From positions 1 to 50,002 of the IMG/VR virus record IMGVR_UViG_3300020583_000019: a stretch of 50,002 nt of DNA; one strand, given 5' to 3'. This stretch comes from a virus. Positions 1 to 50,002 of the stretch are shown here, piece after piece; position 1 is the stretch's first letter, and each line of letters begins with the position of its first letter. A model generated the notes under the pieces. The model had not been told where the DNA came from, did no database searches, and worked only from the letters and a program-made list of their open reading frames with translations. Position numbers and translations under genes: made by a program.

Positions 1-375
1 TGTTTGTCCTTTGATAAACAGTGGGGCAGCGATAGGGATTGGCTTGCGGAACTTCTCTAGCGTGCGGACAGCTATGGCGTATAGCTTCTTGGCGTCTACG
101 CGGCCGCTGTGGTAGTCAAACTTGCTTGTCCGGGCCTTGAGCCTGGGAAAGCAGCGCTTGACCTCTACAACGCCTAGGATTGCGTTCTTCTGTAGCACCT
201 CGGGATTATACTCGAACTCCTCGCACTTTGCTCGATTGATTACGTGCGAGGCGTGAATGGCCACATGCTCACCTGGCTTAACCGCGTCCGCCCACTCTTC
301 GCCCTTAATAACAATGTGCCGGCGTCGATCAACAATCAGTTGCGCCCAAGGTTGCTGTACTGAAATGACTCTCAA
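1..375 (-). CDS. ASCH-domain protein, 3' end off the window
   Basis: Reading the minus strand from a TTG at 375 gives 125 open codons to the window edge. The protein begins MRVISVQQPWAQLIV, the typical opening of ASCH (PUA-like) domains, and continues through VAIHASHVI and AILGVVEV, which match the core strands of that fold. ASCH proteins bind or process RNA or modified nucleosides; a few are RNases or N4-acetylcytidine hydrolases. The TTG overlaps the TGA of the XRE gene (TTGA), so the two are translationally coupled under one promoter. If the molecule were circular, the frame would continue seven codons into the palindrome at 50002 and stop there. The domain call is fairly sure; the substrate is unknown. 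Confidence 0.8.
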   Translation of the reverse strand, partial: MRVISVQQPWAQLIVDRRRHIVIKGEEWADAVKPGEHVAIHASHVINRAKCEEFEYNPEVLQKNAILGVVEVKRCFPRLKARTSKFDYHSGRVDAKKLYAIAVRTLEKFRKPIPIAAPLFIKGQT

Positions 376-557
376 GGCTTCACCCTCACCAGTCGCACTC
401 TCCGCTCCAGCCCTAGCAAACGCAGGAGTCCTTCGCTCGGCTCACGCTGGCCGTTTAGCCAGTAATAAACCGCTGCCGTGGTGACGCCGAGCTCTCGCGC
501 TACAGCGACCACGCCTCCCACTCGATCAATCTCTCGCCTGAGAATCTGCTGGCTCAT
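372..557 (-). CDS. XRE/Cro-type helix-turn-helix repressor
   Basis: A 61-aa protein. Residues 14-47 (GGVVAVARELGVTTAAVYYW and on) form a classic HTH of the YdaS/Cro type. It probably binds the nearby operator and controls the divergent early promoter. The ATG at 557 was chosen over an in-frame TTG at 593 because the TTG lies inside the -35 box. There is no Shine-Dalgarno sequence; the ATG sits exactly 7 nt after a -10-like hexamer, which suggests a leaderless mRNA. It is the first gene of a two-gene leftward unit with the ASCH gene. Whether it acts as a CI-like lysogeny repressor or a Cro-like protein cannot be told. Confidence 0.8.
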   Translation of the reverse strand: MSQQILRREIDRVGGVVAVARELGVTTAAVYYWLNGQREPSEGLLRLLGLERRVRLVRVKP

Positions 558-564
558 GCTACAT

Positions 565-593
565 TGATAACAAATCTGTTGTACGTCAGTCAA
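565..593 (-). promoter_or_regulatory. Promoter of XRE-ASCH unit
   Basis: On the minus strand TTGACT (593-588), a 17-nt spacer and TTATCA (570-565) are followed by 7 nt and the ATG at 557. A start point about 7 nt after the -10 box would fall on the start codon. Confidence 0.6.
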
Positions 594-601
594 GCTGATT
601 C

Positions 602-639
602 GTTGGTACTGGTATTATCATATTCGCGCTAGTACCAAC
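602..639. promoter_or_regulatory. Inverted repeat operator between divergent promoters
   Basis: Two perfect 9-bp arms, GTTGGTACT (602-610) and AGTACCAAC (631-639), are separated by 20 bp. They lie between the leftward XRE promoter and the rightward early promoter. Position and symmetry suggest a repressor operator. Related AGTAC half-sites occur at 7221-7252, 42194-42203 and 49613-49967. Confidence 0.6.
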
Positions 640-646
640 ATTTGTG

Positions 647-675
647 TTGACAGACTTTCAGCCTTCTGCGATACT
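647..675 (+). promoter_or_regulatory. Rightward early promoter
   Basis: TTGACA (647-652) is followed by a 17-nt spacer and GATACT (670-675), a strong sigma70-like arrangement. The first gene downstream has its Shine-Dalgarno at 686-690, so the leader would be short. Confidence 0.7.
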
Positions 676-694
676 CTCTGACATTGGAGGCAAC

Positions 695-796
695 ATGACA
701 AACACTGGCGCAATCGTGGTAATCGCAATCATGGCTCTGGGGCTAATCTCGCCGTTCGTTGCTTTGCTCTGGAACATCAAAGTCGAGAATCGCTAG
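695..796 (+). CDS. Single-TM microprotein
   Basis: A 33-aa protein with one hydrophobic helix from about residue 6 to 28 (IVVIAIMALGLISPFVALLW) and a short charged tail. A strong GGAGG at 686-690 sits 4 nt before the ATG. First gene of the early rightward operon, so probably made immediately after infection. Function unknown; small early membrane proteins can act in superinfection exclusion or host takeover, but nothing here proves that. Confidence 0.65.
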   Translation: MTNTGAIVVIAIMALGLISPFVALLWNIKVENR

Positions 797-819
797 CCGC
801 TGGCCAGAGACCTAGCCCA
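797..819 (+). repeat. Intergenic repeat copy A
   Basis: The segment CCGCTGGCCAGAGAC plus a TAGCCCA tail recurs at 2683-2704 with one base less. Both copies lie just upstream of a new small gene, so this looks like a reused gene-boundary sequence. Confidence 0.6.
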
Positions 820-843
820 CCACGCCAACGAGAGGAGCATCTA

Positions 844-1029
844 ATGAATAACACGCCAAGTATCAATATCTTAACTCACAAAGCGGTGGAATATCTTACC
901 ACTCGCTACAACGAAGAGTGTTTGCGCTATCCGCTCATGCGCCGTGATGTTTCGCTCAAGGGCTATATCAACGCCAACCTGAAATACGCCATCCGCAACA
1001 TGCGCAATCGGAGGAACCATGCTAAGTGA
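844..1029 (+). CDS. Small basic protein, unknown
   Basis: A 61-aa, Arg/Asn-rich protein ending in a basic tail (IRNMRNRRNHAK), compatible with nucleic-acid binding. GAGAGGAGC precedes the ATG. Its last 11 nt overlap the next gene. No family recognised. Confidence 0.65.
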   Translation: MNNTPSINILTHKAVEYLTTRYNEECLRYPLMRRDVSLKGYINANLKYAIRNMRNRRNHAK

Positions 1030-1219
1030 GTCCTATCAAAACGGAATTTACTGGGCGATAATCAACGCTGAACAAGCGCGAGAAAGGGCTGCCAATGCTG
1101 AACTGGATTATTGGATTAAGCGGGCTGCGAAGGATGGCCTTGTGGATAGTATGGAACGTACCGCTGGGACCGTTCGCCCCGCGAGTGATGGGATTCGCTC
1201 TAAACAGCAGGGGAGCTAA
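1019..1219 (+). CDS. Small hypothetical protein
   Basis: A 66-aa protein with an Ala/Glu-rich helical N-terminal half (AIINAEQARERAANAELDYW). GGAGGAACC precedes the ATG, which lies within the end of the previous gene. No domain recognised. Confidence 0.6.
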   Translation: MLSESYQNGIYWAIINAEQARERAANAELDYWIKRAAKDGLVDSMERTAGTVRPASDGIRSKQQGS

Positions 1220-1222
1220 GCA

Positions 1223-1303
1223 ATGGTCCGCTACAAAATAACCGATGCTGGCGACGTGGCGCGATTGCTGCTTGCGCTTGGCGATTGGATAAAATCAGGA
1301 TAG
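1223..1303 (+). CDS. 26-aa paralogue of the 5022-5204 protein
   Basis: A 26-aa ORF with GGGAG 7 nt upstream. Its sequence KITDAGDVARLLLALGDW is nearly identical at protein level to the N-terminus of the 60-aa protein encoded at 5204-5022 on the other strand, but it stops before that protein's Cys-rich part. It is either a truncated duplicate or a functional minimal form. The shared protein sequence makes translation more likely than its size alone would. Confidence 0.5.
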   Translation: MVRYKITDAGDVARLLLALGDWIKSG

Positions 1304-1318
1304 AAAGTGAGGCACGCG

Positions 1319-1699
1319 ATGGAAAACGCTAGCTGGGTAATCCGGGAGAAGTCGACGGGCAAAGTGATTTGCGAAACTTTCAATCCTCGCGTTGTGGCTG
1401 CTCTCAATGTCGACAAGTATGAAGCGGTGCCGATATTGCAGTATTTGGTTTCGATCAATGGCTCGTCGACGAAGCCTGCTCTTACCGAGCTGGAATCCTT
1501 CATGCTGAATCACATCTCACGCTTTGGCTCAACGGGCTATCCAGTGCAGAAAGTTGGCTCACATCATTGGAGCTGGCAATATGGCAATGGCGACGATTCA
1601 CACGCTTGCCCGGTGGTATTCCCTACGAAGAAACAGGCTGTTGCCTCGTTCGAGGGACACTTAGAGATTCTCCGCGATAAGAAAGCCGGTAGATTGTGA
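1319..1699 (+). CDS. Hypothetical protein
   Basis: A 126-aa protein starting MENASWVIREKSTGKVI, with a central YLVSINGS segment and a SHHWSWQYGNGDDSHACPVVF stretch rich in aromatic and His residues. The ATG at 1319 was preferred to GTG 1307 because GTGAGG, probably the ribosome site, lies between them. The N-terminus looks like a small beta domain reading out a cell-state modifier. No family recognised. Confidence 0.65.
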   Translation: MENASWVIREKSTGKVICETFNPRVVAALNVDKYEAVPILQYLVSINGSSTKPALTELESFMLNHISRFGSTGYPVQKVGSHHWSWQYGNGDDSHACPVVFPTKKQAVASFEGHLEILRDKKAGRL

Positions 1700-1893
1700 T
1701 AACGATTAGGCGCTTAGACAGCGGCTATCTACGCGCTCAAGGTTCGGGTCCTTGTGAGTGGGCACAGTGGCCTGAGTGGAGAAGTCCGCAGTATTACGAT
1801 TTCTTTCCAGAAGCCAGCGACAAATTCAGACGTGAATTGCCTAAATTTTTGGAGGAGTGGGGGAAGCAAGAAAGAAATAGGAAGCTCGTATGA
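1696..1893 (+). CDS. Small hypothetical protein
   Basis: A 65-aa protein from a GTG that overlaps the previous stop (GTGA). Aromatic-rich centre (WAQWPEWRSPQYYDFFPEAS), then a charged helix. Its end overlaps the next ATG (ATGA). Family unknown; the coupling on both sides supports translation. Confidence 0.6.
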   Translation: MITIRRLDSGYLRAQGSGPCEWAQWPEWRSPQYYDFFPEASDKFRRELPKFLEEWGKQERNRKLV

Positions 1894-2057
1894 AGAAGTG
1901 GAAATGCGGAAATTTCGACCATGCCTGCCAGTTACGCGGATACTGCGTTATGAAGAATTGCTCCCAGTTCAAAGAGGAGCCTAAAAAGAAACTGTTTTGC
2001 AAGCGCCTTGCGGGCGGATTCATTTGCTACACGAACGAATTGGGGAGGTTACGTTGA
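1890..2057 (+). CDS. Cys-rich basic microprotein
   Basis: A 55-aa protein with six cysteines (residues 6, 13, 19, 24, 37 and 46) and many lysines, including KKWKCGNFDHACQLRGYC. It probably folds around zinc. Start overlaps the previous stop (ATGA) and end overlaps the next TTG start (TTGA), so the frame is fixed by coupling on both sides. Confidence 0.6.
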   Translation: MKKWKCGNFDHACQLRGYCVMKNCSQFKEEPKKKLFCKRLAGGFICYTNELGRLR

Positions 2058-2281
2058 GCGAATGCAAACACATCACGCTTAAAAAAAGGTTAGTAGGCGA
2101 GCAAAGCTGGTATGCATGTAGCGGTTGCGGGCAAAAGTTCCTGCCGGAGCCGTGGGACGGCAAGGTAAGAGTGAATTTGCCCGATGGTTGCTACTGCCAG
2201 CCGGGGAAGTGCATGGCTCCAGTAGTGATGGGCAGGCAGACGCCATGCCGCGACCCGCAGAAAGCTGCTCAAGGAGGCTGA
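2054..2281 (+). CDS. Zn-ribbon protein
   Basis: A 75-aa protein from TTG 2054, which has an ideal GGGGAGG at 2042-2048 and overlaps the previous TGA. The motif WYACSGCGQKF is a zinc knuckle; more cysteines follow (CYC, C, C). An upstream ATG at 1997 in the same frame lacks a ribosome site. Role unknown, likely nucleic-acid or protein binding. Confidence 0.65.
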   Translation: MSECKHITLKKRLVGEQSWYACSGCGQKFLPEPWDGKVRVNLPDGCYCQPGKCMAPVVMGRQTPCRDPQKAAQGG

Positions 2282-2346
2282 GAGTGGGGGCTATTTTCTT
2301 TTTGCTAATGAGAAGGCTGGCAGATTTAAAGGACAGGAGAAGCACT

Positions 2347-2658
2347 ATGAATCAGTCTGAAAACCAATGTGAAGTGACTTTATATGGTGAACGCTGCCGT
2401 TCACAAAAAGGTCACAAGGGATTACATGACCGCGATTTCATAGAGATTGCCCCTGAAGTCCCTGATACCACCGCACCGTTCAGCTACAAAGACAGCAACG
2501 TGCGCGACACGGCTACCGCCAAAGCAATCCTCTTAGCCCATATAGACGAAGCTCAAATGCTCTACGATGTGACTGTGAATACACCAGATGCGCCAAAGGG
2601 ATTAATTGAGTTTATGGACAGGCATCTTGACGACTTAAGAGCCAAGAAAGTCAGTTAG
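2347..2658 (+). CDS. Hypothetical protein with C...KGHKGLH motif
   Basis: A 103-aa protein preceded by AGGAG. The N-terminus has two Cys, then GERCRSQKGHKGLHDRD; the C-terminal half is helical (IDEAQMLYDVTVNT...FMDRHLDDLRAK). The C...KGHxGxH pattern also occurs in the protein at 9176-9730, so the two share a small putative metal-binding module. Function unknown. Confidence 0.65.
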   Translation: MNQSENQCEVTLYGERCRSQKGHKGLHDRDFIEIAPEVPDTTAPFSYKDSNVRDTATAKAILLAHIDEAQMLYDVTVNTPDAPKGLIEFMDRHLDDLRAKKVS

Positions 2659-2661
2659 CCA

Positions 2662-2684
2662 GCCCCCAAGGAGACTTAGCTGCC
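2662..2684 (+). repeat. Ribosome-site linker repeat, copy 1
   Basis: A 23-bp segment (core CCAAGGAGACTTAGCTGCC) identical to 3333-3355. Each copy carries AAGGAG and stands directly before a gene. A shorter version (GGAGACTTAGCTG) is at 3597-3609. Confidence 0.75.
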
Positions 2685-2704
2685 GCTGGCCAGAGACTAG
2701 CCCA
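2683..2704 (+). repeat. Intergenic repeat copy B
   Basis: Second copy of the element at 797-819, joined directly to the 2662-2684 linker repeat. Confidence 0.6.
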
Positions 2705-2728
2705 AGGCAAACACAAAGGAGAATGAAA

Positions 2729-3085
2729 ATGGTTGAAAAATCGAAGTGCTTCCCAAATGAATCGCTTAATACGGTTGATGTCAATCAACTTGCATTATCT
2801 TCTCGCAACTGGCGCGCTGAGAGGTATGGCTCCTCATGGGCAGTTATTGATGACCGAGGAAGAATCGCTTATGTCTACGGGGTATTCGCTGATAGGCCAG
2901 ATGAGGAAGCAAAAGTAAACACCGAGTTAATGGCTTCCGCTCCTGCCCTCCGTGCGGCGTTAATACAGATTGCGTCTCGCCACCACTCGGATACCTGCTC
3001 GCTCGCACTGACTGGCCAACATGAATGCGATTGTCACGTCAGTATCGCTAAGAACGCGTTGAGGAGCGAATGTTCTAACAGATGA
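2729..3085 (+). CDS. Hypothetical protein
   Basis: A 118-aa protein. AAGGAG ends at 2721, so the ATG at 2729 (7-nt gap) is a better start than the ATG at 2723. Central segment RAERYGSSWAVIDDRGRIAYV looks like a small beta sheet; VNTELMASAPALRAALIQI resembles the phage-typical 'aaAPeLleaL' helix. The C-terminus has CDCHV cysteines. No function assigned. Confidence 0.7.
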   Translation: MVEKSKCFPNESLNTVDVNQLALSSRNWRAERYGSSWAVIDDRGRIAYVYGVFADRPDEEAKVNTELMASAPALRAALIQIASRHHSDTCSLALTGQHECDCHVSIAKNALRSECSNR

Positions 3086-3122
3086 ACGCAAGACCAAGTA
3101 GCAAGCCAAAAGGAGAAACGAA

Positions 3123-3350
3123 ATGAGCGACGAGCAAATCAAATACATGGTGAACCGTTTCCTTATGTGGCGACTGCCCGAGAACTTTAACCCGGATGCT
3201 GGGATTAGCTTTAAGCCCGTGTACAACGAACATACGGCGTGGCCGATGAAGCATGAGCCAGTAGGGACTAATCTATTCGACGCCACGCAAGCGGAAGCGA
3301 TGATTCGCTATTTAATCGAAGGGATGCCAGAGGCCCCCAAGGAGACTTAG
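3123..3350 (+). CDS. Conserved phage protein, unknown role
   Basis: A 75-aa protein with AAGGAG before the ATG. The sequence KPVYNEHTAWPMKHEPVGTN and FDATQAEAMIRYLIEGMP belong to a type I know from many temperate phages of Proteobacteria; its role is not established. The final codons and stop lie inside the 23-bp linker repeat. Confidence 0.75.
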   Translation: MSDEQIKYMVNRFLMWRLPENFNPDAGISFKPVYNEHTAWPMKHEPVGTNLFDATQAEAMIRYLIEGMPEAPKET

Positions 3351-3355
3351 CTGCC
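3333..3355 (+). repeat. Ribosome-site linker repeat, copy 2
   Basis: Identical to 2662-2684. Here it encodes the last residues of the upstream gene (APKET and stop) and supplies AAGGAG for the gene at 3356. Confidence 0.75.
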
Positions 3356-3592
3356 ATGAGCCAAAAAATTACACCGCGTCCAAATATCGCCCAGCTTGAG
3401 GATTTGCTCAATCAAGCGGACGAAGGCGAGATTGAAGTGCTGCCTAATGGTGACGTTGTGCGCCTCGATGCCACCGAGATTCTGGCGAAGAACTATCAGA
3501 TTGAAAAAGAACGCTCTGAATGGTTGCGAAAGGAATGCGACAGACTTCGCGCATTCATAGCTAACATTCACAAGATTACAGAGAAGCCCTAG
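3356..3592 (+). CDS. Hypothetical protein with coiled-coil tail
   Basis: A 78-aa protein beginning MSQKITPRPNIAQLEDLL. Residues about 45-70 (KNYQIEKERSEWLRKECDRL) are predicted by eye to form a coiled coil. The start directly follows the linker repeat. No family recognised. Confidence 0.65.
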   Translation: MSQKITPRPNIAQLEDLLNQADEGEIEVLPNGDVVRLDATEILAKNYQIEKERSEWLRKECDRLRAFIANIHKITEKP

Positions 3593-3612
3593 GAGGGGAG
3601 ACTTAGCTGATT

Positions 3613-3795
3613 ATGGCCCGCAAACTCTACAACATTTTCGTGCTTCGCTGCGTCACCTGCAAGAACCGTGAGGAGCGCGAATGCAAGACTGTGACTGAGC
3701 AGCCATTCTGTGACCGCTGTTACTCGCCAATGGTGACGGAAAGCGTGATACTCAACTCGCGCAAGCCGCCAATGGCCAGCGAGAAAGGTAGCTGA
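3613..3795 (+). CDS. Zn-ribbon protein
   Basis: A 60-aa protein with two CxxC knuckles, RCVTCKN and FCDRCYS, spaced as in a treble-clef or ribbon fold. GGAGG lies at 3592-3596, and the sequence AGCTGATTATGGCC covering the start recurs at the next gene's start. Confidence 0.65.
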   Translation: MARKLYNIFVLRCVTCKNREERECKTVTEQPFCDRCYSPMVTESVILNSRKPPMASEKGS

Positions 3796-3797
3796 TT

Positions 3798-3983
3798 ATG
3801 GCCGACACGCGCACGAACGAACCAATTTGCACGATTTGCGGTCATCCACGCTCGCATCACGGCGAGGAACCACCCTACGAATGTTGCGGACTGACGGCTA
3901 TGTCCCTTGATTATTGCCAATGCAAGGGCTTTAGCTACGTCCCGCAGCCAGCCACCACCGAGAAAGGACCGAAACAACCATGA
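3798..3983 (+). CDS. Cys/His-rich small protein
   Basis: A 61-aa protein with CTICGHPRSHH, ECCG and CQC clusters, a likely zinc-binding fold. Start region repeats that of the preceding gene (AGCTGATTATGGCC). Its stop overlaps the next ATG (ATGA). Function unknown. Confidence 0.65.
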   Translation: MADTRTNEPICTICGHPRSHHGEEPPYECCGLTAMSLDYCQCKGFSYVPQPATTEKGPKQP

Positions 3984-4144
3984 GCACGTTTCTAAATTTT
4001 CTTTACGTCTACCTATTCGGATGCGCCTTCTTGACTCTGTGCTTCGGTGCAGAGTGGGCAATCAGCTGGTGGGATAGCTTCGATGAGTTCGACATTGGCG
4101 AGTACTCTGCTCTCGAAGAGGCAGAGTGGAAGGATCGCCGCTGA
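3980..4144 (+). CDS. Single-TM microprotein, acidic tail
   Basis: A 54-aa protein with one hydrophobic segment (FLNFLYVYLFGCAFLTLCF, residues 4-22) and an acidic C-terminus (FDEFDIGEYSALEEAEW). Start overlaps the previous stop. Last gene of the rightward early operon. Function unknown. Confidence 0.65.
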   Translation: MSTFLNFLYVYLFGCAFLTLCFGAEWAISWWDSFDEFDIGEYSALEEAEWKDRR

Positions 4145-4218
4145 CTCTTCGCTGCCCACGTTCTCTACCCGTCCTGGGTGTGAGTTCTCCAAGCGGCAAG
4201 CGTTGCCTAATCAGCTCC

Positions 4219-4241
4219 GAGGCAGCACGTCAAGCTGCCTC
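4219..4241. terminator. Hairpin between convergent operons
   Basis: Perfect 8-bp stem GAGGCAGC (4219-4226) / GCTGCCTC (4234-4241) with a 7-nt loop, placed between the ends of the rightward (4144) and leftward (4240) operons. There is no clear T-run, so termination is inferred from position. The rest of 4145-4218 shows no gene. Confidence 0.5.
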
Positions 4242-4542
4242 ACCCGCTAATCGCCACTCTCTTCGCCATCTTCAAAGTCACCCACTTGTCGCGCCATGCT
4301 TCCAGTTTGTACCAGCGTTCATCTGTTTCGCTCAGAAGCCACCGCTCTACGATCTCGCCTGTGTCGCTGACATAAGCGTTGACTTGTACAAGCGTACCAT
4401 CCTGCAAGTGTGGCCGTGGAACTCTGTGGCCATCGAAAGGTTGCGCTCCAATCGGACGCGAGATTAGTATGCGCTGAATCTCATTCCAGCGTGGAAGAGA
4501 AACTTCTAGTGTGTCCTGTCCTGTCCTGTAATTTTCGCTCAC
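4240..4542 (-). CDS. Hypothetical protein
   Basis: A 100-aa protein from GTG 4542, which overlaps the upstream TGA (GTGA). Strand-rich core LPRWNEIQRILISRP and TLVQVNAYVSDTGEIVERWL, then WYKLEAWRDKW. Last gene of the leftward operon. No family recognised. Confidence 0.6.
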   Translation of the reverse strand: MSENYRTGQDTLEVSLPRWNEIQRILISRPIGAQPFDGHRVPRPHLQDGTLVQVNAYVSDTGEIVERWLLSETDERWYKLEAWRDKWVTLKMAKRVAISG

Positions 4543-4775
4543 GCTCGCCTCGCTGCACGCGCTGCTACTTTTTGCCGCGAATGCTCCAATACCACTCCAC
4601 GCCTCAACTGTCCGATGAGTTTGTCTAAGTGGCTCAACAGCGATTTTACCGGCCACAATCCAGACTCTTTGCAATCGGTCGTTCGCAACTCGTAAATCAT
4701 ATAACTCAGCCGATCAATTCGCCGGCGCACCGTGCGGTAGCATGATTTGTGCGATTTGTTTGGATTCGGAATCAC
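4539..4775 (-). CDS. Small basic protein ending in the AARRA linker
   Basis: A 78-aa protein from GTG 4775. The middle (CYRTVRRRIDRLSYMIYEL ... LLSHLDKLIGQLRRGVVLEH) is helical and basic. Its last residues ARAARRA and the stop are encoded by a copy of the GC-rich coupling linker, which also gives the next gene its GAGG site and GTG. Function unknown. Confidence 0.6.
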   Translation of the reverse strand: MIPNPNKSHKSCYRTVRRRIDRLSYMIYELRTTDCKESGLWPVKSLLSHLDKLIGQLRRGVVLEHSRQKVAARAARRA

Positions 4776-4796
4776 GATCGCCTCGCTGCAAACCTA
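4772..4796 (-). repeat. Coupling linker repeat, copy 1
   Basis: Minus-strand core AGGTTTGCAGC, then a purine-rich ribosome site (GAGGCGA) and GTGA. Related copies are at 5206-5231, 5304-5329 and, shortened, 4539-4557. Confidence 0.7.
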
Positions 4797-4810
4797 GGCT
4801 TCCCAATCAT
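4772..4810 (-). CDS. 12-codon mini-ORF made mostly of the coupling linker
   Basis: ATG 4810 overlaps the stop of the gene ending at 4807, and the TGA overlaps the GTG at 4775. The 12 residues MIGKPRFAARRS are mostly the linker that ends two other genes in FAARRA. It may serve only to pass ribosomes from one gene to the next. Translation is inferred from the overlaps. Confidence 0.35.
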   Translation of the reverse strand: MIGKPRFAARRS

Positions 4811-5025
4811 GGCTTATACTGTGAATTCTTGGCTTTGGTGACAAGTGCTCTAATCTCCCTGCGCCATTCTTGGCGTTCGTCCTGTGTGAGGGTGAGCGCC
4901 AACATGTAGTTGGCATTTTCGAGAGCCGCGATCAACTCAGCATTTAGTGCGCGTAGGCGGCGAAACTCGTCCCAAATTGGCTTAATCGGTTGCATGGCGG
5001 GAAGAGGAGTGTCCCAGTCCATCAT
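4807..5025 (-). CDS. Coiled-coil small protein
   Basis: A 72-aa protein whose residues 17-45 (PIWDEFRRLRALNAELIAAL...) form a heptad-like helix. ATG 5025 overlaps the previous stop (ATGA). Function unknown. Confidence 0.6.
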   Translation of the reverse strand: MMDWDTPLPAMQPIKPIWDEFRRLRALNAELIAALENANYMLALTLTQDERQEWRREIRALVTKAKNSQYKP

Positions 5026-5204
5026 GCGCCTACCTTATTTTTCTCGAATACGTCAGTTCTAGCCTGCGCCTTTCTGAATTTCTCGCAAGCATCACGGAAT
5101 TTTTCGCAGGCAGGGCAACTGCACATGCAATCCGATCTGAGCCAGTCTCCAAGCGAAAGAAGTAATCTCGCAACGTCTCCCGCGTCAGTTATTTTCCAGC
5201 GCAT
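5022..5204 (-). CDS. Small protein with Cys cluster; paralogue of 1223-1303
   Basis: A 60-aa protein: MRWKITDAGDVARLLLSLGD at the N-terminus, then CMCSCPAC and a tandem CEKFR/ACEKFR repeat. The N-terminal 25 residues match the 26-aa product at 1223-1303. GGAGG from linker copy 2 precedes the ATG by 7 nt. Cysteines suggest a metal site. Function unknown. Confidence 0.65.
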   Translation of the reverse strand: MRWKITDAGDVARLLLSLGDWLRSDCMCSCPACEKFRDACEKFRKAQARTDVFEKNKVGA

Positions 5205-5205
5205 C

Positions 5206-5231
5206 TCACGCCCTCCGTGCTGCAAACCTGT
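5206..5231 (-). repeat. Coupling linker repeat, copy 2
   Basis: Minus-strand AGGTTTGCAGCACGGAGG followed by GCGTGA, identical over 23 nt or more to copy 3 at 5304-5329. It encodes the FAARRA end of one gene and the GGAGG site of the next. Confidence 0.8.
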
Positions 5232-5304
5232 CAGAAATTGCTCCTCTTACAGCGAATCCAAAGAACATTCCGCCAAGCCAAAACATTAAGTATGCAAACC
5301 ACAT
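5206..5304 (-). CDS. Single-TM microprotein
   Basis: A 32-aa protein with a hydrophobic helix (MWFAYLMFWLGGMFFGFAV, residues 1-19) and a basic end DRFAARRA encoded by linker copy 2. GGAGG from linker copy 3 precedes the ATG, which overlaps the upstream stop (TGATG). Membrane role unknown. Confidence 0.6.
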   Translation of the reverse strand: MWFAYLMFWLGGMFFGFAVRGAISDRFAARRA

Positions 5305-5329
5305 CACGCCCTCCGTGCTGCAAACCTGT
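5304..5329 (-). repeat. Coupling linker repeat, copy 3
   Basis: Same sequence as 5206-5231. It ends the Zn-ribbon gene (NRFAARRA and stop) and starts the microprotein at 5304. Confidence 0.8.
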
Positions 5330-5474
5330 TCTCCAACGTACCCCACAGCTTACCCACGCGCTCTAACGTGACGCGCTGGAACTCTCGGCAATTCGCGCAC
5401 AGAAACTTTCCGATCTTCCCGCAACCCGCGCAGGACGTGAGGCGAGTTCGCTTTATGGGAGCTACGCGGGTCAC
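5304..5474 (-). CDS. Zn-ribbon microprotein
   Basis: A 56-aa protein with TSCAGCGKIGKFLCANCREF, a compact CxxC-x7-CxxC ribbon at residues 15-29, flanked by basic residues. GTG 5474 overlaps the upstream TGA. C-terminal FAARRA comes from the linker. Probably nucleic-acid binding. Confidence 0.65.
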   Translation of the reverse strand: MTRVAPIKRTRLTSCAGCGKIGKFLCANCREFQRVTLERVGKLWGTLENRFAARRA

Positions 5475-5671
5475 GCCCGACTAACCTCGTCAGCAAACAA
5501 AACACCGTCCTTGTAGGTGCTCACCTCACAAGTCCACGGCACATTTCCAAATGGGGGAAACACTTTCGTTATCACGCCAACGCCCCGCAACTCCCGCTTA
5601 TGACCCATGCGGTTTACCAGTCGCCAACGCACTTTATCGCCCTTCTTTAACTGCTTCTTCGTTGTGCTCAT
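5471..5671 (-). CDS. Small KOW/SH3-like protein
   Basis: A 66-aa protein. KKGDKVRWRLVN and RGVGVITKVFP, followed by WTCEVSTYKDGVLF, look like a small SH3-like beta barrel of the kind used for RNA or protein contacts. ATG 5671 overlaps the upstream stop (ATGA). The fold is judged by eye only. Confidence 0.6.
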   Translation of the reverse strand: MSTTKKQLKKGDKVRWRLVNRMGHKRELRGVGVITKVFPPFGNVPWTCEVSTYKDGVLFADEVSRA

Positions 5672-5925
5672 GCCGCTACCCCGTTTCCGTTTTGAATCAA
5701 TGGTAATTGTGGAGAGTGCTCGAATAGAGCTAAGGCGATTTCCACCCTGTCCATTGGCCAACCAGCGTGACGCGGATTCACTACCGCCAGCACGTCCTCG
5801 ATCTTCACGTAGCTGAACAGTGGACGTTCTAAGTCCGCGTTCTCGCCTATCCCGTTGCGCGGGATTGCGGAACACGCTTGGGTGATCTTGAAAATCTTCT
5901 GGCTGAGTGTCAGCCTTTCGGGCAT
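5668..5925 (-). CDS. Small protein with weak likeness to ERF N-terminus
   Basis: An 85-aa protein, GGAGG before ATG 5925. The stretch LSQKIFKITQACSAIPRNG ... FSYVKIEDVLAVVNP resembles the opening of ERF-type single-strand annealing proteins, but the remaining domain is absent. It may be a recombinase remnant, a minimal homologue or an unrelated helical protein. Its start lies 16 nt inside the previous gene. Confidence 0.55.
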   Translation of the reverse strand: MPERLTLSQKIFKITQACSAIPRNGIGENADLERPLFSYVKIEDVLAVVNPRHAGWPMDRVEIALALFEHSPQLPLIQNGNGVAA

Positions 5926-6308
5926 GTGCAAGCCTCCGTCTCCTGATTGCAGGTCAAGCAAAACCGTACACCGTTCTCCAAGCCCACCTCGAACGGTTGA
6001 GGTTTCTTCTGATAGTGCTGTTTCAGTCGCCAGGTGCGGATCATTCGAGAGTGAGACTCTGGACGCTTACTTCGGATGAAGCCGGCGAGTTCCCACTTCC
6101 GCGTAAGGAACAAGCGGCCTAGCGCGTTCCCAACTTTTAGTGGTCGCTGGTAATGTTTGAGGAACTCTGCGCGTACATCATCCGCGGTTACAAGTTCCCC
6201 GCCCATGCCCAACATTTCGGCTACCAGTTGGGCACGCATCATGTCGGGACCGTGCTTTTTGATGGCGCGGTCTAAACCTTCAAGTTTAAGTTGGGTGCCA
6301 GTAGTCAC
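5910..6308 (-). CDS. Hypothetical protein, wHTH-like with C-terminal Cys knuckle
   Basis: A 132-aa protein from GTG 6308, 2 nt after the previous stop and preceded by AGGAGAG. Residues about 20-95 are helical with a VTADDVRAEFLKHY ... ALGRLFLTRKW pattern that fits a winged helix. The C-terminus FCLTCNQETEACTCPKG may bind zinc. Likely DNA-binding; partner unknown. Confidence 0.65.
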   Translation of the reverse strand: MTTGTQLKLEGLDRAIKKHGPDMMRAQLVAEMLGMGGELVTADDVRAEFLKHYQRPLKVGNALGRLFLTRKWELAGFIRSKRPESHSRMIRTWRLKQHYQKKPQPFEVGLENGVRFCLTCNQETEACTCPKG

Positions 6309-6310
6309 GG

Positions 6311-6679
6311 TTACTCTCCTGCCAGAATGCTCTCGGGGCACTTCCACTCGTAAATGGGTTCGGTGTGCGCTGCAACGATCTGTTCCGGCTTGGCTGGCTC
6401 CGCAGGAATAACTTGCTCGGGGATTTCCTTCTCGCCCACCTTGACGCGCTCACACACGTTTTCGCGCATCGTAAAGAACTCCACCCAGACGCTGCCGAAC
6501 GTCTTGAGCAGAGAGAAGTAACTGTCCCGCGAAATTTTCTCGCAAGCCCCGATGTGCTTCGCCAGTTCTTTCAGGTCGCTCACGTACACACTGAATTGCT
6601 TTGCTGTGATCTCTTCCGCCACCTCTGGACGTTCATTGAGATACTGCCCCAATGCGATAAAGTCATTTCCGATTGACAT
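6311..6679 (-). CDS. Hypothetical helical protein
   Basis: A 122-aa protein with AAGGAG before the ATG. Residues 1-75 are helical (DFIALGQYLNERPEVAEEIT ... LKELAKHIGAC); a Pro/Glu-rich linker (PEQVIPAEPAKPEQ) leads to an acidic end. Family unknown. Sits in the leftward early operon. Confidence 0.65.
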   Translation of the reverse strand: MSIGNDFIALGQYLNERPEVAEEITAKQFSVYVSDLKELAKHIGACEKISRDSYFSLLKTFGSVWVEFFTMRENVCERVKVGEKEIPEQVIPAEPAKPEQIVAAHTEPIYEWKCPESILAGE

Positions 6680-6681
6680 TT

Positions 6682-6873
6682 TCAGTCTCCTTTCAACTTC
6701 CCGCCCGGCGCGTTATAACGGTCATGCAATTCGCGCCACGTTTCGGGAAAAGCTCGCTGCAACTTAAAAAGGTTATACGTGTCTGCCTGCCGCATCGCTG
6801 CCATGACTAATGCGTAGAATGGTTCATCCTTTTTGTTCAACTCCAAGCTCCGAACGTAGTCATACAGGCTCAT
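6682..6873 (-). CDS. Conserved small phage protein
   Basis: A 63-aa protein, MSLYDYVRSLELNKKDEPFY then ALVMAAMRQAD and WRELHDRYNAPGG. I recognise this pattern from small conserved phage proteins without a known role. Its ATG overlaps the previous stop (TGATG). Confidence 0.7.
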   Translation of the reverse strand: MSLYDYVRSLELNKKDEPFYALVMAAMRQADTYNLFKLQRAFPETWRELHDRYNAPGGKLKGD

Positions 6874-7175
6874 CAGTTCCTCGGTGCCGTAGCGTGCATC
6901 CGCGTTTGGCAGGCGTTCCAGTGGTCTACCGCCCGCGACAGGTGTGCCTCGGCCTGCTTCACCAGTTCGTAAGCTCGCTTCTCTTGCTCGACCGCTACCG
7001 CGTGCGCGATTGCTCGTTGCGTCTCGTTGTAGTGCTGCGCGAGAGCGACTTGCAGCGGGTCGTTGGTCAGCCGTGATCCTTCTTTGATGGGCTGGCGCGT
7101 CAAGTCGGCAATGCGTTCTGCTGGGTCCTGGCCGAAGATTAAAGCCTTTCCACTTTCCTCATCGTAGCGTTCCAT
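6873..7175 (-). CDS. Hypothetical protein, first gene of leftward early operon
   Basis: A 100-aa protein with GGAGGG before the ATG. Residues about 45-95 (ALAQHYNETQRAIAHAVAVE ... AEAHLSRAVDHW) are a long amphipathic helix pair, similar in look to small phage helper proteins. It is the first product from the promoter at 7197-7225. Function unknown. Confidence 0.65.
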   Translation of the reverse strand: MERYDEESGKALIFGQDPAERIADLTRQPIKEGSRLTNDPLQVALAQHYNETQRAIAHAVAVEQEKRAYELVKQAEAHLSRAVDHWNACQTRMHATAPRN

Positions 7176-7196
7176 CGGTTTGTCCCTCCACGCGCA

Positions 7197-7253
7197 ACAT
7201 TACGCGCACACCGTTTCCATGTCAAGTACCAAATATAAAAACAGTACTTGACT
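7197..7253. promoter_or_regulatory. Divergent promoter region with inverted-repeat operator
   Basis: A perfect 9-bp inverted repeat, GTCAAGTAC (7221-7229) and GTACTTGAC (7244-7252) with a 14-nt A/T-rich spacer, holds a -35-like TTGAC on each strand. Leftward: TTGACA (7225-7220), 17 nt, TAATGT (7202-7197). Rightward: TTGACT (7248-7253) with no good -10 box. It controls the 7175 and probably the 7283 operon. Confidence 0.6.
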
Positions 7254-7282
7254 TTCTCAAAACAACCTGAGAACCTCCATCT

Positions 7283-7420
7283 ATGAAAAGGCAGCGCCTC
7301 TGGCAGATAAGCAAATTGAAGGCTGGCCGCTGTATCAGGTGTGGCAAGCGGAATCGGACGAAAACGCAGATGTGCCGCCCATGCCGTGACCGCCACAACG
7401 AACTAAGAAGGACCGCATGA
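7283..7420 (+). CDS. Zn-finger microprotein
   Basis: A 45-aa basic protein with CIRCGKRNRTKTQMCRPCRD, a CxxC-x10-CxxC ribbon followed by RHNELRR, the form seen in HNH-associated zinc ribbons. First gene of the second rightward operon. The ribosome site is weak. Its stop overlaps the next ATG (ATGA). Confidence 0.6.
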   Translation: MKRQRLWQISKLKAGRCIRCGKRNRTKTQMCRPCRDRHNELRRTA

Positions 7421-7719
7421 GCAAGAAATCCCCAACCCAACTCTCCCTCGACTACCTCAACAAATGCGGATACACGTGCGCCATAGTTGAACGTTGGAAC
7501 TCCTTCGCCGGCATCCGCCAGGATGTATTCGGATTCGCTGACATTCTCGCCTACGGGCGGCACGGGATCGCGCTAATCCAGACGACGACTCAGAACAACT
7601 ATGAAGCACGCAAAAAGAAGGTACTCGCAAGTCCGCACTTCGAGGGCTGGAAGAAGGCGGGCGGGGTAGTACTGCTCCACGGTTGGGGTAAGGACGGTCT
7701 ACGAGGGGAGCAATTATGA
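7417..7719 (+). CDS. PD-(D/E)XK-like nuclease-fold protein, degenerate site
   Basis: A 100-aa protein: helix YLNKCGYTCAIVERW, then RQDVFGFADILAYGRHGIAL followed by IQTTTQNN, and a C-terminal helix. This matches the small VRR-NUC/Hjc-like fold in which D and the (E/Q)xK strand form the site. Here the FGFADI aspartate is kept, but the second strand reads IQTTT, so the usual Lys is missing. It may be inactive or use another residue. Start overlaps the previous stop. Confidence 0.65.
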   Translation: MSKKSPTQLSLDYLNKCGYTCAIVERWNSFAGIRQDVFGFADILAYGRHGIALIQTTTQNNYEARKKKVLASPHFEGWKKAGGVVLLHGWGKDGLRGEQL

Positions 7720-7778
7720 GCAAAAGTATTGACCAACTCATCGAAGAAACCCACCAGGAAGCCGCTACGGTGCGCTAA
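7716..7778 (+). CDS. 20-aa mini-ORF
   Basis: ATG 7716 overlaps the previous stop and has GGGGAG 5 nt upstream; it encodes MSKSIDQLIEETHQEAATVR, an amphipathic helix. The good start signals support translation, but so short a product is uncertain. 7779-7828 shows nothing more. Confidence 0.35.
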   Translation: MSKSIDQLIEETHQEAATVR

Positions 7779-7828
7779 CGTGTGGTCGCGGCCAGCGATT
7801 TATAAAGCTGCCCACGCCACGGTTGCCG

Positions 7829-7945
7829 ATGGGCGATAGCCATGATGCTGCCCACGCCGAGTTGTGTGACAAACTTTTGGAGCGGGGGAGAAAGCGGAAG
7901 AGTTTTTGGGGGCGGGGCGGGAGCGAGGTGAGCGATGGCAAGTGA
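7829..7945 (+). CDS. Possible small basic protein
   Basis: A 38-aa ORF (MGDSHDAAHAELCDKLLERG, then basic RKRKSFWGRGG) overlapping the next start by 11 nt. Composition is protein-like, but there is no clear ribosome site. Low confidence. Confidence 0.3.
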   Translation: MGDSHDAAHAELCDKLLERGRKRKSFWGRGGSEVSDGK

Positions 7946-8096
7946 GCTTGAGCGCGACAAATGGCCGAATCAACGCCCACCTCCACATATTACGGACCAC
8001 TTGATTGAGCGAATCAAAAGATGCGGATGTATCCAGTGCTATCGATGGCTGGCTGAACTAAAAGTGCGGTGGGAAAAGGTCGTGCCCCGTGGCTGA
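7935..8096 (+). CDS. Cys-knuckle microprotein
   Basis: A 53-aa protein with GAGGTGAG before the ATG. KRCGCIQCYRW holds a CxCxxC knuckle; the rest is helical. Function unknown. Confidence 0.5.
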   Translation: MASELERDKWPNQRPPPHITDHLIERIKRCGCIQCYRWLAELKVRWEKVVPRG

Positions 8097-8247
8097 CAAA
8101 CCGAACAAGCAAATATTAGAAGACTTCACCCCCAAGTGCCCGATCTGCCTCAAGGATGATGAGCTATTTCTGCGGGGCAAGGGCATGAAGAAAGGCAAAC
8201 TGCTGGAATGTTTGCGCTGCAAGAAGACTTTCGAGGTGCATGCATGA
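8089..8247 (+). CDS. Zn-ribbon microprotein
   Basis: A 52-aa protein from GTG 8089. KCPICLKDDELFLRGKGMKK then LECLRCKKTFEV is a clear two-knuckle ribbon. The first 15 nt (GTGGCTGACAAACCG) nearly repeat the start of the next gene (ATGGCTGACAAACCG), so the MADKP start segment has been copied. Confidence 0.6.
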   Translation: MADKPNKQILEDFTPKCPICLKDDELFLRGKGMKKGKLLECLRCKKTFEVHA

Positions 8248-8426
8248 TGGCTGACAAACCGGACGTGGACTTGGAGAGGGCGCTGGCTGACTGGGGCGAA
8301 TGCATAATCTGCGGCGTGTGTTCAGCGATTGGCCATGACTGGTGGTGCCCGCGCAATTCAAATAAGCCGGACTGCCTAAAGAATGGTAGGCATGACAGAC
8401 ATATTCCGAGGGAGGCCAGCAAATGA
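8244..8426 (+). CDS. Cys-rich small protein
   Basis: A 60-aa protein from ATG 8244 (or 8247), overlapping the previous stop. GECIICGVCSAIGHDWWCP is a Cys/His cluster like those in phage Zn-binding proteins. Starts MADKP like its neighbour. Ends in ATGA overlap with the next gene. Confidence 0.6.
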   Translation: MMADKPDVDLERALADWGECIICGVCSAIGHDWWCPRNSNKPDCLKNGRHDRHIPREASK

Positions 8427-8722
8427 GCACCGGCGAACGACCAGCGGATGGGTTGGAAGCGTTGCAGCGGGAGGCGAAAGCTAACTCGCAAATGGAAACC
8501 TACAACACCGTAGCCCGAGCAGTTCACTGGCTTTATGCTCAGGCGTTGGGCGAGCACATAGCAGTAGCGAAAGAGCGGGAAGAGAAAGTGGCCAGCCTTC
8601 TTGAATGGGCGAAGGCAGCACTGAAAGCAGAGTTCAGCGATCTGGATGCAGCCGACCTAGCGCCAGGAACCTATTGGGCGAAACTTCAATCTGCAATCAG
8701 AGCGCTGGAGCGTGTGCCATGA
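8423..8722 (+). CDS. Hypothetical helical protein
   Basis: A 99-aa protein, nearly all helical, with GGGAGG before ATG 8423. Contains EREEKVASLLEWAKAALKAE. No family recognised. Confidence 0.65.
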   Translation: MSTGERPADGLEALQREAKANSQMETYNTVARAVHWLYAQALGEHIAVAKEREEKVASLLEWAKAALKAEFSDLDAADLAPGTYWAKLQSAIRALERVP

Positions 8723-8750
8723 CCCAGCGCGGGAGAGGAAGGAGAGTAGA

Positions 8751-8924
8751 ATGAGCGAGCAAATAGCGGAGATGATTGACCGCTTGGAGAATCTGAACGG
8801 AGCGTTGCAGTTGCCGCTTCGCGCAGAGATGCACGTAGACCAGCTTAAAAAGGCGCTGCCCGAAGTAATCGCCAAGCTGAAAGAAGCCTACGTGTACGAA
8901 TTCAACGACAATCCGTGGGAGTGA
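8751..8924 (+). CDS. Small helical protein
   Basis: A 57-aa protein. GAAGGAGAG precedes ATG 8751, preferred to an upstream ATG that lies inside the previous gene. MSEQIAEMIDRLENLNGALQ and LKKALPEVIAKLKEAYVYEF are amphipathic helices. Function unknown. Confidence 0.65.
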   Translation: MSEQIAEMIDRLENLNGALQLPLRAEMHVDQLKKALPEVIAKLKEAYVYEFNDNPWE

Positions 8925-8929
8925 CGAAG

Positions 8930-9130
8930 ATGAAGAGCGACAGAGAGCAGGCAATAGACCGCTACGAATACATTCCCGGCGAAGAGGACGATTGGGATGA
9001 GGACGAAGAGGAAGACGAGTTTGAGTCGTTCGATTGCCACATGGATCGAGAAGGCTATTGCGGAAAAGCGGGAAGCGAAGAGTGTGAGTTTGAGTGTCCG
9101 TACAATCGGCTAAAGGGAATCAAGAATTGA
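8930..9130 (+). CDS. Acidic protein with Cys cluster
   Basis: A 66-aa protein with a run of Asp/Glu (EEDDWDEDEEEDEFESFD, residues 18-35) followed by CHMDREGYCGKAGSEECEFE and a further Cys, four to five cysteines that resemble a small zinc module. The acidic arm could mimic DNA or hold basic partners; this is inference. Confidence 0.6.
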   Translation: MKSDREQAIDRYEYIPGEEDDWDEDEEEDEFESFDCHMDREGYCGKAGSEECEFECPYNRLKGIKN

Positions 9131-9175
9131 AGCCCGTCGAGTTGCTGGCGAGGACGCGGAAAGGGTGAGTGACCG

Positions 9176-9730
9176 ATGAGCGAACTATGCGGGGCGTTTA
9201 TGGCATTGGTAAATGGTGGACCTGGCGCGATGTACTGCAACGCTGCGAAGGGGCATGAAGGCCCTCACAGCTTCACGTTTGATTCGTATATTAGCAATGC
9301 CGCCGCCCTCGCGGAGAAGCCAGCCGAGCGGCCAGCGCCACAAGCGGAAACTCCCGCTCAACTAGTCGAATGGCTTGGAGGTTCCAGCCGAGCGAACAGC
9401 GTTGAGCATGTGCATCAGCGTGATTTGGCCATCCGCCGAGAGGCCGAGCAGGTGGGGCAGCAGAAAATGCGCGATATGGGATTCGCTCACCCTGCCGACG
9501 TATCAGCGATGATTCTGGATACGGCGAAGCGGGCCGAGCGTGCGGCGTTCGAGAAGGCGGCCACAGCCGTTGGGCAAGTTCCATTTACATCTACGCCAAA
9601 CACGAACTCCCTTAGGCATCCGCTGGATGTGCGGAACGATGCGGTTGAGGCAATTTTGGCCCTAGCCCAGCCCGCCCAGCCGGTTTCAGGCGCGTCCGCC
9701 CAGCCGGAGAAGGGGGAGAACGCGAAATGA
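9176..9730 (+). CDS. Hypothetical protein with C...KGHEGPH module
   Basis: A 184-aa protein. N-terminus CNAAKGHEGPHSF shares the C...KGHxGxH pattern of the 2347-2658 product. Then a Pro/Ala-rich linker, a helical region (RREAEQVGQQKMRDMG ... AKRAERAAFEKAATAV) and a second Pro/Gln linker. Probably a metal-binding adaptor; partner unknown. The ribosome site (GGGTGAG) is moderate. Confidence 0.65.
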   Translation: MSELCGAFMALVNGGPGAMYCNAAKGHEGPHSFTFDSYISNAAALAEKPAERPAPQAETPAQLVEWLGGSSRANSVEHVHQRDLAIRREAEQVGQQKMRDMGFAHPADVSAMILDTAKRAERAAFEKAATAVGQVPFTSTPNTNSLRHPLDVRNDAVEAILALAQPAQPVSGASAQPEKGENAK

Positions 9731-9903
9731 ATTTATTGCTGATTTTCGGACTGGCTTTTGCCGCTATAACCTGGGCTTCGATTACCGCATTCCTATTGCT
9801 CAACGAATGGACGGAACGAGATTGGTTGCGCTGGTTTTGTACAGCAGCATGGTTTTCATTCGGAATTACAGCGACACTTTGGTGCTGTAATCGATGGTTG
9901 TAA
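9727..9903 (+). CDS. Two-TM microprotein
   Basis: A 58-aa protein with two hydrophobic segments (LLLIFGLAFAAITWASITAF and FCTAAWFSFGITATLWCC) joined by a charged NEWTERDWLRW turn. Start overlaps the previous stop. The form is holin-like, and an endolysin lies 3.2 kb downstream, but no function is shown. Confidence 0.6.
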   Translation: MNLLLIFGLAFAAITWASITAFLLLNEWTERDWLRWFCTAAWFSFGITATLWCCNRWL

Positions 9904-9932
9904 ATCGGGGCCGAGGGGAAGGAGCAAAGCAA

Positions 9933-10481
9933 GTGAGCGAACGAAAACTAAGCTTTATCGTGTTTGGATCGTGCATCCTAGTCGCGCTGGTTGTTCTTGG
10001 CGCTTATGAACGTACCGTGGGGCGCGCCGAGATGAAGCTCTGGCAGGAACAGTGGTACGCGGCGCATCCGGTAATTAGCCAGCAAGCGTTGGAGTTCCCA
10101 ACGCCTAGTGGGAAATGGATTCCATTTAGCATCACCTTTGATACGTTCGGCCCTGGTATGGAAGGTAGGGCGTGGATGACGAAGGATGGGAGCGTACTTT
10201 ACATCCAAGGGATACCGCCCACGCCCGCCCCGAAGCCGAGCAAGAGGAGCAAGCCGCGATTCGGTGCCCATCCAACCATAGACGGAGTTTCTTCTTTCAT
10301 TGTGCGGCCCGGTCAGATGTGTGCGTCCGTCTCACTTGATAAGAATCTTCACTACGAGGCGTCATGCGAACCGGACCCGGACGTGCACCCACTCACTAGT
10401 TTGGAGTGCTCCTCCATCAACACCTCGACAGGCGATTGCACGATTAAGTTGGATAAGTTGCTGCCAGCGGAGAAGCCGTGA
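9933..10481 (+). CDS. Membrane-anchored protein, extracytoplasmic domain
   Basis: A 182-aa protein from GTG 9933 (AAGGAG upstream). Residues 8-25 (FIVFGSCILVALVVLGAY) form one TM helix; the rest is probably periplasmic, with a Pro/Lys linker and a Cys pair near the end. An ATG at 9894 in frame has no ribosome site. Function unknown. Confidence 0.65.
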   Translation: MSERKLSFIVFGSCILVALVVLGAYERTVGRAEMKLWQEQWYAAHPVISQQALEFPTPSGKWIPFSITFDTFGPGMEGRAWMTKDGSVLYIQGIPPTPAPKPSKRSKPRFGAHPTIDGVSSFIVRPGQMCASVSLDKNLHYEASCEPDPDVHPLTSLECSSINTSTGDCTIKLDKLLPAEKP

Positions 10482-10582
10482 CCACAGCCCTCAAGGTAGC
10501 TGGGATTCTACTTTGGCGTCTCGCGGTTCTCTACCGGAGGTGGCTGCGGGAGTACTATCTAAACACAGGAGGCAGAGGATGA
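10478..10582 (+). CDS. 34-aa microprotein bridging two genes
   Basis: GTG 10478 overlaps the previous TGA, and its own TGA overlaps ATG 10579. The product has a short hydrophobic segment (ALKVAGILLWRLAVLY) and a basic tail. Its coding sequence also holds the GGAGG of the next gene. Coupling at both ends supports it. Confidence 0.5.
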   Translation: MTTALKVAGILLWRLAVLYRRWLREYYLNTGGRG

Positions 10583-10905
10583 ACGACGGAATAGACCCGG
10601 CATTCTTTAATCAGGTTGCACAAATCGCTCACTTTTCCGCGACCTACGCGCTGACGCTCACTGCTATGCTGTTCACGAAACTGCAGAGCAAGCACCGTTG
10701 GCTTGTGGTGTTCGGGCTGATTGTTGCCTACGCATGTTTTCACGAAGGATGGTACGACCCGCACTTTGAAAATGCTGCCACGCGTGGCAGCGACGTGGAG
10801 GACTGGTGCTTCCTCGTCGCTGGGTCAGTGGCCGCTGAGATAGCCGCCGAACTGAAATTCGGAGTAGCTTTGTACAAGTCTAAGGGAGTAAAGTTGGAAC
10901 GATAA
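10579..10905 (+). CDS. Membrane protein
   Basis: A 108-aa protein with GGAGG before the ATG. Hydrophobic segments at about 18-33 (FSATYALTLTAMLF), 40-53 (WLVVFGLIVAYACF) and 75-95 (CFLVAGSVAAEIAAELKFGV). Possibly holin-like or an envelope remodeller. Confidence 0.65.
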   Translation: MNDGIDPAFFNQVAQIAHFSATYALTLTAMLFTKLQSKHRWLVVFGLIVAYACFHEGWYDPHFENAATRGSDVEDWCFLVAGSVAAEIAAELKFGVALYKSKGVKLER

Positions 10906-10915
10906 AGGAGCCTCT

Positions 10916-11566
10916 ATGATGCAATCACGCAGGGCCTTCGGGAAGCAGCTATTTACGTTCTTCGCCATGCTCTCCGTACTTGGTCGCACGTTCACGCTGG
11001 CTGGCTGCACGGGAAGTATCTGGTCGCAAATCCTCACTTGGATTCCAGTGGGTGAAGCATCGCTAAATTCCATCCTCTCTGTGCTCACTGCGAACGGAGT
11101 TCTAGTCGCGCCCGGGCTGCAAGCCATCGTCTCGCTCATCGAAGCGGGATTCACGGCTCTCACTGCGGCAATCAAGGAATATCAGGCGACAACTCCACCG
11201 CCTGTTGGCGTGCTCGCCAAGATCGAAACAGCCTTCGCGGATATTGTGAATAACTTCAAGACGTTCCTCGCCTCACTGAACGTGAACGGCGGATTGCTCT
11301 CCATCATCGTCGGCATTGCTCAAGTAGTGCTCTCTACAATCGCGGCGTTCATGGGACAGTTGCCAGCGGCGTCGAGTCTCAGGCGCACGGTGCTCCTCGG
11401 CGATTCGTTCCGTGTCGGCGTCGGCATGGGCACCATCGTTCCGAAGTCGCGCACTCGCGGTCAGTTCAAGCGGGATGTCAACACGGTGCTGGGCGAAAGC
11501 GCGTCAGTCGGCGTTGTCTGTCCGCATTCGGCGTACCTGCCGCTGACGTTCTGGGAGAAGTTCTAA
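10916..11566 (+). CDS. Putative lipoprotein
   Basis: A 216-aa protein with AAAGGAG before the ATG. Basic N-terminus, hydrophobic stretch and a lipobox LAGC (Cys about 31) mark a Sec/Lsp lipoprotein. The mature part is Ala/Val/Ile-rich and helical (SLNSILSVLTANGVL ... LSIIVGIAQVVLSTIAAFMG), then a Gly/Arg-rich end. It precedes a papain-like gene. It could be an envelope protein that blocks superinfection; this is inference. Confidence 0.65.
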   Translation: MMQSRRAFGKQLFTFFAMLSVLGRTFTLAGCTGSIWSQILTWIPVGEASLNSILSVLTANGVLVAPGLQAIVSLIEAGFTALTAAIKEYQATTPPPVGVLAKIETAFADIVNNFKTFLASLNVNGGLLSIIVGIAQVVLSTIAAFMGQLPAASSLRRTVLLGDSFRVGVGMGTIVPKSRTRGQFKRDVNTVLGESASVGVVCPHSAYLPLTFWEKF

Positions 11567-11575
11567 GGAGGAATC

Positions 11576-12331
11576 GTGCCTCAACTTCTTAAACTTGGGA
11601 AAAAGCGCCCGAAGTTCCATCCCAAGACGATGTTCTTCCGCCACTACTTCGTGGCCGTTCCTCCCGCCCCTGCTGTCTGCTATTTCAACAAGCGCTTGGG
11701 GCAGAACGCATGGAATATGTACTTGAACGATTCGCTCGGTTGTTGCGCTATCGCAGATCCCGCGCATCACGTCCTACTTGAAACCTCCTACACAGGCAAG
11801 GTCGCCAACCCCACGGATGCGGAAGTGTTGACCGCTTACGAGGCGGTCGGGGGATATATTCCGGGGAATCCCGGCACGGACAACGGTTGCGCCATGACAG
11901 ACGTGTTCAACTACTGGTCCACCACGGGAATCGCGGGCAGCAAGATCGCCGGATGGGTGCAGATTGACCCTAAGAATGTGGCTCATGTTCAGCAAGCAAT
12001 TTACGCCTTCGGTGGCGTCCACATGGGCGTGCAGTTGCCAAATAGCGCGATGGACCAATTCAACGCAGGGCAGCCGTGGACCGTACTCGCCAATGACGGC
12101 GGAGTAGCTGGCGGTCACGCGGTATACGTTCCCGGCTATCTCGGAAGCGACTGGATTTGTCCCGTCACCTGGGGCCAGAATATCCAGGCATCGTGGGCAT
12201 GGATGCTCAAATACTGCGACGAAATGTACGCGACGATCAGCTTGGATTGGCTCTCGACTCAGGCAGGACTTTCGCCAAGTCATCTGAATCTCGCCGCGTT
12301 GCAAAACGACTTGCAAGCTCTCCAGCAATGA
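11576..12331 (+). CDS. Papain-like (C1-fold) cysteine peptidase homologue
   Basis: A 251-aa protein from GTG 11576 with AAGGAGG. The order of landmarks fits papain: NDSLGCCAIADPAHH (Cys about 56-57), AGGHAVYVPGY (His 181) and VTWGQNIQASW (Trp-Gly after the Asn position). The Asn of the triad is not obvious, so activity is uncertain. No signal peptide, so it is cytoplasmic unless released at lysis. The next gene overlaps by ATGA. In phages such folds may process proteins or modify host factors; substrate unknown. Confidence 0.65.
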   Translation: MPQLLKLGKKRPKFHPKTMFFRHYFVAVPPAPAVCYFNKRLGQNAWNMYLNDSLGCCAIADPAHHVLLETSYTGKVANPTDAEVLTAYEAVGGYIPGNPGTDNGCAMTDVFNYWSTTGIAGSKIAGWVQIDPKNVAHVQQAIYAFGGVHMGVQLPNSAMDQFNAGQPWTVLANDGGVAGGHAVYVPGYLGSDWICPVTWGQNIQASWAWMLKYCDEMYATISLDWLSTQAGLSPSHLNLAALQNDLQALQQ

Positions 12332-12483
12332 CCTGCGAGCGATGCCACAAGGAGTTCCAGTCGTTCAAGATTCAGTTCAACGGGCACGAGGTGGACAGCA
12401 CGGTTTGCGGCAAGTGCCTAGCGGCGGCGAAAGCGGAACTTGACAAGTACCCGAAGGCGCCGCAGAGCAAGAAGAAGCAGTGA
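12328..12483 (+). CDS. Zn-ribbon microprotein
   Basis: A 51-aa protein, MTCERCHKEFQSF and VCGKCLAAAKAEL making a two-knuckle ribbon, then a Lys-rich end. Start overlaps the peptidase stop, so the two may act together. Confidence 0.65.
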   Translation: MTCERCHKEFQSFKIQFNGHEVDSTVCGKCLAAAKAELDKYPKAPQSKKKQ

Positions 12484-12553
12484 ATGATACGGGACAGACG
12501 CCCATTGACATCTGCGGTATATTTGAGGCATGGACTTCGAGCAGGAGGGTGAC

Positions 12554-13021
12554 GTGGACAAGATTTGGCCCTTCAACCACGATGGCGGCATCAGTGACAA
12601 GGATTTCAAGCTCCTCGTTATCCGAATACTCGAATCCATAGATTCCAAGCTCGGCACCCCCGCGCAAGGTTTCAAACTCTCTCAACTTCAAAATGGAGGA
12701 TTTATGGCAATCACAGGAGTAACAGCAGGTGGCAGTGGCACGTTTCAGGAAACTCCCGCTCCGGCCGGCTCGCTCGGTCTACAGGCTGGCAGCGTCCCGA
12801 CTTACTCGGTGGATGATCCGGCAGTGACCCTCGGGCCGTCTCCCGATGGCGATGTCACGAAGGTTGTTGCGTCAGTTCCGGCAACGGACACGGGCGCTTC
12901 GTTCAATCTGACCGTCAGCGGCACCAACACGGCGGGCTCGGCGATTTCGTCTGTGTTCAACATCCCAATCCTGCCGGCTGCGGCCACTGTCTCGACGGGC
13001 TTTACACTGAATCAGTTGTAA
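12554..13021 (+). CDS. Ig-like beta-domain protein, possible dual start
   Basis: A 155-aa protein from GTG 12554 (GGAGGG at 12544-12549). Residues 1-50 are helical; from about 51 the sequence is Gly/Thr-rich with a VPATDTGASFNLTVSGTNTA pattern typical of bacterial Ig-like domains. An internal ATG at 12704 has its own TGGAGG, so a short Ig-only form may also be made. An alternative ATG at 12530 and a 22-codon ORF at 12484-12552 precede it. Likely a virion or surface protein. Confidence 0.6.
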   Translation: MDKIWPFNHDGGISDKDFKLLVIRILESIDSKLGTPAQGFKLSQLQNGGFMAITGVTAGGSGTFQETPAPAGSLGLQAGSVPTYSVDDPAVTLGPSPDGDVTKVVASVPATDTGASFNLTVSGTNTAGSAISSVFNIPILPAAATVSTGFTLNQL

Positions 13022-13076
13022 CGCCTTTTAGCAGGGGCATCTCGCCCTGCGGAACGGAGGATGTGGTCACGTTGGA

Positions 13077-13120
13077 GGGGCCAGCGAACCCGAATCTGGG
13101 GAGGGCGCTGGCCCCTTTTT
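13077..13120 (+). terminator. Rho-independent terminator
   Basis: Stem GGGGCCAGCG (13077-13086) / CGCTGGCCCC (13106-13115) with a 19-nt loop and a TTTTT run (13116-13120). It lies just ahead of the endolysin gene and would limit its expression from upstream. A smaller hairpin (GCAGGG/CCCTGC) is at 13031-13050. Confidence 0.85.
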
Positions 13121-13133
13121 ATTGGAGGGACGC

Positions 13134-13625
13134 ATGGACGCAATCACGAAGCAACGTATCGCTGCACTATGGCCGGAACTCGCCAGGCGATGGGTCAAGG
13201 TCGATGACAAACTGGTTTCAATGGGGATCACGGTTCGCGTGGACCAAGGGTTGCGAACATGGTCCGAGCAGGATGCGCTCTACGCTCAAGGCCGCACCGC
13301 TCCTGGTCCGATCGTCACGGACGCAAAGGGTGGCGAATCGTGGCACAACTACGGGCTTGCGTTGGACTTCGTGCCGATGCTCAACGGCCATCCGCAGTGG
13401 AACCGCGCTTTCCCTTGGTACGCCATCACCATAGGAATTGCCGAGGGCTGGGGATTCATTTCCGGGTCGAAGTGGGCCAATCCAGACTTCCCGCACCTGC
13501 AAATCACGGCGCCCTTCCCCGAAGCAGAGCCGGATGACTACTGCAAGGCCCTGTGGCATGGGGGAGGAGACGCGGCGGTGTGGGCAGAAATGAACAAGTA
13601 CCGGAGTATCTATGCGGCTTCTTGA
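13134..13625 (+). CDS. Endolysin, M15 VanY-type peptidase
   Basis: A 163-aa protein with GGAGGG before ATG 13134. ESWHNYGLALDF gives the M15 SxHxxGxAxD motif (zinc ligands His71 and Asp78) and PDFPHLQI gives the third ligand, His121. Enzymes of this family cut peptidoglycan cross-link peptides (L-Ala-D-Glu or D-Ala-D-Ala type). No signal peptide, so it would need a holin. The upstream terminator suggests controlled read-through expression. The methyltransferase start overlaps its end by 14 nt. Confidence 0.9.
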   Translation: MDAITKQRIAALWPELARRWVKVDDKLVSMGITVRVDQGLRTWSEQDALYAQGRTAPGPIVTDAKGGESWHNYGLALDFVPMLNGHPQWNRAFPWYAITIGIAEGWGFISGSKWANPDFPHLQITAPFPEAEPDDYCKALWHGGGDAAVWAEMNKYRSIYAAS

Positions 13626-14253
13626 CCTTTTCTGCGGACGCTGGGGCTGGTCACGCGCTTTCGCTGCGCGGGGATGGGAGTGCGTGGGAGTTGACCTTAC
13701 AGCGCCTCCAGAACAGTTGAAAAACTGCATTTGGTATCACATGGACGTTCTGAATCTTGATTGGGAATGGACGCGGAGTCATTTTGGCGAGTTCGATTTC
13801 ATCGTGGCATCAAGTCCCTGCGAGCAATTCAGCGTTCACGGCATGAAGCACTTCCACCCGAATCCGCCATACCCGGAACTGGGCATCAAGCTGTTCAACC
13901 ACACGCGACAACTGTGCGAAGCGGCTGGCGTGCCGTATGTGATGGAGAACGTGAAACCCGCGCAACGCTTCGTTGGCCAGGCGAAGGCGCATTGCGGCTC
14001 TTTCTACCTGTGGGGCAGCGGCATTCCAACGATTCTTCCGCAGGGAATCCGCAAGGGCGCAAGTCAAATGCGCCGCGATGGCCGTTACCGCCGGCGAACT
14101 GGCGTAGATGAGTTGATGTATCGCGCAAAGGATGAGAGGGCCGCAAGTTTGGCCACCATTCCACCCGAGCTAGCCAACTGCGTAGCGGATTACGCAGAGA
14201 GGATTTTGGAGCAGCGTTCAGCCCAAGGAAGCCGCCACGCCAGCCAGCTATAA
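13612..14253 (+). CDS. DNA cytosine-C5 methyltransferase
   Basis: A 213-aa protein. Motif I is LLDLFCGRWGWS, motif IV SSPCEQFS with catalytic Cys70, and motif VI YVMENV. The target-recognition region is short, and the C-terminal IPPELANCVADY fits motif X. Compact solitary phage enzymes of this type protect DNA from host restriction; no cognate endonuclease is seen. Its 3' end overlaps the convergent gene 14190-14822 by 64 bp. Confidence 0.85.
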   Translation: MRLLDLFCGRWGWSRAFAARGWECVGVDLTAPPEQLKNCIWYHMDVLNLDWEWTRSHFGEFDFIVASSPCEQFSVHGMKHFHPNPPYPELGIKLFNHTRQLCEAAGVPYVMENVKPAQRFVGQAKAHCGSFYLWGSGIPTILPQGIRKGASQMRRDGRYRRRTGVDELMYRAKDERAASLATIPPELANCVADYAERILEQRSAQGSRHASQL

Positions 14254-14822
14254 GCTGCCGTGTGCATCCAGACAGGCGCTATCCAGTCCCAGTGGTCCCG
14301 CCACGCGGGTTTTAGCACCCAACTGAACCAGAATAGCCCCACCCCAAGGAAAAGCCCCGCCAGCGTGCCCGGAATGAGTTTGTACGGGAACCATAGGAGC
14401 GCCAGAGACAGCGCCACGGCGATCCCCACGGCTCCTGCGGCCTGAATCAGTAGGATATGCTCGTCCAGCGTGCCCCGTGGATGCAGGGCTAGAGACATGG
14501 CGAGCGCCCCGGCCCCCATCATCCCGCCGAGAAACCGGGCGCGCAGCGTGGCGAACATGCGGACGACTTCCCAGCCGGCGAGGGTGGTAGCGATGACCGT
14601 GAGCAGGACGTAGCTAACGCGGTAGTCGGCCTCTGACGCCGTGTTCTCGTAGAGGCCGTAGTAGCAGCAGGAAATTACCTGGACGAGCGCGTAGGCCCTA
14701 AGACTTGGCGGGGGGCGCTTCACCCACAGGGCCAGTGCTCCCGGCATTGCGAACCACGGTCGAATCGACATCAGAAAGTGTAACAGGCCATTCAGCGTAA
14801 TAAGCGACAGCGCGTGCGACAT
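14190..14822 (-). CDS. Polytopic membrane protein
   Basis: A 210-aa protein with GAGG 6 nt before ATG 14822. About five or six hydrophobic helices, for example YVLLTVIATTLAGW, FLGGMMGAGALAMSLAL, AGAVGIAVALSLALLWF and TLAGLFLGVGLFWFSWVL. Last gene of the leftward late operon. Its start lies 125 nt inside the previous gene. Function unknown. Confidence 0.65.
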   Translation of the reverse strand: MSHALSLITLNGLLHFLMSIRPWFAMPGALALWVKRPPPSLRAYALVQVISCCYYGLYENTASEADYRVSYVLLTVIATTLAGWEVVRMFATLRARFLGGMMGAGALAMSLALHPRGTLDEHILLIQAAGAVGIAVALSLALLWFPYKLIPGTLAGLFLGVGLFWFSWVLKPAWRDHWDWIAPVWMHTAAYSWLAWRLPWAERCSKILSA

Positions 14823-14919
14823 CGGCAGCCTCTACCTTGTACGATACAATCCCCTCGGGCGTGATGCCAACGAAGGACATTTTCTTGAGCTTGATTCCTG
14901 GTGCGTGACCGTTCGACAT
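14698..14919 (-). CDS. Small hypothetical protein
   Basis: A 73-aa protein with AGGAGG before the ATG. IKLKKMSFVGITPEGIVSYK looks like a beta hairpin. The second half is read out of phase with the membrane-protein gene, an unusually long overlap. Confidence 0.55.
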   Translation of the reverse strand: MSNGHAPGIKLKKMSFVGITPEGIVSYKVEAADVARAVAYYAEWPVTLSDVDSTVVRNAGSTGPVGEAPPAKS

Positions 14920-14927
14920 GATGCCTC

Positions 14928-15110
14928 CTAATCTCCGTTCGTCTCGATCCCTTGACGTTCTAATTTTACCACCAGTTTGTTGAATTTTCTCTCCAGCGCT
15001 TCAAACTCTTCCTTATTCACTGAATTGGCCCGCGCCCTGAACCAGTCGATAATTAATTGAGCGAAGATGATGATGGCCACTCCTAGCGCGATAGAGTAGG
15101 CGATGTTCAT
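14928..15110 (-). CDS. TM plus coiled-coil small protein, spanin- or holin-like
   Basis: A 60-aa protein: one N-terminal TM helix (IAYSIALGVAIIIFAQLIID, residues 3-22), then a coiled coil (EEFEALERKFNKLVVKLERQ). AGGAG lies 11 nt before the ATG. The layout resembles inner-membrane spanins or XhlA-type helpers. Lies in a group of membrane genes at the end of the late operon. Confidence 0.6.
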   Translation of the reverse strand: MNIAYSIALGVAIIIFAQLIIDWFRARANSVNKEEFEALERKFNKLVVKLERQGIETNGD

Positions 15111-15125
15111 GGGCGGGCGCGGCTC

Positions 15126-15446
15126 CTATTTCCAGAATCGAATCGCTAACTGCAAAAGCGCAAACACAAATCCGATGATAACGATTGTGGCGGTCCCCCT
15201 GCCCTGTATATTCGAGATAGCCTTGTTCATCTCATCCTTCCACGTAGTGAACTCGGCATAAAATCTGTTGTGTGTGTCTATGGGCAAAAAATCCGCCCTG
15301 TCTCTCACCATGTTTTCGTGGGCATGGTTCAGAACGTCCAGTCTCCTTTGCAGTTCCAAATACGCAAGATCATTCGCCTTGGCAAGCGCCTTAAACTTCT
15401 CATCCATAAGTTCCCGCAGATGCGCGACTTCTGGATTCTCGGCCAT
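15126..15446 (-). CDS. Coiled coil with C-terminal TM, lysis-associated type
   Basis: A 106-aa protein. Residues 1-45 form a coiled coil (MDEKFKALAKANDLAYLELQ), and residues 86-103 (ATIVIIGFVFALLQLAIRF) a TM anchor. Such proteins are common near phage holins. There is no Shine-Dalgarno; a promoter -10 box ends 8 nt upstream, so the mRNA may be leaderless. Confidence 0.65.
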   Translation of the reverse strand: MAENPEVAHLRELMDEKFKALAKANDLAYLELQRRLDVLNHAHENMVRDRADFLPIDTHNRFYAEFTTWKDEMNKAISNIQGRGTATIVIIGFVFALLQLAIRFWK

Positions 15447-15454
15447 TTGCGTTG

Positions 15455-15483
15455 ATTATGCGATTAGTTATCGGCTTGTGCAA
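15455..15483 (-). promoter_or_regulatory. Promoter of the membrane-gene group
   Basis: Minus strand TTGCAC (15483-15478), a 17-nt spacer and CATAAT (15460-15455), followed by 8 nt and ATG 15446. It would allow the 15446-14190 genes to be made apart from the late operon. Confidence 0.5.
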
Positions 15484-15489
15484 GCGGAT

Positions 15490-15840
15490 TTACGGGCGCT
15501 TCGGCGTGTAGGTTTGGCCGGTGACAGTTTTCGTGCCACTGCCTTTCGTGGAGTGGTAGATAATCTCCTGCATCACGAAGGATTTGAGCGCAGAGTATCC
15601 GAATGTGCCGATGGCCGCGAGCGAAAGCCCAGTGATCGTCAGTGAATGCGCGTCTGGATTCCACACCCAGGCGATGCCAACACTGGTTAGCGCGGCACCG
15701 ATAACCGAAAGGGCGCGAAGTAATGCTACTTTTTCCTTGGTCACCCACGGCATGTAGGGCGACGCCTTGAGCCAGTTGATGAACGCTACAGTGATACCGC
15801 TCATCGTCACCGTTGTTATTGCTACGTTTTCAGCAGCCAT
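15490..15840 (-). CDS. Holin-like membrane protein
   Basis: A 116-aa protein with AAAGGAG before ATG 15840. Three hydrophobic segments: VTMSGITVAFINWLK, ALLRALSVIGAALTSVGIAW and SLTITGLSLAAIGTFGYSAL; basic tail. Size and topology fit a class I holin that would release the M15 endolysin, though that gene is in another operon. Confidence 0.6.
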   Translation of the reverse strand: MAAENVAITTVTMSGITVAFINWLKASPYMPWVTKEKVALLRALSVIGAALTSVGIAWVWNPDAHSLTITGLSLAAIGTFGYSALKSFVMQEIIYHSTKGSGTKTVTGQTYTPKRP

Positions 15841-15850
15841 GTTTTCTCCT

Positions 15851-18800
15851 TTATTGAATCCCGAGCACCACGTTTCCCTTCTTGCCGTTCACCGAAGCAA
15901 CCCCCATTTGCAGGAATGCCCCACCGCTCATGGACAGCCACATGCAACCGCAATCCATAGCATAGCAAAGCTGCGTCGTGGCCGGCACTGCCTTGCAAAG
16001 ACTTCCAGTATTCACCCTGCCAGCGAACATGACTGTCGCCGGAGCGGGAGGCCCTGTGCTGACTCCGCTGAGGTTCAGTGCGTCGGGATTGTTCGCTCCT
16101 GGCGAAAAGAACACCGTAGCTGTGTTCGTGAAATTTGGAGTTGCTGGCGTGTAGACCACGTTGAATCCGCACGACTGTCCTGGCGTGAGCGTGAAGCCCG
16201 TACCGGGAATGCCGTTCGTGATCGTAGCGGGTGAGCCACAGGTGTTGCTGGTGAGCGAAAATTGCGCGCTTCCGAGGCTTACTGCTGTCACCACAAGATT
16301 GGCCGTCCCTGTATTCTGGAGCGTGACCGCTATCGGGTTGCTGCTCAGGCCGACAGGTGCTTGGCCGACGTTGATTGGAGAGGCGGGAGTAAACGTGGCG
16401 ATAGGACTTCCAGCCGAACCGGAATAGCAAATCCCTGCGTCGAACGCCAGAACGCCGCTTGAGCCATCCGGTGCGCCGCCCATCGAGTTCAGGTAGCAGG
16501 TCATGGCGGCGTTTGCGTTGACGTGGCCAGCCCAGCCTGTTCCGCCTGATGTGCAGGTCGTTCCGTTCGTTGCAAGCGCAGGGACGCCATTGAACTTGCC
16601 GACCGTGTTGATCGTCCCACCGCACTGGATGACGTTGCCGCCGCTGATGTCCGGCCCGATTCCCGGCCACGGTAGCGAGCCGAGCCACGATGGTTTCGAG
16701 GTGAGATAGAAGCTCGCCGGGAGCGCGGGTTCGCCGATGGCCGTGTCACCGACGACGGGCACGAAGTTCGGATAGATGCTCGCAACGGTGGGAGATTCGG
16801 ATGTGCTTCCACAGGTCGCGGACCATCCAGTATCCAGCGAGTTCCCACAATAGCGCACGGTCCCGGTCACGTTGTCATAACTCGCCCACTTGAGCGTCGT
16901 GGACTTCGTGAGCGTGTCTGTCGGCACCGATGTTGCACCGCCACCAGTTCCTTCGTTGTAGACCGACGTAGCTGTTGAGACTGACGTGTAGCTTGTATGG
17001 TAGCCAGGAGTTCCCTGCACGTTCGCGATGTCCGCGATATAGCGAGCGAAGGCGAAGTCTGCGGTGCCATTTGTGAATGTCGTAACAGGCGTTGATGGAA
17101 CAGACTCCCATCCCGGCCAGAAGTTCCGAAAGCGTGTGCTGAGGTCGCAACTGCCGTGGATGTTGTCGCAGCTTACCCCAGGCCCGATGGTTCCTTCGTG
17201 GTGATTCAACTGGTCGCCTGAGTGCTCCGTGATTGGAGTGAGCGAACCGCCGTTTGTGTTCGAGTCGGGGAAGTAGTTGTAGGCTTCCACGCAGCCGACG
17301 CACGCGCCATCGTAGAATATCTGCCCACCTTGAATATGTGAGCCGATATTGTTTTGCAGGACGAGATACGATGACGCACTCGCACGCAGCCCGTAGTTCG
17401 ATGGCAGCGAACCCGTCGAGTTAAACCAGTAGCTATTCTGAACGATGAAGTTCACCGCCTGGAATAGGTTGAACGCCGCACGCTTGTTGTTGACGCACTT
17501 CACTCCGCTAATCCATGAGAGCGTTGCGTTGAACACGTCCACGCATCCTGTTGGCGCGCTGGCGCTCGTCAGGTCGATGGACAAGTTCTCGATGCCGACG
17601 TTCGTAAGCGGCTGGACGACGTAGACCTGCGGCGACTGGCCGGAAGCGAAATTTGGATTGGAGACTGGCGGCGTGATAGTGACTACGCTCCCGGCGACGT
17701 TCGTTACCGTGTGCGCCTCAAGCTGATTGCGATTAGTCCGCGAGCCTCCTGCATCGGGGCCGTCGAACGAACAGCCGTTTGGAGACGACCATTGAGCACC
17801 GCAGACGAAGTAATTGCCGTTGTCCGTTACGGTTCCCGAGCACGGCGTCCCAGTCATACCCGTATCGCATTGGTCCATGAACAGCAGTGAACCGTTGACG
17901 ATTCCCGTCACGCTCGAAAGTGTCAGTTGCGTCGAGCCTTGTGCGAGTCCCGCCGTCACGTTGTAGATGGTCGCCGGGGGAAGCGTCGTGTAATTATGGT
18001 CCGCCGCGTCCATGCAAAACGCCGCGCTGATTTGCCCCGCGCAGCCGGAGCTTCCGGTCATGGTGATAAAGGTAGAGTTGCTGCCAGAGCCACGTACCGC
18101 TACGTTGCCCCCCGTGGGGATGTTGACGGCGCTAGTCCAAGTAAACGCGCCAGCACCGAGAAGCAGGTAGGTATTCGCCCCGCACGCATTCAGGAGCGTC
18201 TGCACGCTCGCCGCCGAGGTTCCCGCCGCTACCGTTGACCCACACTGCGTCCACGAAGCGTCCGGCAGCGGCCCGGAGTTGGCCGAAGGGATGCCGGATT
18301 TAGTCCAGTCGATTCCGCGTCCATTGGAGAGAATCCCTAGCCACGGGTTACTCGGCAGGAGCGGAAACATATTCGCCGAGCAGCCTATCCAGCAGGTCAC
18401 GATGTCTGAGAACTGCATGTGATGCCCGGAAGAGAGCGCCGCCGCGTTACCGTTGCCGAAGGTCTCGTAAGCGATGGATGCCCCAGCGGGAACGCTGGAA
18501 TCCTCTTCACCAATCATGTTGAGATTGCGGTCATAGACCGCCAGTCGCACGCAATCGGTATGGTTGGCGTTAGCGCACGCCGCCCCGACCACATGCTGCC
18601 ACGCGATGAGGACCGTATGCCCCGGCGTGTAGGGAATCGTTCCCTGGCAGGGGCCTGTGCACGCTTCGATCCCGAAGTTCTGCGATGACCCGTTCGAGTT
18701 GTAATTGGCGAGGCGCGAATTCCCGCCTATCACTTGCAGGAAATCATTGGACGTTCCAAACGAATCCGTAACCGGGATGTTCGACGTGAACCAGAAAGAA

Positions 18801-19177
18801 CCCATCGTGAGCGTTCCGACCTCGTTGGGACTACGCAGGAAGATGATTTGATTGCCCTGGCCGTTGCCCTGCGTTGTCGAGTAGTCGAGCAGTTTACCCG
18901 AATGCGTGGTCACTCCGTTTATCGTGAGTGGCGGGCCTCCATCAGTCGCTACAGTGGTGTTCGAGTAAGTCAGCGTGGAATTGCTATTCGAGATGGCCGT
19001 AAACGGCGTCTGTCCTGAGAAGCAGCACGTCCCGAGCGTGCCATAGAGCGCATTCCCCATGTCGGTCACTGTTGGAGCGGCGCCAACGGTACCTTGCGAG
19101 AAATTCTCGAAGTTGGTGCCCTGCGCCATCAAGCCAATCGGGAACAGCAGAAGTGCGAGTATGCGTAGTGTTCTCAT
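15851..19177 (-). CDS. Exported beta-helix fibre/adhesin with anchor-D-like domain
   Basis: An 1108-aa protein with a clear Sec signal (RILALLLFPIGLMA, then QG). Residues about 25-220 form a jelly-roll-like domain; about 300-700 a right-handed beta-helix of pectate-lyase type (NVGIENLSIDL, GVKCVNNKRAAFNLFQ). About 930-1040 is a choice-of-anchor-D/Ig-like domain (FTPASPINVGQAPVGL ... LQNTGTANLVVTAVSLGSAQ). The last 60 residues are Gly-rich and Cys-containing. Fifth of five genes joined by 4-nt overlaps. Probably host-surface binding or glycan cleaving; no catalytic residues identified. Confidence 0.75.
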   Translation of the reverse strand: MRTLRILALLLFPIGLMAQGTNFENFSQGTVGAAPTVTDMGNALYGTLGTCCFSGQTPFTAISNSNSTLTYSNTTVATDGGPPLTINGVTTHSGKLLDYSTTQGNGQGNQIIFLRSPNEVGTLTMGSFWFTSNIPVTDSFGTSNDFLQVIGGNSRLANYNSNGSSQNFGIEACTGPCQGTIPYTPGHTVLIAWQHVVGAACANANHTDCVRLAVYDRNLNMIGEEDSSVPAGASIAYETFGNGNAAALSSGHHMQFSDIVTCWIGCSANMFPLLPSNPWLGILSNGRGIDWTKSGIPSANSGPLPDASWTQCGSTVAAGTSAASVQTLLNACGANTYLLLGAGAFTWTSAVNIPTGGNVAVRGSGSNSTFITMTGSSGCAGQISAAFCMDAADHNYTTLPPATIYNVTAGLAQGSTQLTLSSVTGIVNGSLLFMDQCDTGMTGTPCSGTVTDNGNYFVCGAQWSSPNGCSFDGPDAGGSRTNRNQLEAHTVTNVAGSVVTITPPVSNPNFASGQSPQVYVVQPLTNVGIENLSIDLTSASAPTGCVDVFNATLSWISGVKCVNNKRAAFNLFQAVNFIVQNSYWFNSTGSLPSNYGLRASASSYLVLQNNIGSHIQGGQIFYDGACVGCVEAYNYFPDSNTNGGSLTPITEHSGDQLNHHEGTIGPGVSCDNIHGSCDLSTRFRNFWPGWESVPSTPVTTFTNGTADFAFARYIADIANVQGTPGYHTSYTSVSTATSVYNEGTGGGATSVPTDTLTKSTTLKWASYDNVTGTVRYCGNSLDTGWSATCGSTSESPTVASIYPNFVPVVGDTAIGEPALPASFYLTSKPSWLGSLPWPGIGPDISGGNVIQCGGTINTVGKFNGVPALATNGTTCTSGGTGWAGHVNANAAMTCYLNSMGGAPDGSSGVLAFDAGICYSGSAGSPIATFTPASPINVGQAPVGLSSNPIAVTLQNTGTANLVVTAVSLGSAQFSLTSNTCGSPATITNGIPGTGFTLTPGQSCGFNVVYTPATPNFTNTATVFFSPGANNPDALNLSGVSTGPPAPATVMFAGRVNTGSLCKAVPATTQLCYAMDCGCMWLSMSGGAFLQMGVASVNGKKGNVVLGIQ

Positions 19178-19941
19178 TCAAATGTCGCCGTGTCGAAGGC
19201 AACCGTATTCCCGCTGCTGTTGCCTGTCGTTAGAGTGGAAGTCACCGAAGATTGCGTCGTCGTGTAAATCTTGTACTCCGTAGCGCCGAGCATCGAACTG
19301 CACGCGCTGGCAATGTTGGCGAGTGTGAACCCACTACCCGCCGCGCCTGTCCACGTTGGGCCGCAGTTCGTGTCGTCGGCCATCGAAGAAATTGCTATCT
19401 CGTTCGCCACGGCGGTTGTGTAAGTGTTCGAGGTAAGCGTTGCGCCAGCGGTCCCGCCAACGACAGTCGGATGTGCGTCCGCGCAACCTGACGTGACCGA
19501 GTGATTGAACGCCGTGATCGTAAGCGTCTCATCTTCCGCCCCGGTCAATGTGAAGGAGAAAAATCGGACGTTCGCGGCTGCGTTGCAGGTATAGAAGAAT
19601 TGCGTGTTTGGAGACCCACCGGAAGTTCCCTTTGTGAGCGAAGTATAGGTACTGGCTGATGAGGTGCAGGTTGCATTCGTCGTACTATCGCAGACGGTAG
19701 GAGATGCCGTACCGGGTCCACCCGCGAAGGTGATACTGAGAACGATTCCGCTCCCAGCCGCGATTGCCGATCCGAAGTCCACCGCGCTGACTGTGGCTAC
19801 TGTTCCGCTGTCAACGGACTTCGTTCCGATGATGGAGATGGAGCCGCCACCTCCGCCGCCCGAGCCAACCGCTCCTGTGCGATTCGGCACTGTGGGGGAT
19901 TGCTGCCAGAGCAGCGCGAATAAGCAGAGGGCCAGTCTCAT
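19174..19941 (-). CDS. Exported Gly/Thr-rich protein
   Basis: A 255-aa protein with signal-like start (MRLALCLFALLWQQSPT) and then GSGGGGGGSISIIG. The rest is beta-rich with spaced cysteines and repeated VxSVxSTL-like strands. AGGAG precedes ATG 19941, which overlaps the previous stop (ATGA). No catalytic motif recognised. It probably forms part of a surface complex with its coupled neighbours. Confidence 0.65.
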   Translation of the reverse strand: MRLALCLFALLWQQSPTVPNRTGAVGSGGGGGGSISIIGTKSVDSGTVATVSAVDFGSAIAAGSGIVLSITFAGGPGTASPTVCDSTTNATCTSSASTYTSLTKGTSGGSPNTQFFYTCNAAANVRFFSFTLTGAEDETLTITAFNHSVTSGCADAHPTVVGGTAGATLTSNTYTTAVANEIAISSMADDTNCGPTWTGAAGSGFTLANIASACSSMLGATEYKIYTTTQSSVTSTLTTGNSSGNTVAFDTATFE

Positions 19942-22900
19942 CGTGCTCCTACGTTCCACGCTACGGCGCCGGGCGTGATCGAGGTAGCCGTCTGATTACA
20001 AATTTTATAATTTAACTGGTTTGCCGTGAACCACGCGACGATTACGAGGCCGCCAGTAGACCCCCATCCCGTTGACGCTGAGATGTCCGAAGGCGCTCCG
20101 AATAGCGGAATCATCGTGGACGTTACGCCTGTCATCGTCACCGTTGTAGCGGATGCGGAACAAGCATTCCCGCCAACCGCCGTTGTCGGATTCGTCGTCG
20201 TCGTGTTCTGGATGCCGCAGACGAGGCCGCCGCCATCAGCGAGTTGCTGATTGCCGCTGGTGACGACCCACTTGGCGCAATTTCCGGTTGTTGGCGTGGT
20301 AGAGGTGGTCGGAACAATTGCATCCGCACCGTTGGAGAATAAGTGCGGATTCTTGTTCGTGGAGTCATAGCCGAGCATGTCGGTAGCGGAAGCTGTAAAA
20401 GCCGCTCCGGTATGAATCTTGACGGGCATAGCCGACAAATCCTGCAACCCGCCGCCTGTGTAAGTGTTCGCCTGATTGTTGAACACCACGGTCGCCGGGA
20501 GATCGCCAGCCGCGATTGCGACGTAGGCTCCTGCCGCCGTACTTCCAGTGTTGTTGCCCCAGTATTTGTGAGCGCCGACCGTGTTCAGTGTCAGCGTTAC
20601 CACTCCAGTTGAACTGACGTTCGACGCAAATACGCTGTCGCCGCTAAAACTGGATACGGACCCCGAAGCTCCACATCCGAAAGCGCCAGTAGCAGTGGCG
20701 AACGTGATAGCCGTCGCGCAGTTAGGGAACGCGCTGAAATCTGGGAAGCGTGACGCGAGGTAATTCACGCCGTCCGACCATAGGAAGCGAGTCCATGAGG
20801 GAGGAACCAGCAGCGATGCGCCGCCGTTGACTGTGAATCCGCTGGCACCTTCCGTCACCGCGCCCGTGCCGATGTTCTTGAGCACATTCCCATAGTTGAA
20901 ACCAAAGCCCGTTGTGGATGGATTGACGAGCGTGTAGGTCTGCGCCCCAGCGTTGTTGGCCGTGATGAGCGAGAAGCGGTCGCTGTAGAGATACGTGTAC
21001 GTCGTCCCAGACTGTGGATTCACGGGCACGCCGGGGAGAGGACAAGTCGGAGCCACCGACGCGCTCGCCGTAACGAAGAATCCGCAAAGATAGTTGCCGT
21101 TTACTACAGGAGAATTAAAGCCAGCGAACGAACTGCCACCGCCATTGTACTGGAGGGCGTTCGGGCCGCCTCCTGGCGATCCTCCGCCTGTCCCACCGCC
21201 ACCGCCGTCATAAAAAGCGTCACCGTTTTTCAGGCTGACGTGACCGCCAGTGTTGGGAGAGATGGTTATACTTCCTGTTGAGGCATTGCCGTGAAGAGTA
21301 CCAGCGTTCACAGTAAGTGTGCAGGTCCCGGATTGGCAGTAAACGTCCCAGCCTTGGCCGTCGCCCAAGGTCGTGTCCACGGTTAGGGTTCCTGTGCCGT
21401 TAAGGATTACGATGCCTTCGTTGTTCGTAAGTGTGTGGTTTCCGGTGTAGACGATCGCTGATTGGTTGACGCTCGGCACCCGGATTCCACCAGAGCCGTT
21501 GTTGCCCATGCTGAGGATCGTAACATTGAGGTTCTGGCCGACAAGAGAAGGAATAGTCTCGGCTGCACCTTGTATGGTCACAGCGGAAAAAGGCTGTCCA
21601 GTTAAAATTGGAAAATTTGCGCCTTGATTTACATTTTGAACCGTGAGAGGAAAACCAACACTAGTTGAATTACTCGTTAATGATGCCGCTATGGAATAAC
21701 CGCAAGTATCGCAAGTAACGTTTCTAATCATTACTTGTCCGCCGACATTCCCACCCCCCGGATTAGCATTGTAAAAACTAAACAATGGCATGTCGGTCAA
21801 ACCCTGATTCTCCTCGCCCATATCAAGGTCAGCCTGTATACCGTATGAAGCGATACCGAACCACATGCCCTTAATGCTCATCGGAAAATGATGCATGTTA
21901 ATTTCCGTGTCATTCTTAAAGATTACGAATGGCGTCATCGTCTGTCCATCGCCTTGGGCCATACCAGACGAGAAACCGTTATTCCTCATATCCACGCCGA
22001 AACCACCACCGGCAGAGGGCCAGCGGTAGTAGAGGACTCCCATGAAATCGTTGGAGTTGCCTGCGTTGAAATAATTATCGCGGGTAATGGTATAAATGCT
22101 GGAAGTATCGAACATCAACAGATAGCCATTGCCTTGTGCGCTGATGGTAGTGCCCGACCACGAACCCCCTGTACGCCAGATGCCAGGATATGCACCCTGA
22201 ACAAATATCTGATTATGGGCTTCCGTTCCAAAGACTCCCGTAGAGGATGCTATCGGGTTCAGAGTGAGGTTGCCAGCCCAAGTACCTGCAAATTTAAGCG
22301 TGCCTCCAAGCCCCAACCGCGAAGCCTGCGACACCGCTCCCTGAATGTTCAAATACGAGCTTGTAATAAATCCTTGTATAGTTCCCGGAACCTCAGGCAC
22401 GACCGGAAGATAAATCATTCCGCCGCCACTGGAGAACGTGAACGAAGCGTTATACGCAGCAAGAATTGCAGGAACGTTATCGGGGCGCATCCCAGCGGAA
22501 GTTACTGTTGTGCTAGCAGGAGTTGCCACCGTAACCGTAGTGCCGCTGATGTTAGTGATTTTTGTCACCAGCATGTCGTTGAACGGAGAACTGGGTGCGG
22601 TCGTTGGTGCCCACCAAGGCAGGACCATGTTGCCTGACATAGTTGCGCCGTAATCTTCCCACACATTGTAAGTGGCATCGGAGTAGCCAAGATTTGCTGG
22701 CAACGAAACACCGATTAAGTTGTAGGCCCCGGTCGTGCGCCCATAGATGAGATAGAACGCTCCAGCGCCCGTTGGTGTAGGGAGAACAATCTTATTGCCA
22801 AGCGCATAATAGACCGTTCCACCAGTTGCAGTCGTTGTGCTAATTCCCCTTGAGGCATCCACGCCGCTCAGATAGTTAAAGTGCGTTCCGTCAACGACTG

Positions 22901-24230
22901 ACAAGATTTGCTTCACGCCTCCGTATTCCTTGTCATTCGAGGTGCCCTTGATTACCACTGTCTGCCCAGCGGACATTTCCGTTGTGCTTCCAACTAAGCA
23001 GGTAAATGTATTGGTAGCGCCACTGGTGCAATTCGTGATCGTAGAGATCGTTGGCCCGCGCATTCCCAAGTTGGCTAGACCGTTGGAAATCGTCGCCGCC
23101 GAACTAGCCGCCGTGCAACCGTAACCGATGTCGCACATGGCGATTTTGTAAGAGTATTGCGTGGAGCCGATTGGCGAGTTGACAAGAACGCCTGTGCCGC
23201 TCAGTGAAGCCGCACCGGAAGGTATGACCGAAGGAGCCGCTGGAGTTGTCATGGTCTGCGCCGCGCCAGCTCCCACGCAAGCAAGCCCATCCAAGTTTGT
23301 GATATTCGCCGCGCTACCAACCGTCATCGTGCTTGAAAAAGCGTTGATGCTACAGGTGCTCACCAGCGATCCAGAGTTCAGATTCACGGGATGCGCGCCG
23401 TAGAAGCGAATATCTACACCGTTAGGGTTTGGCCCACGATTGATGTTGTCGTCGCCATTCGTGAGAACTCCGCTAGCTTCCGATAGGTTCCCAATCCCAA
23501 GCACGCCGCCATTGTTCAGTTGGTATTGCCCTTGCGCTCCTGCCGCCGCCCCGCTCGATGCAATCGGTGCCCACACTGATGCTTGGCAGGTGTAGATAAC
23601 TCCTGTGCCGATGACCTGCTGCGGAATAGACCCTGGCGTGCAAGCGCCCGATGGAGCCGATACCACGTTGATGACTCCACCGATGGGATTCCAGACGGTA
23701 CATGGAAGTATGTTGCAGACGTGAATGAAGGTGTCTGTGACGTTGAAATACGATTGCCCTAGTGCACCGTTTACAAGCTCGCCGTCGCGGTAAGCTCGCG
23801 TGTTCGGCGCAGGACTCCCCATATTGATCCGCACACTCGGAGGCGATGGGCTGAATATCTGCGTTGTCCCGGTCACGCTCACGCTCTGCACCGTCAGGCA
23901 AGTTGCGGTGGCCAGCGGGCAGAATGTGACATCCCAGGTGCTTCCTGCCGGCGTGATTGAAGTATTCGAAGGTACGCTTACGGAGTAGTGCGCTGATCCG
24001 TCCAGTGTCCCTGCTATCGTTTGTGCCGAAGAGAAGGGCACTCCGTTCCAGAAATACTGTGCCGTGGGATTCGAGGGTGAGACGCGGAACACGAACGAAT
24101 AAGTCCCGCCGAACCACGCCTGTCCGTCCGGGGTGTCTGTGATCGTGCCACTCACGGTCGTAGACTGCGCGAATGTACTGGCAGAAAATAGAACTAGCAG
24201 CACGGCGATAAACGCCAGTTTTCTAATCAA
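19938..24230 (-). CDS. Giant exported beta-helix fibre/adhesin
   Basis: A 1430-aa protein from TTG 24230 (TTGA overlap with the gene before). Sec signal LAFIAVLLVLFSASTFA, then QSTTVSGTITD, which opens an N-terminal domain of about 170 residues shared with the 24688-27210 protein. From about residue 255 (VDIRFYGAHPVN) comes a long beta-helix of the pectate-lyase type. The C-terminal ~100 residues (NACSASATTVTMTGV ... NYKICNQTATSI) resemble the C-terminus of the 24227-24703 product. Likely a trimeric host-recognition protein. Confidence 0.75.
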   Translation of the reverse strand: MIRKLAFIAVLLVLFSASTFAQSTTVSGTITDTPDGQAWFGGTYSFVFRVSPSNPTAQYFWNGVPFSSAQTIAGTLDGSAHYSVSVPSNTSITPAGSTWDVTFCPLATATCLTVQSVSVTGTTQIFSPSPPSVRINMGSPAPNTRAYRDGELVNGALGQSYFNVTDTFIHVCNILPCTVWNPIGGVINVVSAPSGACTPGSIPQQVIGTGVIYTCQASVWAPIASSGAAAGAQGQYQLNNGGVLGIGNLSEASGVLTNGDDNINRGPNPNGVDIRFYGAHPVNLNSGSLVSTCSINAFSSTMTVGSAANITNLDGLACVGAGAAQTMTTPAAPSVIPSGAASLSGTGVLVNSPIGSTQYSYKIAMCDIGYGCTAASSAATISNGLANLGMRGPTISTITNCTSGATNTFTCLVGSTTEMSAGQTVVIKGTSNDKEYGGVKQILSVVDGTHFNYLSGVDASRGISTTTATGGTVYYALGNKIVLPTPTGAGAFYLIYGRTTGAYNLIGVSLPANLGYSDATYNVWEDYGATMSGNMVLPWWAPTTAPSSPFNDMLVTKITNISGTTVTVATPASTTVTSAGMRPDNVPAILAAYNASFTFSSGGGMIYLPVVPEVPGTIQGFITSSYLNIQGAVSQASRLGLGGTLKFAGTWAGNLTLNPIASSTGVFGTEAHNQIFVQGAYPGIWRTGGSWSGTTISAQGNGYLLMFDTSSIYTITRDNYFNAGNSNDFMGVLYYRWPSAGGGFGVDMRNNGFSSGMAQGDGQTMTPFVIFKNDTEINMHHFPMSIKGMWFGIASYGIQADLDMGEENQGLTDMPLFSFYNANPGGGNVGGQVMIRNVTCDTCGYSIAASLTSNSTSVGFPLTVQNVNQGANFPILTGQPFSAVTIQGAAETIPSLVGQNLNVTILSMGNNGSGGIRVPSVNQSAIVYTGNHTLTNNEGIVILNGTGTLTVDTTLGDGQGWDVYCQSGTCTLTVNAGTLHGNASTGSITISPNTGGHVSLKNGDAFYDGGGGGTGGGSPGGGPNALQYNGGGSSFAGFNSPVVNGNYLCGFFVTASASVAPTCPLPGVPVNPQSGTTYTYLYSDRFSLITANNAGAQTYTLVNPSTTGFGFNYGNVLKNIGTGAVTEGASGFTVNGGASLLVPPSWTRFLWSDGVNYLASRFPDFSAFPNCATAITFATATGAFGCGASGSVSSFSGDSVFASNVSSTGVVTLTLNTVGAHKYWGNNTGSTAAGAYVAIAAGDLPATVVFNNQANTYTGGGLQDLSAMPVKIHTGAAFTASATDMLGYDSTNKNPHLFSNGADAIVPTTSTTPTTGNCAKWVVTSGNQQLADGGGLVCGIQNTTTTNPTTAVGGNACSASATTVTMTGVTSTMIPLFGAPSDISASTGWGSTGGLVIVAWFTANQLNYKICNQTATSITPGAVAWNVGAR

Positions 24231-24703
24231 GGCAGCACCCGGACGGAGTACGTTTTAGAAGTTGGCGTTAAAGCCAAAAGAGCACAAACATTAACCGTCA
24301 CCGTATTCGTCGCTGTCACCGTTGCGGTGATTGAGGTTCCTAAAGCAGCGATGTTCGTTCCGTCGCTCGCCGTGGCAATCGCTGGCATACCTACCGTAGC
24401 TCCGGTAACTGTCGCCGTTCCAGAAGCACAAGCCCCAACCAAGAGAGCGCCTCCACCGATTGATCCGGTTGTTCCGGTCATCATGCCGGAAGTTGCTCCC
24501 AAGACCCACACTGATGCCTTACAACTCCAAGCGTATCCCGTAGAACTGTCCGTGTACGTGCTGCCTGAAACACAAGAACCGGATGGAGCGCCGCTGCCAT
24601 TCTGCGTAGACGTACCTGGGAGTTGGCCGCCGCGTGTGTATGCAAGCCCCGCTATAATCAAGCAGAGGAATACAACAAGAACTGGATTCAGTTTGCTGTG
24701 CAT
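24227..24703 (-). CDS. Small exported/anchored fibre-tip-like protein
   Basis: A 158-aa protein with hydrophobic N-terminus LNPVLVVFLCLIIAGLAYT. After a Cys-containing SGSTYTDSSTGYAWSCKASV module, the C-terminal domain (GACASGTATVTGATVGMPAI ... NTVTVNVCALLAL) is the same type as the end of the 1430-aa neighbour. Overlaps the upstream gene by 16 nt. Possibly a receptor-binding or chaperone-like partner. Confidence 0.6.
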   Translation of the reverse strand: MHSKLNPVLVVFLCLIIAGLAYTRGGQLPGTSTQNGSGAPSGSCVSGSTYTDSSTGYAWSCKASVWVLGATSGMMTGTTGSIGGGALLVGACASGTATVTGATVGMPAIATASDGTNIAALGTSITATVTATNTVTVNVCALLALTPTSKTYSVRVLP

Positions 24704-27210
24704 GTCACCCGCCAAGTATCGCTCGCCGTTGGTGCCGTGGCAGCCGCCACGTCGCTAAAAAGCTGTAAGGTCACAGACGTTGTGCTCAAAGCGCCCGTCT
24801 GCTGAATGATGAAGTTCGTCGTTGAGATCGCACTTACGTGATTCGCTTCGCAATGCCAGTCTGTTGTCGCCGCTGGCATTGTGACCGTGCAGCCTCCAGA
24901 CGTTGGAGCCGTTCCAGTGAAGATGTTGAAAGAGGCTGTACCATTTGGCGCTGAGATCGCCGCCGCTGAACCACCACAGCCAGCCGCCGCGATAGTAGGG
25001 GCAGTTGGCGAAATAAGTAAATTTGCTCCACCAAGAGGAACCTGCCCGAACGCTCCGTTGTTGTAACTGCACTTTAGTGCATGGGCCGTGGAATCGCCGT
25101 AACAGACATCTTGACTAGCAATTCCAGTCGGTGCGGCGATTTCTTGTAAGCCTAACTTTGGAATCTCAATACCACCTTTGTTGCTTTGAATGATTCTAAA
25201 AAGTGGAAGCCCGTAAGCAAGCAAATCGTTCTGTGAGTAGACATCGAAGGTGTCGTCCTGTGTGCCACAGCAAGAAAGCGATGAGTAATGATTAACCTTA
25301 GGACCAACAATGTTGACTGTTGGTGAGTGAATTGTGTCGCTGATAATTTCCGACATTGAAGCGCCACAGCCGGAGTAGGAGTTATCCATCGTGACTGTAT
25401 TGGTTCCAGCAGCCACGGTTTCGGCTATCTTCATCCCTATAGTCGCGCTCGCTCCCGAAATGCAGCCGAAGAAACCATTGCGAATGGCTACGTTATTTCC
25501 GTTGTTTACGTTCACCCCGATTTCGCCAGCGGAGTTGAACTCCATATACACACCATCAAGTTTTACGCCGCCGACCTGATTTGTCCCTGTGGCTTGAATG
25601 TCGATGTTAGCTTTTCCAGGTCCGGCGTGGTTGTATGTCCCGCCGTTCACGTTCACATTCACAACGCAGCATTGAGCGGAAGAGATGAGAAGGGGTTCTT
25701 CTGTTCCCGTGCCTGCTAGGTTTACATAGTTGTTGTCGAGATTGATTGGTCCAACAGTGGAACCCGCTCCTGTATTCGTGATTCTAATTCCGTTGGTATT
25801 GGCAAAGCCGCCCAGCACCATTTCCTGAATGCGGCTGGAACTCGTCATGTTATTTGTGTCGATGACGGCATTGGCGATTGTAGCGGATGGGCTGCCTTGA
25901 ATCGTGCATCCGCGAAGATAGCCGGTCCATTCAGCGCCAGTGCGCGGATAGGATGCAATGATGGAGTTGGCTACGAGCGTGGAAGTCACCTGCCAACCGC
26001 CTGTGCCGGTCCCACCGGTATTGATTCCGTCGCATGAGATGGTACTGTTCTTATACAACTCGATCATATCCACGCCGGAGTGGTTTCCAGTGAAGGTAAG
26101 TTGAGCCGAGCGGTCAATGGTGAGGGTAATGCAAGCCCCTCCAGAAGTACCGATAATCAGCGGCGGACTGATTGTTTCAGAATACCCTACGGGAACGTGT
26201 ACCTCTGGACATCCTTGAGCTGCTGCCCCTAGCGCCTGCGCTCCAGTTATTGCGGCCTGAATGGTTGTGTACTTATTGCCGTCAACAATTTGAGTTCCAT
26301 TCAGGCTATAAGAGACGATGATATTCTGCCCCGCAGTTTGAGTAACATTTCCTGATAGTGTCGTCGGTCCCGTAAACGCTCCATTTAGTGCTCCGCCCCC
26401 GTTGGCGGATAGCGTTCCGCTTACTGTTGGGTTCCCACTCAAAGTTGGATTCCCGGAAAATGTCCCTGTTATCGCTCCCGGTCCTGTCAAGTTCGTTGCT
26501 GTCGTTGCGCTCGTTGCCGAAGTCGCGCTCGTCGCCGTTGCCGCGTTGCCTGCGAACGTGCTAGAAGGGTTGGAGAATGTCACCACCCCGCTCTCTGTGT
26601 GCGTACCGCTAAAACTTCCTGTGATTGTCCCTGGACCTGCCAAATTGTTTGCTGTACCTCCGGGAACCACCCATGTGGTGCAGGAATTTCCGCTAATGGC
26701 CGTGCAGGTTTTTGTGGATGTGGATACGAGGTTGAAATACGTAGAGCCGAGAGCCGCACCGGTTACTTCGCTATCCGTGTATGCCAAAACAGGAGGTTGA
26801 GTGGATTGCAAGTTGATGAGGATGGCGGGAGGTGTAGCGTTCAGCGTTTGCGTTGCTCCGGTGATCGTGATGTTGCTGACCGTGAAGCAACCCGAGCTTG
26901 CCTGTGGGCAGAACGTAGCGGTCCACTGGCTTTGGATGGGAGAGATAGCTGTGTTCGATGGGATGCTTACGGAGTACGTCCCTGTTCCGCTTAACGAGCC
27001 GCCGAAGTTTGTTGGCAGCGTGCCGCCTGTCCATGTGTACGGACCTACGGGATTCGCTGGACTGGGAACAAAAACAAAATTGAAAGTTCCGTTATTCCAC
27101 GTCTGCGCGCCAGCATCAGTGATGGTGCCAGAGACCGTGGTTGACTGCGAAAAAGCATGGGCGGAGGACAAGAGAAGAAGTCCGAGCGTAAGAAGGACTT
27201 TGCGAAGCAT
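24688..27210 (-). CDS. Exported beta-helix fibre/adhesin
   Basis: An 840-aa protein from ATG 27210 (GTGAGG upstream). Sec signal RKVLLTLGLLLLSSAHA, then QSTTVSGTITD and a domain paralogous to that of the 1430-aa protein. SATSATSATTAT linkers follow; residues about 295-700 are a beta-helix (TIQAAITGAQALGAAAQG ... LTIDRSAQLTFTG). The C-terminal domain (ISPTAPTIAAAGCGGSAAAI ...) is a type I associate with phage fibres. TTG 27258 in frame was rejected because it would bury the signal. Confidence 0.75.
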   Translation of the reverse strand: MLRKVLLTLGLLLLSSAHAFSQSTTVSGTITDAGAQTWNNGTFNFVFVPSPANPVGPYTWTGGTLPTNFGGSLSGTGTYSVSIPSNTAISPIQSQWTATFCPQASSGCFTVSNITITGATQTLNATPPAILINLQSTQPPVLAYTDSEVTGAALGSTYFNLVSTSTKTCTAISGNSCTTWVVPGGTANNLAGPGTITGSFSGTHTESGVVTFSNPSSTFAGNAATATSATSATSATTATNLTGPGAITGTFSGNPTLSGNPTVSGTLSANGGGALNGAFTGPTTLSGNVTQTAGQNIIVSYSLNGTQIVDGNKYTTIQAAITGAQALGAAAQGCPEVHVPVGYSETISPPLIIGTSGGACITLTIDRSAQLTFTGNHSGVDMIELYKNSTISCDGINTGGTGTGGWQVTSTLVANSIIASYPRTGAEWTGYLRGCTIQGSPSATIANAVIDTNNMTSSSRIQEMVLGGFANTNGIRITNTGAGSTVGPINLDNNYVNLAGTGTEEPLLISSAQCCVVNVNVNGGTYNHAGPGKANIDIQATGTNQVGGVKLDGVYMEFNSAGEIGVNVNNGNNVAIRNGFFGCISGASATIGMKIAETVAAGTNTVTMDNSYSGCGASMSEIISDTIHSPTVNIVGPKVNHYSSLSCCGTQDDTFDVYSQNDLLAYGLPLFRIIQSNKGGIEIPKLGLQEIAAPTGIASQDVCYGDSTAHALKCSYNNGAFGQVPLGGANLLISPTAPTIAAAGCGGSAAAISAPNGTASFNIFTGTAPTSGGCTVTMPAATTDWHCEANHVSAISTTNFIIQQTGALSTTSVTLQLFSDVAAATAPTASDTWRVTCTAN

Positions 27211-27254
27211 AGAATCCTCACTGTGGAAGATTCTAGTACCATTACTACTGTAAC

Positions 27255-27374
27255 TCAATCATCTTCTTCGTCCATCTCGGGGATTTCGTCGTCCTCAGCG
27301 GACTCGTCCTCTTGCAGGATGTCCTCGGATTCGTCTATCGCGTCGGGCATGTCAGTTGAAAACGAGTTCAACAT
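27255..27374 (-). CDS. Very acidic 39-aa protein
   Basis: ATG 27374 with GGGAG upstream; alternative ATG 27350. Of the last 30 residues, more than half are Asp or Glu (DESEDILQEDESAEDDE and so on). Overlaps the preceding small ORF by 23 nt. Could act as a DNA mimic or assembly aid; unproven. Confidence 0.4.
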   Translation of the reverse strand: MLNSFSTDMPDAIDESEDILQEDESAEDDEIPEMDEEDD

Positions 27375-27456
27375 TCCAGCACACTCCCAACGTCACTATC
27401 CAGAATTGAAATTGGAAGTCGCTCTTGCCTCCAACGATCTGCCAGATTTCTGGCAT
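27352..27456 (-). CDS. Possible 34-aa protein
   Basis: MPEIWQIVGGKSDFQFQFW followed by a hydrophobic end. GGCGGGG lies about 15 nt upstream, which is rather far. Included as the only gene-like reading of 27375-27478; low confidence. Confidence 0.3.
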   Translation of the reverse strand: MPEIWQIVGGKSDFQFQFWIVTLGVCWNVELVFN

Positions 27457-27478
27457 CACTTCAGCATCCCCGCCTCTC

Positions 27479-27844
27479 TCAACTGCCGTCGTGCATGTCC
27501 ATGTGCCACCGCATCGCTCCGTTTGCGCTTTCGTAGGTTCCGAACTCCTCAGTATAGCCACAGTCGCATGTCACCTTATGAAAGCCCGTTCGGTTGGTTC
27601 CCTTGTAAGGCAGTTGCAGCATCGCATGGGCTGTTAACTTTCCATCGCCCATCATTTCTCGTTCAAGTTCTTTCGTCCACCCAGCAATCGGTCTTTTCAT
27701 AAGACGATAACCAGCATTTTTCGTCATTTCCAAATCCGCAATGGACGGAGAGTTTTTCTTTTCTTCATCTTCACTAGCGTATTCCCATCCAAACGGCAGC
27801 ATCCTATCTGGTTGCATCGCCCAGCGATAAAACAAGTCAGTCAT
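27479..27844 (-). CDS. Hypothetical protein with Cys knuckle
   Basis: A 121-aa protein; ATG 27844 overlaps the ATP-grasp stop (ATGA). Acidic first half (EYASEDEEKKNSPS), then FHKVTCDCGYTEEFGTYESA and a His-rich MRWHMDMHDGS tail that could bind metal. Coupling suggests it works with the ATP-grasp protein or the fibres. Family unknown. Confidence 0.65.
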   Translation of the reverse strand: MTDLFYRWAMQPDRMLPFGWEYASEDEEKKNSPSIADLEMTKNAGYRLMKRPIAGWTKELEREMMGDGKLTAHAMLQLPYKGTNRTGFHKVTCDCGYTEEFGTYESANGAMRWHMDMHDGS

Positions 27845-29106
27845 TTTAGCATCCCTTCTTCCCGCAGTTTCCGGTAGCGTTTACAGGCAGCTTCGCAAAC
27901 GTCGGTTCGATACTGTGCATTAGGTACTCGCACTTCTCGCAACATCTCATATGCAGAATCGAAGGCTTGTCCTGGCGTCTCACCCACAGCCAATGGACTG
28001 CCCACCCATCCGCAAAGTCCCGCCGTTTCCAATTCGTCCGAATCTCCACGCTTCCGCACATCGTAGATGTAGAAGCGGTCAAGGTTCTTTTCGTGCAGTC
28101 CTTCGATGGGCACGCCTGCTTTATAAAACTTGTCCGGTAAACCTTCGCAAGGATACGGCGGCACGGACAGTCGAACGGAGGCACAGAAGGGATGTTTCAA
28201 AATCATCTCCGGTGGTCGCTCCTCGGATGCAACCGCGTAGAGAAAGTCTCCGAATCCCATCGGCAAAAGGCGTGTTAGTAGTGCGGTCGCATCGTAGCCG
28301 AACCGTGGCGTGAACTCCAGCGCCCAGGTTCCTTCCGCGTTCGTGATCGTGTTCAGGTCTATGGGACCCACGTAGCCGAGTTCTTGTAGTGGCTCCACGC
28401 ATTTTTTAAGTCCCTTCTCGAATAGCGCGTTATCCTTGCGCGACATCCAGCACAGCGATCCGCTGCATCCCGTGTTCGGTCCCAATTCCCCGTTTAGAAA
28501 TTTCTTCGTTTCGATTGTGTGGTTCAGCGCATAGTAGCCGGTGGAGTTTATGTAGACTTCCGTACTCGCTTCCACGCCTTCAACGAAGTCCTGCAAGATG
28601 TACTCGGAAACTTTAGCAGAACGAAAGAGCACGTCGAAGTACCGGAGCATGTCTTTCGCATCGCGGGAAACGTAGGTCGTGGATTTGTCGTCCTGCTCGC
28701 CAATCGGCTTGAACACGAGTCGCTTGTCGCGTTTCTTGATATGCCGGATGCCGTCCGCTGGATTGTCGAATGCTTCCCACGGCGCAACCAGCAAGCCGCA
28801 GCGCGTCATAAAATCCAAGCCGTAGATGCGATCTTCTTCGAGGGTGTCGGCTAATTCGGAGTCGCCAATGGTGGGAACTTCGTTGCTGGCTTCGTCTGCG
28901 TCTTTACCTTGCCCAGTGGCATCGAATACCACGCAGTCGTAATTACCGGGAGACACTTCGTTACCGGGCATTGTGGTAACGAGTCCTCCCAACGCCTCGG
29001 CGTACCGTTCTTCACCAACTGCAACGGATACGTCGTTGCCCTCTTGCGCCATCAGCCAGGCCAACCAAGCGCCTTCTCCGAATTGGCTGGCCAAGCAGAT
29101 TCGCAT
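27841..29106 (-). CDS. PurD-like ATP-grasp ligase
   Basis: A 421-aa protein with the three-part layout of glycinamide-ribonucleotide synthetase (PurD). N-domain opens RICLASQFGEGAWLAWLMAQ. The ATP-grasp core has KRLVFKPIGEQDDKS, YILQDFVEGVEASTEVY and ELGPNTGCSGS (PurD: GPNTGGMG). WALEFTPRFGYDATALL matches the PurD metal-binding ExNxRFGDPE, with Asn and Asp replaced. Phages rarely need purine synthesis from a late operon, so it may ligate another amine to a virion or surface component. Substrate unknown. Confidence 0.8.
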   Translation of the reverse strand: MRICLASQFGEGAWLAWLMAQEGNDVSVAVGEERYAEALGGLVTTMPGNEVSPGNYDCVVFDATGQGKDADEASNEVPTIGDSELADTLEEDRIYGLDFMTRCGLLVAPWEAFDNPADGIRHIKKRDKRLVFKPIGEQDDKSTTYVSRDAKDMLRYFDVLFRSAKVSEYILQDFVEGVEASTEVYINSTGYYALNHTIETKKFLNGELGPNTGCSGSLCWMSRKDNALFEKGLKKCVEPLQELGYVGPIDLNTITNAEGTWALEFTPRFGYDATALLTRLLPMGFGDFLYAVASEERPPEMILKHPFCASVRLSVPPYPCEGLPDKFYKAGVPIEGLHEKNLDRFYIYDVRKRGDSDELETAGLCGWVGSPLAVGETPGQAFDSAYEMLREVRVPNAQYRTDVCEAACKRYRKLREEGMLK

Positions 29107-29115
29107 GAAGAAGTC

Positions 29116-29367
29116 CTACAGTACGCCGCCCTTTTTCAGCGGAACCGGATGCAGCTCGCGCTTGAGCGTGGACGTGTGGCCGACTTCGCGTGGCCGCGTC
29201 CGCTTGTCCGTGAACGTCTTTTCGCCTTCCAGGTTCAGATCGAACGCGCCATCCGGCGACTGCCCGTTCTGCACCGGCGAAGTGCTGCCGGCCTCTAACC
29301 CGTCAATCTGCATCGAAGCCCGCTTCGCATTCGCCTTCGCGTCATCCATATTTCCGTAAAAGCTCAT
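29116..29367 (-). CDS. Small protein beside the ATP-grasp gene
   Basis: An 83-aa polar protein with GAGGAGG before the ATG. MDDAKANAKRASMQIDGLEA helix, then a Gly/Ser/Asp-rich middle and a C-terminus LKKGGVL. Charged and probably loosely folded. Its stop lies 9 nt ahead of the ATP-grasp start. A role as ATP-grasp substrate is conceivable but unsupported. Confidence 0.6.
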   Translation of the reverse strand: MSFYGNMDDAKANAKRASMQIDGLEAGSTSPVQNGQSPDGAFDLNLEGEKTFTDKRTRPREVGHTSTLKRELHPVPLKKGGVL

Positions 29368-29401
29368 AGAGCCTCCTCGTAGTGACTACCGTAGCACATC
29401 T

Positions 29402-31096
29402 TTAAGGCACAGGGGTAGAAGGATTATCGCTCGACAACCACTTCCGAAAACGGGGACTCTGCATCAGGTGTTTCAACGTCGTCTTATAGGCCAGCAGCGG
29501 TGGAAACATCAGTTCCCACTTTGACGGTGGGCGACTGTAGAACTGGCCCTTCCCTTCCAGCATGGACTCCCGCGCCGCTTGCGGCGTGAGCGTTTTCTTC
29601 GCTGGCACTCCCGGCAAGGATGGGCGCTCGGGCATCGCTGGCGCTTTACCGCCGCCGCTAGGAACTTCTTTCAGCGCCTTGTGTAGTGCGCGAATCTTTC
29701 CCAACTGTTCTGGCTGCGCTCCCATGTTGCGGTAGCGCCCCAGATAGTCAACCGCTCGCGCCCCCGTCTCTCCGGTGATCGGCCCCAGTTTCGTGCTCGG
29801 GTCTTTTGCTTCCATGATCTTCCGCAACGGGGAGTCTCGGTCGGAGAATGTCTGCCGATACTGCTTCCAGTCGGCTTGCAGTTTGCGGTAATCCCGTAAC
29901 GCGTCCGCGCCACCTTTCTTGGCAATGGATTTTGCGATGCTGCTGTCGAGGGATTCACCCACGGTCGCCAGCGCACGCGACACGTCACGCGGCAATTCGC
30001 CCCCGCCCATTTTACGGCCGATTTTTGTGTACAGTCTCCGCGCCACGTCGAGCGGAACATCCACCACTTCCGGTCCGCCTTCCTCAAATCCCTGAGCCTT
30101 TAGCCTCTCCCGCACTTCCGGCGAAGCCTTGCTCAAGAACTCTTTCATGCTCACGCCACCCTTGCCGCCAAACACCGCCGCCTGTGATAGCGGATCTTCC
30201 GCCGTAATCTCTCCCATGATCTGCTTAAAGATGGGGAGACTCTCTCCCGTCAGTATGTTGCTCTGCGCGTGATCAATCGCCTCGGCCACTCCATCCGTTT
30301 TTACGGGAGTGTTTTCCATTCGCCCACTGAACTCCTGCCATTTCTTGCCCTCGGATTCGTTCACCTTCTGCTCGATTTTCCCAACGTGCTCGCGTGCTGT
30401 GTCTGCCATCTCATTCATTCTCTGGTAGACGGGGCCATGCTTCGAGGTAAGGGCCTCCTGCTTAACTTTTGCGGCAGTTTCTTTTGCGGAAGCCTCAGCG
30501 CGTTTCTTGAGCGCGTCCGAAACCGCTCCGGCGTAACTCTCTTTTGCTTTTTCAACTTTCTCCAGTGCCTTTGCGTGGGCCGCATCTTCCTTCGTCGCCG
30601 CCTTTTTGGTGAATGACTCCACATCCTTTTCGCCAACGCCGAGTACATCCCGAACCGCAGCTTTGCCACTTACTTTGGAAACTTTCCCTGCACCCTCCGC
30701 TCCGCCCAAGATATTCGCCGCGCTCCCTACTACTTCTCCTGGCACTGGCGTGTGGAAAGATTCTCCCGGTTTATCAGGCAGCCCCAATCCGTGCGTCAGT
30801 CCAGACGCCATTGCGTTCAGCGGGTCAATGATGTGCGCGGGGTCTTTGAGCACGTTGCCGGCGTAATTCTTTAGGCCGCTGAACATCTCGCCGCCAATCT
30901 CTTTCACCTGCCCGACTGTGCCTCCACCTTTGTACGCCGAGCGAATCTTCTCCGAATCAAGGCCCATCCCAGTAGCCACATCCATGCCAAATTTATCCAC
31001 ACCCGTAGGCTTGGCGACGACGTTCCACTTCTTCCCATCCCATGTCCACTTCTGCCCTGTTTTCGGATCGGTGGCTTCGTAGGTTGGCGGCATCAC
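29402..31096 (-). CDS. Putative ejection (internal virion) protein
   Basis: A 564-aa protein from GTG 31096 (GTGA overlap) or ATG 31093. It opens YEATDPKTGQKWTWDGKKWN, a start I know from phage internal proteins. Long helical stretches (AHAKALEKVEKAKESYAGAV) and a few amphipathic segments follow, and the end is Pro/Ser-rich. Last and largest of three ejection-like genes; expected to pass into the host envelope with the DNA. The call rests on position and composition. Confidence 0.6.
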   Translation of the reverse strand: MMPPTYEATDPKTGQKWTWDGKKWNVVAKPTGVDKFGMDVATGMGLDSEKIRSAYKGGGTVGQVKEIGGEMFSGLKNYAGNVLKDPAHIIDPLNAMASGLTHGLGLPDKPGESFHTPVPGEVVGSAANILGGAEGAGKVSKVSGKAAVRDVLGVGEKDVESFTKKAATKEDAAHAKALEKVEKAKESYAGAVSDALKKRAEASAKETAAKVKQEALTSKHGPVYQRMNEMADTAREHVGKIEQKVNESEGKKWQEFSGRMENTPVKTDGVAEAIDHAQSNILTGESLPIFKQIMGEITAEDPLSQAAVFGGKGGVSMKEFLSKASPEVRERLKAQGFEEGGPEVVDVPLDVARRLYTKIGRKMGGGELPRDVSRALATVGESLDSSIAKSIAKKGGADALRDYRKLQADWKQYRQTFSDRDSPLRKIMEAKDPSTKLGPITGETGARAVDYLGRYRNMGAQPEQLGKIRALHKALKEVPSGGGKAPAMPERPSLPGVPAKKTLTPQAARESMLEGKGQFYSRPPSKWELMFPPLLAYKTTLKHLMQSPRFRKWLSSDNPSTPVP

Positions 31097-32466
31097 TGCA
31101 CCTGCTTAACGGTTGCTCCAGGCACCGGAGGAGGCGGGGGAGCCTCTTCGCCGCCAGCGCCCATGATGGAGTATGCCTTGTCCATCACTTCGCCCAAGTC
31201 GGCCTTGCCGTGGACGATCGCGTCACGGTTCTTTTCGATGTGCTCGATGGCCTTCTGGAAACTCTTTACGTCATCCTCTGCCGATTTAATGTCATCCTTC
31301 CCCGGCCCCGTGATCCAGTGATTCGACGCGGAAGTTTTCAGCGAGCGGAGAGACTGATTCGCCTGTGCAAGTTGCTGGCGCAAGGTTGTAACGGAGTCAT
31401 TCACTTCCTTGTTCAGCTTCGTCGGGTCGGGCTTGAAAAGTTTCTCTGATTGCGCGTCCAACTTCATTCCTAGTTGTTTCATCATTATCATGTCATGGCG
31501 ATTTGAGCGCTCCTCGGCAGAGCGTTCGCGCATCGTCTCCATCGTTTGATGGAACTGATTTTGAATCTGGTCACGCTGGCGGGTAAGCTTGTCTTTCAGT
31601 TCGATCTCTTCCTTTTGCTGCGCGGCTTTCTGTTCCGCTTCCTTTGCGCGTGCCTCTTCCTTCTTCGCTTCCGCGTCCGCCCGCCCTTCTTCCTTCTGCT
31701 GTTCAAGCAAAGCCGAAGCCGTTGTCTTGTCCAGCCCAGTCGTCGTTGTCGGCGCTTTCGCCTGAATCTCTTTCGCCATTCTCTCTTTCTCGTCCAGCGT
31801 CATTTGCAACTGCTGTTTCTGGCCGAGCACCTTCATAAACGTCTCTTTGAGTTTCTGTGCCGCCGTCTGCTTCTGCGCGTTCTGCTGGTCCTGCTGCTTC
31901 TGCTTTGCCGTAACTTTCTTCAGCGCCTCCCCATACACCGTAGTCTTTTCCGGGTTGAGCCAATCCTGATTCAGCGCCTTCGCCATGTTCTTGAGCTTCT
32001 TCGGATCGCCCAGCGTGGCGTCTACTTTCTTCTGTGCCGCTGCCACCGCTTGCTGGTCGCCGCCTTGCTGCGCGGTATAGAGTTCGTTCAGCGCCGATTG
32101 CAGATAGGTCCAGTCGCCTTCGGCCTGTAGCAGTTGCTTTTCCTTCTGCGCCTTCACGCCATCCTTGATGTTCGCTCCCAGCGTGGCAAGGAATCGCTGC
32201 GTACTCCATGCGTGCGGGTTGGCTGTGTTCATGCCGATGCTTCGCGCTGATTGCAACGACTCTCCGCCAGCGGGGATGGCAGCCGGCACAGCGGTATTCG
32301 CCACCTGCTTGCGCTGCGCGGCCTGCTTAATCATCTCGATAATTTGCTGCGCCTTCGCGTTAGGGTCGGACACCTGCGGAGGCAACCCAGGCACAGCACC
32401 GCCGCCGAATGTAGGAGTCGCAATCGGCGCCAACGGAGTTTGTGGCTGCTGTTCCTGTAGGTCCAT
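31093..32466 (-). CDS. Coiled-coil ejection-like protein
   Basis: A 457-aa protein, Gln/Lys/Ala-rich. Coiled coils run from about residue 180 to 330 (EEGRADAEAKKEEARAKEAE), with Pro-rich ends (PPPPPVPG). ATG 32466 overlaps the previous stop (TAATG). Fits an internal core or ejection protein of a short-tailed phage. Confidence 0.6.
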   Translation of the reverse strand: MDLQEQQPQTPLAPIATPTFGGGAVPGLPPQVSDPNAKAQQIIEMIKQAAQRKQVANTAVPAAIPAGGESLQSARSIGMNTANPHAWSTQRFLATLGANIKDGVKAQKEKQLLQAEGDWTYLQSALNELYTAQQGGDQQAVAAAQKKVDATLGDPKKLKNMAKALNQDWLNPEKTTVYGEALKKVTAKQKQQDQQNAQKQTAAQKLKETFMKVLGQKQQLQMTLDEKERMAKEIQAKAPTTTTGLDKTTASALLEQQKEEGRADAEAKKEEARAKEAEQKAAQQKEEIELKDKLTRQRDQIQNQFHQTMETMRERSAEERSNRHDMIMMKQLGMKLDAQSEKLFKPDPTKLNKEVNDSVTTLRQQLAQANQSLRSLKTSASNHWITGPGKDDIKSAEDDVKSFQKAIEHIEKNRDAIVHGKADLGEVMDKAYSIMGAGGEEAPPPPPVPGATVKQVQ

Positions 32467-33296
32467 TATGCCAATCCCGCAATCACGTCAAGGATGCTTC
32501 CAGCGGTCCCGCCAACTCCCGCCGCCGATGCCGCTCCCGCTCCTCCGCTAATCATCGGCAAAAGCCCGCTCAACGTATCCATAAAGCTCGGGCTGTTAGC
32601 CATACGCGAAGCGTTTGCGCTACCTGTGCCCATCAGCGTGCTAATGTAATTTTGGATGGACTGCTCGTACATCTGGGTTTCAAGCTGCCCTTCGTTCAAC
32701 TGCACCTGCGAAAGATAATCGGCCTCGCCAATCTGCGCGCCGCTCCCGAATCGGTTCCCGCTGGTAGAAAATTGCTCCATCAGTGATTCCGTCCCGCGCT
32801 CGATTCCCGGTTGCAACGAAGCGAACAGGTTGTTGATGGCGTCCTGGTTGAACCCTGCCCCGCCCTGTAAGAATTGAAATAGCGCCGCCCCCATGCCCTT
32901 GCCGTAGGTGGAAATCAGATTCTTTTGTAGGTTTGAGAGTTGGGCGGGATTCATGTTGCTGATACCTGTCCCCGCACCTACCCCAGTACCTGTACCCGAC
33001 CCTGTACCGCCACTTGGCAATAACCCCGTACCTCCGGGAACTAAACTCGTTGGTGAGTACCCGCCAGAGTTCGCCCCAAAAGTAGGCACCGCGCTACCCG
33101 GCGCGTAAGGATTGGATGCTGGCGCTCCAGCCGGCAGGTTCGTTGGGGGCAATGCGGGATTCTGTCCGCTACTCGAACCCGTGGAGGGTACAGACGATGT
33201 TCCCGCTCCCGTGCTGCCAGTCGGGTTGCGTCCAGGCAGCAGACTGCTCCAGTTAGAGTCCTGCATAGCGAGAACCGGATTGGAAACAGAAGCCAT
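32466..33296 (-). CDS. Gly/Ser-rich ejection-like protein
   Basis: A 276-aa protein: residues 1-110 low-complexity Gly/Ser/Pro (GTGSGTGTGVGAGTG), residues 115-225 helical (LQKNLISTYGKGMGAALFQF), C-terminal Ala/Gly hydrophobic (ISGGAGAASAAGVGG). Similar in style to P22 gp7-like DNA-transfer proteins. Starts 2 nt after the adaptor gene. Confidence 0.6.
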   Translation of the reverse strand: MASVSNPVLAMQDSNWSSLLPGRNPTGSTGAGTSSVPSTGSSSGQNPALPPTNLPAGAPASNPYAPGSAVPTFGANSGGYSPTSLVPGGTGLLPSGGTGSGTGTGVGAGTGISNMNPAQLSNLQKNLISTYGKGMGAALFQFLQGGAGFNQDAINNLFASLQPGIERGTESLMEQFSTSGNRFGSGAQIGEADYLSQVQLNEGQLETQMYEQSIQNYISTLMGTGSANASRMANSPSFMDTLSGLLPMISGGAGAASAAGVGGTAGSILDVIAGLA

Positions 33297-33297
33297 C

Positions 33298-34101
33298 TCA
33301 GTACCTCGAAGCTCCCACCATAATCTGCACCGGACTCAACCGCTTATCCCTCTCAGGTTGGAGTATACGCGCTGCAATTAGTCCGGGTCTACCTTCTTCT
33401 CCACCGCTTTGCTGATACTTCGGATCACCGTAGAGGATGTTATGGATGTACGTCGCTTGATCGTTCCAGCGAAACGCTAGTGCTCCTCGTTCCGCAGCGG
33501 CGTAGGCTACGATGTCATGCCACTCGGAAGGAACGCGAACAGGCGAAGCGGTAAGATTCTCGTCGTTGAACGGATGACGGACTTGGTACGGCAGGTAGGT
33601 GTTGTAGTTGCTACCCGGCTGACTGCCGAACCAGAACATATTCCCATAGCGAGTGTACTTGAACGGAACCCCCCCCGGTTGAAACAGCAAAGTCTGAATC
33701 GCTTTCGGGGTCAAATAGTCCATCGAATAGGCAGACACGTTACTGGTCGTCGCTACCAGGCCAACGGACACCGCTTGTCCCGGCGTGAGGAAGATTACCG
33801 GATCTTCCATTAGCGTCATGTCGTCGCCCTTGTTCAGAAACGAAGCGACGGGGTACATATAGTTGCTACCCTGATAACCGCGTCCAGGTCCAAGCGTTAC
33901 CTGTGGACCGATGACGCGCAACTCTTCAAACGGCCAGTTTGCCGTAATCTCTTTTAGTGAATCCCGAATCCAAGCGGAAGGCCTCATCTCAGGATTCGCT
34001 TGCTGTTCTGTAACGTCCTGACGATTTTGCAGTGCTGCGGCAACTTTGTTGATTAAGGAGTTGACCGTAATGTTTGTTGCCGCTGGAGGAGGTGTGGGCA
34101 T
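33298..34101 (-). CDS. Head-tail adaptor-like protein
   Basis: A 267-aa protein with an N-terminal helical part (SLINKVAAALQNRQDV, RPSAWIRDSLKEITANWPFE) and a long mixed beta region ending AYAAAERGALAFRWND. This order resembles head-to-tail connector proteins of short-tailed phages (P22 gp4 or T7 gp11 class). Assigned by position and general pattern. Confidence 0.6.
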   Translation of the reverse strand: MPTPPPAATNITVNSLINKVAAALQNRQDVTEQQANPEMRPSAWIRDSLKEITANWPFEELRVIGPQVTLGPGRGYQGSNYMYPVASFLNKGDDMTLMEDPVIFLTPGQAVSVGLVATTSNVSAYSMDYLTPKAIQTLLFQPGGVPFKYTRYGNMFWFGSQPGSNYNTYLPYQVRHPFNDENLTASPVRVPSEWHDIVAYAAAERGALAFRWNDQATYIHNILYGDPKYQQSGGEEGRPGLIAARILQPERDKRLSPVQIMVGASRY

Positions 34102-34105
34102 TTAT

Positions 34106-34492
34106 TCACCCCGCCACATAGAGTTCGCACGTTGCTGAACCGCCAACGCCCGCTAGAGTCAGCGCGGTAAAGCCATTGTTTTTGCTTGCCCCGTAAAACA
34201 AAAATACATCACCAATCCCGATTTGAGATCCTACTGCACCACCGATGGTATAGGTTGGCGTGATGATGATTGGATTTGCTGCATCTCGATTCCTCACCCA
34301 CAGAACGTAGCAGGTTGCGAGCGGAAGCGAAACAGCCCCAGCGGTTTTGAAATACTCATTGTAAAATTGCGCCGTTGCCCCAAACGGCAGGCTGCCGGGA
34401 TTGAGGGGGACTAGCACCGGCGTGTTAGGCGCAAGATTGTCGTAACTGTAAAGCGTTGAGGTCAAGAGCAGGTTTATGTTCGGTGTGCTCAT
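34106..34492 (-). CDS. Structural beta protein
   Basis: A 128-aa protein from ATG 34492, overlapping the previous stop. Strand-rich (TPVLVPLNPGSLPFGATAQF, IGIGDVFLFYGASKNN). Likely a minor virion or tail component. Family unknown. Confidence 0.6.
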   Translation of the reverse strand: MSTPNINLLLTSTLYSYDNLAPNTPVLVPLNPGSLPFGATAQFYNEYFKTAGAVSLPLATCYVLWVRNRDAANPIIITPTYTIGGAVGSQIGIGDVFLFYGASKNNGFTALTLAGVGGSATCELYVAG

Positions 34493-34839
34493 GCGAGGAT
34501 CACCTTGTAGTGCGCTGATGCCGTGCTGCACCTGAGTGTAACAGTTGTTTTGGTCCAAGGGGTAGTAGGAGATCGTCCAATTAACCCGAGGTTGTCTGTG
34601 TCTTGACCTACGATAGTTAGCGGGATTCGGCCTAGCGAATGTTGAATCGTAAAGTCCGTGTTCGCAACTCCCGGCGTTGTTCCACTCGCTTTCCACACGT
34701 CGAGGTTGATGTCTCTGTCCGCATTATTCATCGTGGCCCCAAAGGACACGTTGCGCGCCAGCACTCGCGCATTTCGCTCACCCATTCGGGCCAAGTTGCG
34801 CGGAGATTCATCTACAACACTCTTTGATTGCGGTCGCAT
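34489..34839 (-). CDS. Tail-associated protein with HSLGRIP motif
   Basis: A 116-aa protein from ATG 34839. TDFTIQHSLGRIPLTIVGQD is the 'H(N/S)LGRxP' beta motif common in phage tail or fibre proteins. The N-terminal 50 residues are helical and basic and may bind the tail. Overlaps both neighbours. Confidence 0.65.
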   Translation of the reverse strand: MRPQSKSVVDESPRNLARMGERNARVLARNVSFGATMNNADRDINLDVWKASGTTPGVANTDFTIQHSLGRIPLTIVGQDTDNLGLIGRSPTTPWTKTTVTLRCSTASAHYKVILA

Positions 34840-35795
34840 CAGTACACCGTAGTTTCCACGCGACCCTCGAGCCGCGCCTTCGTGATCGAAACTGGCCCTG
34901 CGTTCGCTGCCCGCTGCACCGAAAGTTGCAGATTGGCTGCTGTAAAATTCATGCCGAGAACAACCGTGCACAGTTTCCCGGTAGCATTGGCGGTACCTAT
35001 TTGTATTGTAGCTGTGGCGCTTTTCGGGGTATCCGGCTGGAGCGCATCCGTCATGCCAACAACTCCGCTCAACGTCACCGTGATCGTCGCCACTCCTAAA
35101 TCCCGGTAGGACAAAATCACGCGGCTTACCGTGGGAGTCCGCCCCTCAATCACGTCCTCTACTTTCCAGTTGTAGAAACTTCCGCTATTCGGGTCGTTGA
35201 AGTTCGTTGGGTCCAGCGTGTAAAAGCTGAAATTGAACCCGACATTTCCTGGAATAAGCAGCATGTTCAAGGGATTGCTCATCCCCCCATTCGACTGCCC
35301 AGGGATTCCTCCACCGCCTCCGCCACCAAACGTGTAATAGACTTGTAGCCCATAGGATGCCACGGAAGCCAGCACAGACTCCGCGGCGACATTCTCCACT
35401 CCCGTTTGAAATCCAAACGTGGGGTCATTGATGTTCGTCGGCGTAAGAGTCGCGCCCCAAAGGTCTGTCGGGCTTCCATAACTAAAAACCTTCGGAGAAG
35501 CTCTCCATTTCGTCGTATCGCTCTTTGCCGTTCCGATCACAACGCCGCTCAGCATAAGCTGGATGTCGAAAAATTCCAGAGCAAATCCCTGTCCTGCAAA
35601 CGCCGATGCGCTGGCGATAACCCCATTTATCGTGGACCCTGCCGGAATCGCAAAACCGAAATTCAATCCTACGAGTGGCCCCGAAGTTGCGCCCGCGCCA
35701 AGATTGTCAGTCGCATATCCAATGCCCGTGATATTTCCGGGAGAAGTCCATCCTACCCCCGAACCGCTGCCCGCTGTTTGTGTACTATTCGGCAT
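34839..35795 (-). CDS. Structural protein, two beta domains
   Basis: A 318-aa protein. Domain one (about 10-155) has GYATDNLGAGATSG ... DLWGATLTPTNINDPTFGFQ, seen in phage structural proteins; a GGGGGGG linker follows, then a second domain with ATITVTLSGVVGM. Probably part of the tail or neck. Confidence 0.6.
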   Translation of the reverse strand: MPNSTQTAGSGSGVGWTSPGNITGIGYATDNLGAGATSGPLVGLNFGFAIPAGSTINGVIASASAFAGQGFALEFFDIQLMLSGVVIGTAKSDTTKWRASPKVFSYGSPTDLWGATLTPTNINDPTFGFQTGVENVAAESVLASVASYGLQVYYTFGGGGGGGIPGQSNGGMSNPLNMLLIPGNVGFNFSFYTLDPTNFNDPNSGSFYNWKVEDVIEGRTPTVSRVILSYRDLGVATITVTLSGVVGMTDALQPDTPKSATATIQIGTANATGKLCTVVLGMNFTAANLQLSVQRAANAGPVSITKARLEGRVETTVY

Positions 35796-35799
35796 CGTC

Positions 35800-37092
35800 T
35801 CACACGTAATTCGGGGCGCAGGTTATTCCCGGAATCGCCAAGTCCCACGTCGCCCAGTTCTTGTCCTCGAACGAATAAACGTATTTTCTTACAAATGTCC
35901 CTAGTGGGATAAGAATTACATAAGTCAAGTAAACATAGCCCAGCACGTACCCCGGAAGGATGTTGGCAAAAGGCGTTGATGTAGCACTCGCCAGGTCCGC
36001 CATAATCGCATCACGCGCCGTTCCCCCAATCGGCTGCGCGTTTGTAACGCTTAGGCTGTACACGTTGTCCTGTGAGATGAAAATCGCGGTCGGCCCGTAC
36101 TGCGCGATAGACCACGGGTACACGTTGCCGATACCGTGCTCGCTGGCCCACATGTGATCGAACTCCCACGGCGTAACCGCGCTGCCGGTAGGCGTCATCT
36201 GTGTTATTCCAAAATTGCGGAACACGTATCCGGCTATTCCCAGCATCGCCAATCCGGTAATCTGGTCCGAAACGTCAAGGAAAGGATTGAATCCCGCGCT
36301 GGTATTCTGCGTCGGGTCCCACTGTAGCGGCAGACCGTTAGCGGACCACCAGATCATATTCGGGAAGTTGTAAATCACTCCCGTTCCCTGGTCCTTCACG
36401 CTCACGTTCGCAAGGATGATCTGGTTGTTCAGTTCTGCCAGGTAGCCGGCGCCAATCGCCAGCGGCCCGGTCATCGTCGGTCCACCCGGCAACCCTCCGC
36501 CAACGGTGGGAGAATCCGTCCTTGAAATTCCTGCTATTGAATTGGAAACGGAAGCATCACTGAACGCCTGTGTAAATACGGGCGTCGCGGCCAGTCCATC
36601 CCAGTACCCGACAAACGGCGTGGTCGTAGGAGGATGTCCCCCACCTCCACCGCTAATGTTCCCGTGCGGCGACCCTTGGATGAATCCTATGGCCGTGTAA
36701 TACATGATGTTCGCAAACGCTTTGTAGCTAACCGGGTTGGTTTCCAAATTCCCCGGTCCAGAAGGCCCGACAACCACCCACGGGAAAGCGGGAAGCAGTG
36801 CTGCACTGTACTGGTAGAGGTCCGGTCCAGCCCACGCAACCGTGTGGTAATTTCCATTGACATCGAGAAACGTGGAAACCCCGAGCGGCCACGATGTCAG
36901 CGATCCGCCTATTTGAAATGGTTGAATCAACTGCGGACGCGAGCGAATCTCCGAGTTGCGAAGCATGAAGTTGTTAAAGGAAGGGGAAGCCTTGTCGGAG
37001 ATGAGTGTTTCTGGATGCTGAACGTCTAGACCCTGATATGGGCCTTCGTACTCGATAGAAAAGGTTCCGTCGCCTTTGATGGAGATCGCCAC
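35800..37092 (-). CDS. Tail hub/nozzle-like protein
   Basis: A 430-aa beta-rich protein: GPYQGLDVQHPETLISDKAS, FNNFMLRNSEIRSRP and repeated WPLGVSTFLDVNG-type blades suggest a beta-propeller like the tail nozzle of short-tailed phages (P22 gp10 or T7 gp12 class). The end KYVYSFEDKNWATWDLAI fits a closing blade. Fold inferred from pattern and position. Confidence 0.6.
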   Translation of the reverse strand: MAISIKGDGTFSIEYEGPYQGLDVQHPETLISDKASPSFNNFMLRNSEIRSRPQLIQPFQIGGSLTSWPLGVSTFLDVNGNYHTVAWAGPDLYQYSAALLPAFPWVVVGPSGPGNLETNPVSYKAFANIMYYTAIGFIQGSPHGNISGGGGGHPPTTTPFVGYWDGLAATPVFTQAFSDASVSNSIAGISRTDSPTVGGGLPGGPTMTGPLAIGAGYLAELNNQIILANVSVKDQGTGVIYNFPNMIWWSANGLPLQWDPTQNTSAGFNPFLDVSDQITGLAMLGIAGYVFRNFGITQMTPTGSAVTPWEFDHMWASEHGIGNVYPWSIAQYGPTAIFISQDNVYSLSVTNAQPIGGTARDAIMADLASATSTPFANILPGYVLGYVYLTYVILIPLGTFVRKYVYSFEDKNWATWDLAIPGITCAPNYV

Positions 37093-37101
37093 ATCATGTC
37101 C

Positions 37102-37608
37102 TCAGATAGAAACCTGCAATACACCGCTACCAAGTGTGTTCAGAACAAGCCCATTTATCGGGAAGGCCTTCATGTACGTTAGACTTCCCCCAGCGGCCGC
37201 CGATTGTGGATTCCAAACTGTCCTGCCCACGACATCTGTAACCAATAACACTGTCGAAGCTGCGGGGTTGTCCCAGAGCATTTGCGTCACGTCAATCAGT
37301 TGCGCGAGTTGCGGGAAGAGGATCGAGAGTACGTTTCCCTGCGCTCCAGCGTTAGCAAGTGAAGAACGCCAGTCCTCAATGCGAACCGTGAACGTGTTCA
37401 CGTCAATCACGGACTCAATCCGGTACGCTCCCGCCCATCCAGATACCGAGGGGTTCTGAATCGAGATGTAGTCATTGACAGCGTGGCCGTGCAGGGCAGC
37501 CACAACTGTTGCAGACCGTGCTCCGTTGCGCGTGATCGACGTAATCGCAATCGAAGTGGATTGGTCTGCTGGAACGAAGGACCAGGGGTTGCCACGAATA
37601 TCGGCCAT
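37102..37608 (-). CDS. Structural protein
   Basis: A 168-aa protein. SATVVAALHGHAVNDYISIQ and AYRIESVIDVNTFTVRIE form a small beta domain of the kind found in phage adaptor or fibre proteins; the C-terminal half is a second beta domain. ATG overlaps the previous stop (ATG/TGA). Confidence 0.65.
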   Translation of the reverse strand: MADIRGNPWSFVPADQSTSIAITSITRNGARSATVVAALHGHAVNDYISIQNPSVSGWAGAYRIESVIDVNTFTVRIEDWRSSLANAGAQGNVLSILFPQLAQLIDVTQMLWDNPAASTVLLVTDVVGRTVWNPQSAAAGGSLTYMKAFPINGLVLNTLGSGVLQVSI

Positions 37609-37877
37609 CAGTACACCCCGCTGGAAGCTGGTAGAGTCGGCAGTTGCGTGCCGGGGTCAACCGGATGAATCAATTTCGGGTCAGGCACAAGTTCCTGCCG
37701 GTCGCGTGATGCTTCTATTGCCCAGTTGAACTCAAGTGCGCCGTTGATGGAACCGTCCTTGCACGTATCGCTGCAAACCAGAAGGCCGTCGTCCCACTCC
37801 ATCAAGGAAATGGGCATCTTGCGGTTGCAGCGCTGACACGTAAAATACGTGTAGTCCATGTAGCCGCGCCAAATCAC
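37608..37877 (-). CDS. Zn-ribbon virion-operon protein
   Basis: An 89-aa protein from GTG 37877 (or ATG 37859). YFTCQRCNRKMPISLMEWDD and VCSDTCKDG form a zinc ribbon, followed by DPKLIHPVDPGT, the typical tail of small head-tail Zn proteins. Coupled on both sides. Confidence 0.7.
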   Translation of the reverse strand: MIWRGYMDYTYFTCQRCNRKMPISLMEWDDGLLVCSDTCKDGSINGALEFNWAIEASRDRQELVPDPKLIHPVDPGTQLPTLPASSGVY

Positions 37878-38176
37878 TAGGCACCAGCTTTCGGCGGAAA
37901 TGACTTAATGGGATTCTTCACTCCGGGCAGTTGTGGTGTATACGTCTGCCCCAGCTTTCCCGTGGCAACGGGTTTTACTTTTTTTACATCCGGTAGGTCG
38001 CCAGATGTTAGCGAATAGGTGTCGGTTACGCCGAGCCTTGAAAAGTGCTGAAAAATCATCCAATCAGAAGCGGCTTGCACAGTAGGGAAGTCTCCCGCAG
38101 TATTGCAGGAGCATTGGACGTGAACAGGCTGGCCGAATCCTGATGGATTAGTTGTGATAACCGCCGAATGGTCCAT
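37877..38176 (-). CDS. Hypothetical virion-operon protein
   Basis: A 99-aa protein with a GGGGGAAG site. CSCNTAGDFPTVQAASDWMI then a Lys/Pro-rich end. A small structural or assembly protein; family unknown. Confidence 0.6.
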   Translation of the reverse strand: MDHSAVITTNPSGFGQPVHVQCSCNTAGDFPTVQAASDWMIFQHFSRLGVTDTYSLTSGDLPDVKKVKPVATGKLGQTYTPQLPGVKNPIKSFPPKAGA

Positions 38177-38188
38177 GCTTCCCCCACC

Positions 38189-38755
38189 TCAGAGCAGCGC
38201 GTACAGATTATACAGCATGTACAAATTCACTGTCCCGTTGCCAATCGTAAGAGTTGGCGTGGTTCCGCCAAGTTTTACTTCAAGGCCCAGGTTGACGCAA
38301 TTCGTTAGCGCAGTAGGCGTAATCAAAATAGTTCCCACGCTCGCTACCGTGTTTACGGCCTGATCCACGAGCCCTGTCGGAGACAGGGAAATCAGGTTTC
38401 CCGTTTTCCCTGTGTACTCAATCTGGATGACTGGAGTTGTTCCGCCAATGGTGTACGCTGTCCCGCCAAACACGTACTCCAAGGTTAGCGTGGTTGGTAC
38501 ATACAAATATCCGCGAGGAGGAACGAGGTAGCTTGGCAGACCTGCCACGATGGGCGGGGCAACTAACTGCACGGCGGTTGTGTTCAACGCGAGCAACTGC
38601 GCGCTGGTAAGCTGGTACACCACCGCCATGTCGGATGACACGCCCATCTGGGCCGTACCGTTCGGAGCCTCGTTCAACTGGAACTGGTCCCAGAACGTCC
38701 CCAGTACTTCGGGCGAAACGCCAAGCGTCTGATTTTGGAACGGCAGTGGGGGCAT
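38189..38755 (-). CDS. Head decoration or fibre-like protein
   Basis: A 188-aa protein just after the capsid gene. LNTTAVQLVAPPIVAGLPSY and YLYVPTTLTLEYVFGGTAYT are beta strands like those of small phage head or neck proteins; the end is NLYMLYNLYALL. GAGGGG precedes the ATG. Decoration role inferred from place. Confidence 0.6.
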   Translation of the reverse strand: MPPLPFQNQTLGVSPEVLGTFWDQFQLNEAPNGTAQMGVSSDMAVVYQLTSAQLLALNTTAVQLVAPPIVAGLPSYLVPPRGYLYVPTTLTLEYVFGGTAYTIGGTTPVIQIEYTGKTGNLISLSPTGLVDQAVNTVASVGTILITPTALTNCVNLGLEVKLGGTTPTLTIGNGTVNLYMLYNLYALL

Positions 38756-38772
38756 TGTTGGCCCCTCCTTTT

Positions 38773-39732
38773 CTAAGGCCCGTAGCTGAAAAAAGTACCT
38801 CTCCAGGTGAGCGGGACCACGGAGAATCGCTGTGTTGACTTGAACAGCAGAACCTCCGTCTTAAAATCGTCATCCGTCGAAGCCATCAGCGGCTCTCTGT
38901 CGTAAAAGTTTAATTGATGGCCATCTTTGTCTGCGATCAGGCCCCAACCGTTCGGGGAAGTCAGGTAGTTGAGTTCCAACCCCTGCAAGTTTTCCGCGAT
39001 CACCCAGTTCAGTTCGTTGTTGCTCGAACCCGGCACGCCCGGAGATCCCAGAAGTTCGCGCACGTTGCGGCGCTGCTGGACGGTGTGGACCAAGTGCCTC
39101 GGCTTGACGTGTGCCGGGATGCCGCGGTCATCCGGCTGCAACGCGAACATCGTGATTGCCTGTTGCAACGAAGTCATGGTGAGGTCTGAATCCGGCGACG
39201 GCCGGTTCGGATAGGTGCCGGCAGAGTTGATGATGGTGGAAATGTTTGGTGCAATCGCGGTGGCCGATACCCCGCCCATTAGCGGCTGCGCTGTGTTGAA
39301 CAGCGATACGCCGTTGGTGGTCGTGATGGTTGCGCCAAGGTTGAACAGCGACGCAGCCACCGCTTCACGCGAGAACAGAGCAGACTTTGCGTGCGCCTTC
39401 GGCACGTTGCGAATCAGGCCGTACTTGTCGTCCGCAACCAGTTGCCGTGTAGCCTCGGTGAGCAGCCCGTACTGGATGTGAACTGCCTTCTTCGTGCCGC
39501 CCTGCAAGATGCCGTCCGCCTGCGGAGGCGTGCCTTCCTGCATGATCGGCATCGGCCCGGTGCCAGAGAGTTCGTAGAGGATTTCGTAGGCATCCTCGCT
39601 CGTCATCTCGTTCAGGTAATGCGTGTACTGCGGCGCATGTTCCTTGAGGTCGGTTGCCTGCCAGAAAATGTGACGTAACCCAGGAGCCAGAAGTGGCGGG
39701 AAGAGGTTCCTGGACATGAGGTTATTCGGCAT
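38773..39732 (-). CDS. Major capsid protein
   Basis: A 319-aa protein with GGAGG before the ATG. MTSEDAYEILYELSGTGPMP, QYGLLTEATRQLVADD and LFNTAQPLMGG match the Mu gpT-like branch of HK97-fold capsids; FKTEVLLFKSTQRFSVVPL is the final P-domain strand. No N-terminal delta domain is evident, so a separate scaffold is expected. Its ribosome site overlaps the HNH-gene promoter region. Confidence 0.8.
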   Translation of the reverse strand: MPNNLMSRNLFPPLLAPGLRHIFWQATDLKEHAPQYTHYLNEMTSEDAYEILYELSGTGPMPIMQEGTPPQADGILQGGTKKAVHIQYGLLTEATRQLVADDKYGLIRNVPKAHAKSALFSREAVAASLFNLGATITTTNGVSLFNTAQPLMGGVSATAIAPNISTIINSAGTYPNRPSPDSDLTMTSLQQAITMFALQPDDRGIPAHVKPRHLVHTVQQRRNVRELLGSPGVPGSSNNELNWVIAENLQGLELNYLTSPNGWGLIADKDGHQLNFYDREPLMASTDDDFKTEVLLFKSTQRFSVVPLTWRGTFFSYGP

Positions 39733-39759
39733 TCAAGCCTCCAGACAAAGACATATTTG

Positions 39760-39768
39760 TGGTATGAT
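39760..39768 (+). promoter_or_regulatory. Extended -10 promoter of the HNH-type gene
   Basis: TGG directly before TATGAT (39763-39768), then 7 nt to ATG 39776. No good -35 box. It shares TGTGGTAT with the promoter before 48346. Confidence 0.5.
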
Positions 39769-39775
39769 ACGAGCC

Positions 39776-40252
39776 ATGCCACTCAAAGACGCTGAAGCAC
39801 GCAAAGAATATAATCGGCAGTACAATCTTAAAAACAAAGAGCGCATTGCCGCTCAGCAACGCGAGTACCGCCAAGCTAATCCCGAGAAAATATATGAACG
39901 GAACAAGCAATACGTTGAGAACAACCGAGACAAGTTCCGCGAGTGGACGAAGAAAGCCAACCGTAAATGGCGAGCGAATCATCCAGGGGAAATGGAAAAG
40001 CATGTCCAGCGCTACTTTGCGAAAAATCCCGGCAGGCTCCGGTGTAAAACGGCGGTTTACTTGGCTGTCAAAAGTGGGAAGTTGGTTCGCCCTGACCACT
40101 GCGTTCTCTGCGGTCGTCCGTGTAAACCCCATGCCCACCATGACGACTATGAGAAGCCGTTGGAAGTGGTCTGGTTGTGTTCGCCGTGTCATAAACTTGC
40201 CGATCAAAAACGCGCCTCCCGCGACTACGCGAAGATCGAAACGTCAGGGTAG
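39776..40252 (+). CDS. HNH-like Zn-finger protein (homing-endonuclease-type moron)
   Basis: A 158-aa protein on the plus strand inside the leftward head operon. N-terminal 80 residues are repeated, basic and helical (EARKEYNRQYNLKNKERIAA), typical of intron-type endonuclease DNA-binding arms. C-terminus DHCVLCGRPCKPHAHHDDYE ... VVWLCSPCH is an HNH/treble-clef module. It has its own promoter and probably a leaderless start. Its end overlaps the 40225-40851 gene by 28 bp. Confidence 0.75.
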   Translation: MPLKDAEARKEYNRQYNLKNKERIAAQQREYRQANPEKIYERNKQYVENNRDKFREWTKKANRKWRANHPGEMEKHVQRYFAKNPGRLRCKTAVYLAVKSGKLVRPDHCVLCGRPCKPHAHHDDYEKPLEVVWLCSPCHKLADQKRASRDYAKIETSG

Positions 40253-40851
40253 AGGAACGTGAACAAAACGTGTCCACCTACGGTGCCGACCGGATCAAGT
40301 GGGTCCAGTGCTACGATTGTTAGAACGGCATTCACACCCGTCTTTCCTGCGTCTACGTACCAGAAATTGTTTCCGGTGTCCTTCGTCATGCCGAGTTGCG
40401 TCCCGACAATGTTATTCGCAGTAGCGGTCGGGTTGTTCGTCGTGCCGTACTTTGCACGAAACACCGTCGTCGGTGATGCGATGAAAAAGTAACTGAACCC
40501 GTCTGTAATCGGAACCATCGGCGGGGTGATAACAGCAAGCGATTGATTCGCGTTTGCCGCAAAACTTCCGATGGAAGAACCAGGCCCAAGGATTGGGGAG
40601 AATCCCGAAGGTGCGCCCGCGCCAGTGGTTCCCAAGTTCTGCGCGTTCTGGGCAGCGATGCCTGCGATCAATCCGCCAGCGCCAACCGTCGCGTTCCAAA
40701 TCTGTACGCCACCGTCGCCAGCGGCCAGCATCACTGGCATACCGTAAAGGAAAACTTGACCCGCTTCTTCAACGATGGCCTTCATGGGGAAGGAAATTGC
40801 GCCGCCGAGGTCAAGCTGTGGCTCAATCGCATCTGCAAAGTTTCCGGCCAT
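40225..40851 (-). CDS. Structural protein near capsid
   Basis: A 208-aa protein with GGAGACGAAG before the ATG. GQVFLYGMPVMLAAGDGGVQ and LIAGIAAQNAQNLG recall small head-decoration (DUF2190-type) proteins; the second half is beta-rich with WYVDAGKTGVNAVLTIVALD. Likely on the capsid surface. Confidence 0.6.
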   Translation of the reverse strand: MAGNFADAIEPQLDLGGAISFPMKAIVEEAGQVFLYGMPVMLAAGDGGVQIWNATVGAGGLIAGIAAQNAQNLGTTGAGAPSGFSPILGPGSSIGSFAANANQSLAVITPPMVPITDGFSYFFIASPTTVFRAKYGTTNNPTATANNIVGTQLGMTKDTGNNFWYVDAGKTGVNAVLTIVALDPLDPVGTVGGHVLFTFLYPDVSIFA

Positions 40852-40863
40852 GTCTTCGTCTCC

Positions 40864-41481
40864 TTATTCCTGCGCCGCTTGGTGCGTCGTCTGCGCCAAA
40901 ACGGAATTTCCAGAATTTGCCCTGCGCCGCTCACTCGTAATCGCAGCGGGGTCCAACTCTTCGGTCCTCATGCCTGGAATCAGATTCTGTGCAGACATGG
41001 GCTTTCCGTCCATACCGAACGGTTGTGGATACGCCAACTGGTACGCGGCGATATTCTGCGCCTTCCGACTCTCGCGCCACTTCCGCATGGGGAGCTTCAT
41101 AAGGCGGCGGTCGCCAGAGCGAATCTCGTCCGAGAATCCTTTCCCGTCCTTCGACTGCTTCTTGCTGTCACGTCCCATCACGGTATCTTCGCTCGCCATG
41201 CGGACATCGTCGGTCGTTGCGAATTGCCAGCCAGCCCATTTCAATCCTTCCACGCGCTCATGGAAGGGAGTGGCGCCATTGCGATCTTCTGCCCAGTGGT
41301 AGTGGTAATCGGAATTGAGAATCGCTTCGACTTTCCCGGAAATCGGCGGGGAAATGTTGCGGGCGGTGATACTTGAGTCCATCAGGTCGCGTAACTCTTC
41401 CGGCCACGCCTCGATGTTCTTGCCGTGAGTCTCAATCAGTTCGCGCTGCAATGCTTTCGGAAGATTGTAGCCAGTGCTCAT
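40864..41481 (-). CDS. Hypothetical head-assembly protein
   Basis: A 205-aa hydrophilic protein; ATG overlaps the scaffold stop. Charged centre (SKKQSKDGKGFSDEIRSGDR) and Gln/Ala end. Lies between scaffold-like and capsid genes, so an assembly role is likely. No family recognised. Confidence 0.6.
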   Translation of the reverse strand: MSTGYNLPKALQRELIETHGKNIEAWPEELRDLMDSSITARNISPPISGKVEAILNSDYHYHWAEDRNGATPFHERVEGLKWAGWQFATTDDVRMASEDTVMGRDSKKQSKDGKGFSDEIRSGDRRLMKLPMRKWRESRKAQNIAAYQLAYPQPFGMDGKPMSAQNLIPGMRTEELDPAAITSERRRANSGNSVLAQTTHQAAQE

Positions 41482-42161
41482 GCCAGCCCGCCTTGCTGCT
41501 TAACCCATTCGGCAAATTGCTTGGGGTCAATGCGAAGTTTCCGCAGTTGCTCTGAAGCTGACATCGGAGCGCGGTCGGGATTGCGCGGGTCAATCCAGGT
41601 CAAGTCGGGGTCGCTGAAAGGCGAGTCGTCCCCTCCTGTGCTTGCGGCGGCATCTTCGAGAAAGAATTTTCCGGTGTTGGAATCCTGTTTCAATCCGCCC
41701 TTCCTTGCTTCCTGCCCGATGACGAGTGTTACCGCGTTCCGGCATCGGTCGGCGTAATTCGCTTTGGATTTTTCATCGAAGGGAATTCCGTTGATTACTT
41801 CGCGGAAACGCGGAACCAAGCTCGGCCACTGGTCGCGCACTTCGCGGATCACGTCCTCTTCCGTCACTCGCGCATTGGTGAGCACGTTCAGGACGAATGC
41901 TTTTTTTGTTTCGAGGGCTTGCTTTTCTTCGGGGGTGAGGTTGCCTTCGGCTTCGCGTGCGTTGCGCTGTTGCTCTTCGTTGAGGCCGCGCTTTGCCTCT
42001 TCTTCCATCGCGTTCCACTTCGTTGAAATCGTTTCGACTTGATCGCGGATTGGCTTTACAACTGCTTCGATGACGGGTCCGAGTTTCTCAACCAACAAGT
42101 CCGCTTCTGACTTCGTTTGCGTCCCGTCGCCTTCCGCTGGTTTCTTGTTCCAAAGTCCCAT
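41478..42161 (-). CDS. Scaffold-like protein
   Basis: A 227-aa, highly charged helical protein. Coiled-coil part LVEKLGPVIEAVVKPIRDQV, Glu-rich middle, and a C-terminus LRKLRIDPKQFAEWVKQQGG that resembles the capsid-binding helix-loop-helix of scaffolds. AAGGAG precedes the ATG, and its own promoter lies at 42191-42218. Expected to guide capsid assembly and then leave the head. Confidence 0.65.
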   Translation of the reverse strand: MGLWNKKPAEGDGTQTKSEADLLVEKLGPVIEAVVKPIRDQVETISTKWNAMEEEAKRGLNEEQQRNAREAEGNLTPEEKQALETKKAFVLNVLTNARVTEEDVIREVRDQWPSLVPRFREVINGIPFDEKSKANYADRCRNAVTLVIGQEARKGGLKQDSNTGKFFLEDAAASTGGDDSPFSDPDLTWIDPRNPDRAPMSASEQLRKLRIDPKQFAEWVKQQGGLA

Positions 42162-42330
42162 GACTATCAGTACTCCTTAATGGGACTACGATACTAGTAC
42201 TAGCGGGGGGCTTGTCAAGCTTTTCTTTTGCCATTGCCTTCTCTTGGGAAAGCAGGAACCTCCTCCACCAGTGTTCGGACACGATGTAGAGTTCTTCGGT
42301 GCAGAGACGCAAGCAAACGGGGTGCGCCAT
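42088..42330 (-). CDS. Hypothetical small protein
   Basis: An 80-aa protein from ATG 42330, coupled to the previous stop (TAATG) with GGAG upstream. First half (CLRLCTEELYIVSEHWWRRF) is protein-like; the second half crosses the scaffold promoter and overlaps the scaffold start by 74 nt. Moderate confidence. Confidence 0.45.
   Translation of the reverse strand: MAHPVCLRLCTEELYIVSEHWWRRFLLSQEKAMAKEKLDKPPASTSIVVPLRSTDSHGTLEQETSGRRRDANEVRSGLVG
42191..42218 (-). promoter_or_regulatory. Internal promoter with palindromic operator
   Basis: Minus strand TTGACA (42218-42213), 16 nt, TAGTAT (42196-42191). A 10-bp palindrome CTAGTACTAG (42194-42203) covers the -10 end. CTTGTCAAGC (42211-42220) is repeated exactly at 48336-48345, the promoter of the late operon. 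It would boost scaffold and capsid expression. Confidence 0.55.
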
Positions 42331-42635
42331 TATTTGTTCTCCTTCCACTCTCGATACTCTTCTGCCAAGCCGATCAAATCCTCGAACGCTGAAATCTTCC
42401 CGCGCAAAAAGTTTTGCTCCGCAACATCCACTTCGCTCCGTGGGACTCCGTGCGTGATCTCATAACTGTGGGCCTGCACCTTGTCCCGAAGGTCCGCCAG
42501 CAGCACCGCCCACTCCTGCCCCTGGACCAGCACCTCCACCGCTTGCTCGCTGCCGAACAAGTTCGGCCATCTTTTGGATGTCGAGGGGTCCGTTGCCGCC
42601 AGCAGCGGGTGCTCCGGGTTCTTGCGTTTTGGCAT
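42330..42635 (-). CDS. Hypothetical protein overlapping portal 3' end
   Basis: A 101-aa protein; ATG 42635 with GGAG upstream. SEQAVEVLVQGQEWAVLLAD and KISAFEDLIGLAEEYREWKE are good helices. The first 176 nt overlap the portal gene out of phase, where the portal reads a Gly/Ala/Pro tail. A shorter start at GTG 42479 is possible. Confidence 0.55.
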   Translation of the reverse strand: MPKRKNPEHPLLAATDPSTSKRWPNLFGSEQAVEVLVQGQEWAVLLADLRDKVQAHSYEITHGVPRSEVDVAEQNFLRGKISAFEDLIGLAEEYREWKENK

Positions 42636-44481
42636 TTTTCACGAACTCCTCAATCTCTTTCAAATCCGGGATAAATTCCTGTGGCTGCTCGGAAATCTGG
42701 AACTGCCGCACAATTTCCTGCATCAACAAAGTTTTCGAGATGATTACTGACAGCAGCCATTTTTTGTACGGGTCGGGAACTGTCGCGCTCATCAACGCCT
42801 GAATCTGTGTACTGGTTTCCTTGATGTATCCGCTCACCGCCTGGTTAAGAATAATCAGGTTTTGCTTTGTGATCTCCCGGTTCATGCTCGCCGTGGCTGC
42901 ACGAAGGGAAATTTTCAGGTCGCGGCTCAGGTGATCCGCCAGCGCCGAAGTCAGGAGTTTTTCGCTCAGGCCGGCCACTCGCGCCTTGCTTCCCAATCCC
43001 ATGAATCCGTAGAAGTCCACCACCTGCCCGATGAGCTTTACGTGTGAGTGGCGGAAGTCGGATGTCCGGTGATCGTTGCGGGAGTTTCCGTCCTGCATCG
43101 TGGAGAGCGTGGCCATCGCGCCGTACTGCCCCTTTTTGTTCGTTCCCCCAGCGCCGCTACCCCGAATGGCCGGGTCAATCCCCGCCCGCATCTTCGCTTG
43201 CTGCACCATCATCTCTTCGTTTTGCAGCGATAATCCTGTAACCGCAGCGTCCGCCATCTGGAAGTGCTCGAAAGTTCCCTTCTTCGCCGGAATGAACATC
43301 CCCGGCCACAGCGTAAAGTTGCGGTCAATCGTCTTGTTCTGATTGTCCAGCGTGTTCACGCCCAACATTCCGTAAGTGATGGCATCGTTCCGCTGATTCT
43401 TGGCCGTGGATATTTCTTCTTGGAATCCCTTTAGCATTGAAGCGAATCCCTTGCCCTTGATGGATAGCCGCGTTTCGATGATTGGTACGCGATTCTTCGG
43501 GATGAAGTTGAACACACAGTTCAGCATCGTTTTCGAGTGTTGGTGAAACCAGCAAATCAGCCGATACTTTTTCTGATTGTGCCACCACGAGAAATAGCAC
43601 TCGTAGATGTCCCACTCGGCCATCGTGTTATCTTGCGAGTCCTGCAATCCCTTTTTCTGATTCTCTCGCCGCTTGATGTCGGATGGTCCGAAGCGGTCAG
43701 GGTTGCCGAGGATTGCTTTTATCTTTTCAGGAGCAAAGTGCCCCTTATGTCCGCGCTCCATGAGCTTCCGCTTTTTCAGCGTGCAGCGCCGGATGATGGG
43801 ATCGTTGTCCTCGAACGGAATATCCGGGTTGTCTATCAGGATGTCCTCGAAGGCCAGGTTGATTACCTTCGGTCCAGCATAGAGCGTCTCGCTTTCAAAT
43901 GCTGACTTACCCTTTGTTCCATTCTCACTTGGCGGTTCGTACCCGGCGAACACTGCTTCAATACGTTCTTCTGGCGCAACACACACCCGAGCTTTCCCGA
44001 GTCCCGCTGAGTCCGTGAACCACTCGTTCTCTCGCGTATACAGGTCCAACTCTTGTGGCTCGTAAGCAACGTAGTCAATGAAACTTTCGAGAGTCTTTGC
44101 CTTCTGAGAATTCTCCCTTGCCTCTTCTTGACTGTCGGTAGCCGTGAAGTAGCGAAAGTTTGTTACTGGAGAGGTTCCCCAAATCAGTTGAAGTACGCGG
44201 GCCGACAAATCATCAACCGCTTCGGCGGCCAGAGGGTGAACGAGGTTTGAGCAATTCGGGAAGGGCCAGCTCTTATTCTTGTCTCGCGGCTCCGCGTCCA
44301 GGATGCGCCGCAACTCGGAAATCTCTTTTTCGTGTACCCGCTTCCACTTCGCTTCCAGCGCCTCAATCTGCTTGTGAATCCACTTCTCGATGGCTTCTTT
44401 GGTTTCAGTGGGGAAGGAAACAGGTCGCGGCTCGAAACTGCGTGGCTGGCGTTCGGAGATCGTAGCGGAAGGTGTCGCCAT
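42460..44481 (-). CDS. Portal protein
   Basis: A 673-aa protein. SWPFPNCSNLVHPLAAEAVD is the conserved 'W/F-P...NxxxPL' start of large podophage portals; SDIKRRENQKKGLQD, the KRLPIIETRLSIKG-like region and a helical C-terminal part follow, then a Gly/Ala-rich tail. The dodecameric ring forms the DNA entry point and docks TerL. Order TerL-portal-scaffold-capsid agrees. Confidence 0.85.
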   Translation of the reverse strand: MATPSATISERQPRSFEPRPVSFPTETKEAIEKWIHKQIEALEAKWKRVHEKEISELRRILDAEPRDKNKSWPFPNCSNLVHPLAAEAVDDLSARVLQLIWGTSPVTNFRYFTATDSQEEARENSQKAKTLESFIDYVAYEPQELDLYTRENEWFTDSAGLGKARVCVAPEERIEAVFAGYEPPSENGTKGKSAFESETLYAGPKVINLAFEDILIDNPDIPFEDNDPIIRRCTLKKRKLMERGHKGHFAPEKIKAILGNPDRFGPSDIKRRENQKKGLQDSQDNTMAEWDIYECYFSWWHNQKKYRLICWFHQHSKTMLNCVFNFIPKNRVPIIETRLSIKGKGFASMLKGFQEEISTAKNQRNDAITYGMLGVNTLDNQNKTIDRNFTLWPGMFIPAKKGTFEHFQMADAAVTGLSLQNEEMMVQQAKMRAGIDPAIRGSGAGGTNKKGQYGAMATLSTMQDGNSRNDHRTSDFRHSHVKLIGQVVDFYGFMGLGSKARVAGLSEKLLTSALADHLSRDLKISLRAATASMNREITKQNLIILNQAVSGYIKETSTQIQALMSATVPDPYKKWLLSVIISKTLLMQEIVRQFQISEQPQEFIPDLKEIEEFVKNAKTQEPGAPAAGGNGPLDIQKMAELVRQRASGGGAGPGAGVGGAAGGPSGQGAGPQL

Positions 44482-44495
44482 GCGAGGATAGTACC

Positions 44496-46169
44496 TCAGT
44501 AACCCCCTGCCCCGCTACCCCGATTTTGGAACGCTTCCTGTTGCTCTTGCAGAAATTTATCCGCTCCATGCACCACGTCAATCGTGGCCGTGAAGTCCCC
44601 GAGAACCGCGAGTGTATCCACCGCGCCGCCCGGATACATGCCCAGTTGGGTGAAGAATTTCTTCTGGCTTTCGTGCGCCCACACTTGCTTGCCGCGCACC
44701 AGCGGCTCCAGCGCCTCAATCTTGTTTTTTGTCCCTGTTTGCGAATCGTCGTCCGGGAATGTGTTCACGGTCAGCCGCGTTGCTCTCGGCTCCAGCCGGT
44801 CACGCTGCTTGATGTAGAAGTCCAGCAGTTCCGCCGACCGCTCGCCCATCCAAAACGAATCCAGTTTCCACCGCTTCGCTGTCTTGTAAATCTCTTCCAC
44901 CAAATCGGAATACTTGGAATCTTCGGCGTAGAGGGACATCAGATAGATTCGCGCCGTCTCCACGTCATAGCCGACCACCCAGATTACGTGTTCCTTCCGG
45001 TTGACCGATTTCGCATCGTTCGCCCCAACGATCATTCGGAGAATCAATCCTCCCGGTTGGAAGTCGTTGAGCACTTCTCCGTCGTACACTTTATGCTGCA
45101 AAAGCAAAATATTTCGCAGGTCGTCCAGTTTCAGTTCTGGCCGAGATTGCTTGAACTTAAACTTCCGCAACCACTCGGGATCGAACAGGCGCTCGCCGGG
45201 TAGGACGTGCTGGCAGCGGTAGAAGTGTTCGTAGTCGCCTTTCGTGCCGCTCGCATCCAGGCGTAGTTTTTCCTTGTGCAGCAACTCCATCGTCCACTCG
45301 GACGGAAGAATCGGCTGCCCTGCCGGATGCAGCTTGCAGCATCCTCCTTCGGCATCGTGCGTCTCGAACGAAAAGTCGGGAAGCTCTGCGCGAATCCATG
45401 CGTTGATGTCGGCGTGGCACCACGGGTTTCCGATTACAAGTTGGCGGCGGTCTTTCTTCACCTGGGGGTCGTAGCGCGTTCCGACTTGCTGAAACCAACT
45501 GATAGTTTCCTGCGCTACCTTGCCGTCGCCGCGAAGCACCGACACCTGCGCTTCGCGTCCAAAAATGTCGTCGCAGATCACGCCTTTAACGTGGATGCCC
45601 TGCAACGTCTGCCCCACGCCGCGATACTCAAATGTGCCCGTGGACGCATCGGCCCCCGGCAACCGCTTCTGGTATTTTGTGGCGTTATTCCAGATACACT
45701 CTTTGTCGGGAATGATTTCGCGGAACACATTTCGGAACACGTCGTTGTGCTCGTACACCGCGTCCACGTCGCGGCCAATCGCCGTCGCCTGTCCTGCAAT
45801 TTCGTGGCACACCAGCGTCCGCATATTTTGATCGTGCATCGCCTTCATGTAACGAATCCACGCATCGCCGTAGCCGAGTTTCCGCATGTTCTCCTCGTCA
45901 ATCATCGTGAACGGGAGCGCCCAAAAAATGGAAAGAGCGATACCAAGTCGAGTTTTGAAATGCGACATCGGAACTTCCATGACGAGGAACAAGTGTTGGT
46001 TCTCTAAACTCTTGCAGAGATGGGTGTGGAGCGTGGACAGGCGGGTGTAGTTGAGGACGTGCTTTGCGAACCAGTACAGGCTACCGAGCGAGTTCAAACG
46101 TATCGCTCGAAAGTGGCCGTCGTAGTCAGAGTCTACAGTGGGGACCGGAATGACTTTCCAGCGAGGCAT
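44496..46169 (-). CDS. terL: Terminase large subunit
   Basis: A 557-aa packaging motor. Walker-A-like FLVMEVPMSHFKTRLG (Lys72, Thr73) is a deviant form of PxxxGKS/T. GVICDDIF supplies Walker B; FRNVFREIIPD, EYRGVGQTLQG and LVIGNPW are ATPase landmarks. VVGYDVETARIYLMSLYAED starts the RNase H-like nuclease with its first Asp. ATG overlaps the previous stop (TAATG). No clear TerS is seen; the two small genes just upstream are candidates. Confidence 0.9.
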   Translation of the reverse strand: MPRWKVIPVPTVDSDYDGHFRAIRLNSLGSLYWFAKHVLNYTRLSTLHTHLCKSLENQHLFLVMEVPMSHFKTRLGIALSIFWALPFTMIDEENMRKLGYGDAWIRYMKAMHDQNMRTLVCHEIAGQATAIGRDVDAVYEHNDVFRNVFREIIPDKECIWNNATKYQKRLPGADASTGTFEYRGVGQTLQGIHVKGVICDDIFGREAQVSVLRGDGKVAQETISWFQQVGTRYDPQVKKDRRQLVIGNPWCHADINAWIRAELPDFSFETHDAEGGCCKLHPAGQPILPSEWTMELLHKEKLRLDASGTKGDYEHFYRCQHVLPGERLFDPEWLRKFKFKQSRPELKLDDLRNILLLQHKVYDGEVLNDFQPGGLILRMIVGANDAKSVNRKEHVIWVVGYDVETARIYLMSLYAEDSKYSDLVEEIYKTAKRWKLDSFWMGERSAELLDFYIKQRDRLEPRATRLTVNTFPDDDSQTGTKNKIEALEPLVRGKQVWAHESQKKFFTQLGMYPGGAVDTLAVLGDFTATIDVVHGADKFLQEQQEAFQNRGSGAGGY

Positions 46170-46348
46170 TAGTAATCCCAGGATGGGTCAGCGAGAGCAT
46201 GTTTCGCTCGTAGATAGTCAAGAAAATACTCTACTGCTTCACGCCAAGTTGGGAAGTAGAAAAACATTGGAACGTGGGCTGGTTGAAAAATCCAGTGGTC
46301 AGCATGTTTGTAGATTCTGGGTTTCATGAAGTTATCGTACTCTCTCAT
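46169..46348 (-). CDS. 59-aa protein before terL
   Basis: Aromatic-rich protein (HADHWIFQPAHVPMFFYFPT, then EAVEYFLDYLRAKHA). ATG 46348 lies 2 nt after the previous stop, and its stop overlaps the terL ATG. Position fits a packaging helper. No family recognised. Confidence 0.6.
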   Translation of the reverse strand: MREYDNFMKPRIYKHADHWIFQPAHVPMFFYFPTWREAVEYFLDYLRAKHALADPSWDY

Positions 46349-46350
46349 CT

Positions 46351-46608
46351 CTACGCCACCGTCTGATTTTTCAACCAGATTTGGTACTCATCCTCAACAA
46401 TCTTTGGTATGAGGTCCTCAGAATAAAATGGGGAAATAGCGCCCCTCAAGCAAATGGTCCACGCTTTCAGGACTGAAAACAATCTCTCTCTGTATTTAAA
46501 TGGAAGGCTTTCATTTAGGAGGGCTTGATAAATACTGGCACTCCCTTTCGCGTACTTACGCAGGGATTTTTCAACGGCCAGTTTGTTCTTAATCGTTTGA
46601 TCGTCCAT
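46351..46608 (-). CDS. 85-aa helical protein, candidate TerS-like
   Basis: MDDQTIKNKLAVEKSLRKYA opens a small helical bundle (IYQALLNESLPFKYRERLFS). ATG 46608 overlaps the previous stop (TGATG). Placed two genes upstream of terL where a small terminase is usual, but no HTH is certain. Confidence 0.55.
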   Translation of the reverse strand: MDDQTIKNKLAVEKSLRKYAKGSASIYQALLNESLPFKYRERLFSVLKAWTICLRGAISPFYSEDLIPKIVEDEYQIWLKNQTVA

Positions 46609-47186
46609 CACGCCACCGTATGCAACGCCGCGCTGCGCTTCACCTGATTCTGTTCCAACGCTCCCACCATGCGCGACAAAATTTCTCCATCCCGCAAGAT
46701 TACCAGTGTCACCTTGACGACTTTGTTTTTCTGGTCCACGCCTTCCAGGTCGTAAGCGTGTCCTGCAAATGACGGATAGATGCACTTGTCGCCACGCTTC
46801 CACGCATACTTCACTTCTGGTCCGATGCTAACAATCGTTCCGGTTGTCGGGCGTCCCTTGTCTTTCTCGGGTATTACAATGGCGCCGCCTTTGCCGCCGC
46901 AATCAGGGCAGATGCGCCAGCCTTCGCCGTCACAATCAGAGCACTTCACGGTGAGCGAGGCGTTTCCTGCCTTTAGCCTTCGGCCGCTTCCCTTGCACTC
47001 TTCGCAGGAGATCGTGGATACTTCTTTGCCATTCACTGTGCGCTTGCCTTCGTCCAAGCAAGTCTTGCACTCGAATCCGGAGCGGTAGTCGTCCTGTAAA
47101 ATTATTAGGCGATCTGCGTGGGCCTCGAATCCAGCCGCGCCAACCCAGATTATATTTTCACTGAAGTTTGTTGCGATGTCCGGCAT
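46608..47186 (-). CDS. GroES-like co-chaperonin with DnaJ-type zinc finger
   Basis: A 192-aa protein with GGGGAGAG before the ATG. Residues 25-33 (DRLIILQDD) and 99-173 (GGAIVIP, TTGTIVSIG, WKRGDKCIY, VILRDGEIL) follow the GroES beta-barrel order. Between them, where GroES has its mobile GroEL-binding loop, sit four CxxC knuckles (Cys40/43, 61/64, 82/85, 93/96), three of the form CxxCxGxG as in the DnaJ zinc finger. It probably helps the host chaperonin fold capsid protein, as T4 gp31 does, with a zinc finger as substrate or GroEL contact. Upstream of terL. Confidence 0.8.
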   Translation of the reverse strand: MPDIATNFSENIIWVGAAGFEAHADRLIILQDDYRSGFECKTCLDEGKRTVNGKEVSTISCEECKGSGRRLKAGNASLTVKCSDCDGEGWRICPDCGGKGGAIVIPEKDKGRPTTGTIVSIGPEVKYAWKRGDKCIYPSFAGHAYDLEGVDQKNKVVKVTLVILRDGEILSRMVGALEQNQVKRSAALHTVA

Positions 47187-47196
47187 TTCTCTCCCC

Positions 47197-47484
47197 TTAC
47201 ATCTTGATCGAAGATTCTACCAACGCGGTAACTTGATTCTTCATGTCTAGGCGAGCAACAAACGGTTGCGGCTGTCCCGGATGGCCTGCAAGCGGAAGAG
47301 TTACTTGCAGCACCAACACATCTGCGGTCAGTTGTGGCTGACCGTTCTTTTGCGTAGGGTTGGCAATACCCAGTGACAGCCCACCGTTCTGAACTTTCAC
47401 GATCACGCCAGAGAACCATTCGGTTCCGTACTTCACCATCACGCAGTCTCCCGCCGCTAATTCATTGTTGAGCATATCTCGCAC
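47197..47484 (-). CDS. Small SH3-like protein
   Basis: A 95-aa protein from GTG 47484 (overlaps TAG). AAGDCVMVKYGTEWFSGVIV and VLVLQVTLPLAGHPGQPQPF suggest two small beta sheets. Precedes the co-chaperonin gene by 10 nt. Family unknown. Confidence 0.6.
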   Translation of the reverse strand: MRDMLNNELAAGDCVMVKYGTEWFSGVIVKVQNGGLSLGIANPTQKNGQPQLTADVLVLQVTLPLAGHPGQPQPFVARLDMKNQVTALVESSIKM

Positions 47485-47702
47485 TAGCTTACCTCTTTCT
47501 CGATGGTAACATTCTGCGCCCCGCTAACATAGAACACAGCGATGGTTTTACCGTCTCGCACGATTTTCAGCATATGGGGATCGTCTACCAAGTCGCCACC
47601 CATAAGCTCAGGCTTGTCCAGCTTTTTCCCGCATGCCCACCCCTCACCCGATACGCGGCCTACTTCGGAGCCGTCTACGCGGATAACGAAAGTATCGCTC
47701 AC
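47484..47702 (-). CDS. Small beta-rich protein
   Basis: A 72-aa protein from GTG 47702, overlapping the upstream TGA. SDTFVIRVDGSEVGRVSGEG and MLKIVRDGKTIAVFYV look like a beta sheet. Function unknown. Confidence 0.6.
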   Translation of the reverse strand: MSDTFVIRVDGSEVGRVSGEGWACGKKLDKPELMGGDLVDDPHMLKIVRDGKTIAVFYVSGAQNVTIEKEVS

Positions 47703-47923
47703 AACGTCCGCGCATTCTCGCGGTAGTAAGCATCGCGTAGCAAATCTTCGTACTCTAAAGTGGAGAGCAATTTCTTCCATGCTTCGGGTAGTTCGCGCAG
47801 GGCCTTGTAGGAGAGTTGGCGTAGTTTGCTCAAGTCTTTCTGGTGCCCCTCAAACACGGAGCGAAGCAACCGCTCGCCGTCTGGCTCTTTCAGAATATCG
47901 CTAATCCCGTTGTCGCCGTTCAT
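47699..47923 (-). CDS. Small helical protein
   Basis: A 74-aa protein; AAGGTGAG precedes ATG 47923. LLRSVFEGHQKDLSKLRQLS and LPEAWKKLLSTLEYEDLLRD helices. Unknown role. Confidence 0.6.
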   Translation of the reverse strand: MNGDNGISDILKEPDGERLLRSVFEGHQKDLSKLRQLSYKALRELPEAWKKLLSTLEYEDLLRDAYYRENARTL

Positions 47924-47927
47924 TTGC

Positions 47928-48140
47928 TCACCTTCGCCCCGCGCCCGCCGCCGCGCCTTTTCGTACCACGCGATACTGTGGCGCACACATTCTTTGTAGT
48001 TGCCGATCCACGATGTCGAGGCGTAATCGGAGAGACTTCAAATCTTGCGCGTGGTCTGGGTCATGCGAGGAAGCCAAGCGTAACGCTTCCTTCGCAATCT
48101 TCTCCAACTTTTTGAACTGCATCGTTCCGATTGGCCTCAC
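47928..48140 (-). CDS. Small basic helical protein
   Basis: A 70-aa protein from GTG 48140 (GTGA overlap, AAGGTGA upstream). FKKLEKIAKEALRLASSHDP and DLKSLRLRLDIVDRQLQRM are helices; basic tail. Unknown role. Confidence 0.6.
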   Translation of the reverse strand: MRPIGTMQFKKLEKIAKEALRLASSHDPDHAQDLKSLRLRLDIVDRQLQRMCAPQYRVVRKGAAAGAGRR

Positions 48141-48307
48141 TTGTTCACCTTTACTTTCGCGCCGCCGCCGTTCTTCGCCGCAAGCGCGGATTCCCCGGCC
48201 ACTTTCTCCATCGCCGCAGCTTTAAGATATGCAGACAGCGGAATCAGTCCCGCCGCCTGCTTAATCTTCGCGTGCTCCGCTGGTGTGACAATTACTGAAA
48301 TCCTCAT
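48137..48307 (-). CDS. Ribbon-helix-helix regulator
   Basis: A 56-aa protein. MRISVIVTPAEHAKIKQAAG, then LSAYLKAAAMEKV, is the RHH (Arc/MetJ-like) pattern: one strand and two helices. As first gene of the late operon it could regulate its own promoter. No Shine-Dalgarno; ATG is 7 nt after TACGCT, so leaderless start is likely. An ATG/TTG further upstream was rejected as it lies inside the promoter. Confidence 0.75.
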   Translation of the reverse strand: MRISVIVTPAEHAKIKQAAGLIPLSAYLKAAAMEKVAGESALAAKNGGGAKVKVNK

Positions 48308-48314
48308 GTTGTGC

Positions 48315-48343
48315 AGCGTAGCGCACCTGTGGTATCTTGTCAA
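48315..48343 (-). promoter_or_regulatory. Late-operon promoter
   Basis: Minus strand TTGACA (48343-48338), 17 nt, TACGCT (48320-48315), 7 nt, ATG 48307. The -35 region is within CTTGTCAAGC, repeated at 42211-42220. Confidence 0.6.
48327..48338 (+). promoter_or_regulatory. Rightward promoter overlapping the late promoter
   Basis: Extended -10 element TGG before TATCTT (48333-48338), then 7 nt to ATG 48346. Its -10 box covers the same bases as the leftward -35 box, so the two promoters should exclude each other. Confidence 0.45.
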
Positions 48344-48345
48344 GC

Positions 48346-48537
48346 ATGAAAGTTAAACCAACCCTAGAGGTTCACATCTGCGGTTTGAAGTCGCGTGACC
48401 CGAAGTTCTTAGCTGCTTTGGCGGCGATGTTCAAGGCGGCGCACAAGCAATTTGCAAAGGTTGAAGTTTGCGGAATGTGCGGCGATTTTTTGGATGCAAA
48501 AGGATATTGTTCTTCTTGTGACGCGAAGGCTAAATGA
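48346..48537 (+). CDS. Zn-ribbon small protein
   Basis: A 63-aa protein from ATG 48346 (no Shine-Dalgarno). FLAALAAMFKAAHKQFAKVE helix, then CGMCGDFLDAKGYCSSC ribbon. An in-frame TTG 48337 lies in the promoter. Ends 1 nt before the next ATG. Confidence 0.65.
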   Translation: MKVKPTLEVHICGLKSRDPKFLAALAAMFKAAHKQFAKVEVCGMCGDFLDAKGYCSSCDAKAK

Positions 48538-48538
48538 C

Positions 48539-49345
48539 ATGCAAAGAGTCTTTGGGTACAGCACGGGTAAGGATTCCACGGCGCTGATTCTGTGGGGAAA
48601 AGAGCAGTTCCCTGCGGAAGAAATAACCGTGATTACGAACGACACAATTTGGGAACATGAACTCGTCTACGGGTACTTGGCAGAAATGCGAGACGATCTT
48701 TTGAAAGGGTTGCGCTTTGAACTCTTGCCATCAATGGGAATGGAAAAGTTGGTGGAGATTAAACATCGCGTGCCTTCGGCGAAGGCACGCTTCTGCACCG
48801 AGAATCTAAAAGTAAAACCAACTATTGAGTTTCTGAAAACAATTAACGATGAGTACGAACTGTACGATGGAAAACGTAGAGATGAAAGCGATTCTCGCTC
48901 CCAGCTTCCAGAACGCGAGTGGTCCGATCACTACGACTGCTGGGTGAATCACCCTCTTGCAAATTGGACAGTTGAACAGGTTTTCGCTATCGCCGCCAAG
49001 TACAACATAAAACCTAATCCTCTGTATCTGTTGAACGCTGGAAGAGTTGGGTGTTTCCCCTGTGTGCTCATAAATCACCGCGAGCTAAAATCGTTTTTGC
49101 TTCATCCAGTTCTTGGACCGGAAGTTCGCCGGCGAATTAAACGCCTCGAAGAAATTTGCGGGAGAAGTTTCTTCCCGCCAAACTATATCCCCAAGCGGTA
49201 TATGACTGGGCGCGACCCTAAAACCGGGAAAGTTTTTCCGTGGTCAGATGATGTATTCACTTACTTGGATATGAAAACTCTGGCCGAGTTGCCGTGGGAG
49301 GAATCGAAGAGTTGCATGAGTATCTACAATCTCTGTGAGAGGTGA
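48539..49345 (+). CDS. PAPS reductase-like ATP-pyrophosphatase family protein
   Basis: A 268-aa protein. The PP-loop is YSTGKDSTA (residues 7-15), with the usual SGGKDS changed to STGKDS. ARFCTENLKVKP, GKRRDESDSR, and GRVGCFPCVLINHREL with its CxxC match the phage/DndC-like subgroup rather than assimilatory CysH, whose C-terminal ECGxH motif is absent. It may activate a substrate for sulfur transfer to nucleic acid or act in defence evasion. ATG 48539 directly follows the previous stop; extended upstream ORF lacks similarity. Confidence 0.8.
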   Translation: MQRVFGYSTGKDSTALILWGKEQFPAEEITVITNDTIWEHELVYGYLAEMRDDLLKGLRFELLPSMGMEKLVEIKHRVPSAKARFCTENLKVKPTIEFLKTINDEYELYDGKRRDESDSRSQLPEREWSDHYDCWVNHPLANWTVEQVFAIAAKYNIKPNPLYLLNAGRVGCFPCVLINHRELKSFLLHPVLGPEVRRRIKRLEEICGRSFFPPNYIPKRYMTGRDPKTGKVFPWSDDVFTYLDMKTLAELPWEESKSCMSIYNLCER

Positions 49346-49347
49346 AA

Positions 49348-49578
49348 ATGAAAGTAACGCGAGAATTTATTATGAACCACCGAACTAAGCGCGGAGCGTG
49401 GACCCGCGACCAACTCGCGTGCCTCGGAATTTCGTGGCCGCCCGAGAAGGGATGGATAAAGCGCGTCGAGGGGCTGATGATACCAGACGCGGACGCAGAA
49501 AGATTCATCGCTTTGGGGATTAAATACGATCTTTGGCGTTCCCAGGCAAAACCAAAAACCGTGTCAAGTGAAAAGTGA
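49348..49578 (+). CDS. Small hypothetical protein
   Basis: A 76-aa protein; AGAGG lies 6 nt before ATG 49348 (GTG 49342 overlapping the stop is an alternative). NHRTKRGAWTRDQLACLGIS fits a helix pair used for nucleic-acid contact, typical of 'last gene' partners of phage operons. Unknown role. Confidence 0.6.
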   Translation: MKVTREFIMNHRTKRGAWTRDQLACLGISWPPEKGWIKRVEGLMIPDADAERFIALGIKYDLWRSQAKPKTVSSEK

Positions 49579-50002
49579 ATGGTTTATGAAAATAGTTATA
49601 GCCTTTTCCTTACAGTACTGTCGTGTTTACCACGCAGTACCGACAAAATTTGTCACTCGCAAGGCGTTGAAAATAAAGAATGTGACAAAAAGTGTCAGTA
49701 CTGGTGTGACAGAAAGTGTCACATAGTGACAAAAAATGTCGTCGGCGTCGTGGCAAAACCCGTGCTATCTTCTGTGTGTGGTTGTAAGGGTAATTCCCAC
49801 CAAACCAAATCTGCGAACGAACGTGAGCAGTACCCTACCTGAACTAAGAGTGAACTCCAACTAGTTATAGATTGGTTAACAGTAGCAGAAAGTGAGTCGA
49901 TCCACTGTTGGTTTAGTAGTTACTGCAATCTTATCCTTACAGTACTAGACGTAAAGTGTCAGTACCAGACAAAAAGTGTCAACCGAAGGTTGACACTTTT
50001 TG
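49579..50002. repeat. Iteron-like repeat array, gene-free
   Basis: At least six copies of a 13-bp near-palindrome with consensus GACAAAAAGTGTC at 49642, 49684, 49708, 49728, 49948 and 49968, spaced near 20-24 or 42 bp within groups, several preceded by CAGTACC or CAGTACT. CCTTACAGTACT occurs at 49608 and 49935. Two groups are separated by about 200 bp with no motif. Such arrays serve as replication origins, partition sites or operators. Confidence 0.7.
49968..50002. other. Long palindrome cut by the window end
   Basis: The last repeat GACAAAAAGTGTC runs into AACC GAA GGTT and a reversed copy GACACTTTTTG, giving about 15-bp arms around a 3-nt centre. It could be a cruciform, a terminator or an origin hairpin. 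The right arm is incomplete at 50002. Confidence 0.65.

Follow-up and report, generated by a model that had tools for sequence, protein, structure and literature searches.

Bacteriophage T4 gp31 (PDB 1g31), which works with host GroEL, is a phage-encoded co-chaperonin that has no roof loops and a longer loop than GroES, and it serves the T4 capsid protein (PMC6318259). In GroES itself, GroEL binding depends strictly on each of two mobile-loop residues, I25 and L27 (PMC5575113). The type I Hsp40 DnaJ has a cysteine-rich domain of four CxxC(xGxG) knuckles, in which zinc centre I is reported to bind substrate and zinc centre II to contact DnaK (PMC4428491). A DnaJ-like finger is also found in the chloroplast protein BSD2, a Rubisco assembly chaperone that acts downstream of the chaperonin and keeps hold of the Rubisco subunits (PMC5859369). 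Here we describe a phage protein, and a family of its relatives, in which a co-chaperonin and a finger of this kind are joined.

The window, by which we mean the whole stretch of DNA analysed, is a complete IMG/VR virus record of 50,002 bases. Its minus strand carries a 192-residue open reading frame with an ATG start (Table 1), in which, as the original prediction had claimed, four CxxC motifs, three of them CxxCxGxG, sit between the segments DRLIILQDD (residues 25 to 33) and GGAIVIP (residues 100 to 106). The gene has a good ribosome-binding site, AGGGGAGAG, ahead of its ATG, and a gap of 10 bases separates it from the 95-aa gene upstream. The 95-aa gene lies beside the finger-GroES gene in about 10 relatives, all of the close clade, and has no Pfam family above the curated cut-off and no convincing PHROG match. 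Elsewhere in the window, a PAPS reductase-family gene (positions 48452 to 49345, plus strand; Pfam E=2.5e-20) is encoded on the other strand from the late genes, and a run of large late open reading frames (1108, 1430, 856, 564, 457 aa, and others) occupies positions 15851 to 32466 of the minus strand. These large frames gave no PHROG or Pfam match where searched and presumably encode proteins of the virion or tail in a phage group that has yet to be described.

Table 1. Features of the finger-GroES gene and its neighbourhood in the window
Feature	Position	Strand	Evidence or remark
Whole gene (192 aa) for the finger-bearing GroES-family co-chaperonin	46608..47186	minus	Pfam, alignment, fold, hhalign
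First barrel strand and start of mobile loop (DRLIILQDD), residues 25-33	47088..47114	minus	model, hhalign
Inserted DnaJ/BSD2-type zinc hairpin with four CxxC, residues 40-96	46899..47069	minus	Pfam, alignment, profile, hhalign
C40/C43, predicted outer zinc site, first half	47058..47069	minus	in 68/68 relatives
C61/C64, predicted inner zinc site	46995..47006	minus	lost in four separate relatives
C82/C85, predicted inner zinc site	46932..46943	minus	lost in four separate relatives
C93/C96 (last CxxC), predicted outer zinc site, second half	46899..46910	minus	in 68/68 relatives
Putative GroEL-binding tripeptide IVI, residues 103-105 (GroES I25-V26-L27)	46872..46880	minus	alignment; role from PMC5575113
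Remaining Cpn10 barrel without roof hairpin, residues 113-175	46662..46850	minus	profile, alignment
95-aa gene	47197..47484	minus	directly upstream; neighbour kept in close clade
85-aa gene	46351..46608	minus	directly downstream; ATG overlaps finger-GroES stop codon (TGATG)
Terminase large subunit	44496..46169	minus	conserved neighbour downstream, same strand
Portal protein (SU10-portal/head-tail adaptor family)	42460..44481	minus	conserved neighbour downstream, same strand
Major capsid protein, 319 aa, candidate client	38773..39732	minus	downstream of terminase and portal

The Pfam Cpn10 family matches residues 101 to 150 of the window protein above its cut-off (E=5.3e-7; 30.0 bits versus a cut-off of 21.1). 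When the finger was excised in silico, hhalign aligned the remaining core with residues 3 to 96 of the 96 residues of cellular GroES, first strand included (99.2%, E=5.9e-20). The whole core aligns end to end with both cellular GroES and finger-less phage GroES, and the loop motif is the same; for example, the loop of Bacteroides phage SJC03 reads SG-IIIPDSS, and that of the window protein reads SG-(finger)-IVIPEKD. The mobile loop of GroES, ...ESKSAG-GIVLPDSAKEKP..., corresponds to ...DYRSG-(finger)-GAIVIPEKDKGRP... in the window protein. The GGAIVIP segment, which had been taken for a strand of the barrel, thus aligns with GGIVL, the stretch of the GroES mobile loop that binds GroEL. Because the finger-free remainder is a complete GroES that includes the gripping tripeptide, the finger is not "in place of" the mobile loop, as first proposed; the alignments place it as a clean insertion into a complete loop, immediately before IVI. 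In a profile built from 68 relatives, matches to solved Cpn20 and Cpn10 structures (2e-16 to 8e-3) start at profile position 92 to 94, and matches to BSD2 (2.6e-4) and to the DnaJ finger (5e-4) cover positions 45 to 93, so the junction between finger and core is sharp. The roof hairpin is missing, with about nine residues absent between VSIGPEV and KRGD.

The predicted fold likewise matches co-chaperonins. The AlphaFold model of a single chain of the window protein (18 sequences) has a pLDDT of 77.8, with low confidence at residues 35 to 37 and at about residues 100 to 110, which are the two arms of the loop. When this model was compared with the PDB by Foldseek, ranks 1 to 18 all went to co-chaperonins or to Cpn20-type chains from chloroplasts (T4 gp31 was 14th), and the GroES chains among the top matches had a TM-score by target of 0.53 to 0.65; in the viral structure library, the top matches are mostly annotated phage or viral GroES. 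The model of relative L107, built from 53 sequences (pLDDT 90.2, pTM 0.77), has a GroES as its sole convincing structure match (E=4.7e-5). Based on the Pfam match, the hhalign comparison, and the predicted fold, we consider it virtually certain that the window protein is a GroES-family member with an inserted finger, which bears out the original prediction of a phage GroES/Cpn10 barrel whose mobile-loop position carries a DnaJ-type finger.

The window protein resembles T4 gp31 in being phage encoded, in its Cpn10 fold and hydrophobic gripping segment, and in lacking the roof hairpin. In contrast, gp31 has no finger, its loop is just slightly longer, its gene does not neighbour terminase and portal genes, and it shows no close sequence similarity to the window family. 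The analogy with gp31 would be one of function and architecture, with the finger as the new element.

The finger region (residues 40 to 100) matches the Pfam DnaJ_CXXCXGXG family at E=1.4e-5, although its 25.7 bits are under the family cut-off of 32.7. When the finger alone was compared with cellular DnaJ-type fingers by hhalign, the match had a probability of 97.8% (E=8.4e-13), and the resemblance is firm once relatives are included, as in the 68-member profile. The C40/C43 knuckle reads CKTCLDEG and lacks the GxG, and the other three are CxxCxGxG. All eight cysteines are invariant among 18 aligned relatives, and this conservation rules out a chance origin of the motifs. The finger is predicted to bind two zincs in the manner of DnaJ and BSD2. 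By position, we take knuckles 1 and 4 (C40/C43 and C93/C96) to be the equivalent of DnaJ zinc centre I and C61/C64 to be that of centre II. The identification of the insert as a DnaJ finger probably stands as far as the cysteine-rich module is concerned, but no J domain was matched in the window protein by Pfam, and the nearest other solved match is BSD2. Because there is no J-domain match, we conclude from these comparisons that the window protein is not a DnaJ and that only its finger is DnaJ-like.

Compared with the DnaJ cysteine-rich domain, the family's finger has four knuckles in the same order but shorter hairpin tips, and it sits inside a GroES loop. BSD2, which likewise lacks a J domain and has a double zinc hairpin of the DnaJ type, would be a close functional parallel for the finger, since a place in the chaperonin pathway and the binding of an oligomerising client are both features of BSD2; it differs in being a free-standing plastid protein that is not fused to a co-chaperonin. 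The GroES of Helicobacter pylori (HspA) is a natural metal-binding co-chaperonin with an extra Cys/His module, the C-terminal histidines of which have reportedly been the subject of a study. The HspA module, however, is a short C-terminal tail that contains no DnaJ-type finger and is not in the mobile loop.

Relatives were sought in IMG/VR from the terminase first and then with growing alignments of the finger-GroES protein. The same fusion, for which a search of other phages had been proposed, was found in about 70 distinct relatives on about 90 viral contigs; a single IMG/VR scan gave 92 confirmed stretches, and 70 distinct motif-carrying proteins were present among those fetched. The finger is present in every relative, even though, of the two patterns used in the search, one covered the barrel alone. 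Cpn10 is matched at E<=0.01 by 63 of the 68 relatives and exceeds its cut-off in all 10 that were scanned singly. Among the three closest copies (the window protein and two near-identical relatives), dN/dS is about 0.07 to 0.09, and their fingers are identical in amino acid sequence. Both GroEL-critical positions are hydrophobic in 59 of 68 relatives, versus about 7% expected from composition; in the remaining 9, at least one of the two is not hydrophobic. This degree of conservation argues that the grip on GroEL has most likely been kept in the window protein.

Throughout a large clade, with few exceptions, the gene is upstream of the terminase and portal genes, either adjacent to them or a few kilobases away. 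This association supports a late virion role, but for one clade only, since in the distant clade (L175 and L194 examined) the gene follows DNA polymerase and primase genes. The distant-clade DNA polymerase is split into two open reading frames (L194, 2223 to 5663; L175, 2439 to 5185), and in L194 an HNH endonuclease gene sits between the halves. In L112 (2659 to 5397) and L111, the terminase reading frame, 913 aa in length, is broken after VPMSHFK by a LAGLIDADG homing-endonuclease-like stretch; in L112 this insert ends at IPTHN/TRLG and is an intein near the ATP-binding motif.

Searches outside this set yielded no fingered GroES. A tblastn search of 50,697 phage records with the window protein gave no match, and a divergent relative used as the query against phage records found just finger-less GroES and unrelated multi-knuckle megaphage proteins. 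Two megaphage records of about 635 kb (L205, 580 to 1989; L208, 17 to 1528) encode related-looking unannotated proteins with long terminal CxxCxGxG arrays. No further members were found with a fixed-spacing DNA pattern. One row, L210, had been translated in the wrong frame and was left out of account. Matches in a scan of bacterial and archaeal contigs were confined mostly to the cysteine-knuckle part, and the single match that appeared to run deep into the barrel, L134, belongs to a DnaJ of the ordinary kind. With the family profile, no fingered cellular GroES was detected among 493 sampled genomes of two phyla: all but three of the cellular GroES matches start at model positions 96 to 102, which is the end of the finger, and the three exceptions, whose matches are unusually long, proved on reading to be ordinary GroES. 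In the literature searched, in which coverage of subscription journals and preprints is incomplete, we found no description of a GroES-finger fusion, as the original prediction had anticipated, and the family is apparently undescribed.

The finger varies widely in length and sequence among the relatives, while the loop motif stays. None of the 68 relatives has lost the outer cysteine pairs. Four of them (L181, L192, L202, and L204), unlike DnaJ, hold the outer site alone, and in a tree from which the columns of the finger and the roof insert had been removed each is nested among two-zinc relatives, which implies four changes. Three others (L107, L149, and L161) carry one more CxxCxGxG pair, located at the position of the roof, for which three changes are needed. 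Because the tree has few columns (132), the losses of the inner site and the gains of roof pairs are best read as having occurred "several times." Retention of the outer site and loss of the inner one fits a client-binding job without DnaK, although it is no proof of such a job.

Taken as a whole, the explanation that we favor, at somewhat better than an even chance, is that the protein is a cap for host GroEL whose finger binds phage clients. Its parts are not equally secure. From the sequence and the model, it very probably works as a GroEL lid; that the finger contacts clients rather than GroEL alone is a more tentative proposal, to which we give a little less than an even chance. Seven copies would form the lid, as a presumed heptamer, and the lid would close the host's GroEL in infected cells, as T4 gp31 does. 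Host GroEL is taken as the partner because none of 43 viral records has a GroEL gene, compared with 14 of 14 control genomes, although a phage GroEL may be missed in records that are fragments of up to about 50 kb. At the zone of contact between lid and chamber, seven fingers could bind non-native or newly folded virion proteins and so concentrate them at the chamber or hold them for later assembly. An insertion so near the tripeptide could, however, hinder GroEL binding. Client capture by the finger and a part in capsid folding are reasonable proposals, but a capsid client cannot be a general one, because the distant-clade gene adjoins those for DNA polymerase and primase. At just 319 aa, the capsid protein is small enough for ordinary GroES, which weakens the notion of a large capsid protein in need of a bigger cage and makes such a need less likely here.

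The main rival, which we consider rather unlikely, is that the finger never touches clients and is instead a structural part of the lid-chamber contact that stiffens or lengthens the loop, tunes affinity or specificity for the host's GroEL, or alters the cage, an effect also ascribed to the longer loop of gp31. The position of the finger directly beside the GroEL-binding tripeptide is consistent with this, as is its great variability in length and sequence next to a persistent loop motif. Moreover, gp31 also alters loop length and drops the roof (PMC6318259), and deletion of the DnaJ finger has a modest effect on substrate binding (PMC4428491). A mere spacer, however, needs no DnaJ/BSD2-type double zinc hairpin with GxG turns that are kept over such divergence, and three separate gains of zinc pairs at the roof, far from GroEL, are left unexplained. 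It is improbable that the protein is outside the chaperonin cycle altogether, as a ring scaffold, as a GroEL decoy that blocks host folding, or in a role such as nucleic acid binding through the finger. The replication neighbourhood of the distant clade, the weakened tripeptide of some relatives, and the resemblance of such fingers to the anti-TRAP module are in keeping with a role of this type, whereas the retention of tripeptide and barrel in most relatives, and purifying selection where measurable, fit continued GroEL binding.

Slightly less probable again is a finger that serves as a redox or zinc-dependent switch, or as a thiol-disulfide helper, and either controls lid binding or reduces client disulfides. 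Every knuckle is a CxxC, and the DnaJ zinc domain has thiol-reductase activity (PMC4428491). What is conserved, however, are the chaperone-type GxG turns, and there is no thioredoxin-like WCGPC motif. In addition, cytoplasmic phage proteins rarely need disulfide handling. A last rival, in which the barrel belongs to zinc alcohol dehydrogenases, whose GroES-like domain also comes with a four-cysteine structural zinc lobe, rather than to Cpn10, can be dismissed almost entirely: 10 of 68 relatives give weak ADH_N matches (E=6.5e-4 at best), but against them stand the far more widespread Cpn10 matches, above cut-off in every member scored singly, the absence of both an ADH_N match and a Rossmann domain from the window protein, the absence of these enzymes from the leading PDB fold matches, and the position of the cysteines, which follow the GDxV strand in alcohol dehydrogenases and are instead at the mobile loop in the window protein.

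The window protein thus unites elements of two chaperones in a single small phage protein. GroES lids are usually seen as passive caps whose mobile loop has a single job, and yet in about 70 distinct proteins the loop that does the gripping accommodates and retains an entire chaperone module beside the GroEL contact. A broader reading, possible but on balance doubtful, is that a lid with its own Hsp40-type client module at the GroEL contact provides a shortcut from capture to chamber that bypasses DnaK, and that phages have elaborated it repeatedly, losing the DnaK-type inner site and gaining roof fingers. The family gives a name and a likely function to proteins that otherwise get at best a weak GroES match, and it suggests a way to design chaperonin lids that have a client specificity of their own. 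It would also offer a natural experiment on how a lid chooses its clients and, for uncultured phages, a path of virion folding that can be put to the test.
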